Origin: Brevibacterium ihuae
GTDB lineage: Bacteria; Actinomycetota; Actinomycetes; Actinomycetales; Brevibacteriaceae
Assembly: GCF_900184225.1 (NCBI RefSeq)
Contig: NZ_FXWZ01000003.1
Coordinates: 995,684 to 1,059,683 of the forward strand
Direction of reading: 5' to 3'
Length of the DNA stretch: 64,000 bases
Shown here: positions 1-64,000 of the stretch, in pieces
Layout of the letters: each line of letters starts with the position of its first letter
Position numbering within the stretch: the stretch's first letter is position 1
Program-made: the position numbers and the translations under genes
The notes under the pieces: generated by a model
Seen by the model: only the letters and a program-made list of their open reading frames with translations
The model's database searches: none
What the model was told of the DNA's origin: nothing

Positions 1-1
1 C

Positions 2-388
2 GAGGTGCCCGCCGGGATCGGCGATCACGTCGAGGTCGCACGCCTGCCGCACTCCGCGGACGGCGAGCCCGTCGACCCGGCGGCGGTGATCGCGCTCGTC
101 CGCGAGCGGGTGCCCGGCTCGATCCTCGTCGAGGGCGGCGGCCGCACCGTCTCGGACTTCCTCGCCGCCGGCGTGCTCGACCGGATCTTCCTCACCTCGG
201 CCCCGGTGCTGATCGGCGACGGGGTGCCCGGGATCCGGTTCCGCGGTTCGCCCGTCATGGCCCAGGCGATGCGCACCCCGTTCCGCCGCTACGCGTTCGG
301 CGAGGACGTGTGCACCGAGTTCGTCCTCAGCGATGCGGCGCAGGCGCACTCGGCCGAACGGCCGGCGCGGCCGGCCGACGGCGCCTGA
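2..388 (+). CDS. RibD C-terminal-type reductase (5' truncated by window edge)
   Basis: The frame is open to the left edge, so the N-terminus is missing. The visible part carries the end of a RibD C-terminal/dihydrofolate-reductase-like fold: 'SILVEGGGRTVSDFLAAGVL' followed by 'DRIFLTSAPVLIGDG', the conserved glycine-rich and late strands of the pyrimidine reductase family. Known members reduce the ribosyl side chain of a diaminopyrimidine with NADPH. The gene converges on the minus-strand membrane-protein gene and their 3' ends overlap by about 60 bases. Next to a pterin-synthase-like gene, a role in pterin or pyrimidine modification is more likely than ordinary riboflavin synthesis, but this is inferred from context only. 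Confidence 0.75.
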   Translation, partial: EVPAGIGDHVEVARLPHSADGEPVDPAAVIALVRERVPGSILVEGGGRTVSDFLAAGVLDRIFLTSAPVLIGDGVPGIRFRGSPVMAQAMRTPFRRYAFGEDVCTEFVLSDAAQAHSAERPARPADGA

Positions 389-1217
389 GGGCCGCGAGGA
401 GGAGGGTCACCGCGCCCGGGAGGGTGGAGATCGTCGCGAGCAGCCCGTAGGCGGTCGCCGCGGTGACCGCCCACTCGGCCGTCACCGCGAGCTCGCCGGC
501 GAGGACCCCGGCGCTGATCTCCCGCACTCCCCAGCCGCCGACTCCCAGCGGCACGCTCATCGAGGCGAGCCCCACCGCTGCCGCGCCCGGCGCCACCCGT
601 CCGCCGAGCTCCGCGATCCCGATGAGATAGAGGCCCAGCAGCGCGCCGACGCCCACCGCGGCCGCACCCCACACGAGCACCGCGGTGCGTACGGCGGTCC
701 CGCGCATGCAGGCGAGCGCGGCGGCCAGCGCGAGGACCGCGACCGCGCCGGCGATCACCGCCAACCGCGCTGAGATGCCGGCGAGGATCACGGCGGAGAG
801 GGAGAGGAGCAGGGTCGTCGAGGTCAGCCGCTCCGCTCCGAGCGCGGCCGCCGGCGACCACCAGCGCCGGTCGCCGGCGCCGCGGTAGACCGCCACCCGC
901 GCCGCGTCACCGGCGATGCCGCCGGGCAGCACCATGTTCCCCAGGCTCGAGGACCAGCAGTCCGCCACGGCCCGCGCATACCGCATGGGGATGCCCTTCT
1001 CCCGGGCGAGCAGCGTCCAGCGCAGTGCCTGTGCGAGCGTGACGAGGAGCCCGCAGCCGAGCGCCGCGGCGATGGTCGTCGGGGTGAGGACGTCCCAGCC
1101 GGCGAGGAGCGCCTCGGTGCCGACGAGCCGCGCGGTGAGCACGAGGAGAACTGCGGTGACGGCGAGCATGAGCACCCGCCGCAGCCACGCGGAGGCGGTG
1201 CCCCTGCCGCTGCTCAT
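327..1217 (-). CDS. LPG-synthase-TM-like (UPF0104) integral membrane protein
   Basis: This 296-residue protein has about eight hydrophobic segments and the layout of the lysylphosphatidylglycerol synthase transmembrane region family (UPF0104). It includes the typical late motif 'VPLGVGGWGVREI' and the earlier 'LPGGIAGDAARV'. It has no soluble catalytic domain. Family members are membrane proteins often found beside glycosyltransferases and are suspected lipid or glycolipid flippases. The ATG at 1217 was chosen because it lies 8 bases after the stop of the methyltransferase gene; the longer open frame upstream is arginine/serine-rich shadow sequence. It is the last gene of the minus-strand operon and may export or flip the product. 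Confidence 0.8.
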   Translation of the reverse strand: MSSGRGTASAWLRRVLMLAVTAVLLVLTARLVGTEALLAGWDVLTPTTIAAALGCGLLVTLAQALRWTLLAREKGIPMRYARAVADCWSSSLGNMVLPGGIAGDAARVAVYRGAGDRRWWSPAAALGAERLTSTTLLLSLSAVILAGISARLAVIAGAVAVLALAAALACMRGTAVRTAVLVWGAAAVGVGALLGLYLIGIAELGGRVAPGAAAVGLASMSVPLGVGGWGVREISAGVLAGELAVTAEWAVTAATAYGLLATISTLPGAVTLLLAALRRRRPAAPAVRPSAPAPHR

Positions 1218-1224
1218 GGCGGGC

Positions 1225-2106
1225 TCAGCCGCGGGCGTCGACGAGGACGTCGAGGTGCTCGACGGCGACGCGGAGATCCGTCCCGGCCTGCTCGAGCCTG
1301 TCGGCGAGCCAGGCCGCGGCGATCGGGCGCAGCTCCGGATCCTCTTCGATGACCGCGTCGATGCGTTCGGAGAGGAAACGGGTGAGGAACTCGCGATCGC
1401 GCGGTCCCTGCAGGTTCCACGGGCTGCCTCCCGTGGTGACGCGGGCTCCGGCGCGGCGCGCGGCGGCTGCGAGCACGGCCCCGCCGGCATCGCCGAGCCG
1501 GCCCTCGCGCGCCTGGTGCTCGGAGAAGGCGTGCTCGATGAGCGCGTCGCGCCGGTCCGGCGGATCGAGGGGCCAGTGCTCGGTGATGCTCAGCAGGAAC
1601 AGCCCGAGGCCGGAGAACCGGGCGAGCGTGTCGACGACCGCCTCGACATCGGCCGGGGCGAGGACGTCGAGCACCGCGCTGCAGGTGATGAGCAGGCGGG
1701 CGGGGGCCGGCGGACCCGGCGCGTGCTCAGCGGCGGCGCCGTCGGACTCATGGGCGGCGGTGGCCCCGGGCAGGTGCTCGGCGGCGGTGGCGGGCAGTTC
1801 GGTGATCGGGGCGGTCGCCGTGGTCGCGTCGGGCATCGAGCGGGAGGCGACCCGGAGCGATGCGGTGTCCGCGTCGAGGAGGATCCAGCGCAGCTCCCGC
1901 CCGGGCAGCCGGGGGCGCAGGGCGCGGTCGAACCAGCGGGCGGAGTTCCCGGTGCCAGCGCCGATGTCGATGACGGTGAGCGGCTCCGCCTCCGCGGTGC
2001 CGGCGAGCGCCTCGACGGCCTGGTCGAGGAGGGCGAGCGAGTGCTCGCGGGCGGCGTCGTCGAAGGGGGCTCGCAGGTCGAGCCAGTCGTGGTCGGCGGC
2101 GGTCAT
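1225..2106 (-). CDS. Class I SAM-dependent methyltransferase
   Basis: The protein is 293 residues from the ATG at 2106. The SAM-binding motif I is clear at residues 45-55 (VIDIGAGTGNS), and an acidic ribose-binding position follows in 'WILLDAD'. The central region contains an Ala/Pro-rich loop that looks dispensable. The substrate cannot be read from the sequence. It sits between the glycosyltransferase and the membrane protein, so methylation of a glycosylated pterin-like or polyketide-like intermediate is plausible. Spacing to neighbours is short (8 bases downstream, 46 upstream), consistent with one transcript. Confidence 0.8.
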   Translation of the reverse strand: MTAADHDWLDLRAPFDDAAREHSLALLDQAVEALAGTAEAEPLTVIDIGAGTGNSARWFDRALRPRLPGRELRWILLDADTASLRVASRSMPDATTATAPITELPATAAEHLPGATAAHESDGAAAEHAPGPPAPARLLITCSAVLDVLAPADVEAVVDTLARFSGLGLFLLSITEHWPLDPPDRRDALIEHAFSEHQAREGRLGDAGGAVLAAAARRAGARVTTGGSPWNLQGPRDREFLTRFLSERIDAVIEEDPELRPIAAAWLADRLEQAGTDLRVAVEHLDVLVDARG

Positions 2107-2152
2107 CGGCGTCCTTCGCTCGGGGTCATGGTGGTGGGTGCGGGCGACGCGC

Positions 2153-3232
2153 TCATCGCAGGCCATGCACCAGGTCGAGGAGCTCAGCGGCGGCATCGTC
2201 CCAGGTCGGCAGGCCTGCGCGGCGCTGCAGCGCCTCCTGGCGGAGGGCCGCACGGTGGGCGGGGTCGGTGAGCCAGTCGCGCAGCGCGTCGGCCCAGGCG
2301 GCCGGTTCGGGAGGGAGAGCGCGGCCGGCGGCGAGTGCCTCCTCGGAGCCGGTGCCGGCGGTGACGAACGCGGGGATCCCGGCAGCGGCCGCCTCGCTCA
2401 CGACCATCCCGAAGGCCTCGCGGCGCGAGGGCAGGAGGAGCAGGTCGGACGCATGGTAGAGCTCCGTGAGGGCGGGCTCGTCGAGCTCACCGGGCTGCGC
2501 GGCGCTGCCGTCGGGCAGTGCTGCGAGGGCCGTTCGCAGGCGCTCGCCGTAGGCGGGATCCGTCACGGGGCCTGCGAAGGTGGCGTGCCAGCCGGTGGTG
2601 CCGGATTCCGTCAGGGCACGGAGCGCCTCGGCGAGGAGGAGCTGGTTCTTGTTCTCCTCGATCGAGGCGACGCAGATGAGGTTCCCGCCGTCGCCTCCCG
2701 CGGCGACGGGTCGAGGTGCGGCCCCGGGTGGGATCGCATGCGCCTGCACCCCGTAGAGCTCGGCCAGCTCACGGGCGGCGAAGCGGCTCGTCGTGACCAC
2801 GGCCGCGGCGGATTCGAGCGCGGCGCGCTCGCGGTCGCGTGCCGTGGGGACGTGGCTGGGGTCGCCACTGGGGTCGGTGCCGGGGCCGGCGGCGGTGGAG
2901 TCGGCCGTGGGGCCGGCGGTGGGGGCGATGCCGGGGCCAGCGGTGGAGTCGGACGGGGCGGCCCTGCCGAGCGGGGCGTGGACGAGCTGCACGATCGGGC
3001 CGGAGAGCGGCGTCGGCAGGCTGCAGCCGATGAGGCCGTCGAGGATCACCGGCCCGTCGAGCCCGCGGACGATCCCGGCGAGCACGGCGGTGTCCCCCGG
3101 GGTGGGCTCGGGCCAGGCGCCGGGCACGGTGTGCCGGAGGATCTGCGGCGCGGCCGCCTCGGCGATGGCCGCGTTGTAGCGCAGGCCGCCGCTCACGCGG
3201 CCGAGCGCAGGTTCGAGGAGGTGAACGGTCAC
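2153..3232 (-). CDS. GT4-type glycosyltransferase
   Basis: This is a 359-residue GT-B fold glycosyltransferase of family 4. The N-terminus has the glycine-rich loop 'EPALGRVSGGLRYN'. The C-terminal half has the donor-binding features 'LICVASIEENKNQLLLAEAL' and the EX7E-like region 'PSRREAFGMVVSEAAAAGIP'. A Pro/Thr/Gly-rich linker lies near residues 115-150. The GTG start at 3232 overlaps the stop of the pterin-synthase-like gene (GTGA), which implies translational coupling. As sequenced, this frame is open all the way back to 4654 through the dehydrogenase (see the dehydrogenase entry), but the coupled GTG is the natural start. Confidence 0.82.
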   Translation of the reverse strand: MTVHLLEPALGRVSGGLRYNAAIAEAAAPQILRHTVPGAWPEPTPGDTAVLAGIVRGLDGPVILDGLIGCSLPTPLSGPIVQLVHAPLGRAAPSDSTAGPGIAPTAGPTADSTAAGPGTDPSGDPSHVPTARDRERAALESAAAVVTTSRFAARELAELYGVQAHAIPPGAAPRPVAAGGDGGNLICVASIEENKNQLLLAEALRALTESGTTGWHATFAGPVTDPAYGERLRTALAALPDGSAAQPGELDEPALTELYHASDLLLLPSRREAFGMVVSEAAAAGIPAFVTAGTGSEEALAAGRALPPEPAAWADALRDWLTDPAHRAALRQEALQRRAGLPTWDDAAAELLDLVHGLR

Positions 3233-3612
3233 GTGCGGCCGGGCACGGTGTAGGACACGCTCGCCCGGGGGTTCTCGACGATGCTCACGGTGATGCCGAT
3301 GTCGGGCTGCTCGGCCAGCCCCGCGGCCAGCCGGTCGCCGATGTAGCGGGCGACGGCCTCGGTGGTGGAGAGGCGGCCGGCGAAGTCGGGATGGGTGTCG
3401 AGGTTCGCGTAGCGCAGCGGGGCGAGCGCCTCGTCGAGGAGCTGTGAGGCATACCCGATGTCGAGGACGACGGAGTGGGCGTCGAGCTCGGCGCGGGTGA
3501 AGGTCGCGTCCACGGTGAGGGTCGCCCCGTGGACGCCCTGGGCGGGGCCGAAGAACTCGTCGGGCAGGCTGTGGGCGATCATCACGTGGTCGTTCACGGT
3601 GAGGCTGAACAT
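3229..3612 (-). CDS. 6-pyruvoyltetrahydropterin synthase/QueD-like protein with altered active site
   Basis: The 127-residue length and the overall pattern match the PTPS/QueD (T-fold) family: 'IAHSL' near residue 14, 'GVHG' at 26-29, 'LDTHPDF' around residue 74 and 'VEN' near 113. Canonical enzymes use a zinc site His...HGH and a catalytic Cys a few residues before it. Here the second His of HGH is Ala30, and no Cys is present in that segment. The protein may therefore do different chemistry, or bind pterin without the usual catalysis. It is coupled to the glycosyltransferase gene by a GTGA overlap. Its own start follows a purine-rich ribosome-binding region at about 3618-3625. Confidence 0.75.
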   Translation of the reverse strand: MFSLTVNDHVMIAHSLPDEFFGPAQGVHGATLTVDATFTRAELDAHSVVLDIGYASQLLDEALAPLRYANLDTHPDFAGRLSTTEAVARYIGDRLAAGLAEQPDIGITVSIVENPRASVSYTVPGRT

Positions 3613-3633
3613 CCGGTGTCCTCTCTGCGGGGT

Positions 3634-4654
3634 TCAGTGGGTGCGGGGCGGTGCCGGACTCCGTCGGCGCCTCCGGCTCCGGGGCGGTGTGGTCGATGAC
3701 GTGACAGAGGGTCGCGGCGGCGAGCGCGGTGTCCCCGCTGATCTCCTCCATCACCTGCGGCAGCGCGTGCCACGGCGAGGTGCCGGTGAGGAGTGCGTCG
3801 AACCGCTCGTCGGCCAGGGCGGCGAGCGCGGCGCGCATCCGCTCCACCCGGGTGCGGCGCAGCCGGCGGCCGGCGGCGACCTGCCCGACCTGGCTCGCGA
3901 CGATCGACAGCCGGCGGGCATGGAAGTCCGCGCCGAGCGGTACGGCCGGGCTGCGGGTGCCGTACCACGAGGCCTCGACCACCGTGCCGTCGTCGCCGGT
4001 GAGCGCGAGCGCCCGGGCGAGTCCCGCCTCGGAGCCGGAGGTGTGGATGACGATGTCGCAGTCGCCGCTCGCCTCGTCGGGGTGGACGGCGGTGAGGCCG
4101 AGCCCGGTGAGCAGGCGGCGACGCTCGGGGTTCGTCTCGACCACCTCGAGCCGGGCCAGCGGCATCTGCGCGGCGAGGAGCGCGGTGGTGGTGCCGATCA
4201 TCCCGGCGCCGATGACCGCGACCCGGTCACCGAGGCGCGGCGGCTCCTGCCACAGGATGTTGATGCCGGTCTCCGCCGCACCGGCGAGCAGCGCGCGGTG
4301 GTCGCTCACCCCGTCGGGGATCCGGTGGACGTCCTCGGCGGTGACGAGATGGTGGCTGTGGTGGGGCAGCAGTCCGAACACGCGCGCGCCGAGCCACTCC
4401 GCGGGGCCCTCGTCGACGACTCCGACGGCGAGGTAGCCGTAGGACACGGGGAACGGGAAGTCGCCGAGCTGGTGCGGGGCACGCATGAGCGCGGCGACCC
4501 CGTCCGGAACGGCGCCGGTGTGGACGAGGGTCTCCGTGCCCTTCGAGATCGCCGAGGCGGTGGTCCGCACCCGCAGCCAGGCGGCGGAGGCATCGGTGGG
4601 GGCGGGGTCGGCGGCAGCAGTGCCGGCGGGGTCGGGCACGTGGGGTTCGGGCAC
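3634..4654 (-). CDS. Zinc-type/MDR alcohol dehydrogenase (BchC-like), 3' end frame-disrupted
   Basis: The protein resembles medium-chain dehydrogenases of the zinc-binding/BchC-like group. An N-terminal GroES-like part contains 'SAISKGTETLVHTGAVPDG' and 'PVSYGYLAVGVVDEG', followed by a Rossmann motif 'VAVIGAGMIGTTTALLA'. It should act as an NAD(P)-dependent oxidoreductase; the substrate is unknown. The start is a GTG at 4654. The frame has no stop before the next gene. A TGA at 3634-3636 lies in the adjacent frame, just before the pterin-synthase start, so a single extra base near the C-terminus would explain the missing stop. As sequenced, translation would continue to 2153 and give an 833-residue fusion with the glycosyltransferase. 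The end given here is the inferred one. Confidence 0.6.
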
Positions 4655-4696
4655 CTCGCGCCATGGGGCCGTCCCGGCCGCCGTCGGGCGGCAGGG

Positions 4697-4789
4697 ACGG
4701 CCCCGGAGTGGGCGGGGGGTCAGTCGCCGAGACGGGCGGCCCCGGAGTGGGCGGGGGTCAGTCGCCGAGGTGGGGAATCAGTCGCCGAG
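4697..4789. repeat. Short tandem duplication at the MOSC gene stop
   Basis: Two near-identical units of about 39 bases contain CCCCGGAGTGGGCGGGGG and then TCAGTCGCCGAG (4697-4730 and 4736-4769). A third copy of TCAGTCGCCGAG at 4777-4789 is the coding end of the MOSC gene, including its stop. The last codons plus stop are thus present three times in a row downstream of the gene, which looks like replication slippage. Confidence 0.75.
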
Positions 4790-5530
4790 GCGGGTGGAGT
4801 CGTCCTCGGCCGTGCCGGTGCACAGCCGCCGGGTGAGCTGGGTGCGCCACTTCTCCGGGAGCTCGGGCGAGGCGAGGAGGCCTTCGATGCCCTCCCGGTC
4901 GGTCCGGTGGACGTTCATCACGCGGTTGACCTCGGCGACGGACACCGAATCCGGCAGCCGCTCCTCCAGCACCATCGTATCCCCGGGCCCCACCGCACCG
5001 GGTTCGAGGACGCGCAGGTAGTAGCCGCAGCGGCCGGTCGACTGCATGAGGCGCGGCAGCTCGCGATCGCCCCAGTGCGCGGACACCGTGGTGCAGGGGC
5101 GGCGCGGCTGGGTGACCTGGACGCGCGCGGTGCCGAGCGCGAAGACGTCCCCGAGGTGCACCGCGTCCTCCGGCAGACCGGACAGGGTGACATTCTCGAA
5201 GAAGCCGTCCTCCCCGACCGCGATCCCATCGGCGGCCCAGCGCGGGTAGTGCTCCGCCGGATAGCAGCACACGGCCTTGTCGGGACCGCCGTGGACCTTC
5301 GTGTTGCCCTGCGCGTCGCCTCTCAGACCGAGCGCTCCGAGCTCCACGGGACCGGCGTGCGGGGTCTTGCGGGCACCGGTGGAGATCTCGCGGCCCGACC
5401 AGTGCCGGACTTCGACGGATCCGGTGCGCACCCGCTCCACGGTGCCGGTCAGCTGCGGGCTGCCGGCGGGTTGAGGGCCGCCGGCCGGCTGTGGGTCACC
5501 GGTCAGGGGCGGCACGGCACCGCTCCTCAC
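4778..5530 (-). CDS. MOSC domain protein (YiiM-like)
   Basis: This 250-residue protein has MOSC family hallmarks: 'NTKVHGGPDKAVCCYPAEHY' early and 'GDVFALGTARVQVTQPRRPC' with the conserved cysteine. A C-terminal extension of the YiiM type follows ('VAEVNRVMN'). MOSC proteins are sulfur-carrier or molybdenum-cofactor-related enzymes; YiiM-like members act in N-hydroxylated base detoxification with the molybdenum cofactor. The GTG start at 5530 overlaps the stop of the ammonia-lyase gene (GTGA), so the two are co-translated. A proline/glycine repeat near residues 10-27 is probably a disordered leader. Confidence 0.85.
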   Translation of the reverse strand: MRSGAVPPLTGDPQPAGGPQPAGSPQLTGTVERVRTGSVEVRHWSGREISTGARKTPHAGPVELGALGLRGDAQGNTKVHGGPDKAVCCYPAEHYPRWAADGIAVGEDGFFENVTLSGLPEDAVHLGDVFALGTARVQVTQPRRPCTTVSAHWGDRELPRLMQSTGRCGYYLRVLEPGAVGPGDTMVLEERLPDSVSVAEVNRVMNVHRTDREGIEGLLASPELPEKWRTQLTRRLCTGTAEDDSTRLGD

Positions 5531-6783
5531 ATCCCTGCCGGGAGCGGATTCGCGCGGCGGCTCTCGGTGCTCAACAGCAGCACGGTGGCATCGGCGGACA
5601 GCGGATGCTCGGCAGCCCAGGCGCGCACCCCAGCCAGGGTCGAGGCGCCGCAGGGCCCGGAGTCGACGCCGTGCGCCTCGAGGTCGCGGACGGCCTGCGC
5701 AGCCTGGGCGTCGTCGACGGTGACCGCGGCGTCGACCCCGGCGCGGAGCACCGGCCAGGCCGCGGCGGACGGGGTGCCGCAGTTGAGGCCGGCCATGATC
5801 GTCGCCCCGGTCGGCACGGCGGTGAGCTCACCGGCCGCGAGCGAGGCGATGAGGCCCGGCGCGGCGGTCGGCTCCACGCTGAGCACGCTCGGCGCAGGCG
5901 CCTCCGCCGCTCGAGTGGTCACTTCGCTGCGGTTCTCCGCGGGATTCCGAAAGGAACTGACCTCTCGACGGGTGTCGGCAGCGGTCCCGCCTGAGAGCAG
6001 CCCACCGTCGGCGGTCCGGCAACGGCGGACGACGGCCTCGGCGAAGGAGCCCACGCCCACCGGCATCGCCACGAGGTCGACCCGTTCGATCCCCTGTTCG
6101 GCGAGCTGCTGCTCGGCCTCGACGAGGAGCGTCGAATAGCCGTCGACGATCCACTGGGGGATCTCCTCGTAGCCCTCCCACGAGGTGTCCTGGATGAGCA
6201 GCCGCTCCTCACCGGCGGCCTCTCCGGCGTCGGTGTACTCGGCCGCGGCGGCGACGATCGCGTCATAGGGGGCGCTGAGCTCGTCGACGTCCGCACCCTC
6301 CTCTCGGATCCCGGCCTTCGCCTCGGCGGTGATGTCGGCCGGGAGGAAGATATGCGCGGGCAGCCCGAGCAGCCGGGCGGTGTGGGCGACGGCGCGGCCG
6401 TGGTTGCCGTCGGTGGCGGCGACGAGCTCGATGGGCGCCCGCTCGGCGAGCCGGGTGCGGAGCTCGTCCATCGGCAGAGCGGCCTCGGGTGAGCCGAGGC
6501 GGGCGGACAGCGCACGGCAGGCGGCGTAGGAGGCGCCGAGGATCTTGAACGCGGGCAGTCCGAAGCGGGCGGACTCCTCCTTGACGAGCACGCGCGCGCC
6601 GCCGAGCTCGGCGGCGAGCGCGGGCACCTCGATCAGCCGGGTGGGGGCGTAGCCGGGGATCGAGCGGTGGAAGTCGATGACCTCCGGCGCGTGCTCGGTG
6701 CGCCAGGATCGGGCCTCCGGGTTCGCGTGGATCGTGGGTGCCGCGGCGGCGGATGCGGCGGGGGCGTTGGGGGGGTCTGTCAC
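5527..6783 (-). CDS. dpaL: Diaminopropionate ammonia-lyase
   Basis: This PLP-dependent fold-type II enzyme converts 2,3-diaminopropionate to pyruvate and ammonia. Diagnostic features are 'YAPTRLIEVPALAAELG', the PLP lysine motif 'FGLPAFKILGASYA', the phosphate/substrate loop 'TDGNHGRAVAHTA', 'QDTSWEGYEEIPQWIVDGY' and 'GATIMAGLNCGTPS'. These follow the E. coli YgeX/DpaL order closely. Compared with that protein, about 36 extra residues sit between 'RRCRTADGG' and 'SVLSVEPTAAPG'. The extra DNA contains an imperfect inverted repeat (5917-5962), suggesting a small palindromic insertion that kept the frame. Whether the enzyme is still active cannot be judged. It is followed by a translationally coupled MOSC gene. 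Confidence 0.85.
   Translation of the reverse strand: MTDPPNAPAASAAAAPTIHANPEARSWRTEHAPEVIDFHRSIPGYAPTRLIEVPALAAELGGARVLVKEESARFGLPAFKILGASYAACRALSARLGSPEAALPMDELRTRLAERAPIELVAATDGNHGRAVAHTARLLGLPAHIFLPADITAEAKAGIREEGADVDELSAPYDAIVAAAAEYTDAGEAAGEERLLIQDTSWEGYEEIPQWIVDGYSTLLVEAEQQLAEQGIERVDLVAMPVGVGSFAEAVVRRCRTADGGLLSGGTAADTRREVSSFRNPAENRSEVTTRAAEAPAPSVLSVEPTAAPGLIASLAAGELTAVPTGATIMAGLNCGTPSAAAWPVLRAGVDAAVTVDDAQAAQAVRDLEAHGVDSGPCGASTLAGVRAWAAEHPLSADATVLLLSTESRRANPLPAGM
5917..5962. repeat. Imperfect inverted repeat inside dpaL insertion
   Basis: Arms of 16 bases at 5917-5932 and 5947-5962 match at 12 of 16 positions (outer GGTCA/TGACC, inner CGG/CCG) around a 14-base spacer. The palindrome lies inside the extra stretch that separates two conserved blocks of the ammonia-lyase. 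It differs in sequence from the 60-bp intergenic palindromes elsewhere in the window. Confidence 0.5.
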
Positions 6784-6883
6784 CGGGAGCTCCTCCTCGT
6801 CAGGGTCCCGCCACCCTATCGAAGACGAGGCGCGGGCTCAGGTCGGTCTCAGAGCCGCGGCGGCCGAGCTCTCACCGCACGGC

Positions 6884-6977
6884 CCGCCGGCTTCAGCGCC
6901 GCCCGCCGGCCTCAGCGCAGCTTGGCGAACTGAGCGCAGCCCGCCGACCTCAGCGCAGCCCGCCGGCCTCAGCGCAG
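6884..6977. repeat. Tandem repeats downstream of iclR, seeded at its probable stop
   Basis: Degenerate units of about 19 bases with consensus CCCGCCGGCCTCAGCGCAG occur four times, one interrupted by a short spacer. On the minus strand each unit reads CTGCGCTGA then GGCCGGCGGG. The first unit overlaps what looks like the true last codons and stop (KLR*) of the regulator gene. The stretch between dpaL and iclR otherwise holds only the dpaL upstream region, with no further gene seen. Confidence 0.65.
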
Positions 6978-7065
6978 TTTGACGGTGAGCCGGCCGGCGG
7001 CGTGGACGACGTGCGGGGCGATGTCGCCGGCGATGTCGATCTCCGCAGCCGAGGCGCCCCGGCCG

Positions 7066-7794
7066 TCAGTGCACGCGCCACCGGACCCCGCCGGGCCCTC
7101 CGCTCCTGTCCCCCGGCCTTCCGGGCTCCCCCGCGCGCACCGACAGGCCGACGGCGGCGATCGGCCGGTCGAGAACGTCGAACACCGGTGCGGCGACGGT
7201 GGTGATCTCCGTACTGATCTCGCCGCGCTCCACCGCGTAGCCGAGCTCCCGGGTGCGGCGCAGGAGCTCATTGAGCTGCCGCAGGGAGGTGGGCCCGCGC
7301 CCGGTGCGGTTGACGAACGCGTCCTCACCGCTGAGGAGGGCGAGGACCTCGCGTCCGGACAGCGCGGACATGATCGCCCGGCCAGTGGCGGTGAGGTAGG
7401 CGGGCATGCGCACCCCGGTCGCGGTGATGACCGCCGCGGAGCGCACCGCCTGCTCCTTGACGAGGTACACCGTCTCCCAGCCCCGGAGCACCGCGAGCTG
7501 GGCGGTCGCGCCGGTCTGCTCCGCGAGCTCGCGGACGATCGGCTGCGCCATCCGCTGCAGCGGGTTGGTCCGCATGTAGGCGCTGCCGAGCTCGGACACT
7601 CCGGCGCCGAGCAGGTAGCCGGTGGAGGACTTCGTGACGAGGCCGAGCTCCTCGAGCACGGCGAGCAGCTCGTAGACGCTCGAGCGCGGCAGAGCGAGGG
7701 CGCGCACGAGCGCCCCGGCGCTCACCGGCCGGTTGGACCCGGCCAGGTGGCGGAGGATCGCGACGGATCGTCGCAGTGCGGGCACCTCGGGCAT
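7066..7794 (-). CDS. IclR-family regulator, probable histidine-utilisation repressor (3' frame disruption)
   Basis: The N-terminal winged helix (residues 1-65: 'RRSVAILRHLAGSNRPVSAG', 'LPRSSVYELLAVLEELGLV') and IclR effector domain ('YLVKEQ', 'YLTATGRAIMSALSG') are clear. The ATG at 7794 lies just upstream of the alternative reading frames. The C-terminus drifts into a Gly/Arg-rich tail after 'IAAVGLSVRAGE'. In the neighbouring frame a proper IclR ending ('HVVHAAGRLTVKLR') runs to a stop at 6969-6971. A one-base disruption in a C/G run near 7070-7140 is therefore likely, and the natural gene would end at 6969. It is third in the hutI-hutH-iclR operon and is the best candidate to bind the 16-bp palindromes at 10771 and 22129. 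Confidence 0.8.
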   Translation of the reverse strand: MPEVPALRRSVAILRHLAGSNRPVSAGALVRALALPRSSVYELLAVLEELGLVTKSSTGYLLGAGVSELGSAYMRTNPLQRMAQPIVRELAEQTGATAQLAVLRGWETVYLVKEQAVRSAAVITATGVRMPAYLTATGRAIMSALSGREVLALLSGEDAFVNRTGRGPTSLRQLNELLRRTRELGYAVERGEISTEITTVAAPVFDVLDRPIAAVGLSVRAGEPGRPGDRSGGPGGVRWRVH

Positions 7795-7811
7795 GGCCCT
7801 CCTCGTTCCAC

Positions 7812-9458
7812 TCAGTCCGCGGGGACGGTCCGGCCGTCGAGCACCGTCCCGTCGATGTCCACCAGCGTATGCGTGAGCGAGGTCGCGGTCTCCGCGGCCG
7901 CGACGACGCGCCCGTCGGCCACCCGCTCGATCGCCTCGGCGAGCTCCGGGGACAGGAAGCGGTCCGGTCCGGGACCGGGCACCTCGTGGCGCAGCTCGGC
8001 GAGGAGGGCACCGGTGACCGGGCCGGGCGCCTCGGCGCGGAGGTCGATCGCGCGGGCGGCGGTGTAGTACTCGATGCCGAGCACCCGGGCGAGGTTCGTC
8101 ACCGAGGTGCGGAGCTTGCGGGCGGCCGTCCACCCCATCGACACGTGATCCTCCTGCATCGCCGAGGACGGGATCGAGTCGACGGAGGCCGGGGTCGCCT
8201 GCCGCTTCATCTCGCTGACGATCGCCGCCTGCGTGTAGTGGGCGATCATCAGCCCGGAGTCCACCCCGGCGTCCCCGGCGAGGAACGGCGGCAGGCCCTG
8301 GTTGCGGGCGACGTCCATGAACCGATCGGTGCGGCGCTCGGCGATCGAGGCGACGTCGGCGGCGACGATCGCGAGGAAGTCGAGCGCGTGCGCGAGCGGG
8401 GCGCCGTGGAAGTTGCCGTTGGAGGACACGGTGCCGTCGGGCAGCACCACGGGGTTGTCGATCGCGGCACGGAGCTCGCGAGCGGCGGTCTGCGCGGCAA
8501 AAGCGGCGGTGTCCCGGGCGGCCCCGGTGACCTGCGGGGAGCAGCGCAGCGAGTACGCGTCCTGCACGAGGTGCGTGGAGTCCTTGTGCCCGGCGACGAT
8601 CCCGGAGCCCGCGAGCGCGGTGAGCAAGTTCGCCGCACTCGCCGCCTGCCCCGCATGCGGGCGCAGCGGAGTGTGGAGGTCGGGCATGAACACCCGGTCG
8701 GTGCCGTACTGGGCCTCGACGCTCATCGCGGCGGTGAGGTCCGCGGTGGTGAGGAGGTTCTCGAGGTCGAACAGCGCGAGGATGAGCATCCCGAGCATGC
8801 CGTCGGTGCCGTTGACGAGGGCCAGGCCCTCCTTCTCCGCGAGCACGACGGGGGTGATGCCGGCGGCGGCGAGCGCCTCGGCCGCGGTGGTCTGACGCTC
8901 CGTGCCGTCGGCGCCCCGCACCGTCACCGGCCCCTCGCCCATCGCGGCGAGCGCACACGCCGACAGCGGGGCGAGGTCGCCCGAGCAGCCGAGCGAGCCG
9001 TATTCGTGGACGACGGGGGTGATGCCGGCGTCGAGGATCGCGACATAGGTGTCGAGCACCTCGGGCCGCACCCCGGTGCGCCCGGTGGCGAGCGTGCGGG
9101 CGCGCAGGAGCATGAGCGCACGGACGACCTCGCGCTCCACCGGGTCGCCCACACCGGCCGCGTGGGAGCGGATGAGGGATTTCTGGAGCTGGGTGCGCAG
9201 GGCGGCCGGGATGTGGCGCTGGGCGAGCGCACCGAACCCGGTGGACACCCCGTAGACGGGGCGCGGGGCATCGGCGAGCGCCTCGATCGCACGGCGGGAG
9301 GCCGCGACGGACTCCCGCACCCGTTCGGGCACGCGGACCGGCGCGTCATGGCGGGCGACAGCGACGACCTGCGCGAAGGTCAGGCCGTCGGGGTCGAGGT
9401 CGACTGCCGCAGGCCCGGCGAGTGCACTCGTGTCGGGGCGGGGAGAGTTCTGCGTCAT
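7812..9458 (-). CDS. hutH: Histidine ammonia-lyase
   Basis: This enzyme removes ammonia from L-histidine to give urocanate, the first step of histidine breakdown. The 548-residue protein contains the self-processing MIO cofactor triad as Cys158-Ser159-Gly160 in '[14 protein letters not shown]'; a Cys-Ser-Gly form instead of Ala-Ser-Gly is known for actinobacterial enzymes. Further family blocks are '[15 protein letters not shown]', 'NGTDGMLG', '[15 protein letters not shown]' and '[12 protein letters not shown]'. The start overlaps the hutI stop (ATGA at 9455-9458). Order and coupling place it in one transcript with hutI and the IclR regulator. Confidence 0.96.
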
Positions 9459-10669
9459 CGGGTGGCCCTTTCGACTGAGTTCTTCACCGGGGAGCCGGCG
9501 ATCCGCTCACCGGCGCGGCGCACCTCGGCGATGAGCTGGACGCCGGGCCGGTAGGCGAGGTGGCGGTAGGACGGGGCGTCGAGGATGCTCAGGTCGGCGC
9601 GGGCACCGGGGGTGAGGCGGCCGACGTCGGTGCGTTCGAGGGCGGCCGCACCGCCGGCGGTGGCGGCCCAGACGGCCTGCTCGACGGTGAAGTGCATGTC
9701 GCGCACGGCGAGCGCGATGCAGAACGGGAGGCTGCTCGTGAAGCACGAGCCGGGGTTGCAGTCGCTCGCGATCGCGAGCGTCACCCCGGCGGCGAGGTAC
9801 CGGCGGGCATCCGGGTAGGGCTGGCGGGTGGAGAACTCGACGCCCGGCAGCAGGGTGACGACGGTGCCGGCGGCGGCGAGTGCTGCGAGGTCCGCGTCCG
9901 AGGCGAAGGTCGCGTGGTCTGCCGAGGCGCACCCGTGGGCGGCGGCGAGCTGCAGCGCCCCGCCGGCGGTGAGCTGGTTGGCGTGGAGGCGGGGGCGCAT
10001 CCCGTGGGCGACGCCGGCGGCGAGGATGCGCGCGGTCTGCTCCTCGGTGAAGGCGCCCTCCTCGCAGAACACGTCGATCCATTTCGCGAGGCCGACCGCG
10101 GCGGGGATGATCTCCTCGATCACGAGGTCGACGTAGCCGTCGGGGTCCGCGGCGAACTCGGGCGGCACGACGTGGGCGGCGAGCAGGGTCGCCTCGTCGG
10201 TGTGGCGGCGGATGATCTCGAGTCCGCGGATCTCGTCGGCGAGGGTGAGCCCGTAGCCGGTCTTGATCTCGAAGGTCGTGGTGCCGGAGCGCTCCGCCTG
10301 CTCCACGAGGTGGACGAGGTTGGCCTCGAGCTCGGCCTCGGGGGCGGCGCGGGTCGCGGCGACGGTGGTGCGGATGCCGCCGGCGGAGTAGGACTCGCCA
10401 GCCATCCGGGCGGCGAACTCCGCGGAGCGGTCGCCGGCGAACACGAGGTGGTTGTGGCTGTCGACGAAGCCGGGGATCACGGCGCCGCCGGCCTCCACGG
10501 TCTCCTGCGCGCGGGCGCGCACCTCGGCGGGGAGCGAGGCCTCGGGTCCGACCCAGGCGACGGTGCCGTCCTCGACGAGCAGGGCCGCGTCCTCGATGAC
10601 GCCGAGGATGTCGGGCGCCTCGGGATCGTTCGTCACGAGTTCCGGGATCGTGGTGATGAGCAGGGCCAC
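9455..10669 (-). CDS. hutI: Imidazolonepropionase
   Basis: This metal-dependent amidohydrolase opens 4-imidazolone-5-propionate to N-formimino-L-glutamate, the third step of the Hut pathway. The HxH metal motif is in '[19 protein letters not shown]', the substrate region is '[10 protein letters not shown]', and later metal ligands are in 'HANQL' and 'SDCNPG'. A longer frame reaches 10717. The GTG at 10669 is preferred because an AGGAGG lies a few bases upstream and the protein then begins '[14 protein letters not shown]', as in homologues. It is the first gene of the hutI-hutH-iclR operon, with a 16-bp palindrome about 100 bases upstream of the start. Confidence 0.94.
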
Positions 10670-10770
10670 GGGCGCCTCCTGTCGGGTCGACGGGTGCGGA
10701 TCCTCCTCGACCCGCACACCTCAGTGTCGCGCACCCGCGTGCGGACGACAGCGCCCCCGCAGAACGGAAT

Positions 10771-10786
10771 GTCCGAGATCTCGGAC
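10771..10786. promoter_or_regulatory. Putative hut operator (16-bp perfect palindrome)
   Basis: GTCCGAGATCTCGGAC is a perfect palindrome about 100 bases upstream of hutI. The identical 16 bases occur between hutU and hutG. I did not notice the full palindrome anywhere else in the window. This distribution marks it as the operator for the Hut regulator, most likely the IclR protein encoded in the operon; the binding itself is inferred. Confidence 0.7.
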
Positions 10787-10873
10787 TTCGTCCGGCGGAG
10801 GCGGGAGGGATCCGGGCGCTGGGTGCCCGGCGCGCGGTTCACAGGGTCCACCGGGCCCGGCGGCCGCAACGGA

Positions 10874-10910
10874 CCGCGCCCGCGCCGACGTGGTGTCGGC
10901 GCGGGCGCGG
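10874..10910 (-). terminator. Strong hairpin downstream of the surface-protein gene
   Basis: A perfect 16-bp stem (10874-10889 with 10895-10910) closes a 5-base loop. It lies 34 bases beyond the stop of the surface-protein gene on the minus strand. No long T-run follows, as is common in high-G+C actinobacteria. It also insulates the hutI promoter region from upstream transcription. Confidence 0.7.
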
Positions 10911-10944
10911 TGTCGGGTCCGCCGGGTTTCCGGCGAGCCGGGTG

Positions 10945-13900
10945 TCAGCTGCGGCGGCGGGCGCGCAGGATCAGGCCCGCGCCGACTCCGAGCAGGAGCA
11001 CCGCGGCGGCGATCGTCGCAGCGACGTCGACTCCGGTGCGCGGCAGCGGACTGTCGTCCCGGTCACCCTGGTCCCGGTCACCCGGGTCCTGGTTCGGCGC
11101 GTCGTCGCCGTCGTCACCGGGCTTGGGGCCGGGCTCGTCCGAGGGGCCGTCGCCCGGGTTCGAGTCGTCGGAGCCGTTGTCGTCGTCACCGGGTCCGGTG
11201 CCGTTGTCACCGGGTTCGGTGACCGTGACGGTGACCTCGATGGTCTCGGAGGAGCCGTCCGGGTAGGTCACGACGACCGGGAAGGTGTGTTCGCCGGGCT
11301 CCACGTCGGTGCCCGGGGACACGGTCAGCGTGCCGTCCTCGTTCACCGTGACCCAGTCCGGCGTGTCGTCGCCGGGGGCGAACTCGGTACCCTCGGGCAG
11401 CGGTGAGCCGTCCGGGTTCTCCGGGGTCGGGATGGTGATCGTCTCACCCTGCTCGACCTCACCGTTCTCGTAGACCGGATCGTTCGGGTTGTTCACGGTG
11501 ACAGTGACGTCGACCGTCTCCTCGGAGCCGTCCGGGTAGGTCACCACGACCGGGAAGGTGTGGTCACCCGGGGTCACCGACTCATCCGGGGACACCGTGA
11601 TCGTGCCGTCCTCGTTCACCGTGACCCAGTCCGGCGTGTCGTCGCCGGGGGCGAACTCGGTGCCCTCGGGCAGCGGTGAGCCGTCCGGGTTCTCCGGGGT
11701 CGGGATGGTGATCGTCTCACCCTGGTCGACCTCGCCGTCCTCGTAGATCGGAGTGTTCGGGTTGTTGACGACCACGGTGACCTGGATCGTCTCGGAGGTT
11801 CCGTCCGGGTAGGTCACCACGACGGGGAAGGTGTGCCCGCCCGGGGTCACATCGGCGCCCGGGGACACGGTCAGCGTGCCGTCCTCATTCACCGTCACCC
11901 AGTCCGGCGTGTCGTCACCCGGGGCGTACTCAGAGCCTCCGGGCAGCGCGGAGCCGTCCGGGTTGGTCGGGGTCGGGATGGTGATCGTCTCGCCCTGATC
12001 GACGATGCCGGTCTCGTAGGCCGGATCGTTCGGGTTGTTGACGACCACGGTGACCTGGATCGTCTCCTCCGAGCCGTCCGGGTAGGTCACGACGATCGGG
12101 AAGGTGTGCCCGCCCGGGGTCACATCGGCACCCGGGGACACGGTCAACGTGCCGTCCTCATTCACCGTCACCCAGTCCGGCGTGTCGTCACCCGGGGCGA
12201 ACTCGGAGCCCTCGGGCAGCGCGGATCCGTCCGGGTTGGTCGGGGTCGGGATCGTGATCGTCTCGCCCTGATCGACGATGCCGGTCTCGTAAGCCGGATC
12301 GTTCGGGTTGTTGACGACCACCGTGACGTCGATCGTCTCGGAGGTTCCGTCCGGGTAGGTCACAACCACCGGGAAGGTGTGCCCGCCCGGGGTCACATTC
12401 GCGCCCGGGGACACGGTCAGCGTGCCGTCCTCGTTCACCGTCACCCAGTCCGGCACGTCCTCGCCGGGGGCGAACTCGGTGCCCTCGGGCAGCGCGGATC
12501 CGTCCGGGTTGGTCGGGGTCGGGATCGTGATCGTCTCACCCTGATCGACGATGCCGGTCTCGTAGGCCGGATCGTTCGGGTTGTTGACGACCACCGTGAC
12601 CTGGATCGTCTCCTCCGAGCCGTCCGGGTAGGTCACGACCACCGGGAAGGTGTGCCCGCCCGGGGTCACATCCGTGCCCGGGGACACGGTCAGCGTGCCG
12701 TCCTCATTCACCGTCACCCAGTCCGGCACGTCGTCACCCGGAGCGAACTCTGAGCCCTCCGGCAGTGACGAGCCGTCCGGGTTCGTCGGCGCGGGGACGG
12801 TGACCGTCTCACCCTGATCGACCGTCTCGGTCTCGTAGGCCGGATCGTTCGGGTTCTCCACGGTGACCTTCGCCTCGACGTTCTCGGTCGAGCCGTCGGG
12901 GCGGGTGACGACGACGGGCACGGTGTACTCGCCCTCGGGGACGTCGTATCCGGGATTGACAGTGATGGTGCCGTCCTCGTTCACGGTCGCCCAGTCCGGG
13001 CCGCCCTCACCGGGGGCGAACTCCGTGCCCTCGGGCAGCGGCTCACCGCTCTGGTCGACGGGTACGGGGACGGTCTTCTCCTCGCCCTGCTGGACGGTGG
13101 TGTCCTCGTAGGTCGGCATCGGGAGCACGGTGATGGTGACCTCGACGGTCTTCGTGGTGCCGTCGCCGTAGGTCATCTCGACGGGGAAGGTGTAGTCGCC
13201 GGGGGCCGCGTCGCCGGGGACCTCGGCGGTGAGCACTCCGGTCTCGGCGTCGATCGCGATCTCGCCCCAGCCTTCGGGCGGGTTCGCGACGGCGGTGGTC
13301 GCATCCGGCTGAGTGCCCTGCGGGATGGCGTCCCCGGTGTTCTCGACGGTCACCGAGTCGCCCGGGCGCACGGTCTGCTTGTCCCACTGGGGCAGCGGCG
13401 CCTCGCACTGGAGGGTGGAGAAGTCCGCAGTCGCGGCCGACCACGAGTAGAGCTGGCCGCCCTCGGCGAAGTCATCTGCGAGGACCTCGCCGCGGAAGGT
13501 GACGGTGGCCCACGACTCGGCCGGCACCTCGTCGGCTTCGATGACGGCGTAGGTGAGGCCGTCCGCATCGGTCTCGTAGGTGATGGTGAAGTTGCTGGAG
13601 GGAGCCTGCGTGTAGCCCGGCGCCCACCAGCCGTTCCAGTTGCCCATGGTGGTGATGCGCGTGTCGACCTTCGCGCGCTTGTCCATCCGGAGGACGAGTC
13701 GGAAGTTCTCGATCGGCTCCTTGGTCGCCAGGCGCAGGCGGGAGTGCTGCATGATGTTGTTCGGCGAGGAGACGCCGATCTTGTTGCCCCAGCCGTCCAT
13801 GGCGAGGGTGAGGTGACCGGCATCGGCGCGGGTGACCTGCACGCGACCGGAGGTGGTGAGGCTGTCCTCCGAATCGGCATCCGTGGCGGGGCGGGTGAGC

Positions 13901-14364
13901 ATGTAGCCGTTGTCGAAGTGCGGACGCTGATCGTAGAAGTTGCGCGTGACCAGCGGAGTCGTCTGCGCGAAATTGCGGTCGACATCGGCGTAGACGCCGT
14001 CGGCCCGCATGGGGAAGCCCTGGGACTGGCCCATCATCGTCACGGCGCAGGACTGCTGGTTCGACTGGGTCTGGATGTTGAGGCTCTGGTTGATGTCGTC
14101 GGTGGGCCAGATGTCCATGTTCCCGGGGCGCGGGACGCTCGGATCGGCATTGCGGTAGAGCTCCTCGACCGCGGCGTTGCCGGCCGTGCGGTACTCGGGG
14201 ACGCCGATCTGGGTCTGTCCGTCGGCGCCGACCGCCGCGGAGGCGGGGGCCATGAGGATGGTGGGCACGGCGCCGGGTGCCAGTGCGACCGCCAGTGCGA
14301 GTGAGATGCCGGCGGCTCCGCGACGGAGCGAGCGGCGAGGACGACGGTTGGACATGGAGGACAT
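10945..14364 (-). CDS. Sortase-anchored surface protein with seven long repeats
   Basis: This is a secreted wall protein of about 1139 residues. A basic N-terminus and hydrophobic core with an 'APASA' cleavage region form the signal peptide (about residues 1-46). A unique domain of about 320 residues follows, with tryptophan/asparagine-rich stretches and no family I recognise. Next come one divergent and seven well-conserved repeats of about 91 residues of the Rib/YPDG type ('YPDGS', 'PDWVTVNEDGTLTVSPG', 'VDQGETITIPTP'). An Asp/Gly/Pro-rich wall spacer ends in 'PLPRTG', a hydrophobic segment and an Arg-rich tail, the layout of an LPxTG sortase substrate. The ATG at 14364 has AGGAAGG upstream. 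It is probably an adhesin or stalk; its ligand is unknown. Confidence 0.88.
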   Translation of the reverse strand: MSSMSNRRPRRSLRRGAAGISLALAVALAPGAVPTILMAPASAAVGADGQTQIGVPEYRTAGNAAVEELYRNADPSVPRPGNMDIWPTDDINQSLNIQTQSNQQSCAVTMMGQSQGFPMRADGVYADVDRNFAQTTPLVTRNFYDQRPHFDNGYMLTRPATDADSEDSLTTSGRVQVTRADAGHLTLAMDGWGNKIGVSSPNNIMQHSRLRLATKEPIENFRLVLRMDKRAKVDTRITTMGNWNGWWAPGYTQAPSSNFTITYETDADGLTYAVIEADEVPAESWATVTFRGEVLADDFAEGGQLYSWSAATADFSTLQCEAPLPQWDKQTVRPGDSVTVENTGDAIPQGTQPDATTAVANPPEGWGEIAIDAETGVLTAEVPGDAAPGDYTFPVEMTYGDGTTKTVEVTITVLPMPTYEDTTVQQGEEKTVPVPVDQSGEPLPEGTEFAPGEGGPDWATVNEDGTITVNPGYDVPEGEYTVPVVVTRPDGSTENVEAKVTVENPNDPAYETETVDQGETVTVPAPTNPDGSSLPEGSEFAPGDDVPDWVTVNEDGTLTVSPGTDVTPGGHTFPVVVTYPDGSEETIQVTVVVNNPNDPAYETGIVDQGETITIPTPTNPDGSALPEGTEFAPGEDVPDWVTVNEDGTLTVSPGANVTPGGHTFPVVVTYPDGTSETIDVTVVVNNPNDPAYETGIVDQGETITIPTPTNPDGSALPEGSEFAPGDDTPDWVTVNEDGTLTVSPGADVTPGGHTFPIVVTYPDGSEETIQVTVVVNNPNDPAYETGIVDQGETITIPTPTNPDGSALPGGSEYAPGDDTPDWVTVNEDGTLTVSPGADVTPGGHTFPVVVTYPDGTSETIQVTVVVNNPNTPIYEDGEVDQGETITIPTPENPDGSPLPEGTEFAPGDDTPDWVTVNEDGTITVSPDESVTPGDHTFPVVVTYPDGSEETVDVTVTVNNPNDPVYENGEVEQGETITIPTPENPDGSPLPEGTEFAPGDDTPDWVTVNEDGTLTVSPGTDVEPGEHTFPVVVTYPDGSSETIEVTVTVTEPGDNGTGPGDDDNGSDDSNPGDGPSDEPGPKPGDDGDDAPNQDPGDRDQGDRDDSPLPRTGVDVAATIAAAVLLLGVGAGLILRARRRS
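11200..13110 (-). repeat. Seven tandem ~273-bp repeats within the surface-protein gene
   Basis: The unit is about 91 codons. Successive 'NPNDPAYET' junctions at about 12022 and 12295 are exactly 273 bases apart. The central four or five copies are nearly identical in DNA and differ mostly by blocks of alternating codons such as PDGSEET versus PDGTSET. The outermost copies are more diverged. Such arrays change copy number by recombination and are prone to assembly collapse. Confidence 0.9.
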
Positions 14365-14506
14365 CGGAGTCCCTTCCTCTGGTGCGCGAAACGACCCGGG
14401 GCGCTCACCGCGCGTGGACGCGGAGGACGGTGGGGGAAGACTGCTGATTCCCCGGATATACACAAGGAGTGTACATGCACACTACTCATCGGCTCCTACC
14501 GATTGC

Positions 14507-14533
14507 CAGTTCTGATCATTATGGTCTGAACTG
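14507..14533. promoter_or_regulatory. 27-bp dyad, candidate operator
   Basis: A near-perfect dyad with outer arms CAGTTC and GAACTG is symmetric at 22 of 27 positions. It lies in the A+T-rich divergent region between the surface-protein gene and the carboxylesterase gene. Its length and symmetry are typical of a TetR- or MarR-type operator. No such regulator gene is adjacent, so its owner is unknown. Confidence 0.5.
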
Positions 14534-14592
14534 TTATGGATCGATGTGATCCCGGTCTCAGCCGCGAATGTTTCTCCTGGTAGCGTGCGAGC

Positions 14593-16404
14593 ATGATCGA
14601 ACCCGCCGATGCGTCCCGCACCTCTGCACCGCTCGTCACACCGCCTGCGGGCCCCGTCCGCGGCCGCGCCGCATCAGGGTGCTCGCAGTTCCTCGGCATC
14701 CCCTACGCGCTTCCGCCGGTCGGGGACCTGCGGTTCGCCGCGCCGCAGTCCGTGCCCCGGTGGGACGGGGTGCTCGACACCTCGGAGTTCGGCCCGCCGC
14801 CGCCGCGCTTCAGCACACTGGGGCCCGCCGCGGTCGCACCGCACCGGGACGGTGAGGACTGGCTGACCCTGAACATCTGGACGCCGGAGCTGCCGGGAGC
14901 GGAGTCGGCGGCAGAGGCGACCCCGGATGCAGAGGTGGCGGGCGCGGTCGCCTCGGAGGCCAGGGCGGAGGGCACCGCGTCAGGCAGAGCGGGTGCTTCG
15001 GCGACGGAAGCCGCGGGTGCCTCTGTGTCGAGAGCCGCGGGCGCCTCGGCAACGGGAGCCGCGGGCGCCACTGCGGGTCCCGGCCTGCCGGTGCTCGTGT
15101 GGATCCACGGCGGCGCCTATGTCGACGGCTCCTCCGCCCACCCCGCCTACGAGGGCTCGCGTCTCGCCCGGGCCGGCGCGGTCGTCGTCACCCTCAACTA
15201 CCGGCTGGGGATCGAGGGGTTCGCGCACTTCCCCGACGCCCCGGCGAACCGCGGCCTGCTCGACCAGGTCACGGCACTCGAATGGGTGCGGGAGAACATC
15301 GCGGCGTTCGGCGGGGATCCGGCGCGCGTCACGGTGTTCGGCGAGTCCGCGGGCGCCGGGTCGATCCACATGCTCCTCACCATGCCCGCCGCGCGCGGCC
15401 TGTTCGCCCGCGCCGTCCTGCAGAGCCCGCCGGCCATGGTCCTCGACGCCGGCCTCGCCACCGAGGTGACCGCGGAGTTCGCCGGGCTCGCCGGGGTGGA
15501 GCCGACGGCTGCCGGATTCGCCGCGCTCTCACCGGCGGAGTGCACCGACCTCATGGCCCGGTTCGTGCGGGGGCAGACCCGCCACGCCGCACGCTGGGGG
15601 CTCGCGGTGACCTTCGCACCGCCGCTGTGCCCGGTCGCCGACGGTGAGGTGGTGCCCACGGATCCGTGGGAGGCGCTGCGCGCCGGCGCGGCCGCCGGGA
15701 TCGAGGTGCTCATCGGGCAGACCACCGAGGAGTTCCGCTTCTTCACCGCCGGTTCGGCCCCCGCGTCCGAGGCGCGCGCCGCCCAGCGGGTCGCGCTCGT
15801 CGGACCGGCGGGTCGGGGCGAGGAGTACACCGCGCTGCTGGGCGGGGCAGGAGCGGAATCCGGCGCAGGTGCGGGTACGGGTACGGGGGCGGGTTCAGGT
15901 GCGGGTGAGGGTGCGGCTGCCGAACCGCCTGCGGACGCGAGCGCCGAACCGGGCGTGCCTGCGGCGGAGGGCCCGTCACCGGACACCCTGTTCGAGGCGG
16001 TGCAGACCGACCGCATGTTCACCGTGCCGACCCTCGATGCCGCCCAGGCCCATTCGGACTCCGGCGGTCGGACCTTCGTCTACGTGTTCGCCGCACGGCC
16101 CGACGGCGGGATCGGAGCGGCGCACGCCGCGGACATCGCGCCGCTGTTCGGGAACTTCGACGGCAGCTTCGCCGCCGTCACCCATCCGCGTCCGCACGAC
16201 GGCGACCGGCACCTCGGCGCTGAGATGCGGCAGGCGTGGGTGCGCTTCGCCGCGAGCGGCGACCCGGGCTGGCCGGCCTGGGACAGCACCCACCCGGTGC
16301 GGGTCTTCGACTACACCTCGCGCACGGACACGCATCCCTTCATCGACCGCTGGCGCCTGTTCGCCGACGACCCGGCACGCCCCCTCGGGCTCCGCGAGGC
16401 CTGA
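14593..16404 (+). CDS. Type-B carboxylesterase/lipase with two low-complexity inserts
   Basis: This alpha/beta-hydrolase of the carboxylesterase/para-nitrobenzyl-esterase group has early 'FLGIPYALPPVGDLRF' and 'DCL'-type region 'EDWLTLNIWTP'. The oxyanion motif HGG is at residues 172-174 and the nucleophile elbow G-E-S-A-G is at 250-254 (Ser252). A histidine-containing C-terminal block follows ('HLGAEMRQAWVRFAASGDP'). Residues about 102-163 (Ala/Glu/Ser-rich) and about 415-460 (Gly/Ala repeats) are low-complexity expansions at surface loops not expected in the family. No signal peptide is visible, so it is probably cytoplasmic. It is transcribed divergently from the surface-protein gene. The ester substrate is unknown. 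Confidence 0.85.
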   Translation: MIEPADASRTSAPLVTPPAGPVRGRAASGCSQFLGIPYALPPVGDLRFAAPQSVPRWDGVLDTSEFGPPPPRFSTLGPAAVAPHRDGEDWLTLNIWTPELPGAESAAEATPDAEVAGAVASEARAEGTASGRAGASATEAAGASVSRAAGASATGAAGATAGPGLPVLVWIHGGAYVDGSSAHPAYEGSRLARAGAVVVTLNYRLGIEGFAHFPDAPANRGLLDQVTALEWVRENIAAFGGDPARVTVFGESAGAGSIHMLLTMPAARGLFARAVLQSPPAMVLDAGLATEVTAEFAGLAGVEPTAAGFAALSPAECTDLMARFVRGQTRHAARWGLAVTFAPPLCPVADGEVVPTDPWEALRAGAAAGIEVLIGQTTEEFRFFTAGSAPASEARAAQRVALVGPAGRGEEYTALLGGAGAESGAGAGTGTGAGSGAGEGAAAEPPADASAEPGVPAAEGPSPDTLFEAVQTDRMFTVPTLDAAQAHSDSGGRTFVYVFAARPDGGIGAAHAADIAPLFGNFDGSFAAVTHPRPHDGDRHLGAEMRQAWVRFAASGDPGWPAWDSTHPVRVFDYTSRTDTHPFIDRWRLFADDPARPLGLREA

Positions 16405-16416
16405 ACAGCGGCGCAC

Positions 16417-16444
16417 CGGGTGCCGGTTGACGACTCGGCACCCG
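16417..16444 (+). terminator. Hairpin after the carboxylesterase gene
   Basis: A 9-bp stem, CGGGTGCCG with CGGCACCCG (16417-16425 and 16436-16444), closes a 10-base loop starting 13 bases after the stop codon. It is a likely factor-independent or pausing terminator. The rest of 16405-16641 holds only a 60-bp palindromic element and no gene. Confidence 0.6.
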
Positions 16445-16470
16445 GCGCCCGGCACCCCCCCCGAGGCCCG

Positions 16471-16530
16471 ACTGCGCGGTATCCCGAACCGAGCGCGCAA
16501 TTGCGCGTCGCTCTTCGGATACCGCGCAGT
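16471..16530. repeat. 60-bp intergenic palindromic element, copy 1
   Basis: The element starts with ACTGCGCGGTATC and ends with its exact complement GATACCGCGCAGT, with a centre GCGCAATTGCGCG. Two further 60-bp elements with the same 13-base ends occur at 20119 and 29898. This copy lies between two convergent genes, the carboxylesterase and the acyl-CoA ligase. It resembles REP/BIME-type extragenic palindromes and may also act as a bidirectional terminator. Confidence 0.8.
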
Positions 16531-16641
16531 ATGCGACTGCACCGGCAGCCGCAGTGCACACACCGGTCACACCTTGCGAATATTCGCGGATCCGCTCTCA
16601 GAAACCTTCAGATACTGCACTTCGGACGGGGACGACTGGAC

Positions 16642-18564
16642 TCAGCCCTGGATGCGGCTGGCGTGGCCGGCCCAGGCGGCCTCGCGGAGCTCGAACTTCT
16701 GGATCTTGCCGGTCGAGGACTTCGCGAGCGCGTCGACGAACTCGACCTCCCGCGGCGTCTTGTACCGCGCGAGCAGCGAGCGCACGTGGTCGAGCAGCTC
16801 CTCGGCCCCGAGCTCCTCACCCGCACGCAGCACGACGTATGCCTTGGGCCGCTCGCCCCACTTCTCGTCGGGCACCCCGATGACCGCGGCCTCGAGCACG
16901 GCTTCGTGTGCGACGATCGCCTGCTCGACCTCGACGGTGGAGATGTTCTCCCCGCCGGACACGATGATGTCCTTCGCCCGGTCGCGCAGCTCGATGTACC
17001 CGTCCGGGTGCATGACCCCGAGGTCCCCGGAGTGGAACCAGCCGCCGGCGAACGCCTTCGCGGTCGCCTCCGGATTGCGGAAGTAGCCCTTCATGACGTT
17101 GTTGCCGCGCATGACGATCTCCCCGATCGTCCGCCCGTCGGCCGGCACGTCGGTGAGCTCGTCCCCGCCGCCCACGGCGACCACGCGGATCGGGTCGGTG
17201 TGGAGCATCCCCACGCCCTGCCGCGACTGCACGCGCGCCCGGGACCGCCGGTCGTAGCCGTCCCATTCCTCCTGCCATTCGCACACCGTGTGCGGGCCGT
17301 AGGTCTCGGTCAGGCCGTACACGTGGACGATCCGGAAGCCGAGCTCCTCGAGCTGCCAGATGATCGTCGGGCTCGGTGGCGCGCCGGCCACGGTGGCGAT
17401 GATCGTGCGGTCGAGCGCGTGCGCCTCGGGGGCGTTGACGAGGGTCGTCATCACCGTCGGCGCCCCGTTGAGGTGGGTGACGCCCTCGCGGTCGATGAGC
17501 CCCCAGATCACCTCGGCGCGGACCTCGCGCAGGCACACCTGGGTGCCGCCGGCGGCCGCCACCGCCCAGCCGGTGCACCAGCCGTTGCAGTGGAACATCG
17601 GCAGCGTCCACAGGTAGACGCTCGCGTTGTCGTGGCGGGAGTGGATGATCTCGCTCATCGCGTTGAGGTAGGCGCCGCGGTGCGTGTACATCACGCCCTT
17701 GGGCTGCCCCGTGGTGCCCGAGGTGTAGTTGATCGACAGCGTGGCATTCTCGTCGTCCACCGTCCACGGCAGGGCCGCGGTGTGCGCGTCCGCCCCGGCG
17801 AGGAACTCGGCGAGGGAGACGGTCGCCGGGTGGGCGAGCGCCTCGGCTGCGGCATCCGTGCCCGAGGTGCGGGCCGGCCCGGCATCCGTGCCCGAGGTGC
17901 GGGCCGCGTCATCCGCCGCCTCGCCTGCCGTGTCCTCCTCGTTCGCATCTGCGGCGGTTCCGGCGGCGAGCAGCGGGTCCTCGGCGACGACGATCCGCTC
18001 GACGGTGTCGAGGGCGTCGGCCACCGGGGCGACCGTCGGCCAGAGCTCGGCGTCGACGACGAGGAGTCGCGCCTGGCTGTGGTCGCAGATGTAGCGGACC
18101 TCCTCGGCGGCGAGCCGGGTGTTGATCGACACGAGCACGGCACCGGCCAGCGGCACCGCGAACTGCGCGATGAGCATCTCCGGCAGATTCGGCACGAGGT
18201 AGGCGACGCGGTCACTGGGTTCGACCCCGGCGGCGCGCAGGGCGTGCGCCCGCTGCTCGACGGCCGCGGCGAACTCCGCGTAGGTCAGCGATTCCGACCC
18301 GTAGACGAGTGCGCGCTTGTGCGGGAACACGTCGGCCGAGCGGCGCAGGAAGGACAGCGGGGTGAGCTCGGTGTTCCACACCTGGCCCGCGGATTCGACC
18401 CGGGCGCTCCTCCCGGTCGCGTCCCCCGGTTCGGCCACGGACACGTCCGCGGTTTCCACCGGGTTCACATCCAACTGCTCGGCTGCTGCCACGCGTTCTG
18501 CTCCTTCCACACGTTCTGCGCTGTCCCCAGTCTTCGGCGCGGTCTCTCCCATCGTCTTTCCCAT
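16642..18564 (-). CDS. AMP-dependent acyl-CoA ligase
   Basis: This ANL-superfamily enzyme activates a carboxylic or fatty acid with ATP and CoA. The P-loop-like motif is 'YTSGTTGQPKGVMYTHRG', followed by 'YLWTLPMFHCNGW', 'VYGLTETYGPHTV' and the hinge block 'GWFHSGDLGVMHPDGYIEL', and it ends with the catalytic-lysine region 'KSSTGKIQKFELRE'. The motif style is close to medium/long-chain ligases of the AlkK type. An N-terminal extension of about 60 residues and an Ala/Glu/Asp-rich insert containing a duplicated 'ARTSGTDA' unit (17858-17915) are unusual. It begins 16 bases after the MFS gene, so uptake and activation of one organic acid are probably linked. Confidence 0.88.
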   Translation of the reverse strand: MGKTMGETAPKTGDSAERVEGAERVAAAEQLDVNPVETADVSVAEPGDATGRSARVESAGQVWNTELTPLSFLRRSADVFPHKRALVYGSESLTYAEFAAAVEQRAHALRAAGVEPSDRVAYLVPNLPEMLIAQFAVPLAGAVLVSINTRLAAEEVRYICDHSQARLLVVDAELWPTVAPVADALDTVERIVVAEDPLLAAGTAADANEEDTAGEAADDAARTSGTDAGPARTSGTDAAAEALAHPATVSLAEFLAGADAHTAALPWTVDDENATLSINYTSGTTGQPKGVMYTHRGAYLNAMSEIIHSRHDNASVYLWTLPMFHCNGWCTGWAVAAAGGTQVCLREVRAEVIWGLIDREGVTHLNGAPTVMTTLVNAPEAHALDRTIIATVAGAPPSPTIIWQLEELGFRIVHVYGLTETYGPHTVCEWQEEWDGYDRRSRARVQSRQGVGMLHTDPIRVVAVGGGDELTDVPADGRTIGEIVMRGNNVMKGYFRNPEATAKAFAGGWFHSGDLGVMHPDGYIELRDRAKDIIVSGGENISTVEVEQAIVAHEAVLEAAVIGVPDEKWGERPKAYVVLRAGEELGAEELLDHVRSLLARYKTPREVEFVDALAKSSTGKIQKFELREAAWAGHASRIQG

Positions 18565-18580
18565 CCCGTGGACCCTCGGC

Positions 18581-19984
18581 TCAGCGGACGATCGTCAGGT
18601 CGATGGCCCGGCGCTCGGGCAGGCGGGTGACCGCCCACAGGGCGAGCGCGGCGGCGAACAGGATGAACGCGTTGGCCGCCCACGGCACGCCCTGGGACAC
18701 GGCGAGCTGGTTGACGTAGGGCGTGGTGCCGCCGAACACCGCGGTGGCGAGCGAGTAGGCCAGGCCGATGCTCGCGGTGCGCGCGTGGGTGGGGAAGGTC
18801 TCGGCCATGACGCAGGCGAGCAGGCTGGCACCGGCGGACAGCACGAACAGGCCGATCGAGGTCGCGACGAACAGGGTCCACGGGCGGTCGTCGATGAAGG
18901 CCATGAGCGGGAACTGCGTGACGATGACGCCGATCGCGAAGATCAGCAGCACCGGGCGGCGGCCCACCCGGTCGGACACCGCACCCCAGAACGGGAGGGC
19001 GGCCAGGCCGACGACGAGTGCGGCGACGAGCGACCAGTAGGCGCCGGACGGGTCCATGCCCTCCTGGCTGATCGCGTAGGTCGAGACGTAGGAGGTCCAC
19101 GTGTAGTTGCTCGCCGCGACGCCGGAGACGAGGAAGAAGATCAGCACGATCGACAGCGGACGGCTGAGCGGGGCGAGGGTCTTCGCGGAGAAGGACTCCG
19201 CGCCGAGGCCGGCGTGGAGCGCGGCGCTCCCGGTGCGGGTGGCGGCCGGGTCCTCGACGGCGGGGGTGGCCTCGTCGGCCTGGAACACCTGCGACTCGAC
19301 CATGCCGACGCGCAGCCACAGGGCGACGACCGCGAGCACTGCGCCGAGCAGGAACGGGATGCGCCAGCCCCAGGACTGGACGTCGGGCTCGGAGAGGGTG
19401 CCGGTGATGATGCCGCCGATGACGAACGCGATGATCGCGCCGCCGAAGATCGTCATGAACACCGTCGAGCCCCAGAGCCCGCGGCGGTGGGCCGGGGCGA
19501 TCTCCGCGATGTAGGAGTTCGCGGTCGCGGACTCGCCGCCGTGGGCGAAGCCCTGGACCACGCGGGCGAGCAGCAGGAGCGCGGAGGCGAAGATGCCGAT
19601 CGATTCGAAGGTCGGGAGCAGGCCGATCATCACCGAGCCGCCGGCCATCATGAGCATGGTGGTGACGAGGACGAAGCGGCGGCCGCGCCTATCGGCGATC
19701 CGCCCGAACACGACGCCGCCGAGCGGCCGGAACAGGAAGCCGATCGCGAACACGCCGAACGTCGAGAGCAGCGCGGAGACCTGATTCTGCGGATTGAACA
19801 GGGCGCCGGCGATGAACGGGGCGAACACCGCGTACGCACTCCACTCGTACCACTCGAGGAGCTGGCCGGTGACGGACGCGAGCATCGAGCGCCGCTGCTT
19901 CTTGATGTCGATGGCAGGGGTGGCAGGGGCGCGGCCGGGGCCGCTCGACGCACCGGTGGCGGTGACTCGGGAATCTGCTGTCAT
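18581..19984 (-). CDS. MFS transporter, metabolite:H+ symporter type
   Basis: This 467-residue protein with twelve predicted membrane segments follows the MHS (metabolite:H+ symporter) branch of the major facilitator superfamily. Signatures are 'LLEWYEWSAYAVFAPF', 'GFLFRPLGGVVFGRIADRRGRRFVL' between helices 2 and 3, and 'VQGFAHGGESATANSYIAEIAP'. Family members import dicarboxylates, betaine, proline or aromatic acids. A cytoplasmic central loop of about 45 residues ('ATPAVEDPAATRTGSAALH') is species-specific. It is co-transcribed with the acyl-CoA ligase immediately downstream, which suggests import of an acid to be CoA-activated. Confidence 0.88.
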   Translation of the reverse strand: MTADSRVTATGASSGPGRAPATPAIDIKKQRRSMLASVTGQLLEWYEWSAYAVFAPFIAGALFNPQNQVSALLSTFGVFAIGFLFRPLGGVVFGRIADRRGRRFVLVTTMLMMAGGSVMIGLLPTFESIGIFASALLLLARVVQGFAHGGESATANSYIAEIAPAHRRGLWGSTVFMTIFGGAIIAFVIGGIITGTLSEPDVQSWGWRIPFLLGAVLAVVALWLRVGMVESQVFQADEATPAVEDPAATRTGSAALHAGLGAESFSAKTLAPLSRPLSIVLIFFLVSGVAASNYTWTSYVSTYAISQEGMDPSGAYWSLVAALVVGLAALPFWGAVSDRVGRRPVLLIFAIGVIVTQFPLMAFIDDRPWTLFVATSIGLFVLSAGASLLACVMAETFPTHARTASIGLAYSLATAVFGGTTPYVNQLAVSQGVPWAANAFILFAAALALWAVTRLPERRAIDLTIVR

Positions 19985-20118
19985 GGGCAGACCTTCACAC
20001 GGGCTGATGGCGATGCCGTGGCTACGGGACGTTCAGCGTCATAAACCGGTCATCCGGCGTCACATTCGGTCGCGGGGCGTCACAGAGTGCCGTCACACGC
20101 AGCGGCACCGAGAACCGA

Positions 20119-20178
20119 ACTGCGCGGTATCCCAAGCCGAACGCATCATTGCGCGTCTGGTTCGGGATACCGCGCAGT
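20119..20178. repeat. 60-bp intergenic palindromic element, copy 2
   Basis: It has the same 13-base ends as the element at 16471, again exactly 60 bases, with centre CGCATCATTGCGCG. Here it lies upstream of the MFS gene and downstream of hutU, both on the minus strand. Two extra flanking bases on each side also pair. Region 19985-20265 holds no gene. Confidence 0.8.
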
Positions 20179-20265
20179 TCGCGGGTACCGAACCTCGGGA
20201 CCAGAGTCACAGGAGCCTCATGACGTCATGGTCTCAGCCCTTCACGACCTCAGCCCCTCTTATTC

Positions 20266-22008
<1,743 letters not shown>

Positions 22009-22128
22009 GGCGTCTCCTCGGGGCGGGCCGGATCGGGCGGGGCCGGGCCGGCGCGTCCTCGGGACCGGCTGATGCTCCCCATTCTTGGCGCGCGCGAGGC
22101 CCGCGACCAGGCCCGAACCTCCCAATCC

Positions 22129-22144
22129 GTCCGAGATCTCGGAC
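22129..22144. promoter_or_regulatory. Putative hut operator in the hutU-hutG divergent promoter
   Basis: GTCCGAGATCTCGGAC here is identical to the palindrome upstream of hutI. It lies 121 bases from the hutU start and 83 bases from the hutG start, so one site could control both directions. The two blocks of hut genes thus appear to form one regulon. Confidence 0.7.
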
Positions 22145-22226
22145 GCACGCCGTCGCCGAGGTGTGCCGCGCGGGCGCCCGCTCTCCTAGCCTGGTTGGGA
22201 CCCCGCAGAACCCCGAGGAGCAGAGC

Positions 22227-23246
22227 ATGAATCGCACGCACACGTGGACCGGCCGCGCGGACGGTCCGGGAGACGAGCATCGCCGCTTCTGGCAGATCGT
22301 CGAACCCGCCGAGGCGCCCGCCGCCCCGGGAGACCGGGCCACCGCCGATCCCTCCCGGCCCGGTGGGCCCGCCGCCGAGGCGCCCGCCGCCGATGCCGTG
22401 ATCCTCGGGTTCGCGAGTGACGAGGGGGTGCGCCGCAACCACGGCCGCCAGGGTGCGGCCGCAGGGCCCGAGGCGATCCGCGCAGCACTAGGCTCCCTCG
22501 CGGTGCACTCCCCGCTGCGTGTGGTCGATGCCGGGGACGTCGTCGTCGCGGGCGAGGACCTCGAGTCCGGGCAGGCGGACCTCGCCCGGCAGATCGCCGA
22601 GCTGCGGCGCTCCCCCGGGCTGTCCGAAGCTCTGACTGGGGTGCTCGGCGGCGGGCACGAGACCGCGTGGGGAAGCTATCTGGGGCTCGCCGAGGAGTGC
22701 GCGGACCGGCGCCTGGGCATCCTCAACCTCGATGCCCACTTCGACCTGCGGCAGGCGGAGAGGCCCACCTCGGGCACGCCGTTCGGGCAGGTCGCGGCGG
22801 ACCGGGCCGCGCGCGGGGCGGACTTCGACTACACGGTGATCGGGATCAGCGAGGCGAACAACACCACCGCGCTGTTCGACACCGCGCGGGAGCTCGGTGT
22901 GACCTGGCTGAGCGACGTCGACTCCCAGGACGTCGCGCGGGCGGTCCGCTGGGTCGAGGAGTTCGCGGCCGGGGTCGACGACCTCTATCTGACGATCGAT
23001 CTCGACGTCCTGCCGGCGGCGGTGGCGCCGGGCGTGAGCGCGCCGGCCGGGTTCGGGGTGCCGACTGCGGTGATCCTCGCGGCGTGCGGTGCCGCGGCGG
23101 CGAGCGGAAAGCTGCGGCACTTCGACGTCGTCGAGCTCAACCCGCGCTACGACGTCGACGGCCGCACCGCCCGCACCGCGGCCCGACTCGTCCACGAGAT
23201 CCTCACCCGCGCCGCGGCTGAGCGGACGGGCGGCTCGAGGGTCTGA
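22227..23246 (+). CDS. hutG: Formimidoylglutamase
   Basis: This ureohydrolase (arginase fold) hydrolyses N-formimino-L-glutamate to glutamate and formamide, ending the Hut pathway. Manganese ligands are in 'GGGHETAWG', 'NLDAHFDLR' and 'TIDLDVLP'. An arginase-family signature region, 'SAPAGFGVP', follows. The ATG at 22227 is preceded by GAGGAG. The N-terminus has a Pro/Ala-rich loop (residues 30-55) that looks like a local expansion. The protein is 339 residues, near the family norm. It is transcribed away from hutU. Confidence 0.92.
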   Translation: MNRTHTWTGRADGPGDEHRRFWQIVEPAEAPAAPGDRATADPSRPGGPAAEAPAADAVILGFASDEGVRRNHGRQGAAAGPEAIRAALGSLAVHSPLRVVDAGDVVVAGEDLESGQADLARQIAELRRSPGLSEALTGVLGGGHETAWGSYLGLAEECADRRLGILNLDAHFDLRQAERPTSGTPFGQVAADRAARGADFDYTVIGISEANNTTALFDTARELGVTWLSDVDSQDVARAVRWVEEFAAGVDDLYLTIDLDVLPAAVAPGVSAPAGFGVPTAVILAACGAAAASGKLRHFDVVELNPRYDVDGRTARTAARLVHEILTRAAAERTGGSRV

Positions 23247-23354
23247 GCGGACGGCCGGCCGGCAGCAGACGTCAGACAGCGAACCACTGACTGCAGGAAC
23301 ACGACACCGGTCACGCCGACAACAGTCTGATCATCCGGCTTCGGTCGCGCCGGC

Positions 23355-25193
23355 TCACCGCCCGGCGGCGTACCCCTGCATGCCGCGCGGGTTCGCAGCC
23401 GCCCGGAGCACACCGGTCTCCGGGTCGCGGATCACGCACGACAGGCGGCCGAGCGCCCAGTCGCCGGCCCGGGTCACGCGGTGACCGCGCCGCTCGAGCC
23501 CAATGATGACGTCCTCGCCCAGCCGGTCCTCGACCACCGCGCCCGCCGGCTCCCAGGTGCGCGGGTAGAACGAGCCGGGCATCGCGGTGGTGTGGAGCGC
23601 CGGGGCGTCGATCGCGGCCTGCGGGTCGAGCTCGCCGACGAGCAGCCGGAGGAGCAGGAGCAGCTGCCACTGGTCCTGCTGGTCACCACCCGGGGTGCCG
23701 AGCGCCATCACCGGCTCCCCGTCGCGGAGCACGAGGGTCGGCGAGAGCGTGGTGCGCGGCCGCGTTCCCGGTTCCAGGCGGGACGGCGAGTTCTGGTCGA
23801 GCCACATCATCTGCAGCCGCGTGCCGAGGCAGAACCCCAGGCCGGGCACGGCGGGCGAGGACTGGAGCCACCCGCCCGAGGGTGTTGCGCTCACCATGTT
23901 CCCCCACCGGTCGACGACATCGATGTGGCACGTGTCGCCGCGGACCGCGGCGCGCGCCTCGGGCGTGGGTTCCGCGGGCTTCGGCACCGTCGGCTCCCCG
24001 ATCCCGAGGCCTCCTGCGGCACCGAACTCCGCCTCGGTGCGCAGGGGCGGCGACACGGGGTCGACACCGGGGATGGTGCCGGGCCGGAACTCGTGGGAGG
24101 CGTTCTCGCCGATGAGCGCGCGGCGCTCGGCGGCGTACTCCGGGCTCAGCAGCACGGCGAGCGCCTCCGGGGTCAGTGCGGTCGCGGACCCGCTGTCCCC
24201 GTAGTAGGTGTCGCGGTCGGCGAGGGCGAGCTTGAGCGCCTCGAGCACGGTGTGTGCACCGAGCTCGGTGCCAGGATCGAGGTGCGCGTCGTCGAAGCCG
24301 TCGAGGATCGCGAGCACCTGGAGGAGCACCGGACCCTGGCCCCACGGCCCGGTCTTGGCGATCGTGTATCCGCGGAAGTCCAGGGTGAGCGCGTCCTCGA
24401 AGCCGGCTGCCCAGTCGGCCATGTCGGCGGCGGTGAGGACCCCGGCGTGCAGGCCGCCGTCGGAATGGCGATGCGGGGTGCGGATGAAATCGGCGATGCT
24501 GCGCGCGACCCGACCGGTGCGCCATTCCCGCCGGGCGGCAGCGATCCGCTCCTCGCGGGTGGGCTCTCCGTCCCCGGCCGCGACGAGCTCTCGGAGCACC
24601 TGCGCGTACTCCGGGTTGCGGATGAGCGATCCGGGCTCGGGGGCCTGCCCGTTCTCCAGCCACAGGTCCGCGGAGCTCGGCCAGTCGGTCCGGAACAGCG
24701 CGCTCGCGCTGTCGATCGTCTCAGCGACGCTTGCGAGCACGTGATGTCCCCGCTCGGCATAGTCGATCGCGAAGGCGAGGACATCGGCGAGCTCCCAGGC
24801 GCCGTGCTCCTGGAGGAGCAGGAGCCAGGCGTCGACCGCTCCCGGCACGGCGGCGGCCAGCGCCCCGGCACCGGGCACCGCGTCGAGCCCTTCGGCCCGG
24901 AAGTGCTCGATCGTCGCCCCGGCCGGAGCGGGCCCCTGGCCCATGAGGACGACAGGACGGCGCGGCTCCTGAGCAGTGACGAACACCCCGGTCATGTCGC
25001 CGCCGGGCCCGTTGAGGTGCGGCTCGACGACGTGGAGGACGAAAGCCCCGGCGACGGCCGCGTCGAAGGCATTGCCGCCGCGCTCGAGCACCGCCTGGGC
25101 GGAACCGGTCGCCAGCCAGTGCGTCGACGCGGTCATCCCGAAGGTGCCCTCGAGCGTCGGGCGGGTCGTGGTGGTCTCGCTGCGGAAGGTCAT
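23355..25193 (-). CDS. Gamma-glutamyltransferase family protein
   Basis: This Ntn-hydrolase of the gamma-glutamyltranspeptidase family is 612 residues. The N-terminal block is 'MTASTHWLATGSAQAVLERGGNAFDAAVA'. The self-cleavage/nucleophile threonine lies in 'GDTCHIDVVDRWGNMVSATPSGG'. The C-terminal block has 'MWLDQ' and 'RPRTTLSPTLVLRDGEPVMALGTPGG'. No signal peptide is seen, so it may be cytosolic or belong to the acylase-like branch. Its start is one base from the stop of the upstream lipoprotein gene, implying a two-gene operon. Substrates could be glutathione-like or gamma-glutamyl amides; the sequence does not decide. Confidence 0.9.
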   Translation of the reverse strand: MTFRSETTTTRPTLEGTFGMTASTHWLATGSAQAVLERGGNAFDAAVAGAFVLHVVEPHLNGPGGDMTGVFVTAQEPRRPVVLMGQGPAPAGATIEHFRAEGLDAVPGAGALAAAVPGAVDAWLLLLQEHGAWELADVLAFAIDYAERGHHVLASVAETIDSASALFRTDWPSSADLWLENGQAPEPGSLIRNPEYAQVLRELVAAGDGEPTREERIAAARREWRTGRVARSIADFIRTPHRHSDGGLHAGVLTAADMADWAAGFEDALTLDFRGYTIAKTGPWGQGPVLLQVLAILDGFDDAHLDPGTELGAHTVLEALKLALADRDTYYGDSGSATALTPEALAVLLSPEYAAERRALIGENASHEFRPGTIPGVDPVSPPLRTEAEFGAAGGLGIGEPTVPKPAEPTPEARAAVRGDTCHIDVVDRWGNMVSATPSGGWLQSSPAVPGLGFCLGTRLQMMWLDQNSPSRLEPGTRPRTTLSPTLVLRDGEPVMALGTPGGDQQDQWQLLLLLRLLVGELDPQAAIDAPALHTTAMPGSFYPRTWEPAGAVVEDRLGEDVIIGLERRGHRVTRAGDWALGRLSCVIRDPETGVLRAAANPRGMQGYAAGR

Positions 25194-25194
25194 G

Positions 25195-26742
25195 TCAGCC
25201 TCCGGTGACGGTCCAGAGCCGGGAGGTCTGGTCCTCGGTGACGAGAAGGAAGCGGGTGGTCGAGCTCAGGGAGGCGAAGTCGGCGACGTCGAGGGAGTCG
25301 TGCGCCTCGCCCGTGGCCACATCGTAGAAGGTCAGCTCTCCGTCGTCGACGACCGGCACGAGGTCGAGGTCCGGCAGGTAGCCCTGCCCGCCCCACGGGT
25401 CGGACCCGCCCTGCGCCTCGGATGACCACACGACCTCGCCGCTCGCAGCGTCGAACGCGGCAACGGAGCTGTCGACAGTCGGGACGACGAGGAGCGGACC
25501 CTCGGGCCCGTCGACGGCGGCGTACCGGGCTCCCCCGATGTCGGATTCGGGCGTCGCGTACTCGGTGACGCTCTCCGGCGCCTGCTCCTCCGATTGCCAG
25601 GCGGTCGCCGCGAGGTCGGAGCCCCAGTACGCCACGGTCGAGGCGAACAGCTGCACCATGATGCACGCCCCCTCACCGGTCGGGGTGAAGACCGGCTGTG
25701 CCGTGCACACCGGATCGAAGGTGTCCTCGAGATCGAGGGCCGCGTACGCCTCGGCGTGCTCCTCCGGATCGAGTGGAGTGAGCGCACCGGCGTCGCTCAT
25801 CGGGAGACCCTCCGGCACTGTCAGGAACGCCTGTCTCTGCACGAGCCCGCTGTACGGATCATCCGGATCCTCCGCGCCGTACACGTAGACCGCGGTGCTC
25901 GGGTCGCCGGTGGGCACCACCGAGAACCACTCGACGCCGGTGTCGTCGGCCGCCCTGAGTTCGGTGACGTCGAGCGTCGTGTGCTCCCCGGTCGCGAGGT
26001 CGACGCGGGTGATCATCGAGCTGCCGTCGTCGGCCCAGGGCAGCAGCCCGTACGACCGGTCCGGGGAGATGCTCAACGAAGAGCCGCCGAACGGCAGACC
26101 GTCCGCGCCCACGGTGAGGGCCGGCCACGCCTGCTCCCCCGTCGCGGGGTCGAGCGCGAAGACGAGCGGATCGCCCTCGGCCGCAGTCGTGCAACCATCC
26201 TTCTTCATGGCCATGAAGTACTCGAGGAGGATGACGTCGCCTTCTTCCAGCACGGTGCCGGTCGCGGTGGTCGCGGGGCCGAAGCCCCAGTCCTCGTGGC
26301 ACCCGGCGCCGGCCTCCGCGGGTGCGAAGCGCCACACCTCCGCACCGTCGCTCCACTGGCGGGCCCCCAGCTCACCGGACAGGTCGTCGATGATGACGAT
26401 GTCGCCGGAGGAGTAGGCGAGGGGTGCGGACATCATCTCGTCGTCGAGCTGCACCGACTCGGTCCACAGCTCGGTGCCTCCGCTGTCGACCGCGCGGAGC
26501 TGCCCGTTCGTCCAGTCGACGAGCAGCGCACGGTCGCGTCCGTCGTCGGTGAGGACGTGTCCGCTGTAGTCGAGATCGATCGGCTCGGACAGCGCCGCGG
26601 GCTCCGGCGAGGGCGAGGGGGATTCCTCGGGAGCCGGAGCCGTCCCGCTCTCCGCTCCTCCGGAGCACCCGGCGAGGAGCGTCAGCACGAGGGCCGTCCC
26701 GGCGGCGAGCCTCGGTCCGACACGGGGGATCTGCACGGTCAT
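25195..26742 (-). CDS. Lipoprotein with PQQ-like beta-propeller
   Basis: A lipoprotein signal ends in 'LTLLAGC' with the lipidated Cys26, followed by a Pro/Ser/Glu-rich tether. The rest shows repeated short blades with 'GTELWTESV', 'GEVVWSSEAQGG' and 'AFDAASG' patterns, typical of PQQ-like beta-propeller proteins. Such proteins are usually extracytoplasmic binding or scaffold proteins; no enzymatic residues can be named. It is directly upstream of, and almost touching, the gamma-glutamyltransferase gene. A 26-bp element related to one upstream of aztD lies about 140 bases before its start. Confidence 0.8.
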   Translation of the reverse strand: MTVQIPRVGPRLAAGTALVLTLLAGCSGGAESGTAPAPEESPSPSPEPAALSEPIDLDYSGHVLTDDGRDRALLVDWTNGQLRAVDSGGTELWTESVQLDDEMMSAPLAYSSGDIVIIDDLSGELGARQWSDGAEVWRFAPAEAGAGCHEDWGFGPATTATGTVLEEGDVILLEYFMAMKKDGCTTAAEGDPLVFALDPATGEQAWPALTVGADGLPFGGSSLSISPDRSYGLLPWADDGSSMITRVDLATGEHTTLDVTELRAADDTGVEWFSVVPTGDPSTAVYVYGAEDPDDPYSGLVQRQAFLTVPEGLPMSDAGALTPLDPEEHAEAYAALDLEDTFDPVCTAQPVFTPTGEGACIMVQLFASTVAYWGSDLAATAWQSEEQAPESVTEYATPESDIGGARYAAVDGPEGPLLVVPTVDSSVAAFDAASGEVVWSSEAQGGSDPWGGQGYLPDLDLVPVVDDGELTFYDVATGEAHDSLDVADFASLSSTTRFLLVTEDQTSRLWTVTGG

Positions 26743-26883
26743 GGCGGGCCTTCCGGTGGTCCGATTCTCGGTCTGCTCTCTCGATTATGCCCGAGGCGCC
26801 GGCCGGGCGACCTGCGCGAGGCACTGGCCGGCAGCCCTCCGCGCGCAGACTCCTCCGGCCCGCCATCGATCGCTCGATCTACG

Positions 26884-26909
26884 CATCTATAGCGTCATCA
26901 CAATAGACG
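26884..26909. promoter_or_regulatory. Shared A+T-rich 26-bp element, copy 1
   Basis: The stretch with core TATAGCGTCATCACAATAG matches the element at 28464 at about 20 of 26 positions, and similarity extends into both flanks (ATCGATCG before it, GAATC after it). It lies about 140 bases upstream of the lipoprotein gene. It could be an operator or part of a promoter; the regulator is not known. Confidence 0.45.
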
Positions 26910-26964
26910 CCCAGAGAGTCGAATCCCCCGTCCCATCGAATGTGCACCCGGCCGCGCACACGAC

Positions 26965-27008
26965 GAGCGTGCGGGCAGCCAGTGTTCGCCGTGGCTGCCC
27001 GCACGCTC
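26965..27008 (-). terminator. Strong hairpin downstream of acyl-CoA dehydrogenase
   Basis: A perfect 17-bp stem (26965-26981 with 26992-27008) closes a 10-base loop, 27 bases beyond the stop of the acyl-CoA dehydrogenase gene on the minus strand. Its strength and position make it a convincing intrinsic-type terminator even without a T-tract. Confidence 0.75.
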
Positions 27009-27034
27009 TCGAGGCCGCCTGCGGACCTGCTCGA

Positions 27035-28318
27035 TCAGTGCTGCGTCAGCTCGTGGCGGCCGACCACCATGTGATGGACCTCGTCCGGGCCGTCGGCGAA
27101 GCGCAGGTGCCGCACGTCCGCATACAGCTCGGGCAGCGGCGTGAACTGCGACATGCCGTAGGCACCGTGGATCTGGATCGCCTGGTCGATGATCTGGCAG
27201 GCCTTCTCCGGGACCTGCGCCTTGGCCATCGAGACCCAGACGCGGGCCTCCTTGTTACCGAGCACGTCCATGGCCTTCGCCGCCTTGAGCACGAGCAGGC
27301 GCATCGACTCGATGTCGATGCGGGCGCGGGAGATCTTCTCGATGTTCCCACCGAGCTTGGACAGAGGCTGACCGAACGCGGTCCGCGAGTTGCCGCGCTT
27401 GACCATGTAGTCCAGCGCCACCTCGGCCTTGCCGATCGTGCGCATGCAGTGGTGGATGCGGCCGGGGCCCAGCCGGAGCTGCGAGATCTCGAAGCCGCGG
27501 CCTTCGCCGAGGAGCATGTTCGACTCCGGGACGCGCACGTCGTTGAAGCGCAGGTGCATGTGCCCGCGCGGGGCGTGGTCCTCGCCGAAGACGTGCATCG
27601 GGCCGACGATCTCGACCCCCGGGGTGTCCATCGGCACGAGGATCTGCGAGTGGTTCTGACCGCGCGGGCCGTCGTCGTTGGTCCTGACCATGACGATCAT
27701 GATCTTGCACCGCGGGTCCCCGGCACCGGAGATGTAGTGCTTCTCGCCGTTGATCACCCACTCGCCGTTCTCCAGCACCGCCCGGGTCGCGACGTTCTTG
27801 GCGTCCGAGGTGGCGACATCCGGCTCCGTCATGGCGTAGGCCGACCGGATCTCGCCGTCGAGCAGCGGCTGCAGCCACTGCTCCTTCTGCTCCGGCGTGC
27901 CGACCCGCTCGAGGACCTCCATGTTGCCGGTGTCCGGTGCGGAGCAATTCATCGTCTCCGAGGCCAGCGGGCTCTTGCCGAGCTCGATGGCGATGTAGGC
28001 GTAGTCGAGGTTCGACAGGCCGTCACCGGTCTCCGCGTCGGGCAGGAAGAAGTTCCACAGGCCCTCCTCCTTCGCCTTGTCCTTGGCCTTCTGCAGCACC
28101 TCGAGCTGTCCGGGAGCGAAGCTCCAGCGGTCGGCGTGACCCTCGCCGAGCTTGACGAACTCCTCGTACATCGGGTCGACGGTGTCCTTGATGAACCGCT
28201 TGACGTGGTTGAGCAGGGGCAGCGCCTCCTCGGACATGCGCAGGTCATTCAGCGCGTCCTGGGGATCGGTGGTGCCGACCTCGACGTGGTCCTTCGCGCC
28301 TTCTTCTGCGAACTGCAT
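27035..28318 (-). CDS. Acyl-CoA dehydrogenase
   Basis: This FAD flavoprotein of beta-oxidation introduces a 2,3-double bond into acyl-CoA. It is 427 residues, with the N-terminal helical domain, the middle-domain signature 'YAMTEPDVATSDAKNV', 'WVINGEKHYISGA', and the C-terminal 'RTAFGQPLSKLG' and 'QIHGAYGMSQFTPLPELYADVRHLRFADGPDEVH'. The last block resembles the ACAD10/ACAD11-like and actinobacterial FadE groups; no chain-length specificity can be assigned. It stands alone on the minus strand, flanked by a 26-bp element upstream and a strong hairpin downstream. Confidence 0.92.
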   Translation of the reverse strand: MQFAEEGAKDHVEVGTTDPQDALNDLRMSEEALPLLNHVKRFIKDTVDPMYEEFVKLGEGHADRWSFAPGQLEVLQKAKDKAKEEGLWNFFLPDAETGDGLSNLDYAYIAIELGKSPLASETMNCSAPDTGNMEVLERVGTPEQKEQWLQPLLDGEIRSAYAMTEPDVATSDAKNVATRAVLENGEWVINGEKHYISGAGDPRCKIMIVMVRTNDDGPRGQNHSQILVPMDTPGVEIVGPMHVFGEDHAPRGHMHLRFNDVRVPESNMLLGEGRGFEISQLRLGPGRIHHCMRTIGKAEVALDYMVKRGNSRTAFGQPLSKLGGNIEKISRARIDIESMRLLVLKAAKAMDVLGNKEARVWVSMAKAQVPEKACQIIDQAIQIHGAYGMSQFTPLPELYADVRHLRFADGPDEVHHMVVGRHELTQH

Positions 28319-28463
28319 GTCTCGCCCTCCTTGGCGTCATGGGTTCCAGGCGGCGGGTGGAGAGGCGGCGAGCTCACGGCCCGGCGCCACGTCGACCCAT
28401 CCGACTCTGGATGGTCGCTCCTGTCAGCTTATCATACGACGAGCATCGATCGCGGCTTCTATG

Positions 28464-28489
28464 CGTTTATAGCGCTATGACAATAGACG
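28464..28489. promoter_or_regulatory. Shared A+T-rich 26-bp element, copy 2
   Basis: This copy has core TATAGCGCTATGACAATAG, including the small palindrome ATAGCGCTAT. It lies 25 bases before the aztD start and about 146 bases before the divergent acyl-CoA dehydrogenase gene. Because AztD is a zinc-handling protein, a zinc-responsive regulator such as Zur is conceivable, but the sequence does not match any Zur box I can recall exactly. Confidence 0.45.
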
Positions 28490-28513
28490 GGTAGCGGTGC
28501 GAATCTTCCCATC

Positions 28514-29878
28514 ATGAAGATCAAGCTCAACCACTCGTCCCGGTGGGTCGCCGCACCCGCCTCCCTCCTCGCCCTCACCGTCGTCGCCGGCTGCGGCGCG
28601 CCCGGTCAGACCGGCGGCCCGGCCGGCGACGGCAGCTCCGCGGGCGCCTCGGCGGAACCCTCCGCCCGGGAGACCAGCGAGGCCGCCGGCGCCGCCCCGC
28701 GCCTCGCCGTGACCTATGACGGCGGAGTCATGGTGCTCGACGGCGAGTCCCTCGAGGTCCTCGACACCTTCCCCGCCGCGGGCTTCACCCGCCTCAACCC
28801 GGCCGGCGACAACCGGCACCTGTTCCTCACCGAGGGCGACTCCTTCCGGCTCCTCGACCTGGGCACGTGGTCCGAGCCGCACGGCGATCACGCACACGCC
28901 TACACCACCGACCCGCTCCTCACCGAGCAGCGCATCACCGGCAGCCACCCCGGCCACCTCGTGCACCACGACGGGCGGAGCCTCGCGTTCTTCGACGGCA
29001 CCGGGGAGATGCACCTCTTCGATCCTGCGAACCTCTCCGCCGACTCCCCGATCGACACCACGGTCACCACCACGGACGAGGCGCACCACGGGGTCGCGGT
29101 ACCGCGCGCCGACCACTCCACCGTCGTCACGATCGGCGACGAGGAGTCCCGCTCGGGCGTGAAGATCGTCGACGAGGCCGGGGAGACGGTCGCGGAGAAC
29201 ACCGACTGCCCGGGCGTCCACGGGGAAGCCGTCGCGGCAGGCGGAGTCATCACCGTCGGCTGCGAGGACGGACTGCTCATCGTCGACGGGGACGAGATCC
29301 GCAAGGTCGACTCCCCCGACGACTACGGCCGGATCGGCAACCAGTTCGGCAGTGAGCACTCCCCCGTGGTGCTCGGCGACTACAAGGTCGAGGAGGACGC
29401 CGAGCTCGAGCGCCCCACCCGCGTCACCCTCACCGACACGGGCTCCGGCGAGCTGCGCCTCGTCGATCTGCCCGCCTCCTACTCGTTCCGCTCGCTCGCC
29501 CGCAGCCCCGAGGGCGAAGCGCTCGTCCTCGGCACCGACGGCGCGCTCCGGGTCATCGACCCGGCATCCGCCGAGGTGACGCAGGAGATCGAGGTGACGG
29601 CCGCTTGGGAGGAGCCCACCGAGTGGCAGGATCCGCGCCCCACGATCCACGTCGCCGGTGAGCAGGTGCTCGTCACCGAACCGGGCACGCAGACCCTCCA
29701 TGTCGTCGACCTCGCCGCCGGCGAGGTCACCCGCAGCAGCGAGCTGCCCGAGGTGCCCAACGAGGTGGGCAGCGCCTCGGGCGAGGCGCCGGAGACGGGC
29801 CATGCTGACGAGCACGAGGACGGTCATGAGCACGACCACGGTCACGACGAGGACGAGCACGCGGGCCACGATCACTGA
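28514..29878 (+). CDS. aztD: AztD-like zinc metallochaperone lipoprotein
   Basis: The 454-residue protein has a lipobox 'VVAGC' (Cys27) and a low-complexity tether. Its body is a beta-propeller with blades such as 'GGVMVLDGESLEVLDTFPAAG', 'GHLVHHDGRSLAFFDGTGEMHLFDP' and 'ITVGCEDGLLIVDG'. The C-terminus (about residues 428-454) is a His/Asp/Glu tail ('HEHDHGHDEDEHAGHDH'), and a second His cluster is in 'EPHGDHAHAY'. This matches AztD, which delivers zinc to the AztC binding protein of an ABC importer. The aztABC genes are not adjacent here. A long open frame on the opposite strand (28475-30079) is a codon-bias shadow. Confidence 0.8.
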   Translation: MKIKLNHSSRWVAAPASLLALTVVAGCGAPGQTGGPAGDGSSAGASAEPSARETSEAAGAAPRLAVTYDGGVMVLDGESLEVLDTFPAAGFTRLNPAGDNRHLFLTEGDSFRLLDLGTWSEPHGDHAHAYTTDPLLTEQRITGSHPGHLVHHDGRSLAFFDGTGEMHLFDPANLSADSPIDTTVTTTDEAHHGVAVPRADHSTVVTIGDEESRSGVKIVDEAGETVAENTDCPGVHGEAVAAGGVITVGCEDGLLIVDGDEIRKVDSPDDYGRIGNQFGSEHSPVVLGDYKVEEDAELERPTRVTLTDTGSGELRLVDLPASYSFRSLARSPEGEALVLGTDGALRVIDPASAEVTQEIEVTAAWEEPTEWQDPRPTIHVAGEQVLVTEPGTQTLHVVDLAAGEVTRSSELPEVPNEVGSASGEAPETGHADEHEDGHEHDHGHDEDEHAGHDH

Positions 29879-29897
29879 TCCGTACCGCTCCACGCGT

Positions 29898-29957
29898 ACT
29901 GCGCGGTATCTGTCGATCTGCGCATCATTGCGCGCAGATCGACAGATACCGCGCAGT
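29898..29957. repeat. 60-bp intergenic palindromic element, copy 3
   Basis: This is the most symmetric copy: ACTGCGCGGTATCTGTCGAT pairs with its complement, with centre CGCATCATTGCGCG. It lies between the convergent aztD and fadB-like genes, together with a separate hairpin at 30027. Length and end sequences are the same as in the copies at 16471 and 20119. Confidence 0.82.
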
Positions 29958-30026
29958 ACACGGCGGGAGGCGGAACCGAGGTCGCCCGGACCGCCTACGC
30001 CCCGCAGTACCCGGCGGTACAGAACA

Positions 30027-30062
30027 CGGCCGGACGGAGCACTCGCGCACTCCGTCCGGCCG
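30027..30062. terminator. Bidirectional hairpin between aztD and the fadB-like gene
   Basis: A 13-bp stem (30027-30039 with 30050-30062) surrounds a 10-base loop. It is 18 bases from the stop of the minus-strand fadB-like gene and about 150 bases after aztD, so it can serve both convergent transcripts. Confidence 0.65.
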
Positions 30063-30079
30063 CGTTCACAGTTCCGCAC

Positions 30080-32158
30080 TCACAGCTCGGAGATGCGTCC
30101 GCCCTCGGCGACGACCTTCTCGAGCAGCGGGGACGGGGTGAAATCGGCCCCGTACTTCTCCTCGTAGTGGCGCAGCCGCTCGAGCACGTGCTCGGCGCCG
30201 AGCTGGTCGGCGTAGAACATCGGGCCGCCGCGGTACACCGGCCAGCCGTAGCCGTTGACGTAGATGACGTCGATGTCGGAGGCGCGGACCGCCTTGCCCT
30301 CCTCGAGGATGCGCAGACCCTCGTTGATCATCGGCAGGGTGCAGCGCTCGAAGATCTCCTCCTCGGAGATCTCGCGCGGCTCCACACCCTCCTTGGCCCG
30401 GAAGTCCTCGATGATCTTCGCCGCCACCGGGGACGGTGTGGCCTTCCGGTTCTCGTCGTAGTCGTAGTACCCGGCACCGGTCTTCTGCCCGCGCCGGTCC
30501 ATCTCGCAGAGCACCTCGCGGACGGTGCGCCCGGCGGATTCTTCCTTGCGCCAGCCGATGTCCAGGCCGGCGAGGTCGCTCATCTGGTAGGGCCCCATCG
30601 GCAGTCCGAAGTTCGTGACCGCGGTGTCGATGTCCCAGGGCATCGCGCCCTCCATGAGGAGGCGCTCGGACTCGCGGCGGCGCGCGTAGAGGATCCGGTT
30701 GCCGACGAATCCGGGGCACACGCCCACGAGCACCGGGATCTTGCCGATCTTCTTCGACAGTGCCATCACCGTGGCGATGACCTCCTTCGAGGTGTGGTCG
30801 GCGCGGACGACCTCGAGGAGCTTCATGACGTTGGCCGGGGAGAAGAAGTGCATACCGATGACGGCCTCGGGGCGCTCGGTCACCGCGGCGATCTCGTCGA
30901 TGTCGAGACCGGAGGTGTTCGTCGCGAGGATCGCGCCGGGCTTGCAGATCGCGTCGAGCTCGGTGAAGATGCTCTTCTTCACGTCCATGAGCTCGAACAC
31001 CGCCTCGATGACGAGGTCGACGGAGGCGAGGTCGTCCTTGGTGAGCGATCCGGTGATGAGTCCCATCCGCTCCTCGACCTGGGCGGCGGTGATGCGGCCC
31101 TTCGAGGCGGTGCGCTCGTAGTTCTTGCGGATCACGCCGAGCCCGCGCTCGAGCGCCTCGGGCTGCTGCTCGACGATGGTCACCGGGATGCCGGCGTTGG
31201 CGAAGTTCATCGCGATGCCGCCGCCCATGGTGCCCGCACCGATGATCCCGACGGACTCGACGGGGATGCGCGGGGTGTCGCGCGGGACGTCGGGCACCTT
31301 GGCCGCGGCGCGCTCGGCGAAGAAGTAGTAGCGCTGGGCGGCGGACTCCGGGCTGCTGACGAGTTCGGCGAACAGCCTCTTCTCGACCTCGCGGCCTTCG
31401 TCGTAGGGGAGGTTCACCGCCGCCTCGACGCACTGCACGATCGCCTCGGGCGCCTTGAAGCCGCGGAACTTCCGGGCGTGTTTCTTCCGGAAGTCGGCGA
31501 ACAGCTCCGGCTTGTCCCGGTCGGCAGTCACCTTGTCGTCGCGGTCGCGCACTCGGCGCAGCTCGCCGCCCTCGGCGACGATCCGGCGGGCGAACGCGAT
31601 CGCGTCCTCGCGCAGCGACGCGTCGGGGACGACCTCGTCGACGACCCCGTACTCGAGGGCCTCGGCGACGGGCACGTGCCGGCCGGTGATCATCCAGTCG
31701 AGCGCCACCTCGGCGCCGGTGAGGCGCGGCAGGCGCTGGGTGCCGCCGGCCCCGGGCAGCAGGCCGAGGTGCACCTCGGGCAGGCCGACCTTCGCGGACT
31801 GCGCGGCCACCCGGTAGTGGGCGCAGAGCGCGGTCTCGAGGCCGCCGCCGAGTGCGGTGCCGTGGATCGCGGCGACGATCGGCTTGGGCGAGTTGTCCAT
31901 GATCTCGCGCTCATCGGGGCCGGTCTGCGCGCCCGAGTCCGAGCCGAACTCGGAGATGTCGGCGCCGGCGATGAATGTCCGTCCGGCGCAGATGAGGACG
32001 ATCGCCTGCACGGCGTCGTCATCGATGGCGGCGGTGAAGCCCTGCTGCAGGCCCGCACGGACCGCGGCCGACAGTGCGTTGACCGGGGGCGAGTCCAGGG
32101 TGAGGACGGCGATCCCGTCCTCGATGTCCAGGGTGACGACTTCGTTGATCTGTTCCAC
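30080..32158 (-). CDS. Bifunctional enoyl-CoA hydratase / 3-hydroxyacyl-CoA dehydrogenase
   Basis: This 692-residue beta-oxidation enzyme has an N-terminal crotonase domain (about 1-190: oxyanion region 'AGADISEFG', '[17 protein letters not shown]', '[20 protein letters not shown]'). A 3-hydroxyacyl-CoA dehydrogenase follows (Rossmann '[21 protein letters not shown]', '[16 protein letters not shown]', '[13 protein letters not shown]'). It hydrates enoyl-CoA and oxidises the 3-hydroxy product. The arrangement (hydratase first) is that of FadB/peroxisomal multifunctional enzymes rather than the actinobacterial FadB with separate modules. No thiolase gene is adjacent. The start is an ATG preceded by GAGGAACC. 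Confidence 0.93.
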
Positions 32159-32300
32159 GTGGTTCCTCCTCGTCGAGTGCGTTCCCCCTCATCGTATGCA
32201 GTGACGCGGGTCACGCGGACCGCCGGGCACATCGTGGGACGCGGGCGCTCCCGAGGTGCCCGCCGGGTCGACGGGGCTTGCCCGGAAGGGGCCGGTGACC

Positions 32301-32370
32301 GAGCCGGCCGGGCACCGCGCGAGCCGGCCGGGCACCGCGCGAGCCGGCCGGGCACCGCGCGAGCCGGCCG
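32301..32370. repeat. 20-bp perfect tandem repeat (3.5 copies)
   Basis: The unit GAGCCGGCCGGGCACCGCGC occurs at 32301, 32321 and 32341, followed by half a unit at 32361. It lies in the 258-base gap between the fadB-like gene and the glutaminase gene. A degenerate CCGGGTCAC-type repeat fills the remaining distance to the glutaminase stop. No gene is visible in the gap. Confidence 0.9.
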
Positions 32371-32416
32371 ATCCCGAGGCGCCCACCGGGTCACCCAGCC
32401 GGGTCACGCGGCCGGG

Positions 32417-33667
32417 TTACGCCACCGGGTCGGGGGTCTCCGGCCGGGTCCCGTCGCCGAGGTCGGGGCCCGGCAGCCGGCCCTCCGGATCGCGGAGCAT
32501 CACCCGGTGCCCGTCGCCGCGCAGCCGGCGCATCCCCTCGAGGATCATGCGTCGGCCCACATCGTGCACCCGCCCCACCCGTGCCAGGTCGACGACGACG
32601 GTGCCGGAGGGCACGGCGCAGCCGACCGCCGCGCGGAGGAAGGCCTCCGCGCCGTTGAAATCGAGGGGTCCCTGGAGGGCGATGGTCGTCGCGGCATCGG
32701 TGACCTCGACCTCGCGCACGGCGGTGTCGCCCGTCGGCTCCGCGCCCATGAGGTGCATCCCCATGTCCTCGGACAGGCGCTGGAAGATCTTCACCCCGCG
32801 CACGCTGTTGCCCTGCGGGTCGAGTGGCGGGGAGAAGGTCGCCAGGCCCAGCCGGCCGGGCAGGGTGCCGAGCAGGCCGCCGGCGACACCGGATTTGGCA
32901 GGGATCCCGACGGTCGTCATCCAGCGGCCCGCGGCGTTGTACATCCCCGCCGAGGCCATCACCGCCTGCACCTGCCGGCACACCGCCTGTGAGAACACCC
33001 GCTGTCCGGTGATCGGCTGGATGCCGCCGTTGGCCAGGGTCGCGGCCATGACGGCCAGATCACGGACGGTGACGAGCACCGCGCACTGGCGGATGTAGCT
33101 CGTCACCGCGTGCTCGGCGGTGTCGGTCACCACGCCGGTGTCGCGGAGCATGTAGGCCATCGCCATGCTGTAATCGGAGTGGGCGAGCTCGGACTCCGCG
33201 ACCCGCTCGTCGATGCTCAGCTGCCGCCCGGCGAGCGCGGAGAACCGGTCGAGGAGCAGGCCCACCCGCGAGTCGACGCTCGCGGGCCGTCCACCGATGA
33301 GCTGGGTGACGGCGATCGCGCCGACGTTGATCATCGGGTTGTCCGGCCGGCCGGTCTCCTCGTCGAGCGAGATGTCGTTGAACGCCTCGCCCGAGGGCTC
33401 CATCCCCACCCGGGCGTCGACGACCTCGGGCCCGCGCTCCTCGAGGGCGACGGCGTAGGCGAAGGGCTTGGAGATCGACTGGATCGAGAACGCGTGCTCG
33501 TCATCGCCCACGCTGTAGAGGTCGCCGGACGCCGTACAGAGTGCTGCGCCGAGCAGCTCCCGGTCGACCTCGGAGAGCACGGGGATGTAGTCGGCGCCCT
33601 CCCCGCCGGTCGCGGAGCGGGCATCGGTGATGATCTCGGTGAGGTAGTCGGAGATCGGGCTCTTCAT
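32417..33667 (-). CDS. glsA: Glutaminase A fused to a STAS domain
   Basis: Residues 1-300 are a serine-beta-lactamase-fold glutaminase. The catalytic SxxK motif is Ser64-Ile-Ser-Lys67 in 'FSIQSISKPFAYAVALEE', and further blocks are 'PDNPMINVGAIAVT', 'ESELAHSDYSMAMAYMLR', 'LANGG' and 'AGRWMTTVGIPAKSGVAGGLLGTLPGRLGLATFSPPLD'. Residues about 315-395 form a STAS (anti-sigma antagonist-like) domain: 'ALQGPLDFNGAEAFLRAAV' and 'VVDLARVGRVHDVGRRMI'. Glutaminase releases glutamate and ammonia; the STAS part may bind a nucleotide or partner. The ATG at 33667 was chosen by homology and a GGAAGG upstream. The 5' region holds a 43-bp tandem duplication. Confidence 0.93.
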   Translation of the reverse strand: MKSPISDYLTEIITDARSATGGEGADYIPVLSEVDRELLGAALCTASGDLYSVGDDEHAFSIQSISKPFAYAVALEERGPEVVDARVGMEPSGEAFNDISLDEETGRPDNPMINVGAIAVTQLIGGRPASVDSRVGLLLDRFSALAGRQLSIDERVAESELAHSDYSMAMAYMLRDTGVVTDTAEHAVTSYIRQCAVLVTVRDLAVMAATLANGGIQPITGQRVFSQAVCRQVQAVMASAGMYNAAGRWMTTVGIPAKSGVAGGLLGTLPGRLGLATFSPPLDPQGNSVRGVKIFQRLSEDMGMHLMGAEPTGDTAVREVEVTDAATTIALQGPLDFNGAEAFLRAAVGCAVPSGTVVVDLARVGRVHDVGRRMILEGMRRLRGDGHRVMLRDPEGRLPGPDLGDGTRPETPDPVA

Positions 33668-33770
33668 CGTCTCGCCTTCCGTCGCGGTCGCCGTCCTCGC
33701 CGGTGAGCGGCGAGGACCGGCACGTGCGGTTCTCATTGTAGGGGACGGGGCGGCTCGGCCCGGCTCCGCG

Positions 33771-33857
33771 GCGGGTTGACCCCGGGCCGATGGCGAGGTG
33801 GGCGCGGGCCGATGGCGGGTTGACCCGGGGCCGGCCGCGAGGTGGGCGCGGCCCGGG
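33771..33857. repeat. ~43-bp tandem duplication upstream of the glutaminase gene
   Basis: Two units, each beginning GCGGGTTGACCC and ending GAGGTGGGCGCGG, lie side by side at 33771-33814 and 33815-33857 with a few differences in the middle. They sit in the divergent region between the glutaminase and SDR genes. Confidence 0.6.
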
Positions 33858-33880
33858 CACCTTCTCACCGGAGTATCCGC

Positions 33881-33906
33881 GCATCTAGCGACATCACGAT
33901 ATTCAT
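33881..33906. promoter_or_regulatory. Shared element, copy 3 (two bases shorter)
   Basis: GCATCTAGCGACATCACGATA aligns with the copy-1 sequence if two bases are skipped, with about 19 matches over 21 positions. It lies in the divergent region between the glutaminase gene and the SDR gene. The spacing to either start is longer than for aztD, so which gene it serves is unclear. Confidence 0.35.
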
Positions 33907-34022
33907 CTATCGGGTCGTAGCGGGCCGGAAGGTTACGGTGGATCCGACAGGCCGGCGACCCCGGGCCGGCCCTCGGTCGGCCCGCCCGGATCCGCCGCTT
34001 CCCACGCTCACCAGGAGGACCC

Positions 34023-34805
34023 ATGTCCCGCACCATCGTCGTCACCGGAGCCGCCTCGGGCATCGGGCAGGCCACCGCCGAGCTCCTCGCCGCCCGCGGT
34101 GACACCGTCATCACGGTCGACCTCCGGGATGCGGACATCACCGCCGATCTCAGCGACGAAGCGGCGGTCGCGCAGGTCGTCGAGCAGATCACCGAGCGCA
34201 CCGGCGGCACCCTCGACGGGCTCGTCGCCAACGCCGGGGTGTCGGCGAACAACGAGCTCTCGCTGCTCGTCAACTACTTCGGCACCGTTGCGCTCATCGA
34301 GGGCCTGCGCCCGCTGCTCGCGAAGTCCGAGGCCCCGCGGGTCTCCGTGACGAGCTCGGCGGCGACCCTCCAGGGCAACGACCCCGAGCTCGTCGACCTC
34401 CTGCTCGCCGGCGACCGTGATGCGGCAGTGGAGCGCGGGAAGGCGCTCGCCGCGCAGGGCCAGGCGGGGTATGCGAACTACTCGAGCTCGAAGCGCGCGA
34501 TCTCCCGCTGGGTGCGCCGCGTCGCCCCGACGGCGGACTACGCCGGCGCCGGGATCGGGATCAACGCCGTGGGCCCCGGCCAGGTCCGCACCGCGATGAC
34601 CGCGGAGCTGCTCTCCACCGAGGAGGGTCGGAAGATGGTCGAGGCCGCGATGCCCAGCCCCTACGGCGGTCCGGCCGAGGCCGTGGACATCGCCGAGGTG
34701 CACGCGTTCCTCGTCTCCCCCGGCAACGCCCGCATGACCGGCCAGGTCGTGTTCGTCGACAGCGGCTTCGACGCGGTGAGTCGCGGCGACGACATCTGGA
34801 GCTGA
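34023..34805 (+). CDS. Short-chain dehydrogenase/reductase
   Basis: This 260-residue classical SDR has the cofactor loop TGAASGIG at residues 8-15, an acidic Asp33 at the end of strand 2 favouring NAD(H), 'VANAG' at 68-72, and the catalytic Tyr153-x3-Lys157. The late block 'GINAVGPGQVRTAMTAEL' and 'MTGQVVFVDSGFDA' are typical. The substrate is unknown; the sequence resembles the 3-alpha-hydroxysteroid/carbonyl reductase subgroup. AGGAGGACCC precedes the ATG. The DoxX-like gene starts one base after its stop, so both are expressed together. Confidence 0.9.
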   Translation: MSRTIVVTGAASGIGQATAELLAARGDTVITVDLRDADITADLSDEAAVAQVVEQITERTGGTLDGLVANAGVSANNELSLLVNYFGTVALIEGLRPLLAKSEAPRVSVTSSAATLQGNDPELVDLLLAGDRDAAVERGKALAAQGQAGYANYSSSKRAISRWVRRVAPTADYAGAGIGINAVGPGQVRTAMTAELLSTEEGRKMVEAAMPSPYGGPAEAVDIAEVHAFLVSPGNARMTGQVVFVDSGFDAVSRGDDIWS

Positions 34806-34806
34806 G

Positions 34807-35877
34807 ATGAGCACGGACGGCCCCGCGTCCGAACCACCGACCGCCGAGCTGCGCGACCCGATCGAGAAGCTCGATGCGCAGCGGCAGGCGCGCCGGCAGA
34901 ACCTCCTCGTCACCCTCGCGTGGATGCTCCACTGGGTGCTGCGCATGGGGCTCGCCGCGATGCTCCTGGTCTACGGCTGGTCGAAGGTCGTGCTCATGCA
35001 GATGGGGGTCGGCGACTACGGGGACGCGCTGACCCAGTTCGGCGAGATGAGCCCGATGGGCCTGCTGTGGCGGTTCATGGCGTACTCGCCGGTGGTCCAG
35101 TGCCTGGCCGGGGTCGCCGAGGTGCTCGCCGCCGCCCTCCTCCTGTTCCGGCGGACCGTGTGGCTGGGGGCGCTGCTCGCGGTCGCGGACATGACCGTCG
35201 TGTTCCTCCTCAACATGGCCTACGACGTGCCGGTCAAGCAGCTCGCCGGGATCATGGGCGCGGCGGGGGTCGTCATCCTCCTGCCGTTCCTGCCCCGGTT
35301 GCTGCGCTTCGCCGCGGGACGGGCGACCGGTCCCGCGCTGCTCCCCACGCCCATCCCGTGGCCGCGCCTCGCCCGCTTCACCCGCTGGCTCGGTGCGATC
35401 GTCGCCGTCGTCGCCGTCGCGGGATCCGGTGCGGTGTTCGTGTGGTCGGCGCAGGGGATCTCCCGGGTCGACGGCCCGCTGCCCGGGGTGTACCGGGTGG
35501 TCGAGGACGCACGGGAACCGGCCGCGCAGCTCGCCGAGGACGACCGCTGGCAGCAGGTGGCGTTCGGCCAGTGGGACTACCACGACGGCCGCGGCCGGGT
35601 GGGCATCCGCTATGCGAACGGCGACTTCCAGGGCGGGACGTATCGCCTCGACGGCGACACAGTGACGCTCTCGCTCGACCGGATCCGCGAGGGCAGCCAG
35701 CCGTTGGGTCGCAACGACTACGTCGCGGGTTTCGACCTCACGTGGGAGGAGCTGCCTGATGGACGGATCGCGCTCACCGGCGACCGGGTGGATATCGTCA
35801 TCGAGTCCGACGCCGAGGCGCGCTACCTGTTCGACCGCGACTTCAGCTGGGATCCGCGCCCGCCGATCAATTGGTAG
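34807..35877 (+). CDS. DoxX-like membrane protein with C-terminal extracytoplasmic domain
   Basis: Residues 35-180 contain four hydrophobic segments in DoxX order ('GLAAMLLVYGWSKVVLMQMG', 'SPVVQCLAGVAEVLAAALLLF', 'TVWLGALLAVADMTVVFLLNMAYDVPVKQLA'). Another membrane helix near 197-217 is followed by about 130 soluble residues rich in Asp/Tyr ('NGDFQGGTYRLDGDTVTLSL'). DoxX proteins are membrane components linked to quinone or redox stress functions. The C-terminal beta-rich domain is not one I can name. It is co-transcribed with the SDR gene; the pairing suggests a membrane-associated redox role, unproven. Confidence 0.8.
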   Translation: MSTDGPASEPPTAELRDPIEKLDAQRQARRQNLLVTLAWMLHWVLRMGLAAMLLVYGWSKVVLMQMGVGDYGDALTQFGEMSPMGLLWRFMAYSPVVQCLAGVAEVLAAALLLFRRTVWLGALLAVADMTVVFLLNMAYDVPVKQLAGIMGAAGVVILLPFLPRLLRFAAGRATGPALLPTPIPWPRLARFTRWLGAIVAVVAVAGSGAVFVWSAQGISRVDGPLPGVYRVVEDAREPAAQLAEDDRWQQVAFGQWDYHDGRGRVGIRYANGDFQGGTYRLDGDTVTLSLDRIREGSQPLGRNDYVAGFDLTWEELPDGRIALTGDRVDIVIESDAEARYLFDRDFSWDPRPPINW

Positions 35878-35943
35878 GGGCGGGCCGGGCGGACGCGTTG
35901 CGGTTGATCGCGGCGACAGCCAGGTCGATTGCGTTCGTCGCGC

Positions 35944-36201
35944 TCATCCGTAGTGATATCGACAGGCAGCGATGCGGATCTCATCGCGAGCGAGTTTGTA
36001 GACGAGTCGATGCTCATCGGTGATGCGCCGGGACCAGTATCCTGCGAAATCGTGTTTGAGGGGTTCCGGTTTTCCGATCCCCTCGTTGCCGTTGCGCTCG
36101 ATCTCCTTGATCAGGCGATTGATGCGTTTGAGAACCTTCCGGTCCTGTGCCTGCCACCACAGGTAGTCCTCCCATGCACCTTCATCCCAGACCAGAAGCA
36201 T
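35944..36201 (-). CDS. yoeB: Txe/YoeB-family mRNA interferase toxin
   Basis: This 85-residue RelE-superfamily toxin cuts mRNA at the ribosomal A site. Length and catalytic positions match E. coli YoeB: Glu46 ('PEPLK'), Arg65 ('DEHRLVYK') and C-terminal His83-Tyr84 ('ACRYHYG'). The N-terminus 'LVWDEGAWEDYLWWQAQDRKVLKRINRLI' is typical. It starts 3 bases after the antitoxin stop. All active residues appear intact, so the module is probably functional. Confidence 0.95.
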   Translation of the reverse strand: MLLVWDEGAWEDYLWWQAQDRKVLKRINRLIKEIERNGNEGIGKPEPLKHDFAGYWSRRITDEHRLVYKLARDEIRIAACRYHYG

Positions 36202-36204
36202 GCT

Positions 36205-36462
36205 TCAGTCGGTCTCGATGAGTTCGTGCGCCTGCCCGCGATCAGCTTCAAGTCGTTCCATTGCATCCAGCAGTCGACGGGCGTTGGTCGGCGATCGCAT
36301 GAGGTAGGCGGTTTCACGAAGCGATTCGTAATCCGCCAAGGAAACAATGACGACCGGCTCATGGCCGGCGCGCGTGATGACGACCGCCTCCCGGTCATTG
36401 GTGACATCGTCGAGCACTTTCGCATAATTGGCCCGTGAATCTGTGTAGCTCATCGTCTTCAT
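36205..36462 (-). CDS. yefM: YefM/Phd-family antitoxin
   Basis: The 85-residue antitoxin starts 'MKTMSYTDSRANYAKVLDDV', the N-terminal DNA-binding part of the Phd/YefM family. The strand 'AVVITRAGHEPVVIVSLADYESLRETAYLM' and an acidic C-terminal helix then wrap the toxin. With YoeB it represses its own promoter. The core operator motif TGTACA lies just upstream of the start. Confidence 0.95.
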   Translation of the reverse strand: MKTMSYTDSRANYAKVLDDVTNDREAVVITRAGHEPVVIVSLADYESLRETAYLMRSPTNARRLLDAMERLEADRGQAHELIETD

Positions 36463-36472
36463 CGCAACCCCC

Positions 36473-36489
36473 TGTACAGAAAATTGTAC
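36473..36489. promoter_or_regulatory. YefM-YoeB operator
   Basis: TGTACA at 36473-36478 is itself a palindrome and is repeated as TTGTAC at 36484-36489, 11 bases on. TGTACA is the known core recognised by YefM in E. coli. The site begins 11 bases upstream of the antitoxin start. Confidence 0.7.
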
Positions 36490-36519
36490 GCCTGATCGAG
36501 TTCGCCGACAACAGTCACG

Positions 36520-37731
36520 TCACTCCGCGAATCGAGTACCCGCCTCTCGGAACTCGTCCTCGAGGCGGACGGGCGCGGTAAGCACCGGCCATTCCCGGTC
36601 GATCTTCGTCACCTGGTGCTCGCCCCGGGCAACTGCTCGCCGAGGAGTGATGCGCAGCAGCGCCTCATCGTCGGTGCCGAGCACCTGAGCGCACCCGCCG
36701 AGGCGCGACACCTCCTCGCACACCGCCTGGAGTCCGCCGGCGGGGATCCGGCATGCGCGGAGCAGCTCGACGTCGAACCGGGGCCGGACCCGGCCGCTCC
36801 CGGCCGAGCCCGGATCATCCGCCGTACGCACCCGCGGGTCCGCAGCGAACACCGCGGGCACCGCGTCGAGCTCGACGTGGACATCGCCCGCGGCCAGCAG
36901 CGCCGCCACCACGGGCACGACGACACCGGGGTCGGTCTCCCCCGCCCAGTGCACCCGGATGTCCGGGACGGCGTGCACGACACCGGCCGGGCGCATGATC
37001 GGGTGGGTGATCCGGGAGGCGAGTGCCATGCTCTCCCGGTTCTTCTCCGCGATGGCCTCCGCTCGGTCCTCGCCGCGGCCGCCCCAGTCGGCGCCGAGGT
37101 GCATCGCCTGCGCCGCCGGCTCGTGCCGGAGGTCGGCCCCGGCCAGCCACGCCTGCCAGCCGAATTCCCAGTCCTCGCCGCCGTAGCCCACGAGTGAGCC
37201 GTCGAATCCGCCCACCTGGTCGAACACCGCGCGGGTGCACGACAGCACGGCGGAGATGACGAACCGGAACCCGGTGTCGTCGACCGCCCGCAGGTCATCG
37301 GTGTACCCCCACGCGTCCCGCAGCCACGCGGGCTCCCCGAGGTCGCGCACTGCACCGTCCTCCCCGGTGACGAGGTGCCGGCGGCTGCCGACGACGAGCA
37401 CCCGCGGCTCGGCCCGGAGCCGTGCGACGACGGCGTCGAGGTAGCCGGGTTCGGGGATGGTGTCGCCGTCGAGGAAGGCGAGCACCGCTCCCGAGGCCTC
37501 CGCCGCCCCGAGGTTCCGCGCCGCCGCCGCTCGGAATCCGCGGTCTTCCTGACGGACCACGCGGACGTGGGCGGGCACCTCGGGCGGGGCCTGGGAGCCG
37601 TCGTCGGCGACGATGACCTCGATCACCCCGCCATAGGTCTGGGCGGCGATGCCGTCGAGCACCTGGGCGAGCCCACTCGGGTTCTCGTAGTAGGGGATGA
37701 CCACCGAGACCCGGGGCTGATCCTCAGTCAC
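36520..37731 (-). CDS. GT2-family glycosyltransferase
   Basis: This 403-residue GT-A glycosyltransferase has 'VSVVIPYYENPSGLAQVLDGI', an Asp-x-Asp-type metal site in 'AFLDGDTIPEPGYL' and the galactosyltransferase-like C-terminal block 'GFDGSLVGYGGEDWEFGWQAW'. The last 150 residues form an additional domain with 'VVPVVAALLAAGDVHVELDAVP', perhaps a second half-domain. The GTG start at 37731 overlaps the preceding GT4 gene by 8 bases. It is the last gene of the minus-strand half of the glycan cluster; nucleotide sugar and acceptor are unknown. Confidence 0.85.
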   Translation of the reverse strand: MTEDQPRVSVVIPYYENPSGLAQVLDGIAAQTYGGVIEVIVADDGSQAPPEVPAHVRVVRQEDRGFRAAAARNLGAAEASGAVLAFLDGDTIPEPGYLDAVVARLRAEPRVLVVGSRRHLVTGEDGAVRDLGEPAWLRDAWGYTDDLRAVDDTGFRFVISAVLSCTRAVFDQVGGFDGSLVGYGGEDWEFGWQAWLAGADLRHEPAAQAMHLGADWGGRGEDRAEAIAEKNRESMALASRITHPIMRPAGVVHAVPDIRVHWAGETDPGVVVPVVAALLAAGDVHVELDAVPAVFAADPRVRTADDPGSAGSGRVRPRFDVELLRACRIPAGGLQAVCEEVSRLGGCAQVLGTDDEALLRITPRRAVARGEHQVTKIDREWPVLTAPVRLEDEFREAGTRFAE

Positions 37732-39052
37732 AGGAGATCCTCGCTCGTTCGAGCTCACTCCACAGCTGCGAGTAGGCGGCAGCGAGCTCGGTCCAGCCCC
37801 AGGCCGGTGGCGGCTCGGCGCACCACGCGCTCGTGGGATCGTCGAGCATCGACGCGATCGCCGAGGCCAGGTCCAGGGCATCGGGCTCGTCGCCGGCGAG
37901 CACCACGCGCTCCGGCCAGCGCTCGGCGACTTCGCGCATGTAGGGGCCGTCGGCGACGACGACCCGCCGGTTGCGGGCGATCCACGTGTTGAGCGAGCCC
38001 GAGGCGGACACGTGCCGGTGCGGGCACACGGGCACGGTGATCGCATCGAGTGCGGCGGCGAGCTCGCTGTCCGGGACGTACCCGGTGACCTCGAAGTCGA
38101 CGCCGCGCTCCGCGGCGAGCGCGCTCAGCTGGGCGGCGTAGTCGTCGTGTCCTGCGGCGACGGCGCCGAGCGCCCGCACGCGGACACCGGAGGGCACCGC
38201 CTCGATGACCCGCTCATAGCCCTTGCCCGGGTAGACGAACCCGAGGAGCCCGACGGTCGGGACCGTCTCGTTGCCAGTGCCGTCGACCTGTCCGCTGCCC
38301 TCTTCCCGGCCCGCCGCGGCCGGCGGCTGGGAGCGCGGATCCTCGATCGGCAGGGGGATGACTGCGGCTTCGCCGTTGAAGAACGCGGCCTCGTGGGCGG
38401 AGTTCACCACAACCGCATCGGCCTGCTCGGCGAGCGCGGCGTACCCGCGTGCCCGGCGGGCGTACCGCTCCTCGCCCTCCGCGGGCTGGGGCACGTCGTG
38501 GACGGAGACGGTGAGCCGCGGCCGGTCCCCCGCCTCACCGATCCGCCCCCCGGTCTCGCCGGCCCGGCGGCTCTCCTCAGCCGTCCCGCTCACAGCCAGC
38601 ACGGCCTCACCCGCCGGGGCGCCGCCGTCGGCCGGATCGTAGAGCAGTCCTGCGGCCGGGCCCGGTCGTCGCGCCGCACCGACGAGCCGGGCGACGGTCC
38701 GCGCGGCTGCCTCGGGGTCGGGTCCGAACAGGTGGTCGGTGAAGGTGACGTGGATGATGTCCGTCTCGACCTGCGGGGGCGGCGTCAGGTCAGCCCGGTT
38801 CGCCAGATGCACGAGCCGGTGGGTGGATCCGCCGGACGATGCCGCGCAGGCGTCGACGAGCGCGAGCCCGTACCGGGCGACCCCGTGGTGGGGCGGACCG
38901 ACGACCATGTGGCACACCACCGGCCGCGCGGCAGCCGCCGCGCCCCCGGTGGATCCGCTCGCGCTGCTGCCCTCACCGCCGCCTGAGCCCTCACCGCTGC
39001 CCGAGCCCGCACTGCCGCCCGGGTCCCCGCCGGTGCTCGCACCCGCACTCAC
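37724..39052 (-). CDS. GT4-type glycosyltransferase
   Basis: This 442-residue GT-B protein opens with a low-complexity Gly/Ser head (about 45 residues). It then has 'CHMVVGPPHHGVARYGLALVDAC', 'DIIHVTFTDHLFGPDP', the donor region 'VPTVGLLGFVYPGKGYERVIEAV', 'EVTGYVPDSELAAALDAITVPVCPHRHVSASGSLNTWIA' and a final helix. Family 4 enzymes retain the sugar configuration. The GTG start overlaps the WcbI gene stop (GTGA) and the stop overlaps the GT2 start, so all three genes are translationally chained. Confidence 0.8.
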   Translation of the reverse strand: MSAGASTGGDPGGSAGSGSGEGSGGGEGSSASGSTGGAAAAARPVVCHMVVGPPHHGVARYGLALVDACAASSGGSTHRLVHLANRADLTPPPQVETDIIHVTFTDHLFGPDPEAAARTVARLVGAARRPGPAAGLLYDPADGGAPAGEAVLAVSGTAEESRRAGETGGRIGEAGDRPRLTVSVHDVPQPAEGEERYARRARGYAALAEQADAVVVNSAHEAAFFNGEAAVIPLPIEDPRSQPPAAAGREEGSGQVDGTGNETVPTVGLLGFVYPGKGYERVIEAVPSGVRVRALGAVAAGHDDYAAQLSALAAERGVDFEVTGYVPDSELAAALDAITVPVCPHRHVSASGSLNTWIARNRRVVVADGPYMREVAERWPERVVLAGDEPDALDLASAIASMLDDPTSAWCAEPPPAWGWTELAAAYSQLWSELERARISCD

Positions 39053-39987
39053 AGCCGGAACCCCAGGAGCTCGAGCCGGTCCCGGTGGCGGACGAGCGCA
39101 TCGTCCACGAGGCCGGGCCGGGAGGCGTAGAACTCGAGGTGGGCGCGGGCCACCTCGGCCTCGGTGAGCGTGGTGGGCGGGGTGCCGGCCAGCCGCCACT
39201 CACCCGCCACCGCATCCGGACGCAGGCTCGCGTCGAGCACCTGCGCGTGGGCGGGGTCGACCGGCGCCTCGACGGAGCCGAGGAGTTCGCGGCCGGGGTC
39301 CCCCACCGGCGCCTCAATCCCCAGCTGCTCGCACACGCGGGTGGCGAGCGCGGTGAGAGTGGCGTTGTCGGGGTGGTTGATCGTGTGCCAGTGCGGTCGG
39401 GCGGCGAGCACATCGGACATCCGCACCGTGCCGTGGTGCTCCTCGCGGCGACGCAGCTGGTCGAGGGATTCGTCCTCGGCGGCATGGAGGGCGTCCTCGG
39501 TGAGCACGTGCTCGACCGGGGCGTCGAGGCCCCGGGCCGCGGCGACGATGGTGCGGAGGTCGTGGTAGGGCACGAGGGGCGGGTCGAGCGAGGGGTCGAC
39601 GGGGTCGCGGGCGATGACGTGGAACGGGTGCAGGCCGCTGTAGCGCAGGGCGGGCACCCGCACGCTCACCGCGGAGGGGGCGAGCTGCGCCTCGAGCTGT
39701 CGGGTGCCGGCGGGCAGACCGCGGTAGTCGTCGCGGATGGGCTGGACGACGAGCACGTCGAGGCGCGGCAGGAGTTCCGTGACGTGTCGGATATCGTCCG
39801 CGGTCCACTCGAAGGCCGGGGGAACGCGTATGGTGTCAATAGCAAGGGTGCTTGCCAGGAGCACGCGGATCGACTCCGCCTGGCAGTTGCCCACCACGAT
39901 GCCGAACGGTCGATCATCGCTCCTGGTCAGAGCGGCGTTGAGGCCGTAGAAGTCGGCGTAGTGGCGGGTGCGTCCGGAGATGCTCAC
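39049..39987 (-). CDS. WcbI-type polysaccharide biosynthesis acetyltransferase
   Basis: This 312-residue protein contains the WcbI signature near the N-terminus, 'GIVVGNCQAESIRVLLAST', followed by 'DVLVVQPIRDDYRG', 'PALRYSGLHPF' and a His-containing block 'HWHTINHPDNATL'. WcbI proteins are SGNH-like, bind coenzyme A and are thought to acetylate capsule sugars. The first gene of the minus half of the cluster, it faces the plus half across 135 bases. It suggests that the glycan is acylated. Confidence 0.85.
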   Translation of the reverse strand: MSISGRTRHYADFYGLNAALTRSDDRPFGIVVGNCQAESIRVLLASTLAIDTIRVPPAFEWTADDIRHVTELLPRLDVLVVQPIRDDYRGLPAGTRQLEAQLAPSAVSVRVPALRYSGLHPFHVIARDPVDPSLDPPLVPYHDLRTIVAAARGLDAPVEHVLTEDALHAAEDESLDQLRRREEHHGTVRMSDVLAARPHWHTINHPDNATLTALATRVCEQLGIEAPVGDPGRELLGSVEAPVDPAHAQVLDASLRPDAVAGEWRLAGTPPTTLTEAEVARAHLEFYASRPGLVDDALVRHRDRLELLGFRL

Positions 39988-40122
39988 GCCTCCATCCTAT
40001 CCGCGCCGCTTCGTCGTCCCGAGTTCGCCGGGCGGCCGAGGTGCGACAATCGACCTTGAAACGAGGGAGTGGGCGCATCATCGAGCGACCTTGAACCACC
40101 GATTCACCGGAAGGAGAGGACC

Positions 40123-41251
40123 ATGCGCACGTCACCCGCCGCACCCGGGCTGCGGCCCGGCTCGGCTCGCGTCACCGTCGCCGCGATCCCCGCCGACCAC
40201 CCGTACGTCACCGCGGTCCTCCCCGCCGTGGCTGCGGGCGCATACGGAGGCGGTCGACCTCGTCCACATCCACTTCGGCTTCGAGCACTGCTCGCCGGAG
40301 CGGATCCGCGAGTTCGTCGACGAGTGCGCGGCCACCGCGACCCGGCTCGTCGTCACCGTCCACGACCTCGACAACCCGCACCTCACCGAGCAGGCCGACC
40401 ACCACGAACGGCTCACCGACCTCATCCGCGCCGCGGAAGCGGTCATCACCCTCACTCCTGCGGCCGCCGCGCGCATCGAGGCGCGGCTGGGCATCGCCGC
40501 CGAGGTGATCCCCCACCCCTTCATCGTCGAACCCGCGCACGCGCACCGGATCACCGCGGCCGCCGCCGGGCGCCGGACGGGCCGGCGCGTGGGCCTGTTC
40601 CTCAAGAGCATGCGCCACAACACCGCCACGGACCCGGAGTTCCACCGCACTCTCGCCGCCGGTCTCACCGCCGCCGAGGCCGAGCTCCACGTCCACGTCC
40701 ACGAGGACGCCGCAGACCACCCCCTCGTCACCGCGCTCGCCGCGACCTGGGGCGACGGCCTGCACGTCCACCCGCGGATGGACGACGCGGCGCTGTTCGC
40801 CGCCGTCGCGGAGTACGACGCCGTCGTCCTGCCCTACATCCGCGGCTCCCACTCCGGCTGGCTCGAGATGTGCCGCGACCTCTCCGTCACCGTCGTCGCC
40901 CCGGACTGCGGCTACTACGCCGACCAGGCCGACCGGCCGGGCGGGGTCGTCTCCTATGCCACCGGGGCGGGCGCCTCGGCGGCGGAGGCCGCGCTCACCG
41001 CGCTCGCCGGCGGCCCGCTGCCCTACGGCGGGAACCGCGAGCGCGAGTACGCGGAGATCGTCCGCGCGCACCACCGGATCTACACCGGCCGGCCAGCCGC
41101 CGAGGTGCCTGCCGGCGCAGCACGCTCGGAACCTGCCGACAGCGCAGCGACCCCAGCGCCCGCGCCGACCGCCGCCCCGGGATCCCCGGCGCCCGGCACT
41201 GCAGCGGCCGCGGCAGCGCGCGTGCCCGCTCCCCGGACGGTGGTGCCGTGA
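40123..41251 (+). CDS. GT4-like glycosyltransferase with N-terminal frame disruption
   Basis: The natural start is the ATG at 40123, with GGAAGGAGAGG just upstream, reading 'RVTVAAIPADHPYVTAVLP'. The conserved body ('PPWLRAHTEAVDLVHIHFGFEHCSPERI', 'VVTVHDLDNPH', 'AEVIPHPFIV', 'VLPYIRGSHSGWLEMCRDLSVTVVAPDCGYY') lies in the next frame, which is the one that reaches the stop at 41251. The switch is needed near 40220-40240. Homologues I remember carry roughly 25-35 residues between these two motifs, so an out-of-frame internal deletion is as likely as a one-base error. The stop overlaps the next GTG start. The gene may be inactive. Confidence 0.6.
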
Positions 41252-42408
41252 GGGTCGCGGTCGTCGGGCCGTCCCGGCTGCCGATCGCCCCGCCGTTCGG
41301 GGGCGGGCTCGAGGTGTTCGTCGACCGGCTGGTCTCCGGGCTGCGGGCCGCCGGTGCTCAGGTCGACCTGTTCGCCGCGCGCGGGTCGAACGGCCACCAC
41401 ACGGCGCTCGAGTTCCCCGGCGTCGACTGGACGGGGTACGAGGAGCATGCGCGCGACGACGAGTACCCGCCGGGCGCCCGGGAGTCCGAGGCGCATGCGT
41501 TCGCGCAGGTGAGGGACCACCTCGAGCGCTCGGACTACGACATCATCCACAACAACAGCACGCATCCGTCGCTGCTCTTCGCAGACCCGACCCGGCGCGC
41601 CCCCATGCTCACCACGCTCCACGTGCCGCCGCAGGCTCCCATCCAGGCGGCGATCGACGCGGTCGGGCCCGGGGCCGGGGAGTTCAGCGCGGTGAGCGCC
41701 TTCACCGCCGACCAGTGGCGGCTGCCCGCTCCGGCGACGGTGATCCCCAACGGCGTCGACACGGCACAGTGGCCGGCGGGCCCGGGCGGGAACGGTGCGG
41801 TGTGGTTCGGGCGGCTGACCCGGGAGAAGGGGCCGCACCACGCGATCGACACGTGCCGGCGCCTCGGCCTGCCTCTCACGCTCATCGGACGGACCGCGCA
41901 GCCGTCCTACGTCGAGCAGGAGATCCTGCCGCGGCTCGGCGACGACATCCGGTGGCTCGGCACGCTCCCGCCTGCGGAGCTCGCCCGCGAGGTGGGCCGG
42001 GCCGACGTCGCGCTCGTCACCCCGGAGTGGGACGAGCCGTTCGGCCTGGTGACGATCGAGGCGCTGTCCTGCGGCACCCCGGTGGCGGCGTTCGGCCGCG
42101 GCGGCGTGCCCGAGGTCCTCGCCGACACCCCCGACCACATCGCCCGACCGTCCGACCCCGACGACCTCGCACGCGCGGTGCGGGTCGCGCTCCGGCAGCC
42201 CCGGGGGGAGGCGCGAGCGATCGCGGTCGAGCGCTTCGACCTCGAAATCATGGTCGAGCGGTACCTGGTCGCGTTCGAGCGCCTCGCCGACGGCGGCCCG
42301 GCGATCCCCGGACCGCGCCCGGCCATCGCGTTCCCGCGGATCGCGCACCCCACCCGGATCGACCGCGACACCGGCCAGGGGCACTCCGCGCGGAAGCCGG
42401 TCCCGTGA
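41248..42408 (+). CDS. GT4-family glycosyltransferase
   Basis: This 386-residue GT-B enzyme begins at a GTG overlapping the previous stop. Motifs are 'RVAVVGPSRLPIAPPFGGGLEVFVDRLVSGL', 'DIIHNNSTHPSLLF', 'GNGAVWFGRLTREKGPHHAIDTCRRLGLPLTLIG' and the EX7E region 'PEWDEPFGLVTIEALSCGTPVAAFGRGGVPEVL'. All expected donor-binding residues are present. It is the second gene of the plus half of the cluster. Confidence 0.88.
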   Translation: MRVAVVGPSRLPIAPPFGGGLEVFVDRLVSGLRAAGAQVDLFAARGSNGHHTALEFPGVDWTGYEEHARDDEYPPGARESEAHAFAQVRDHLERSDYDIIHNNSTHPSLLFADPTRRAPMLTTLHVPPQAPIQAAIDAVGPGAGEFSAVSAFTADQWRLPAPATVIPNGVDTAQWPAGPGGNGAVWFGRLTREKGPHHAIDTCRRLGLPLTLIGRTAQPSYVEQEILPRLGDDIRWLGTLPPAELAREVGRADVALVTPEWDEPFGLVTIEALSCGTPVAAFGRGGVPEVLADTPDHIARPSDPDDLARAVRVALRQPRGEARAIAVERFDLEIMVERYLVAFERLADGGPAIPGPRPAIAFPRIAHPTRIDRDTGQGHSARKPVP

Positions 42409-43370
42409 TCGGCTTCTACGCCCACCACCACGGGACCGGGCACCTCACACGCTGCCGGGAGATCGCCGCGGCGGTCGACGACGACACGACGATCCTGTCG
42501 AGCGCGACAGGCGCAGATGTCACGCTGCCGATGGATGCCCCGGCGCCCGGCGTGAGCGGGGCGGCGCTCGACGCGCACGGCACCTTCCACTGGGTGCCGG
42601 CCCATCACGCGGGGCTCGCGGAGCGGATGGCCGCGATCGCGGCATGGGTGGCGGAGAACCGGCCGCGGGCGTTCCACGTCGACGTGTCCGTCGAGGTCGC
42701 GGTGCTCGTCCGCGCGATGGGGGTCCCGGTGACCGTGCAGGCGATGCCCGGGGTGCGCGACGATGCGCCGCACGCCCTGGGCTACCGGGTGGCCGATGCG
42801 ATCATCGCCGCCTGGCCGGATTGGGTTCCCCTGCCGGAGCACCTGCGGCCGGTGGCCGAACGGGTGCACCCGGTCGGCGGGATCAGCCGGTTCGCACGTC
42901 GCGCACCCGGGCATGCCGGGGCGGGGTCCGCGGCGTCGCCGTCGGTGGTCATCGTCCACGGCGGCGGGGGCACGGACCAGCCGCCGGAGTACTGGGAGGC
43001 GGTCGCCGCCTCACTGCCGGTGCCGTGCCGGGTGATCGGCCCGGGTGACTGGGTGGAGGATCCGTTCGCGCTCCTCTCCGCCGCCGAGGTCGTCGTCACC
43101 GCCGCCGGACAGAACGCAATCGCGGACCTCGCGGCGCTCGGCGCCCGCGCCGTGGTCGTCCCGCAGGAGCGGCCGTTCGGGGAGCAGACGGCAACCGCTC
43201 GGGTGCTCCGGGATGCCGGCCTCGCGGTGATGCCGGACGGCGTGCCCGCGGTCGAGGACTGGGCCGGGCTCATCGGGCGCGCGCGGGAGCTGCGGCCGGA
43301 CTGGCAGCGGTGGGGTGCTTCGGGTGCGGCGGCCCGGGCGGCGCGCGTGATCGAGGCGGCGGCACGGTGA
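42405..43370 (+). CDS. MurG/GT28-like glycosyltransferase
   Basis: This 321-residue protein resembles UDP-sugar GT-B enzymes of the GT28/GT1 type: 'GFYAHHHGTGHLTRCREIAAAV' at the N-terminus, and C-terminal 'VVIVHGGGGTDQPPEYWEAVAASL' and 'AEVVVTAAGQNAIADLAALGARAVVVPQERPFGEQ', the donor-phosphate loop of MurG-like proteins. The GTG start overlaps the previous stop by four bases. The acceptor is unknown. Confidence 0.82.
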   Translation: MIGFYAHHHGTGHLTRCREIAAAVDDDTTILSSATGADVTLPMDAPAPGVSGAALDAHGTFHWVPAHHAGLAERMAAIAAWVAENRPRAFHVDVSVEVAVLVRAMGVPVTVQAMPGVRDDAPHALGYRVADAIIAAWPDWVPLPEHLRPVAERVHPVGGISRFARRAPGHAGAGSAASPSVVIVHGGGGTDQPPEYWEAVAASLPVPCRVIGPGDWVEDPFALLSAAEVVVTAAGQNAIADLAALGARAVVVPQERPFGEQTATARVLRDAGLAVMPDGVPAVEDWAGLIGRARELRPDWQRWGASGAAARAARVIEAAAR

Positions 43371-44215
43371 CCGGGGTGCACGTGGTGACGCTCGCCTCGG
43401 CGGGCCGGAGGGAGCACGTGCTGTTCCAGCTCGCCGCGCTGCGCCGGTGGTCGCCCGAGGCGGTGCACCACACGGTGCTCATCGGTGAGGAGCCGTTCCC
43501 GGTGCCCGGTTCGGAGATCATCGATCACACCGGTGCCGGCCCGGTAAACCTCTCACGAGCCCGGAACGCCGGCGGGGACGCCGCAGTGGCGGCCGGTGCC
43601 GAGGTCGTCGTGTTCCTCGATGCGGACTGCGCTCCCGGCCAGGCGCTCGTGGAGACGTACGCGCAGGCAGCCGAGCGGATGCCGGATGCTGTGCTCTCCG
43701 GCCCGGTGACGTACCTCGCGGCCGATGACAGGCCGTACGCGCTCGAGGCGCTCGCGGGGATGACCCGCCCGCATCCGGCGAGGCCCGCCCCGGCAGACGG
43801 GCAGCTGCAGCCGGCGGGCGAGGACGAGTACGTGCTGTTCTGGTCGCTGTCCTTCGGCGTCACAGCGAAGACTTGGACGTCGTTGCGGGAGCGCTTCGGC
43901 GTGTTCTGCGAGGAGTACGCGGGCTACGGCGGCGAGGACACCGACTTCGCGATGAACCTCCAGGCCAGCGGGGTGCCGCTCACGTGGGTGGGCGGCGCGC
44001 ACGCCTACCACCAGTGGCACGCGGTCTCGACGCCGCCCGTGGAGCACCTCGACGCGATCCTCGCCAATGCCGTGGTGTTCCACCGCCGCTGGGGCTTCTG
44101 GCCCATGGACGGCTGGCTCCAGGCCTTCGAGGACATGGGGCTGGTCCGGTTCGACGGGGTGGGGTGGGTGAAAAAGGAGAGCAGGCTGGAGTGGCCGGTG
44201 CCGGAGGTGCCGTAA
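43367..44215 (+). CDS. GT2-family glycosyltransferase
   Basis: This 282-residue GT-A enzyme has 'NLSRARNAGGDAAVAAGAEVVVFLDADCAPG' (metal-binding Asp-Ala-Asp) and the galactosyltransferase-type block 'FGVFCEEYAGYGGEDTDFAMNLQASGVPLTWVGGAHAYHQWH'. It starts at a GTG overlapping the previous stop and ends the plus half of the glycan cluster. G+C content drops sharply just after its stop. Confidence 0.87.
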   Translation: MTGVHVVTLASAGRREHVLFQLAALRRWSPEAVHHTVLIGEEPFPVPGSEIIDHTGAGPVNLSRARNAGGDAAVAAGAEVVVFLDADCAPGQALVETYAQAAERMPDAVLSGPVTYLAADDRPYALEALAGMTRPHPARPAPADGQLQPAGEDEYVLFWSLSFGVTAKTWTSLRERFGVFCEEYAGYGGEDTDFAMNLQASGVPLTWVGGAHAYHQWHAVSTPPVEHLDAILANAVVFHRRWGFWPMDGWLQAFEDMGLVRFDGVGWVKKESRLEWPVPEVP

Positions 44216-44400
44216 GCCGGCTACCCCCTCGGGGAGCTGTCACATGTGCCTCGTGCCTGTTGCGAAATCGTCTGCTGGGCAGAGCAAGTAGGATCGCGGC
44301 GCAGACCCTGGTCAGGTTCGGAAACTGCTGATTTCAACTCCGCTCGTGGAGTGATCGTAGGTCACCGTCTAAGAGAAGTTGCCGCGGAACGATCCGATGC

Positions 44401-44487
44401 TCAGCTCCCCCAAGTGGTATTCTCATCTCGATTCTTCGCGACGCGAAAGACATCGTCACGGAACTCTATCGGATAGAGCTTGGGCAT
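44401..44487 (-). pseudogene. IS3-like transposase OrfA remnant
   Basis: The 28-codon frame 'MPKLYPIEFRDDVFRVAKNR' plus eight residues strongly resembles the first 20 residues of IS3-family OrfA transposases and then stops. No downstream helix-turn-helix or OrfB can be followed. It lies in the 420-base gene-poor, A+T-richer gap (44216-44636) that opens the defence island; the rest of the gap shows no gene. It marks a past insertion event at the island's left boundary. Confidence 0.5.
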
Positions 44488-44636
44488 CACACTGATACTC
44501 TTCTCGGCTGACTAGTGAACAGGTCGGATCGAGCGACGCTTATTCGTGCACCAGTCTCACCTGGTCCCCTGCCTGGGCGAGGGTACCCTGGAAACCCGGA
44601 GGATCTGAGTCAAGGTGACTGTGAGGAGGAAGCGAG

Positions 44637-46805
44637 ATGACGGCATTCAGTGACGAAGCATCGTTCACATTTAGCTGGCTCGCTTTGAAGCTGCTCGGGA
44701 GAGGATTGTACTCGAACCCGTGGAGTGCGCTGTCAGAACTCGTCGCAAATGGTCTCGACGCGGGCGCGACAACGGTTTATGTCTACATAGATGCCCGCAA
44801 CAAATCGAACGCCGTGGTCGAAGTCATCGACAATGGCAGCGGAATGTCTCGCGATGACATCGACACGTATGTAAAGGTGGGATACGACAAGCGCAAGGCC
44901 GCGAGTCGCACCAGCTTCGCTGATGCTGGCCCCATGGGACGGAAAGGGATTGGCAAGCTTGCCGCTTTGTTTCTCTCGCCGCATTTCTATCTGTCGACCA
45001 GACACGTGGAAGGCAAGTCGTCCTGGGAACTGGACGCTCGCGAAGCTGAGGTAAACCTCGACGCCTACCCAAGCCTTACAGCTGTAGATTCGACCCCTTC
45101 GACCTCGAATGACGAAATGTGGGCAGACCTCGAAACCGGCACACGGCTCACGATGCTTGGCGTTGATCTCACTGGATATGGAACCCAGTCCGTCAAAGCG
45201 CTTGGGACTCGTCTTGCAAACCAGTTCCTGCTTCCAGTTAACGGGACGCCCCAAATTCTGTTCTGGGTCCAGGAGTCCAATGTTCAAACTAAAGACAGGT
45301 ATAAACCAGTTAAGAAGAGTATCGCGTTCGGAAACCTCGCCGAGATCGTGATGAACTTCCCCGACTCATTCCCCAGGCCAAATGAACTCACCTCTCCAGT
45401 TAAGGATCTAAAGATCCCCGCGAAGGGCCTGCCCGGTGACATCTACACCCACACGCCTCGGCGTTCCCCTATGCGAGTGGATCCCGAAGACGACGAGGCC
45501 TGGAGCGAGATCGCTACCGAGGTTGACCCTAACAATTGCACCTTCCTCGGCGTACCCTACAAGCTGACCGGTTGGATCGGCGTTCATGCCACCATTGACA
45601 ACAGTTCCGCGCAGGTGAACGACGCACGGTTCAGGAAAAACAAGTATTACAACCCCGCCGAGCTCCGCGTCTACGTGCGTGGAAAGCTGGCAAGTGATCG
45701 ACTGCTCTCACAACTCGGGCTCACCGGGACCTATGTAAACTACATCGAAGGTGAAATATCGTTTGACCTCTTGGATGAGGATTCGCTTCCTGACATCGCA
45801 ACTTCAAACCGACAAGACTTCGACGAAACAGACAAGCGCGTGACGTTGTTACGCGCGCTCGTGCGACCTCTGGTTCGCTATTTAATCCAGGAACGCAACA
45901 AGTTGGCGAGCCAGATCTCCACCGCGATCAACGAAGAGAAGCAACGCCGCGAAACTGCGAGTAAACGGCACTTCTCTGAGCAGGTTCATGCCGATCTGAA
46001 GCAGCACGACGAGATCCCACAGAGCACTAGGGACGAACTTCAGATGGTCATTACGAACAAGATCCAAGGAAATGTGAAGCCGAAACAGTCTTTTCGAGTA
46101 TTCATTTCTCACGCCAGGACCGATCGAGCCTTCGCTGGGTTCATAGATGACCTTATTCGGACAAGAGGCGCGAAGCCGGAAGAGATATTCTTTACTTCTC
46201 GTACCGGGGCGACAGATGTGTTGCTCGACGCGCAGGCATTGAGCGAAGTGGTCAAACGAAATATCACGGACGACAATACACTAATCTTCTATTTGACCAG
46301 CAAGAACTTCCTCGCGAGCCAGTTCTGCCTATTCGAGGGTGGAGCAGGATGGGCAACCCGGTCCGTAAGTGAGTATCTAAAGTTGAACGTCGAGTACGAC
46401 ACCATCCCCGGATGGCTGACCAACGGACGAGGTGAACCGGCTCTTCTCGGCGACGACAACACGATCGAACTGACGCCAGAGATCCACAACTACCTGGTTG
46501 ACGGAGTCCTAAATCCAATGATTGCCCACCTGAACCGTGGACGAGACATTGCAGGCGAGCAGACCATCCCCTCTTTCACGAGCGCGGACTTCCCTACTGA
46601 GCTGGAGATGGAAAAGGAAAACAAGTCGAAGCAAGACTATTTTGACCCCGAAATCGTCGCGCATTGGGACACAGTAGTCCAGCGCCATATGGCAGGCTAC
46701 CTGGAGCAATACTTCGCCCCGTCGGCCGAAGCGAAACAAATCAAGGAGCTTGAAGACGAGAACGCTCAGCTACGGGTGCAGCTGAAGGAGCCACCGACTC
46801 CCTGA
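44637..46805 (+). CDS. GHKL ATPase fused to a TIR domain (putative defence protein)
   Basis: Residues 1-210 are a GHKL (Hsp90/MutL/MORC-like) ATPase: N-box Glu34-Asn38 in 'ALSELVANGLDAGATTVYVYI', G1 box Asp65-Gly69 in 'VIDNGSGMSRDDI', and ATP-lid 'GRKGIGKLAAL' at 101-111. Residues about 210-420 continue as a transducer-like region with 'NDARFRKNKYY' and 'ATSNRQDFD', reminiscent of MORC-type proteins. Residues about 485-600 are a TIR domain: 'SFRVFISHARTDRAFAGFIDDLI', with the S-x-x-C-x-x-E motif 561-567 placing a catalytic-type Glu567. A short coiled coil ends the protein. The ATG follows AGGAGGAAGCGAG. It probably couples DNA or nucleotide sensing to NAD+ cleavage, but no experiment is implied by the sequence. 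Confidence 0.78.
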   Translation: MTAFSDEASFTFSWLALKLLGRGLYSNPWSALSELVANGLDAGATTVYVYIDARNKSNAVVEVIDNGSGMSRDDIDTYVKVGYDKRKAASRTSFADAGPMGRKGIGKLAALFLSPHFYLSTRHVEGKSSWELDAREAEVNLDAYPSLTAVDSTPSTSNDEMWADLETGTRLTMLGVDLTGYGTQSVKALGTRLANQFLLPVNGTPQILFWVQESNVQTKDRYKPVKKSIAFGNLAEIVMNFPDSFPRPNELTSPVKDLKIPAKGLPGDIYTHTPRRSPMRVDPEDDEAWSEIATEVDPNNCTFLGVPYKLTGWIGVHATIDNSSAQVNDARFRKNKYYNPAELRVYVRGKLASDRLLSQLGLTGTYVNYIEGEISFDLLDEDSLPDIATSNRQDFDETDKRVTLLRALVRPLVRYLIQERNKLASQISTAINEEKQRRETASKRHFSEQVHADLKQHDEIPQSTRDELQMVITNKIQGNVKPKQSFRVFISHARTDRAFAGFIDDLIRTRGAKPEEIFFTSRTGATDVLLDAQALSEVVKRNITDDNTLIFYLTSKNFLASQFCLFEGGAGWATRSVSEYLKLNVEYDTIPGWLTNGRGEPALLGDDNTIELTPEIHNYLVDGVLNPMIAHLNRGRDIAGEQTIPSFTSADFPTELEMEKENKSKQDYFDPEIVAHWDTVVQRHMAGYLEQYFAPSAEAKQIKELEDENAQLRVQLKEPPTP

Positions 46806-46821
46806 CTGCCATGCCGTCACA

Positions 46822-47988
46822 TTAATTTACGCTCAATTCGAACTGTCGGGCCTCGTTAGGAAGCATATCCTGTTCCATTCTCGTCAGTAGTGGAATAAGA
46901 TAGTTGACCGAAAGCCACTCCACGACTGGAGCGCAAACAGCATCACCAAAGCCAGAGTATGCGTGATGTTCTTTCACTCCATCGATCGGGTATTCCGGAA
47001 CACCCATTAGTGAGGAGTACTCGCGCGGAGTCATCCACCGGATGTGGACGTCGCCCTGCCCGAGGAATACGACCGCCTGCTTCGACGATCCGCCGCTAGA
47101 AGTGCGTAGGCAACCAGCAATGCCGTCGGAACGCAATTCCCAGCGTGGGGTTCCCTGGCGCATTCGACGGTACGCGGTGCGAGCGGCACCCGTTTTCCCG
47201 TCACGAAGCGCTTTGAATCGCTCCAACTGCAAATCTGACAACGAGCCGATAAAGGCGTCGACGCGCTCGGTCGACCACCAACGCGGATCATCCTCACTCA
47301 GTTTCTCCAAATACTCAGCGAGGCCGTCTGTGAGGAGCGGCGGCGGCTCGGGCACACGCAGCTTGTGTGTCACAAGGGAGGGGTCCTCAAAGATCTGGGC
47401 CAACCAGTCGGGACGTAGCGGAGATGGCTCAGTCACACTCTCGACGGGCGCATTGGTGCCGATGAGGAACAGTCGCGGCCTGGATTGAGGTACAAAACGG
47501 CGGGCATCCAAACTTAGAACATCCACCGAGTATCCAAGTCCGTTGAGTGATCGGATTGCAGCCACGATGTCTTGTCCAGAGTGGCTCGTGGCGAATGCCG
47601 TGACGTTCTCTAGCGCGATAACCGGTGGACGCCTACTGCCGAGTTTGCTCAAGGCCTTGATGAAGTGCCAAAACGTGGAACTCGCGATTCCACGGTGGAG
47701 TCCAGCACGACCTCCGGCGATAGATAGGTCTGTGCAAGGGAACGACGCCCAAGCGATGTCGGTGTTCTTTGGAAGCATCTCGCGCCCCACCTTGCCCAAA
47801 TCCTCAAGGAGGAATGTATGGCCTTCTGACGTTCCAAAGTTCCGCTCGAACATCGCATGCTTCGTGGGCGCCACGTCATTAGACCACACGACTTCGATCC
47901 CGGCCTTAGACATCCCTAGTCGAGCGAGGCCGATCCCGGCGAAGAATTCGGCAGCACGCCACGCGCGTGGCGAGATCTCAGCTGTCAT
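46822..47988 (-). CDS. Cytosine-5 DNA methyltransferase (first)
   Basis: This 388-residue m5C methyltransferase has SAM motif I 'AAEFFAGIGLARLGM' (12-26), the catalytic Pro-Cys85 in 'ASFPCTDLSIAGG', 'ALENVTAF' with the ENV triad at 127-129, 'VPQSRPRLFLIG' at 167-177, and C-terminal 'RWMTPREYSSLMGVPE' and 'SGFGDAVCAPVVEW'. The target-recognition region is between about residues 190 and 300. The gene converges on the GHKL-TIR gene with 16 bases between stops, and lies downstream of the second methyltransferase on the same strand. Confidence 0.95.
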   Translation of the reverse strand: MTAEISPRAWRAAEFFAGIGLARLGMSKAGIEVVWSNDVAPTKHAMFERNFGTSEGHTFLLEDLGKVGREMLPKNTDIAWASFPCTDLSIAGGRAGLHRGIASSTFWHFIKALSKLGSRRPPVIALENVTAFATSHSGQDIVAAIRSLNGLGYSVDVLSLDARRFVPQSRPRLFLIGTNAPVESVTEPSPLRPDWLAQIFEDPSLVTHKLRVPEPPPLLTDGLAEYLEKLSEDDPRWWSTERVDAFIGSLSDLQLERFKALRDGKTGAARTAYRRMRQGTPRWELRSDGIAGCLRTSSGGSSKQAVVFLGQGDVHIRWMTPREYSSLMGVPEYPIDGVKEHHAYSGFGDAVCAPVVEWLSVNYLIPLLTRMEQDMLPNEARQFELSVN

Positions 47989-48133
47989 CTCTAGCTTCCC
48001 TCCAAGGCATGCTGGCTAAAGCTCATCCGGTGCATCACCCCGAATCCCGGATCGTTCGAGCCTAAGCCTAGTTTCTCCATGCCGTACTTGCTTCCACCGC
48101 CAGCGCAAGGTAGCTACTACGCGTTCAAGACCC

Positions 48134-49294
48134 TCAAGCGAAGGCAGCGAACCTAGATGCTCTCTCTCGGTCCATGTATCCGAGCTGGCTCATCAGTGCC
48201 CGCGCGACGGCCTTGCCGAGTTCCAGTGGGACGGCATTGCCAAGCTGGCGTTGGACATCTGCCCGGCTCCCGTCGATTTTAAAGTCGTCGGGGAACGACA
48301 TCAGCCGCAGCATCTCGTTGACGCGCAGGCGCCGGGCTCGCAGTTCGTCGGAATCGGTGCGGATGTTTTCCCAGTGGAAAGGGCCCACCCATGGCCCGGG
48401 CTGGGCCTGAAGCGTAGTCGAGGGCCGGTTGGGGTCGAGGCGCAGCAGGAAGGTCCAGTAGCGGCTTCGCCACTCGAAGTGATTGCGGCCGCCGTATCGC
48501 TCGGTGTGCCAGAGATAGTTTTGGCCCGGCGGGATCTCCGCAGCCAGCTCCCCGTAGCTGCCGTCAACGATCTCCTCCTCGGACGCCCGTACAAGTAGCG
48601 GGAGGCCGGCAAATGCCTGGGCCGCGGTGACGTGCGGAATCTTGCTAGCGTCCACAGACCGGCTGTGCTCGCTCCACCCGGAGTGAGTCGGCTCGGGGAA
48701 GTTGAATCTTTCCCCATCTCTACGGCCGACGACGAAGACGCGGCGCCGCAACTGCGGGACACCGTAGTCAGCAGCGAGTAACACCTTCCACTGCGGGTTG
48801 TAACCTAGCTCACCCAGAGCCTTTAGAAGCCGTTCGAACTGCGCCTTATGGGTCTTGTACGTCAACCCCTGGACATTCTCCAGGATGAATGCCTCGGGGC
48901 GGGCCTCGCGCACAACGCGGACGTACTCGTCCAGCAAGGATGCGTTGGGGTCGCGGCTCTCGCGCTTCTGCTCCAGCCAGAATCCGGACTTGGAGAATGG
49001 GGTGCAGGGAGGACCACCGACGACTAGCACCGGATCCGCGGATTGCAGGCCGGCGGTGGCGAGGATCTGATCAGTCGGCACCTCACGAATGTCGCCCGTG
49101 AGCGTCTTCGTGTCGTGGAAATTCGCCTTTAATGTTTCAAGTGCGGGTTCGTTGTAGTCCGTCGCGACCGAGACCCGCAACAACCCACTCCCAGGGTCAT
49201 CGGTCGCGAGAGGCTCCGCGTCGGCTCGCTCGACGGCGAGATCGAGCCCACCTGCGCCGGAGAACAGACTCACCACCGGAAGCTGCTCGCTCAT
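48134..49294 (-). CDS. Cytosine-5 DNA methyltransferase (second)
   Basis: This 386-residue m5C methyltransferase has 'VVSLFSGAGGLDLA', catalytic Cys97 in 'VVGGPPCTPFSKSG', 'ILENVQGL' (ENV at 139-141), 'YGVPQLRRRVFVVG', and C-terminal 'LRLMSFPDDFKIDG' and 'QRQLGNAVPLELGKAVA'. The ATG at 49294 opens directly on the conserved fold; the longer frame upstream is not conserved in style. It is divergent from the nuclease gene, 145 bases away, the usual arrangement that lets the methyltransferase be made first. Confidence 0.95.
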   Translation of the reverse strand: MSEQLPVVSLFSGAGGLDLAVERADAEPLATDDPGSGLLRVSVATDYNEPALETLKANFHDTKTLTGDIREVPTDQILATAGLQSADPVLVVGGPPCTPFSKSGFWLEQKRESRDPNASLLDEYVRVVREARPEAFILENVQGLTYKTHKAQFERLLKALGELGYNPQWKVLLAADYGVPQLRRRVFVVGRRDGERFNFPEPTHSGWSEHSRSVDASKIPHVTAAQAFAGLPLLVRASEEEIVDGSYGELAAEIPPGQNYLWHTERYGGRNHFEWRSRYWTFLLRLDPNRPSTTLQAQPGPWVGPFHWENIRTDSDELRARRLRVNEMLRLMSFPDDFKIDGSRADVQRQLGNAVPLELGKAVARALMSQLGYMDRERASRFAAFA

Positions 49295-49439
49295 ATGCCA
49301 CCTCATTCCTGTTGCGCATGGCCCGTCATCCGGACCAGCGGCAACCATACAAGTATCGTCTAGTGGAGTATGCCAGCAGCTTCTGACATGCCATCTACGA
49401 CCGTTGCGTATGCAATGTCTCACTACCTTGGGAGGCGCT

Positions 49440-50618
49440 ATGGACGACGAGTTAATCGCTCGGCGCGCGTTCGGCGAAGTCTACCGAGTAAGGAATCGCG
49501 TCGACCTCCACGAATTCCTTCTCCAGGCTGTGAGGGCGTCCGGCGGTCGCATCCTTTATACAAGTGACCCTGGCCGCGCGCCCGTCTACCTTGGCGTCCA
49601 GCTAGGCTCCGACGAGCGGATTGGGATGCTCATTTACCTCTTCCGGATCACCCACAATGCAATCAGGAACCGCCCCGATGACGAGGTCCGCGGTCAGCTC
49701 CGTTACGGCTCCGAGGAGAGCTGGAAGCGAAAGCACCCCGTTGGACGTGACATCGCCGGCGTCGACGTAACGATGATCCTCGGCGTCGACCTCGCCGCCG
49801 GAGTGATCCTCGGACTGGACGCGAACCTGTGGGACCCGCTGCCAATGGGCATTTCCTTCTACACGAAGACCGCCGATATCGAACTTACCCAAGAGACCGG
49901 ATGGCAAGTCTGGGAAAAGAACAATCGCGCGGGTAACAAACGCACCGAGGCACGCTCCCCCACAAACCTGGAGACCGTCGTCGCGTTTACGCCAGACCGG
50001 CTTATCGACTATGCGCGTCTCGAACGCCGGGCGACATCGTTACATTTGGATCCGCCACTGCGGTTCGCTGCTGCCACCGCAATGGCTGACCGGGCCTTGC
50101 CGGACGAGACACAGAGCCGCCACGTGCTCGAGCAGCAGTTTGCTCTGACAAGCGAGCAGATCCTCGACATCATCGGCGGCCGCAACCGGCTTTCCGTAGC
50201 CGTGCGCGGAGGTGTGGCCGAATACCACCTGGAGCAACAACTCACCGGCGCGCCCGGCATCGCTTCAGTGCAGCGGCTCGACGTCGATGCGATGCACGAC
50301 TTCGACGTCACACTCGATGATGGAACGCTACTACGAGTCGAGTGCAAGAACGCGAGCCCCAAAATCTCGGCCGACGGTCGGTTCAAGGTCGAGGTGCAGA
50401 AGACCCGCGCTTCCAAGGGGAACCCGGCCTCGCGGTTCTACGCAGTGGACGGGTTCGACGTCGTCGCGGCATGCCTATTCTCCCCGACCGGGCGCTGGGG
50501 ATTCCGTTTCGGCCGCACAGCGGACTTAGCGCGGCACAAGACCTACTTCGATCGGCTCGCCCCAATCCAGCCAATCACCGACGACTGGGTCGGCAGTCTT
50601 CCAGCGATCAAGCATTAG
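49440..50618 (+). CDS. PD-(D/E)XK restriction endonuclease-like protein
   Basis: This 392-residue protein has a C-terminal nuclease core: helix 'GGVAEYHLEQQLTG' (Glu261/Glu265), then 'HDFDVTLDDG' (Asp287/Asp289), then 'LLRVECKN' with Glu301-Cys-Lys303, matching the D...ExK pattern. The N-terminal 190 residues ('VYLGVQLGSDERIGMLIYLFRITHN', 'DPLPMGISFYTKTADI') match no domain I recognise and may confer DNA specificity. The ATG at 49440 has GGGAGG five bases upstream. Two partner methyltransferases suggest an asymmetric, type-IIS-like target, which is an inference. Confidence 0.75.
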   Translation: MDDELIARRAFGEVYRVRNRVDLHEFLLQAVRASGGRILYTSDPGRAPVYLGVQLGSDERIGMLIYLFRITHNAIRNRPDDEVRGQLRYGSEESWKRKHPVGRDIAGVDVTMILGVDLAAGVILGLDANLWDPLPMGISFYTKTADIELTQETGWQVWEKNNRAGNKRTEARSPTNLETVVAFTPDRLIDYARLERRATSLHLDPPLRFAAATAMADRALPDETQSRHVLEQQFALTSEQILDIIGGRNRLSVAVRGGVAEYHLEQQLTGAPGIASVQRLDVDAMHDFDVTLDDGTLLRVECKNASPKISADGRFKVEVQKTRASKGNPASRFYAVDGFDVVAACLFSPTGRWGFRFGRTADLARHKTYFDRLAPIQPITDDWVGSLPAIKH

Positions 50619-50716
50619 CTGTACTTTCCCGTGACGTTGTGAATGCGTACTGCTGGCGTTTGGCAGGGATGCTCCGGTCCAAATTGCATGCCCATCAGAG
50701 TTTCGCTTGTGAAAGA

Positions 50717-50729
50717 TTAGATGGTCTAA
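50717..50729. promoter_or_regulatory. Short palindrome upstream of the decayed antitoxin gene
   Basis: TTAGATGGTCTAA is a perfect dyad with a 3-base centre, 27 bases upstream of the GTG of the antitoxin-like pseudogene. It may be the old autoregulatory operator of that gene. Confidence 0.4.
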
Positions 50730-50755
50730 CACTCTTCCCCGCCCGGAGGTCACCC

Positions 50756-51180
50756 GTGACGGAGACCATTGCCAATTCACAGCTCACCACCGATGTCCTC
50801 GTCCAACTGACCGAAGTTCGCAATAGCAGCGAGTCTCCGCACATCAGGGGCGTGGTCAGCCGTGTCACCGAATCAGCCATCCACGGCCGTGATCTCGCCG
50901 GACTCAACACTTCTGCGGTCATCTCTCTGCAGGAAGCCCCAGACAGCCTCGAAATGAGCAGCACTCACCTGTAAGAACTGCTCGATCGCGGCGCGCTTCC
51001 CTCCCCCGAGTCGGAAGCTTCCGCAAGATCCAGGCGAGTGACCCCGAGGAGTTCCGGGCGCAACGCGAGGTCGGCACGCAGGTACTCGCCAAACGCCTGG
51101 CTTCTCAGGACCGCACACGCACATCTGCTATCGACGAGATCACGGACCGGCTCGGAGACACCCCCGTGTCAACGGCCGAC
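50756..51180 (+). pseudogene. Decayed excisionase-type HTH antitoxin gene
   Basis: The GTG at 50756 has GGAGGT upstream. The first 72 codons end '...AVISLQEAPDSLEMSSTHL' and then TAA at 50972-50974. Reading on in the same frame gives 'ELLDRGALPS', and after a one-base shift near 51005 'RVGSFRKIQASDPEEFRAQREVG...SAIDEITDRLGDTP'. Joined, these read as the Xis/excisionase-type helix-turn-helix found in type II antitoxins (S/H-x-YELLDRG-LP-x-RVGSFR). The gene therefore carries one nonsense codon and one frameshift. It ends abruptly where the next minus-strand gene begins. No intact toxin follows. Confidence 0.5.
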
Positions 51181-51182
51181 CT

Positions 51183-51908
51183 TCACCCCTGTCGCAGCCG
51201 TTCGAATCGGACAGGCGGCTCAGGATGGCCCGCCGGAAGGGTCACGTCGTACCCAAGCGACTCGAGGACTTCGATCGCCGATTCGGGGTCATCCCGAACT
51301 GCCGCTTTCGTCTGAGTGCGTCGCCACTGCATCCGGCCCTCGGCGAGAGCCGCTTTCGCCGTCGCTGCGTCGTCCACACCGAATTCATCGATCAGCATTT
51401 CGAGGATGTCCTCGAGGCTCGGTCGGAATCGATGTCCGCCGACCGGGAAGTGCAACTCGCTGATTGCCTGCACCCTGGTGCTGTCTGCACGCCGTGCTCC
51501 TCGTTTCGTCCCTTTGCCCGCTCGCACCATCAAGGCCGTGAAGGCATCGCGATGGGCATGAAGCTGAAGGTGCGCCGCCGGAATCTGTTGGGCGTCGCGC
51601 ACGTATTCGTAGCGGAAGAGCGGCTCGGCGGGGCCAGCGTAAACTGCGATCTTCGACTTTTCGATGGCCATGTGTTTTCCGACGCCGTCGAGGCAGCACC
51701 AGTATTCGACCTTCAGGTGGATCAGGGGCTCGTTGTTGACGGACAGAGGGATACCGTCTGCAGGGTCCTGTCGAACGGCAAAGCGGAGACCTCCCTTCAC
51801 TGCGAGCGCCTTGAACGGATGGCATTTCGGCGCGATCGCACTGACGGTCTCAGTGAACTCTGCCGCGAACTGAGTTGCTTGGAACTCGAGGTCTCCAGGC
51901 TCACTCAC
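51183..51908 (-). CDS. Uncharacterised protein, second gene of an overlapping pair
   Basis: This 241-residue protein from the GTG at 51908 overlaps the stop of the 60-residue gene by 8 bases. I do not recognise the family. Visible features are 'FKALAVKGGLRFAVRQDP', 'IHLKVEYWCCLDG', 'GKHMAIEKSKIAVYAGPAEPLFRYEYVRD', 'PAAHLQLHAHRDAFTALM', then the conserved-looking 'SELHFPVGGHRFRPSLEDILEMLIDEFGVD' and 'ALESLGYDV'-like end. The histidine-rich 'HLQLHAHRD' and 'HFPVGGHRFRP' segments could be metal- or nucleotide-binding. Base composition is island-like. The small-then-large coupled layout resembles a toxin-antitoxin or regulator-effector pair. Confidence 0.7.
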   Translation of the reverse strand: MSEPGDLEFQATQFAAEFTETVSAIAPKCHPFKALAVKGGLRFAVRQDPADGIPLSVNNEPLIHLKVEYWCCLDGVGKHMAIEKSKIAVYAGPAEPLFRYEYVRDAQQIPAAHLQLHAHRDAFTALMVRAGKGTKRGARRADSTRVQAISELHFPVGGHRFRPSLEDILEMLIDEFGVDDAATAKAALAEGRMQWRRTQTKAAVRDDPESAIEVLESLGYDVTLPAGHPEPPVRFERLRQG

Positions 51909-52083
51909 CGAGTAGAAAATCCAACTCGCAGAGATCGTCGTACAGTTCGAGCTCCTTGTCGCGGAGCTCGTACGCTTCACCGCGCTCTTTGAAGCGGGCT
52001 TCGTCGCCCACCTCGCGAATGATCTCAGCTCGTCGGTGTTCCGCTTCATTTCGGGAGATGAGCTCGGTTACCACTGCAGTCAT
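51901..52083 (-). CDS. Small acidic protein, first gene of an overlapping pair
   Basis: This 60-residue protein is highly charged and helix-forming ('RRAEIIREVGDEARFKERGEAYELRDKELELYDDLCELDFLL'). The ATG at 52083 has GGAGGCGAC upstream. No family is recognised. Its size, charge and overlap with the downstream 241-residue gene resemble antitoxin-like partners, but this is speculation. It lies at the right edge of the A+T-richer island. Confidence 0.65.
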   Translation of the reverse strand: MTAVVTELISRNEAEHRRAEIIREVGDEARFKERGEAYELRDKELELYDDLCELDFLLGE

Positions 52084-52219
52084 GTCGCCTCCTTCGCCGT
52101 ACACATCATGATAAGGCCAATGTAGACGGAGGCGCTGACACGGCCCGCCCGGCAAACGGACATCGATTTCTCGCCGGCATTGTCGGCTCGATGAAGAACC
52201 CGTTGTCCCAGCAGCGACA

Positions 52220-52244
52220 CCGGATTGCGCATCACCGAATCCGG
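52220..52244 (-). terminator. Weak hairpin after the E1-like gene
   Basis: CCGGATT (52220-52226) pairs with AATCCGG (52238-52244) around an 11-base loop, starting 10 bases beyond the stop of the minus-strand E1-like gene. A 7-bp stem is modest, so the call is tentative. Confidence 0.35.
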
Positions 52245-52253
52245 CCGGTGGCC

Positions 52254-54704
52254 CTACCGCCCCACGACGTCCATCGCCGCCCGCTCGATCGACCCGGCGT
52301 CGATCCCGTGCAGCCGGTACGCCTCGGACACCGATGACGCCTGCCCGAACTGCGTCACACCCAGGTTGACCATCCGGTCCCCGCGCACGCCGGCGAGGAA
52401 CGCGAGCGTGTGCGGGTGCCCGTCGATGACGGTCACGAGAGGTGCCGGGTAGTCCGCGGGGAAGAGCGCCTCGGCGATGGCCGACCGCTCCCCTGCCGCC
52501 ACCCGGTGGCGGTCCTGCACCGACCGGAACACGAGGTCCGGGCTCGTCAGGCACACGACTCCGGCGGTGATCCCGCGCCCGGCGAGCGCCTGCGCTGCGG
52601 CGACGACCTCGGTCATCATCGCCCCGACCCCGACGAGCACGACCTCGTCCTCGTACGCCGGGTGCGCGCTGATCCGGTAGCCGCCGGCCACCGCGTGCTC
52701 ACGCCTGCGCGCCAGCAGCACCGGATCCTCCGGCAGCGCCGCGATCGACTGGTCCACCGGCCGGGTCGACAGCCGGAAGTACGCCGAGTGCCCGCCGGGC
52801 ACGCCGATCGACTTCATCGCCTCGAGCATCGTCCACTCGAGGTCCTGCGCGAACGCCGGCTCCCAGGCCACGAGCTCGGGGATCTCCATCGTCACCGACG
52901 GGGTGTTGAACGACTGGTGCGCTCCGCCCTCCGGCGCGAGCGTCACGCCCGAGGGAGTGCCGACCATGATCGACTGACCGCCGGCGTACATGCCGAACGT
53001 CCACGGCTCGAGCGCCCGGTTGATGAACGGGTCGTAGATCGTCGCGATCGGGATGAGCGGCTGCCCCCACCGGCTGTACGTCGCACCGAGCTCCCCGGCG
53101 AGGCTGACGAGGTTGACCTCCGCGATGCCGAGCTCGATGTGCTGCCCGCCGGACACCTCCTGCCACTTGAGCACCCGCTCGCGATCGTCGCTGAACCAGT
53201 CGTGCCGACCGGTGAGCGACCACACGCCGGTCTTGTTGATCCAGCCGCCGAGGTTCGTCGACGTCGCGACGTCCGGGCTCAGCGTCACCACCCGGTCTGC
53301 GACCTCGGGCACCGCCCGCTTGAGGTCGGAGAGGAACCGGCCGAGCGTCGCCTGCGTGCTCGTCACCTGCTTGTGGCTCCACTCGAGCTCGTCGGGGATC
53401 GCGCCGACGGCCTCGTCCGCGATGGGCTGCCGGGCGAGCCGGGAGGCGGTCGCCGCGCACAGCTCACCGGCCGGCGAGTCCGCATCGAACCGCTGCCACG
53501 GAGCGCCGAGGTCCATCCCGGAGATCTCCGCGAGCTCGCGCATCTGCGACTCGGTGAGCTGCGCGGAGTGGTTGTTCGGGTGTCCCTCGGTCGCCAGGCC
53601 GCGGCCCTTGATCGTGTAGGCGAAGATCACCGTCGGCCGGGTGTCGTCGATCTGCGCGAACGTGCCGAGCAGTCGGGAGATGTCGTGACCGCCGAGGTCG
53701 CGGACCACCTCGGCGAGCTCCCGGGGCGCGAGCGACTCGACGAGCTCCCGCAGGCCGGACTCCTCCGCGTCGTCGACCCCGGCGAGCACGCGCTCGGCGA
53801 TCTCGTCCGGGTGCGAGCGGAGGATCCGCTGGTACTCCTCGTTGGGCATGTCGGTCATCCGCTTCTCGAACGCGGCCCCGCCCGGCCCGTCGAACAGCGC
53901 CTGGATGCGCGAACCCCAGGTGCACGTGAGCACCTGCCAGTCCGCCGCGGCGAACATCCCCTGGAGGCGGGCGATCTGCACGTCGGGGATGACCCGGTCG
54001 AGCGACTGGCGGTTGAGGGCGACGATCCACACTGCCTCCCCGAGCTGGCGCACCTCGGGGTCGATGATCGCCTCCCACACCGCGCCCTCGTCCATCTCCG
54101 CATCGCCGAGCAGCGAGTAGAAGCGGCCGGCCTCCGGCGTCTGCGGGAAGTGCTCGCGCACGTACCGGTGGCTCAGCGCCGCCCACAGCGGAGCGGTCGC
54201 CCCGATGCCCACCGAACCGGTCGAGAAGTCGACGGTGTCCGGGTCCTTGGCCCGCGAGGGGTACGGCTGGAGGCCGCCCTTCGCCCGCAGCGTGGGGAGG
54301 TACTTCTCGTCGAGGTCGCCGAGCAGGTAGTTGATCGCGTGGAGCACCGGGGAGGCGTGCGGCTTGACCGACACCCGGTCCGCCGCGGTGAGCTCGGAGA
54401 ACCACAGCGCCGTCATGATGCCCACCATCGACGCGCTCGACGACTGGTGCCCGCCGACCTTGACCCCGTCCGGGTTCTCCCGACCGCGGTTCGCCGCGTC
54501 GATCATCGCCGTCGCGGTCCACAGCACCCGCTGCGCGATCTCGTCGAGCACCGCCTCGTCGGCCGAGGCGGTCGCCGACAGCGGCCGCGAGTTCACGCTC
54601 GGCGGGTCGAGCTGGGTGCTCGTCTCGAACTGGTGGCGGTCGTCCGCCGCGGCGTCGGTGTCGCGGGAGCGCGCGTCCGGGCGAGCGGTCGAGTCGATGC
54701 TCAT
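52254..54704 (-). CDS. AceE-like 2-oxoacid dehydrogenase E1 (transketolase family)
   Basis: This 816-residue thiamine-diphosphate enzyme resembles homodimeric pyruvate dehydrogenase E1 but is somewhat shorter than the usual ~900 residues. It has 'GGHQSSSASMVGIMTALWF', 'LSHRYVREHF', the ThDP/Mg motif Gly200-Asp-Ala-Glu-Met-Asp...Asn231, 'FAYTIKGRGLATEGHPNNHSAQLT', and transketolase-like C-terminal blocks. No E2/E3 genes are adjacent. It follows acdS by 118 bases, so a dedicated role in oxidising the 2-oxobutyrate made by ACC deaminase is attractive but unproven. The ATG at 54704 has AGGAGAACC upstream. Confidence 0.85.
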   Translation of the reverse strand: MSIDSTARPDARSRDTDAAADDRHQFETSTQLDPPSVNSRPLSATASADEAVLDEIAQRVLWTATAMIDAANRGRENPDGVKVGGHQSSSASMVGIMTALWFSELTAADRVSVKPHASPVLHAINYLLGDLDEKYLPTLRAKGGLQPYPSRAKDPDTVDFSTGSVGIGATAPLWAALSHRYVREHFPQTPEAGRFYSLLGDAEMDEGAVWEAIIDPEVRQLGEAVWIVALNRQSLDRVIPDVQIARLQGMFAAADWQVLTCTWGSRIQALFDGPGGAAFEKRMTDMPNEEYQRILRSHPDEIAERVLAGVDDAEESGLRELVESLAPRELAEVVRDLGGHDISRLLGTFAQIDDTRPTVIFAYTIKGRGLATEGHPNNHSAQLTESQMRELAEISGMDLGAPWQRFDADSPAGELCAATASRLARQPIADEAVGAIPDELEWSHKQVTSTQATLGRFLSDLKRAVPEVADRVVTLSPDVATSTNLGGWINKTGVWSLTGRHDWFSDDRERVLKWQEVSGGQHIELGIAEVNLVSLAGELGATYSRWGQPLIPIATIYDPFINRALEPWTFGMYAGGQSIMVGTPSGVTLAPEGGAHQSFNTPSVTMEIPELVAWEPAFAQDLEWTMLEAMKSIGVPGGHSAYFRLSTRPVDQSIAALPEDPVLLARRREHAVAGGYRISAHPAYEDEVVLVGVGAMMTEVVAAAQALAGRGITAGVVCLTSPDLVFRSVQDRHRVAAGERSAIAEALFPADYPAPLVTVIDGHPHTLAFLAGVRGDRMVNLGVTQFGQASSVSEAYRLHGIDAGSIERAAMDVVGR

Positions 54705-54821
54705 GGTTCTCCTGTCGAGAGTGTCGGGAGCGGAGGGGTGAGGTGGATCAGCGGGTGCGGCGAGTGCGGTCGGAGCGGGGCGGCCCGGTATCCCCGGATC
54801 GCCCCGCCGCCCGCAGCGGCC

Positions 54822-55841
54822 TCAGTCGAAGATCGACGAGTAGGCGTTGAGCGCGAGCTGCCCGCCGAGGTGGGCGTAGAGGACGTTCGAATCCTTCCCG
54901 ATCTCGCCGGACTTGACAAGATCGATGAGGCCGGCCATCGACTTGCCCTCGTACACCGGGTCGGTGATGAAGCCCTCGAGGCTCGCCGCCGTGCGGAACG
55001 CCTCGACCGTCGACTCGACGGGGATGCCGTAGTAGTCGCCCGCCCAGCCCTCGAGGACGGTGATCTCGTCGTCGCGCAGATCGCGGCCGAGCCCGATGAG
55101 CTCCGCGGTGTTCGCAGCGATCCGGCCCACCTGGTCGCGGGTCTTGTCGAGCGTCGCCGAGGCGTCGATGCCGAGCACCTTCCGCTTCCGGCCCCCGGCG
55201 TCCTCGAGCGCGGCGAACCCGGCGATCATGCCGGCGTGCGTCGAGCCGGTGACGGTGCACACGACGATGGTGTCGAAGAAGACGCCGAGCTCCTTCTCCT
55301 GCTCGGCGACCTCGTAGGCCCAGTTCGCGAAGCCGAGGCCGCCGAACTTGCGCTCCGAGGCGCCGGCCGGGATCGGGTAGGGGGTGCCGCCGTTGGCGCG
55401 CACGTCCTCCATCGCGTCCTCCCAGCTCGAGCGGATGCCGATGTCGAAGCCGGCCGGGTCGAGGCGCACGTCGGCACCCATGATCCGGGAGAGCTCGATG
55501 TTGCCGACCTTGTCGTTGACCGGATCGTCCCAGTCGACCCACTTCTCCTGCACGAGACGGGCCTTGAGGCCCAGGTGGGCGGCGACCGCGGCCACCTGCC
55601 GGGTGTGGTTCGACTGGTAGCCGCCGATCGACACGATGGTGTCCGCGCCGGAGGCGAGGATGCCCGGGACGATGTACTCCATCTTCCGGGTCTTGTTGCC
55701 GCCGAACGCCAGGCCGGAGTTGACGTCCTCGCGCTTGGCCCAGATCCGGGCCCCGCCGAGGTGCTTGCTGAGATTGTCGAGCGGGTGGACGGGGCTCGGC
55801 CCGAAGGTCAGGGGATAGCGTTCGAAGTCGGAGATGGCCAC
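54822..55841 (-). CDS. acdS: 1-aminocyclopropane-1-carboxylate deaminase
   Basis: This PLP enzyme opens the cyclopropane ring of ACC to 2-oxobutyrate and ammonia. It is 339 residues, the family norm. '[16 protein letters not shown]', the PLP-lysine block '[21 protein letters not shown]' (Lys near 50), '[20 protein letters not shown]' and '[13 protein letters not shown]' are diagnostic. The residues that separate true ACC deaminases from D-cysteine desulfhydrases appear right: Tyr-Glu in 'DPVYEGKSM' and Leu in 'YAHLGG'. The GTG at 55841 with GAAGGAG upstream is preferred over the longer frame. It is divergent from a GntR regulator. Confidence 0.92.
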
Positions 55842-55886
55842 GGAAGCTCCTTCGGTTCGGTGGCGTGGAGGTGTGCGGTGCACTGC

Positions 55887-55920
55887 GTGATGGTCATCAC
55901 GTGGTATGCAATATATTGCA
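55887..55920. promoter_or_regulatory. Two palindromes in the acdS-gntR divergent promoter
   Basis: TGCAATATATTGCA (55907-55920) is a perfect 14-bp palindrome in an otherwise G+C-rich region and is the best candidate GntR operator. GTGATGGTCATCAC (55887-55900), with a 2-base non-pairing centre, lies beside it. Both sit between the two starts, as expected for control of acdS and autoregulation. Confidence 0.65.
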
Positions 55921-55970
55921 CTTCGCGAGGTAGGATGTCAACAGCCACCCCGCCCACCAGGAGGTCCTCC

Positions 55971-56645
55971 ATGCCGGTCCCCGCCGATCGGGGCGTCCAC
56001 CGCCGCACCCTCCTGCGCGACGACGTCTACTTCTCCCTGCGCGATGCGATCGTCAGCGGCAGGCTCGCCCCCGGCGAGAAGCTCCGCGACGCCGAGCTCA
56101 GCGAGTGGCTGGGCGTGTCCCGCACCCCGATCCGCGAGGCGCTGCTCCGGCTCGAGCGCTCCGGCCTCGTCATCGCCGAGCCCGGCCGGCTCACCATGGT
56201 CTCCCCCGTTACCGACGCGGCGGTCGCCCACGCCCAGCAGATCGCCGCCGAGCTCCACGCGCTCGCCGTCCGCCTGGCCGTCCCCCTCATGACCGAGCAC
56301 CACACCGCCGCCATGGCCGAGGCGAACGCCGCTCTCGACACCGCCCTCACCTCGGGGGATGCCGAGGCGGCCGTGCGAGCCGACGATGCGTTCCACGCCG
56401 TCGCCGTCGAGCTGTGCGGCAACCCGCTCGTCGCCGAGCACCTCGAGCCGGTGACTGCGATGCTGCGCCGGGCGGAGTACCTGCGGTTCGGTGACGTGCG
56501 CGCGATCGACTCCGCAGCCGACCACGCCGCGATCGTCGACGCCTGCGCAACGGGCGACGCGGACAGGGCCGCCGAGCTCACGCGGAGCAACTGGTCGACC
56601 CTTGCGAACCGCGGCGCCGGCGCGGCTGCGGATCAACCCGCCTGA
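55971..56645 (+). CDS. GntR/FCD-family transcriptional regulator
   Basis: This 224-residue protein has an N-terminal winged helix 'VYFSLRDAIVSGRLAPGEKLRDAELSEWLGVSRTPIREALLRLERSGLV' and an all-helical FCD effector domain with Asp/His metal-type positions ('DDAFHAVAVELCGN', 'DHAAIVDACATGD'). The ATG at 55971 is chosen because AGGAGGT lies 7 bases upstream; a weaker ATG exists 36 bases earlier. Divergence from acdS suggests it controls ACC breakdown. Its stop is followed by a 21-bp tandem repeat. Confidence 0.9.
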   Translation: MPVPADRGVHRRTLLRDDVYFSLRDAIVSGRLAPGEKLRDAELSEWLGVSRTPIREALLRLERSGLVIAEPGRLTMVSPVTDAAVAHAQQIAAELHALAVRLAVPLMTEHHTAAMAEANAALDTALTSGDAEAAVRADDAFHAVAVELCGNPLVAEHLEPVTAMLRRAEYLRFGDVRAIDSAADHAAIVDACATGDADRAAELTRSNWSTLANRGAGAAADQPA

Positions 56646-56715
56646 GCCGGGGTTCGGAACTCCTGAGCCGGGGTTCGGAACTCCTGAGCCGGGGTTCGGA
56701 ACTCCTGAGCCGGGC
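56645..56715. repeat. 21-bp tandem repeat at the gntR stop
   Basis: The unit GAGCCGGGGTTCGGAACTCCT is repeated three times without change and then begins a fourth time. The first unit follows directly on the TGA of the regulator gene, and each junction recreates CCTGAGCC, the stop context. This is the cleanest example of stop-anchored duplication in the window. Confidence 0.9.
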
Positions 56716-56737
56716 GCGCATGCGCCTGAACCGGAGG

Positions 56738-57205
56738 TCAGCGTGCGTCCGCCGGGGGCATGTCGTAGGTGATCCAGTCGGTGCGCGCGGCAACCTGATC
56801 GTAGAGCCCGCGGGCGCGGTAGTTGTCGTCGCGGGTGATCCAGCGGGTGAGCGTCCAGCCGCGGTCGGCGGCGATCCGGGCGAGCTCGGCGAGCAGCAAG
56901 CGTGCGGCACCCGATCCCCGGTGCTCCGGGTCGACGAACAGGTCATCGAGGTACATGCCGGTCGACGCGGACAGTGGGCGGGCGAACGGCCGGTAATGGG
57001 CGAGACCGAGGAGCGTCCCGTCCGCCGCCTCGGCGACGAGGCCCTGCGAGGTGTGGGCGTCGTCGAGGAGCCAGGCGAGCACGGTGTCGCGCATCTCCGC
57101 GGTCTGCTCGACCCGGTAGAACTCCGCGTAGCCCGTGTAGAGGCGGTGCCACTGGGCGGCATCGTCCCGGGTGACGGGGCGGATGGTGATGTCGGTGCCG
57201 GCCAT
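56738..57205 (-). CDS. GNAT-family N-acetyltransferase
   Basis: This 155-residue acetyltransferase has 'ITIRPVTRDDAAQWHRLYTGYAEFY', 'MYLDDLFVDPEHRGSGAARLLLAELARIA' (acetyl-CoA loop R/Q-x-x-G-x-A) and 'DNYRARGLYDQV'. The ATG at 57205 has GGAGGACCC upstream. The substrate is unknown; the sequence style is close to small diamine/thialysine-type acetyltransferases. It is not clearly part of an operon. Confidence 0.88.
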   Translation of the reverse strand: MAGTDITIRPVTRDDAAQWHRLYTGYAEFYRVEQTAEMRDTVLAWLLDDAHTSQGLVAEAADGTLLGLAHYRPFARPLSASTGMYLDDLFVDPEHRGSGAARLLLAELARIAADRGWTLTRWITRDDNYRARGLYDQVAARTDWITYDMPPADAR

Positions 57206-57358
57206 GGGTCCTCCTCGGTCCTGTCGATCTCTTGGAGCGACCGTAGCACCGGCACACGAGCGGGCGGGTGCCGCCGGCACCGCGTCAGGGTATGGGTGGC
57301 GCCGCGGGTGCCTTCGCAGCCGGACCCGGCTCAGGGGACCCTCGCAGCAGCGTGCGGC

Positions 57359-57637
57359 TCAGCCGATCGCGGCGAGCTTGTCCTGCACCTGGGCGCGCGA
57401 GGGGTTGGTGAGCGTGGTGCCGTCGGAGAACAGGAGCGTCGGGACGGTCTGGTTGCCGCCGTTGGCCTGCTCGACAACGGCCGCGCCGTTGTCGATCGTC
57501 TCGATGTTGACCTCGGTGACGGGGATCTCCGCCTGGTCGAGCTGCGGGCGCAGCCGCTTGCAGTAGCCGCACCAGCTCGTGGTGAACATGGTGACGGACC
57601 CGGCCTCGGGCAGGAATTCCTCGACGCTGACGCTCAT
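57359..57637 (-). CDS. Mycoredoxin-type glutaredoxin-like protein
   Basis: This 92-residue thioredoxin-fold protein has the redox motif Cys23-Gly-Tyr-Cys26 in 'FTTSWCGYCKRLRPQLDQAEIPV', cis-Pro in 'QTVPTLLFSDG' and a C-terminal helix. CGYC plus small size is typical of actinobacterial mycoredoxin (Mrx1), which reduces mycothiol mixed disulfides. AGGAGG precedes the ATG. The flanking regions (57206-57358 and 57638-57818) hold no gene. Confidence 0.88.
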   Translation of the reverse strand: MSVSVEEFLPEAGSVTMFTTSWCGYCKRLRPQLDQAEIPVTEVNIETIDNGAAVVEQANGGNQTVPTLLFSDGTTLTNPSRAQVQDKLAAIG

Positions 57638-57818
57638 CGTGCCTCCTCGGCAGTCGTGCACGGCCCGGGCTCCGGCCTCCGGCCGATCGCGCCGTGCGGG
57701 TGATGGTGCTCGCCACGCACAACCGCGCGCCCCCACGCGCTATTCCCGCGCCGAGGCGGCGCGCGCCTCGACACCATCGACCCTCGACACCGCCGGCCGG
57801 CGCGGGCACAATCGGGGC

Positions 57819-58358
57819 ATGAGCGCCACTCCGAGGTCCGCCACTCCGAGGTCCGGCACTCCGAGCTCCGGCACTCCGAGGTCCGGCGCGGCCGAGGCCG
57901 GTGCTGTGGAGCCGGGCGCGCGGACCTCCGGCACCGGCGCCTCGGCCTCGGGACCCGCGACCGGCCCCACCGACGTCGACCCGCGGGAGTACATCGATTC
58001 CCTCGAGACGCCGCGGCGGCGGGTGCACGGGCACCTGCTGCTCGACATCTACTCCGAGGTCACCGCGGAGCCGCCGGTGTTGTGGGGGCCGACGATGATC
58101 GGCTACGGGACGTACGACTACACCCACGCGTCCGGCTGGTCGGGCACGTCCTTCCGCTCCGGCTTCGCCCCGCGCAAGGCCGCGCTCTCCCTCTACGGAC
58201 TGCCGCAGGAGTAGGAGGCGCCCGAGCTCTGGGCCCGGTTCGGCAAGCACCGGCGCGGCGCCTCCTGCGTCTACGTCAACAAGCCCGAGGACATCGACCT
58301 CGCGGTGCTGCGCGAGCTCATCCGGATCGGCTGGGATTCCGACACGCCGTGCTGCTGA
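57819..58358 (+). pseudogene. DUF1801 gene interrupted by an in-frame stop
   Basis: From the ATG at 57819 a Ser/Thr/Pro/Gly-rich head made of short repeats (ATPRSGTPSSGTPRS) leads into a DUF1801 domain ('DPREYIDSLETPRRRVHGHLLLDIYSEVT', 'GPTMIGYGTYDYTHASG', 'RKAALSLYGLPQE'). A TAG at 58212-58214 stops it. The same frame then continues with the family's normal ending 'LWARFGKHRRGASCVYVNKPEDIDLAVLRELIRIGWDSD' to a TGA at 58356. One base change would restore the gene, so it is a recent pseudogene, a sequencing error or a readthrough case. Function of DUF1801 proteins is not established. Confidence 0.7.
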
Positions 58359-58391
58359 CAGATTCAGCATTGCGTATCGCGACTCCCATGG

Positions 58392-59480
58392 TCACAGCTC
58401 AGGACGCGCGAGCACCTCGGAGAACGCGACGTTGAGGAAGAGACGCTCTCTCCCGATCTTGTGGTCCACCAGCGTGCCGTTCTCGACAAGAGCATTGAGC
58501 CAGCCGGTCGCTGTCGGGCGGGAGACCTCGCACCGTGCGACGACATCACTGATCCGGCAGTAGACGTTCTCGAACAGGACATCGAGCAGATCGGCGTTGG
58601 GACCGGCGGTCGTCACATCGCGGATGCTCTGCATGACCGATCTCTGCGTCTCCTCGATCCCATCGATCTTCCGCAGTGTTGAACGTGCCGTTTCGCGGAG
58701 GCCTCTCAGCATGAAGAGGATCCATTCCTCCCACGCGCCGTCCGCCGTGACCTGCAACAGGAGACGGTAGTAGTCGTCTTTGTGCTCGATGATGTACCGC
58801 GAGAGATAGAGCACGGGGACCTCGAGCAGCCCGGCATGCACGAGGTGGAGCACGTTGAGGATCCGTCCCGTTCGTCCATTGCCGTCGCCGAACGGGTGGA
58901 TGGCTTCGAATTGGTAGTGCCCGATGGCCATGGCGATGAGCGGATCCAATTCGTCAGATGCATGGATGAAGCGCTCCCAGTTCGTCAGCAGATCGCGGAT
59001 CGTCCGCTCGCCCGTCGGCGGCGTGTACACGGCCGTACGCGTACGCTGATCCGCGATCATCGTTCCTCCCGTGCGCCGGATGTCCATCTCGCGGTCATGG
59101 ATGATCGAGCAGATCTGCACAGCAGTGTTCGTGGACAGCGGCCTGCTCCTGATGCTCTCCAAGCCGGCGAACAAGGCGGTCCGATAGCGCAGCGTCTCCT
59201 TGGTCTCCGGGCTGGCCGATTCCGCTTCGCGCTGGACATTGCGGAACAGGTCGTCGCTCGTCGTCACGATGTTCTCGATCTCGGAGCTCGCCTGGGCTTC
59301 GAGGATCGACAGCGAGTTGATGAGGATCGACGGATTGGGGATCCTCTGCACGGCTTGGTCCAACGATGCCAACGACGCCCGTGCCTCGATCGTCTCCTTG
59401 AGAATCTCCCTGGACTCGACATCTGCTGTCGGGGGAAGCGGCGGCAGATCGTTGTACGGCTTCTGAGGATCCCAGTTCAT
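58392..59480 (-). CDS. Fic-family AMPylase with N-terminal inhibitory helix
   Basis: This 362-residue protein has the complete Fic active-site motif HPFGDGNGRTGR (His195-Arg206), so it can transfer AMP or another nucleotide to a protein. Ser65-x3-Glu69-Asn70 matches the inhibitory motif (S/T)xxxE(G/N), here N-terminal to the Fic core (class II), implying auto-inhibition. The C-terminus ('RISDVVARCEVSRPTATGWLNALVENGTLV') is a winged-helix domain. The ATG at 59480 is chosen over a TTG two codons earlier. An inverted repeat lies 27 bases upstream. It follows jetD in the same direction, beside a defence locus. Confidence 0.92.
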   Translation of the reverse strand: MNWDPQKPYNDLPPLPPTADVESREILKETIEARASLASLDQAVQRIPNPSILINSLSILEAQASSEIENIVTTSDDLFRNVQREAESASPETKETLRYRTALFAGLESIRSRPLSTNTAVQICSIIHDREMDIRRTGGTMIADQRTRTAVYTPPTGERTIRDLLTNWERFIHASDELDPLIAMAIGHYQFEAIHPFGDGNGRTGRILNVLHLVHAGLLEVPVLYLSRYIIEHKDDYYRLLLQVTADGAWEEWILFMLRGLRETARSTLRKIDGIEETQRSVMQSIRDVTTAGPNADLLDVLFENVYCRISDVVARCEVSRPTATGWLNALVENGTLVDHKIGRERLFLNVAFSEVLARPEL

Positions 59481-59506
59481 ATGCAAACAATAGTTGCAGA
59501 TCGCTA

Positions 59507-59543
59507 GAACGTGTAAAAAAATCTCCTGATTCTTTACACGTTC
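59507..59543. promoter_or_regulatory. Inverted repeat upstream of fic
   Basis: GAACGTGTAAA (59507-59517) is exactly mirrored by TTTACACGTTC (59533-59543) across 15 A+T-rich bases. It lies 27 bases before the fic start, so it is a likely operator, possibly for the Fic protein's own winged-helix domain. It could also fold as a terminator for jetD, which ends upstream at 59646. The gap 59481-59645 contains no gene. Confidence 0.6.
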
Positions 59544-59645
59544 CGCCGATCTGTCATCGGTTTTGACACGTCACATACGAACGCTGACACCGCCGCCCTG
59601 ACCTATCGATCACCCGTGACCAGCGGTCGGACCCCCGCCCGGGAG

Positions 59646-60950
59646 TCACTTCAGGGCCCACGTCAGCCGTTCGAGGACGAAGGGCCATGCGATGCGCTCC
59701 TGCTCGAGGCGCAGTCCGCCCGGCCGATCCGCGCCACCAGGTCTGCTGCTGTCAACGCCCTCAGCATCGTCCGAGCCACCAGAGCACGCACGGAGGGACC
59801 GGTACACCTCACGCTCGTCCTCGGTGAGGGTCTGCAGATGCTCGGGTTCGACATCGAGGGGACGCGGTTCGTGCACGGCCAGATGCCGAAAGGTATCGAG
59901 CGTCCCGCAATCCATGAGCACCGACTCCGCATGACCGACATGCGCGCGGAATCGGTTGAGGATCCCGAAGCCGTGGGAATCGATGTCTCCCCAGTAGTAC
60001 ACCCGGCATGAGCTCAGCCATGGGAGATCGGCCACCAGGGATGCAGCGTACCCGCCTCCGTTGATCGCGACCACTGATCCCCATGACCCGTCGGTCGGCA
60101 ATGCGACGAAGCTCTCGAGGTTCTCCACCACGAGCACTCGCAGATCCTCCGCGACGAGCCCCGGCACGGAGAGAGCGGCGGCCTGCGACCACGGGACCTC
60201 GAGATCATCGAGTCCGGCCATCCGCAGCTCCGGGTGGAGCAGGCGCAGGCGCACCCGCGGCTCCATCGCTGCCAGCCCCAGATCGTCGGCTCCCGTGACC
60301 GCAGTGACGAGTCCGGTCACCACGCGCCGATGACGGCCCAACCACTTCGTGTCGACCCCGGCGATCGGCAGCTGTCGGATGTACATCCCCGACTCCGGGT
60401 GTGCGACCAGCCAATCGAGCACTCCGAGCAGCCTTGAGAAATCGCTCTCCTCGAGTGCGACGAGGTCGCCGAGGTGTGCTCGCACCAATCGCCGGTCCTC
60501 CGTACTCGGATCCGCCGTCGCCCGCACCGTGCTCAACCAGTCGAGCACACTCGCCGCACGGCTCTGCAGTCGCCGGAACTGTGCGCGACCGCCGACGAAC
60601 TCCACCGCCGCACCAGTGGAACCGAGCCGCAGCCTGGTAGGCAGCCGCTGAGTTCCGAGGCCCGCCCACCGGCGCACGGCGAACTCCACCTCCGGTACGT
60701 CGGGCGGTGACGGTGCTGAGCGGCGGCCCCCTCCAGCGATGTGGTTCCAGTCCGCGATCCACGCGGATACCCCGGGCAGATCGGCGAGGGCGGCGGCCTC
60801 GGTGGGAGGACGCAGGCCGACCGTGATCGGGGAGAACTCGAGACCGACTGCCCACGCGCGCTGATGTGCGGTGACTACGCGCCGGACGCGCGCCCGCGCC
60901 TCGGCAACGGTGAGTGGCGCTGTCGGTCTCGACGACTCCCGCGTGCTCAT
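59646..60950 (-). CDS. jetD: Wadjet anti-plasmid system protein JetD
   Basis: This 434-residue protein has the JetD layout: an N-terminal DUF3322 region ('TVAEARARVRRVVTAHQRAWA', 'VEFAVRRWAGLGTQRLPTRLRLG', 'WLVAHPESGMYIRQLPIAGVDTKWL'), then the DUF2220/Toprim nuclease part with 'VVENLESFVAL' and the metal site Asp-x-Asp in 'VYYWGDIDSHGFGILNRFR'. JetD is the nuclease subunit that cuts plasmid DNA trapped by the JetABC SMC-like complex. The start overlaps the jetC stop (ATGA at 60947-60950). Confidence 0.9.
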   Translation of the reverse strand: MSTRESSRPTAPLTVAEARARVRRVVTAHQRAWAVGLEFSPITVGLRPPTEAAALADLPGVSAWIADWNHIAGGGRRSAPSPPDVPEVEFAVRRWAGLGTQRLPTRLRLGSTGAAVEFVGGRAQFRRLQSRAASVLDWLSTVRATADPSTEDRRLVRAHLGDLVALEESDFSRLLGVLDWLVAHPESGMYIRQLPIAGVDTKWLGRHRRVVTGLVTAVTGADDLGLAAMEPRVRLRLLHPELRMAGLDDLEVPWSQAAALSVPGLVAEDLRVLVVENLESFVALPTDGSWGSVVAINGGGYAASLVADLPWLSSCRVYYWGDIDSHGFGILNRFRAHVGHAESVLMDCGTLDTFRHLAVHEPRPLDVEPEHLQTLTEDEREVYRSLRACSGGSDDAEGVDSSRPGGADRPGGLRLEQERIAWPFVLERLTWALK

Positions 60951-63900
60951 GCGTCGTCCCAGGTCGTCCGACTCAACTGGGAATCGCGGCGATCACTGTT
61001 CCGCACCAGGGTGATGCCGCCCACATAGTCCTCGAGAGTCTGCAGGAGCTTCTTCGGAGTCACGAGGATCATGTGGAACCCGAACGCGACGAAGATGTCC
61101 ATCGCCATCCGCGCGAAGTCCTGGTCCGCCCGATCGAAGGCCTCGTCGAGGAACACGGTGCCGAACCGAGGGACATCCTCGGCTCCGTCGGTGAGCTGAT
61201 ACCGCAGCGCGGCGGCGAGGCAGAACACGACGAGCTTCTGCCGCTGTCCTCCTGACAGTCCGGCGGCCGATTCGTACACACTCACCACCTCGCCTTCCGC
61301 GTCCTGATCGACCCCGACGAAGCTCACGTGCCTGCGGGTGTCCAGGCACGCGCGCCTCCAGCGGAGGTCGGCGGGCTCCGACGACTGCAGCCGGGTGATG
61401 ATCTCTTCCATCACGGCGAACTTCCTCTCCGCCTCAGCCGGCTCGATGTCCGACAGTCCGCCGGAGGTGACGGTCTGCAGTTTCTGCATGAGGTCCCGGA
61501 CATCGGCGTTGAATCGGGTCTTGACCCGGATCTGGAGATATCGGCCCACATCGAACTGGGATCGCAGGAGCGAGGTGTTCACCGGATCGACCCGCGCACG
61601 AATCTCCTGCGCGGCATTGCGGAGCATGGTGTTGAGCTTGCCCATGTTCTGCGTCGACTGCTTGCGCAGCATCTGGGCGAACCGATCCTCGAATTCCGGC
61701 AGACCGTCGGACTTCAGCCGTGATCGCAGCTCGCGGTAGCCCCCGCGATCGTCCACCGAGCCGGTGAGGTCGGCGCTCACGCCCGGCCACGTCCTCCTGA
61801 ACTCGCCGGCTGCGGCCGTGAACCCGGTCTCCGCCTCGGTGCGCGCCCGGTCTGCGGCCTTCTCCTCCCGCTGGAGTTCGCTGGAGAGGTTCTTCGAGAG
61901 CCGCACCAGATCGAAGTACTCGATGTGCCGCTTGGCCGCTCGGATGCGCGTGCGAATGACGTCCCGCTGCCCGGATGTCACCACCGGCACCGGGACTTCA
62001 CCTGTAGACGTGTGCTCGGCGTCGACCTGTCCCTCAACGGTCCTTCCCAGGTCGGCACGCGCGTCGTCCAAGGCCCGGGTGACGGCTTTGAGCTCCTGCC
62101 CGATCCGAGCATGCTCGCGGTCGGCGTCCCGGCACCGCGCCTGAGCTGCGGCCAGGGACTTCTCGGCAGCGCCGAGATCACGCTGGGCAGCCGCAAGCCC
62201 GGCGCTCGCCGCAGTGAGGGTCTCGATCCGGTGCTCCACCGCAGAGATCGCTGCGGACGCACCGGTGATATCGAGGTCCGCCCAGTCGGTGTCGGCGAGA
62301 TCGACCATGAGTCGTCGGCGCTCCTGGGCCTGCGCGTGTCGGCGCACGGCCTGCTCGAGCTCCTCGTCCGCGTTCGCGATCTGTCGGTCGATGTGCTCGA
62401 GCTGTTCGAGGAGACGAACGACCTTGTCCTCGGCGCTGAAACCCATCACCCAGGTGCTCGGATCATCGACTCGCCAACGGTCGTCCTTCTCGAATCGGCC
62501 GGGCCCGCGTTTGACCTGACCGGCGCGGGTGAGACCGCGATCGACGCCGGTCAGCTCCGCAGTGCTGCCCACACACGAATAGTCGTATCGACGGGCGAGT
62601 TCGGTCCGCAGCCAGGCGGCCTTCGGCGACCAGTCCTTGAGGTCGACCCGATAGACGAGCGAGCGGTCATCGGCGAGCGCCCGCGGGGCGGGCACCTCGG
62701 CGGGAACGGATTCGACCACCACCCGGGTGCCGAAATGGTGTTGATCGAGGGCGCGCGTGACCTCGGGCAGATGCCGGTCCTCGACGAGGATCGTGCGTGA
62801 CAGGGGACGCAGCACCCGTTCGATGGCCCCGGTCCATTCGGTGTGCTCGGGGCGGACCTCCATGAGTTCCCCGGCGAACGGCAGTGCGGACTCGTTGAGG
62901 CCGGTGGAGCGCGCGATCAGTGTCCGCGCGGCCAGCAGTCGGCGGTCGAGATTGGACTGCTGCCTGCGGGCGGCGTCCCGGTCCGCTTCGAGGCCGGACC
63001 GCGTCTGCCGCAGGTCCCGGAGCCGGTCATGGGCGGCGAGCTTGGCGTTGTCGAGTCGTTCGAGCAGGTCCGCATCTGCGGCTTCCTTCTGCCCGACCCG
63101 CTGCAGTTCGGCGAACTCCTCCCACGAATCCGGCAGCGATTCGATGCCCACCGTGCGGATCCGGGCTTCCAGACGCTCTCGGGTGCGCGTGATCCGCTCG
63201 TGCTCCCGCCGCGCATGGGTGAGCAGCGCCTGCTGGTTCTCGAGCTCGGCACCACCGGATTCGCGCAGGCGGCTGCGCGCGGCGTCCTGATCCCGCTGCG
63301 CTTCGGTGAGCGCAGTCGACGCCTGTCTCTGCTCGCCCTCGGCCCGTGCGTTCGCCGCCTGCGCCCGGTCGAGCTCCTTCTCCGCGAGCTCGATGATCCA
63401 TTCGTTCGTCACCGGATCGAGCGCCTCTGCGAGTGCTCGGATCCGAGCGCTGTCGCCACTCGCCGTCTCCCATCGGTCGAGGAGTTCAGCGATCGTGTCG
63501 AGGACGTCCAGCTGGCGGCGGGCTTCGACCACACTGCGGTGCGCCTGTGACAGTTCCGAGAACTGTTCGACCGCCATGTCTGCAGCGGCGAAGGTCTTCG
63601 GTTCGTCGAGCATGTACTCACGGAACAGAGCATCGAGGCTGCCGAGGTTCTTCGCCGCCATCGTCCGGTGGAGCAGCAGGATCGCCGAATCCGACACGAT
63701 GCCGAGGAAGCGCTGGAACCGCTGCTGGAAGACGGAGTGCTTCTCCGTGATCGTCGCCTGCGGATATTCCTTCTTCAGGCCGCGGATGTCGACGGCTTCG
63801 GAGACGAATGCTCCGAGATTCGCGAGGTCGAGGTCCTCCCGCGCGAGCACGCAGATCTCCTTGACGTCGCCGGAGGACATCTGTCCGCGGTTGAGCTTGA

Positions 63901-64000
63901 ACAGCTTGACGAGCACCACCGGATCCTGCCCGTCGGCCGTGTCGAAGCGCAGGCGCACTCCCGACCAGCAGGCCCCCGCGCGCAGGAAGTCACTGCGCAC
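60947..64000 (-). CDS. jetC: Wadjet protein JetC, SMC/MukB-like ATPase (5' truncated by window edge)
   Basis: The frame is open at the right edge, giving at least 1017 residues; the N-terminal Walker A is outside. Visible are long coiled coils ('RAQAANARAEGEQRQASTAL', 'EREHERITRTRERLEARI'-like stretches), a central hinge region ('LPFAGELMEVRPEHTEWTGAIERVLRPLSRTIL'), the ABC signature 'AAGLSGGQRQKLVVF' and Walker B/D-loop 'GTVFLDEAFDRADQDF'. This is the JetC motor that extrudes loops of small circular DNA with JetA and JetB, expected just beyond the window. It is coupled to jetD. Confidence 0.9.
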   Translation of the reverse strand: MRSDFLRAGACWSGVRLRFDTADGQDPVVLVKLFKLNRGQMSSGDVKEICVLAREDLDLANLGAFVSEAVDIRGLKKEYPQATITEKHSVFQQRFQRFLGIVSDSAILLLHRTMAAKNLGSLDALFREYMLDEPKTFAAADMAVEQFSELSQAHRSVVEARRQLDVLDTIAELLDRWETASGDSARIRALAEALDPVTNEWIIELAEKELDRAQAANARAEGEQRQASTALTEAQRDQDAARSRLRESGGAELENQQALLTHARREHERITRTRERLEARIRTVGIESLPDSWEEFAELQRVGQKEAADADLLERLDNAKLAAHDRLRDLRQTRSGLEADRDAARRQQSNLDRRLLAARTLIARSTGLNESALPFAGELMEVRPEHTEWTGAIERVLRPLSRTILVEDRHLPEVTRALDQHHFGTRVVVESVPAEVPAPRALADDRSLVYRVDLKDWSPKAAWLRTELARRYDYSCVGSTAELTGVDRGLTRAGQVKRGPGRFEKDDRWRVDDPSTWVMGFSAEDKVVRLLEQLEHIDRQIANADEELEQAVRRHAQAQERRRLMVDLADTDWADLDITGASAAISAVEHRIETLTAASAGLAAAQRDLGAAEKSLAAAQARCRDADREHARIGQELKAVTRALDDARADLGRTVEGQVDAEHTSTGEVPVPVVTSGQRDVIRTRIRAAKRHIEYFDLVRLSKNLSSELQREEKAADRARTEAETGFTAAAGEFRRTWPGVSADLTGSVDDRGGYRELRSRLKSDGLPEFEDRFAQMLRKQSTQNMGKLNTMLRNAAQEIRARVDPVNTSLLRSQFDVGRYLQIRVKTRFNADVRDLMQKLQTVTSGGLSDIEPAEAERKFAVMEEIITRLQSSEPADLRWRRACLDTRRHVSFVGVDQDAEGEVVSVYESAAGLSGGQRQKLVVFCLAAALRYQLTDGAEDVPRFGTVFLDEAFDRADQDFARMAMDIFVAFGFHMILVTPKKLLQTLEDYVGGITLVRNSDRRDSQLSRTTWDDA

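Follow-up and report, generated by a model that had tools for sequence, protein, structure and literature searches.

Gene Content of the Low-GC Island

The window analysed here is a stretch of 64,000 nucleotides from Brevibacterium ihuae. It contains an island with a GC content of 58.8%, compared with 72.9% in the left flank and 69.1% in the right flank, in agreement with the A+T-richer island described in the sequence-only reading. A GHKL-TIR fusion protein, two m5C methylases (M1 and M2) and an MTaX1 protein (R2) were annotated in the island (Table 1). The start codon of GHKL-TIR is ATG. The genome (3.10 Mb) has two m5C methylases, both located within the island. A 288 aa ORF (51183–52049, minus strand) showed no match in Pfam, PADLOC or NCBIfam up to E = 1.

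Table 1. Features of the island in window coordinates; L006 and L076 are loci compared with the window.
Feature	Position	Strand	Basis
Low-GC island with two RM-type modules	44170..52254	.	GC content; ends of blastn homology to G003
Shine-Dalgarno AGGAGG of GHKL-TIR	44624..44629	+	Sequence
GHKL-TIR fusion protein, 722 aa	44637..46805	+	ORF; matches in Pfam, PADLOC, NCBIfam and PDB; 79%-identical L006 homologue
GHKL ATPase core, residues 28–135 (E34, N38, D65, G67, G69)	44718..45041	+	HATPase_c_3; motifs invariant in four GHKL-TIR rows
GRKGIGK ATP-lid motif, residues 101–107	44937..44957	+	Sequence; GRKG-x-GK invariant in four rows
S5-like region (putative S5), residues 311–400, LPDxAxSNRQ motif	45567..45836	+	Conserved in four GHKL-TIR rows
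TIR domain, residues 486–600	46092..46436	+	PADLOC spbK; PDB SpbK; 93% identical to L006
E567, aligned with SpbK E192	46335..46337	+	Profile alignment to PDB chain
M1, m5C DNA methylase, convergent with GHKL-TIR	46822..47988	-	Pfam DNA_methylase 4.5e-36; motifs PC, ENV, QxRxR
M2, second m5C methylase	48134..49423	-	Pfam 1e-57; 49.7%-identical L076 homologue adjoining the R2 homologue
R2, MTaX1 + PD-(D/E)XK-like protein	49404..50618	+	MTaX1 1.2e-17; weak PDDEXK_5 0.059; 45%-identical L076 homologue

The blastn homology to G003, the nearest among the relatives compared, ended at 44169 and restarted at 52255. G003 keeps the flanking genes (glycosyltransferase 73% and transketolase-like protein 93% identical) and has at the island site a NaeI-family RM pair (L072, 1680–3596), composed of an m5C methylase and an enzyme matching Pfam NaeI at 2.3e-95. 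RM cassettes therefore seem to be exchanged at this site, which, judged from this one exchange, looks like an RM-cassette hotspot. The relatives G001 and G011 had the right flank alone in common with the window. A Vsr-like match in two pieces was located at 3817–3973 of L072. Elsewhere in the window, a YefM/YoeB toxin-antitoxin pair was found at 35944–36462 (Pfam 2.1e-22 and 2.5e-38).

The convergent GHKL-TIR and M1 pair is kept in L006, an Actinomycetaceae MAG (JAUNUK010000001.1), with identities of 79% and 81.2%, and the two stop codons are 16 nt apart in the window and L006 alike. A tblastn search of 18 kb of L006 at 1e-5 gave no match to M2, R2 or the 288 aa ORF. The homologues of M2 and R2 adjoin each other in L076, and GHKL-TIR was not found in the 4.1 kb of L076 around them. 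M2 and R2 thus have no close homologue in these 18 kb of L006 and are paired in L076, which indicates that the island comprises two separate modules. Two methyltransferases and a nuclease had been placed beside the fusion in the sequence-only reading; M1 does travel with GHKL-TIR, whereas M2 and R2 form a pair of their own, in which R2 is likely the restriction enzyme partnering M2. A single system spanning the whole island was considered and rejected on the same grounds. The module of two convergent genes, GHKL-TIR and M1, is new here. M2 and R2 are divergent in the window; the L076 pair is on one strand, with a Vsr gene nearby.

ATPase Head of the GHKL-TIR Protein

An intact GHKL head with N38, D65/G67/G69 and GRKGIGK had been proposed, and these motifs were found at those positions, within a match to Pfam HATPase_c_3 over residues 28–135 (E = 1.4e-19). 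E34, N38, D65, G67, G69 and GRKG-x-GK were invariant in an alignment of four GHKL-TIR proteins, two of which are closely related. The S5-like region was conserved across the same four rows, and the full-length AlphaFold model was poor. The MORC S5 motif GhXhhpXXRhl, searched as a regular expression, gave no match in five GHKL-TIR proteins. The mean pLDDT was 33.8 for the full protein and 43.2 for the C-terminal part, with alignments only three rows deep, too low for the models to be used. The assignment of the TIR domain therefore stands on sequence profiles.

TIR Domain and Predicted NADase Activity

The search of defence-system HMMs matched PADLOC spbK to residues 413–577 (8.7e-16), and SpbK (PDB 9phb) was recovered at 1.7e-10 when PDB sequences were searched with a profile built from three rows of the C-terminal part. 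Pfam TIR_2 gave E = 0.019, which is under the Pfam cut-off. The other scanned GHKL-TIR proteins also matched spbK (L047, 2.1e-17; L029, 2.7e-15; L009, 1.6e-21). The SpbK matches start at position 78 of 308 in the PADLOC model and at residue 125 of the PDB chain.

The Glu567 proposed as a catalytic-type residue aligned with E192 of SpbK, and SpbK G194 and W197 aligned with G569 and W572; SpbK residue numbers are given with an offset deduced from the PDB chain numbering. The motif ExGAxW was present in all five GHKL-TIR proteins. SpbK S121, S122 and N191 correspond to A493, R494 and F566 and are not conserved. E192 is among the suggested NAD+-binding residues of SpbK, S121 and S122 are suggested NAD+ contacts, and the substitutions N191R, G194R and W197A impaired filament formation as well as NADase activity, with complete loss of defence (PMC12847820).

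The amino acid identity between the window protein and its L006 homologue was 80.4% for residues 1–230, 63.8% for 231–310, 88.9% for 311–400, 82.4% for 401–485, 93.0% for the TIR domain and 63.9% for the tail. The dN value was 0.043 for the TIR domain, at saturated synonymous sites, and 0.126 for the whole protein (79.1% identity). The TIR domain is thus the best-conserved part of the protein, which indicates purifying selection. Judging by these profile matches and residues, GHKL-TIR probably cleaves NAD+. An abortive outcome of its action is somewhat less certain, and we still favour it. The protein shares with SpbK of Bacillus subtilis the TIR sequence, the catalytic-type Glu and the CC-interface Gly and Trp, and differs in the GHKL-S5 head before the TIR domain and in the three residues that are not conserved.

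Relation to paraMORC4

No named system with this arrangement was known to the sequence-only reading. A protein with GHKL, S5 and a C-terminal TIR domain, found in RM neighbourhoods, was in fact named paraMORC4 by Iyer, Abhiman and Aravind in 2008 (PMC2292703), and the GHKL-TIR fusion itself is not new. The window protein resembles paraMORC4, as described there, in its intact GHKL motifs, its C-terminal TIR domain and its RM neighbourhood with DNA methylases. It differs in the TIR motif: the Hx[ST]xD given for paraMORC4 reads HARTD (492–496) in the window protein. Hx[ST]xD was absent from the TIR domains of all five GHKL-TIR proteins, so we call the window protein paraMORC4-like rather than a strict member. 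In the window, GHKL-TIR is also paired convergently with the gene of an M1-type methylase, and no helicase gene was seen in the island. An open-access literature search, made partly by loose queries, returned no experimental test of any GHKL-TIR protein.

The 2008 paper proposed nuclease activity or nucleotide binding for the paraMORC4 TIR domain, not NAD+ cleavage (PMC2292703). On that proposal, GHKL-TIR would be an ordinary restriction enzyme with TIR as its nuclease or as a nucleotide-binding regulator. In its favour, nuclease C-termini are found on other heads of the family, and the window protein lacks the two serines suggested as NAD+ contacts in SpbK. Against it, E567, G569 and W572 have counterparts in the NADase SpbK, and TIR domains have been shown since 2008 to cleave NAD+ (PMC7159879). 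We regard this explanation as very unlikely.

Distribution and Neighbourhoods of GHKL-TIR

Among 396 genomes sampled from the phylum, a profile of four rows gave full-length matches in two, one of them the window's own genome. With a single-sequence query, the own genome alone gave a full-length match, both among 99 relatives and among the 396 phylum genomes. This query missed G157, so that the frequencies of GHKL-TIR are lower bounds; the protein looks rare. Scans of viral contigs added one GHKL-TIR, and the phage collection gave one match, annotated as ParaMORC3. Five distinct loci were obtained: the window, L006, L009 (Listeria, NZ_CP030101.1), L018, which is the same as L029 (IMG/VR), and L047/L066 (G157).

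An m5C methylase was present at all five loci. In L009 it is located 5 nt upstream of GHKL-TIR, and in L018 it follows downstream, beyond a Vsr gene (Pfam 5.2e-30). In L066, where Vsr adjoins GHKL-TIR, the methylase is about 15.7 kb away, and matches to DISARM DrmA, DrmB, DrmC, DrmD and DrmMI lie between the two. The defence setting and the co-occurrence of the fusion with m5C methyltransferases, both anticipated from the sequence, were thus borne out, and the homologues outside defence neighbourhoods that had been named as a refutation were not seen among the five loci. In a control, 16 of 30 GHKL loci lacking TIR, some of them short stretches, also had an m5C methylase. This indicates that the association extends across the broader GHKL family and is not special to TIR.

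Other genes were also recorded around these loci. In L006, an ORF of 1801 aa (806–6211) with a sub-threshold REase_MTES_1575 match in the Pfam scan lies near GHKL-TIR, not adjoining it. In L009, an ORF matching GmrSD_C (46–594, Pfam 4e-29) is upstream of the GHKL-TIR pair, likewise not adjoining; genes of thiamine type, recognised by eye, lie between them. A DUF4917 gene (6817–7908) is immediately upstream of GHKL-TIR in L018. In L047 (435–7946)/L066, Vsr and GHKL-TIR lie at one end of the DISARM set, and an HgiDII-like m5C methylase is located at its opposite end.

These neighbourhoods bear on two other explanations of the protein. The TIR protein might itself detect a phage protein or a DNA structure, with the methylase riding along or protecting the island. 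Its TIR domain is SpbK-like, and SpbK is switched on by the phage portal YonE (PMC12847820); the methylases at the 16 control loci are also in line with a passive partner. However, every GHKL-TIR locus has a methylase although the two TIR clades have different methylase families, and a restriction-type GHKL head precedes the TIR domain, with the SpbK matches starting only at model position 78 or chain residue 125. Direct sensing is rather unlikely.

The TIR protein might also act as a guard that does not read DNA methylation and is set off by loss of the methylase or of a neighbouring restriction system, or by a phage blocking either of them, in the manner of an addiction or anti-anti-restriction switch. 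Consistent with this, two complete modules adjoin within the island, GHKL-TIR is found beside DISARM genes in L047/L066, and the restriction-type genes of L006 and L009 are near the protein. However, the neighbours vary by locus (the MTaX1 pair, the MTES_1575-like gene, GmrSD_C or DISARM), other genes intervene in L006 and L009, and the element that recurs is the combination of GHKL-TIR and an m5C methylase. The sensor of disturbed restriction proposed in the sequence-only reading is of this kind. We consider it unlikely, and the comparative data fit the TIR protein better as a restriction partner.

Comparison of the Head with BbrUII/HgiDII Restriction Enzymes

The NCBIfam model NF050001 for the BbrUII/HgiDII restriction enzyme has 659 positions and a cut-off of 550 bits. 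It matched the proteins of L007, L008, L010, L060 and L061 over nearly the whole model, with 767, 830, 801, 728 and 809 bits. The three scanned GHKL-TIR proteins (window, L029 and L047) scored 172–214 bits (2.2e-50 to 3e-63), and their matches stayed within about the first 400 positions, reaching 397–399 in L047 and L029. The window protein scored 171.9 bits, under the cut-off of 550, with its best stretch at residues 13–222. Heads scoring below the cut-off were also found with other C-termini, namely HEPN/Ymh in L057 (188 bits) and L062 (193 bits) and a weak Shedu match in L051 (264 bits). The GHKL-HEPN/Ymh genes are located at 4597–6273 of L057 and 5698–7380 of L062, and the latter adjoins an m5C methylase.

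The tree of the heads was built from 26 of 27 rows, L021 being left out. It placed five TIR heads and eight HgiDII-type heads in one group (94/91, unstarred), with the HEPN and Shedu C-termini elsewhere; three of the eight HgiDII-type rows (L020, L049 and L059) were assigned by similarity and not by NF050001. The TIR rows formed one side of a branch with moderate support (83/89, unstarred) and a long-branch warning. The HgiDII rows by themselves were unresolved (41/66).

By sequence, the head of GHKL-TIR resembles that of BbrUII/HgiDII, and the TIR domain appears in place of the C-terminal part of these enzymes, a relation that is new here. The two have in common a related head and an adjacent m5C methylase, which in the window is M1, 16 nt away and of another methylase type. 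They differ in the C-terminal part and in the score (172 bits against the cut-off of 550).

Methylases and the Restriction-Enzyme Slot

For the comparison of families, methylases were hand-picked from loci with a clear neighbour, and the target-recognition block was set by the columns of M1. Over the rows listed, the methylases of L009, L029 and L066 were 45–54% identical to methylases beside HgiDII-type enzymes, with 46–61% in the recognition block and 42–51% in the rest. Nine comparisons between other methylase families gave 9–33% in the block. In one of these nine, the L009 and L062 methylases were 33% identical in the block and 29% outside it, so that the block was no lower there. M.HgiDII methylates GTCGAC (PMC5867850). 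The methylases of L009, L029 and L066 may share this site, to judge from the methylases beside HgiDII-type enzymes. M1 is of a different type from the HgiDII methylases (about 24–31% identity in partial alignments), and the case for a shared target of head and methylase is accordingly less direct in the window than in L009, L029 and L066.

Eleven M1-type loci (at least 49% identity) had as partner GIY-YIG (six), DUF4928 (two), GHKL-TIR (two, the window and L006) or none (one). Apart from the window and L006, eight of nine thus had a GIY-YIG or DUF4928 partner. GIY-YIG was called by Pfam for L067, L068, L069 and L078, and for L079 and L080 by 57–69% identity to L067–L069. The plasmid part of this tally comprised the best six of 4086 matching records (49% identity or more). 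H65 was entered under "none", since its methylase match falls into three pieces and a nuclease partner was not seen. H66 and H67 (both Enterobacter, DUF4928) might not be independent cases. The recognition blocks of the eight methylases paired with GIY-YIG or DUF4928 were 46–51% identical to M1, and the rest was 45–55% identical. H68, a lower-ranked match to M1, had 38% identity, 30% in the recognition block, and no evident partner. A search for a solved relative of the L068 GIY-YIG partner, which might have given the target site of M1, returned no match.

The TIR protein is therefore located beside methylases of two families that usually pair with restriction enzymes, which indicates that GHKL-TIR fills the restriction-enzyme slot. 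This comparison is more simply explained by replacement than by a guard.

Proposed Mechanism

GHKL-TIR and M1 may form an RM-like two-gene defence module in which a suicide effector replaces the restriction enzyme; we put this just short of an even chance. That GHKL-TIR responds to unmethylated sites is, in our estimate, a nearly balanced question. In its most novel form, to which we give a probability of about 0.4, this reading is a methylation-directed suicide system in which the restriction head has been kept and the nuclease exchanged for an NADase, with unmarked foreign DNA leading to NAD+ loss. M1 would methylate the host genome at its own sites. The GHKL-S5 head would bind ATP, dimerise and engage incoming DNA without the M1 mark. 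Clustering would gather the TIR domains into composite active sites, as in SpbK, and NAD+ would be cleaved. The loss of NAD+ would halt the cell before phage maturation.

If the proposal is true, a single protein unites restriction with abortive infection, cell shutdown is governed by the self/non-self code of restriction, and a protein architecture predicted in 2008 obtains a function. In that case the head family, which occurs with nuclease, HEPN, Shedu-like and TIR C-termini, would be an ATPase of general use that senses DNA and can be coupled to interchangeable effectors. Another GHKL head with a C-terminal defence effector is found in VcSduA, a Shedu protein of paraMORC3 type. Its effector is a nuclease and not TIR, and the available text on VcSduA describes no methylase partner for it (PMC12137116). 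VcSduA protects against phages, and its E27A (ATPase) and K557A variants do not (PMC12137116).
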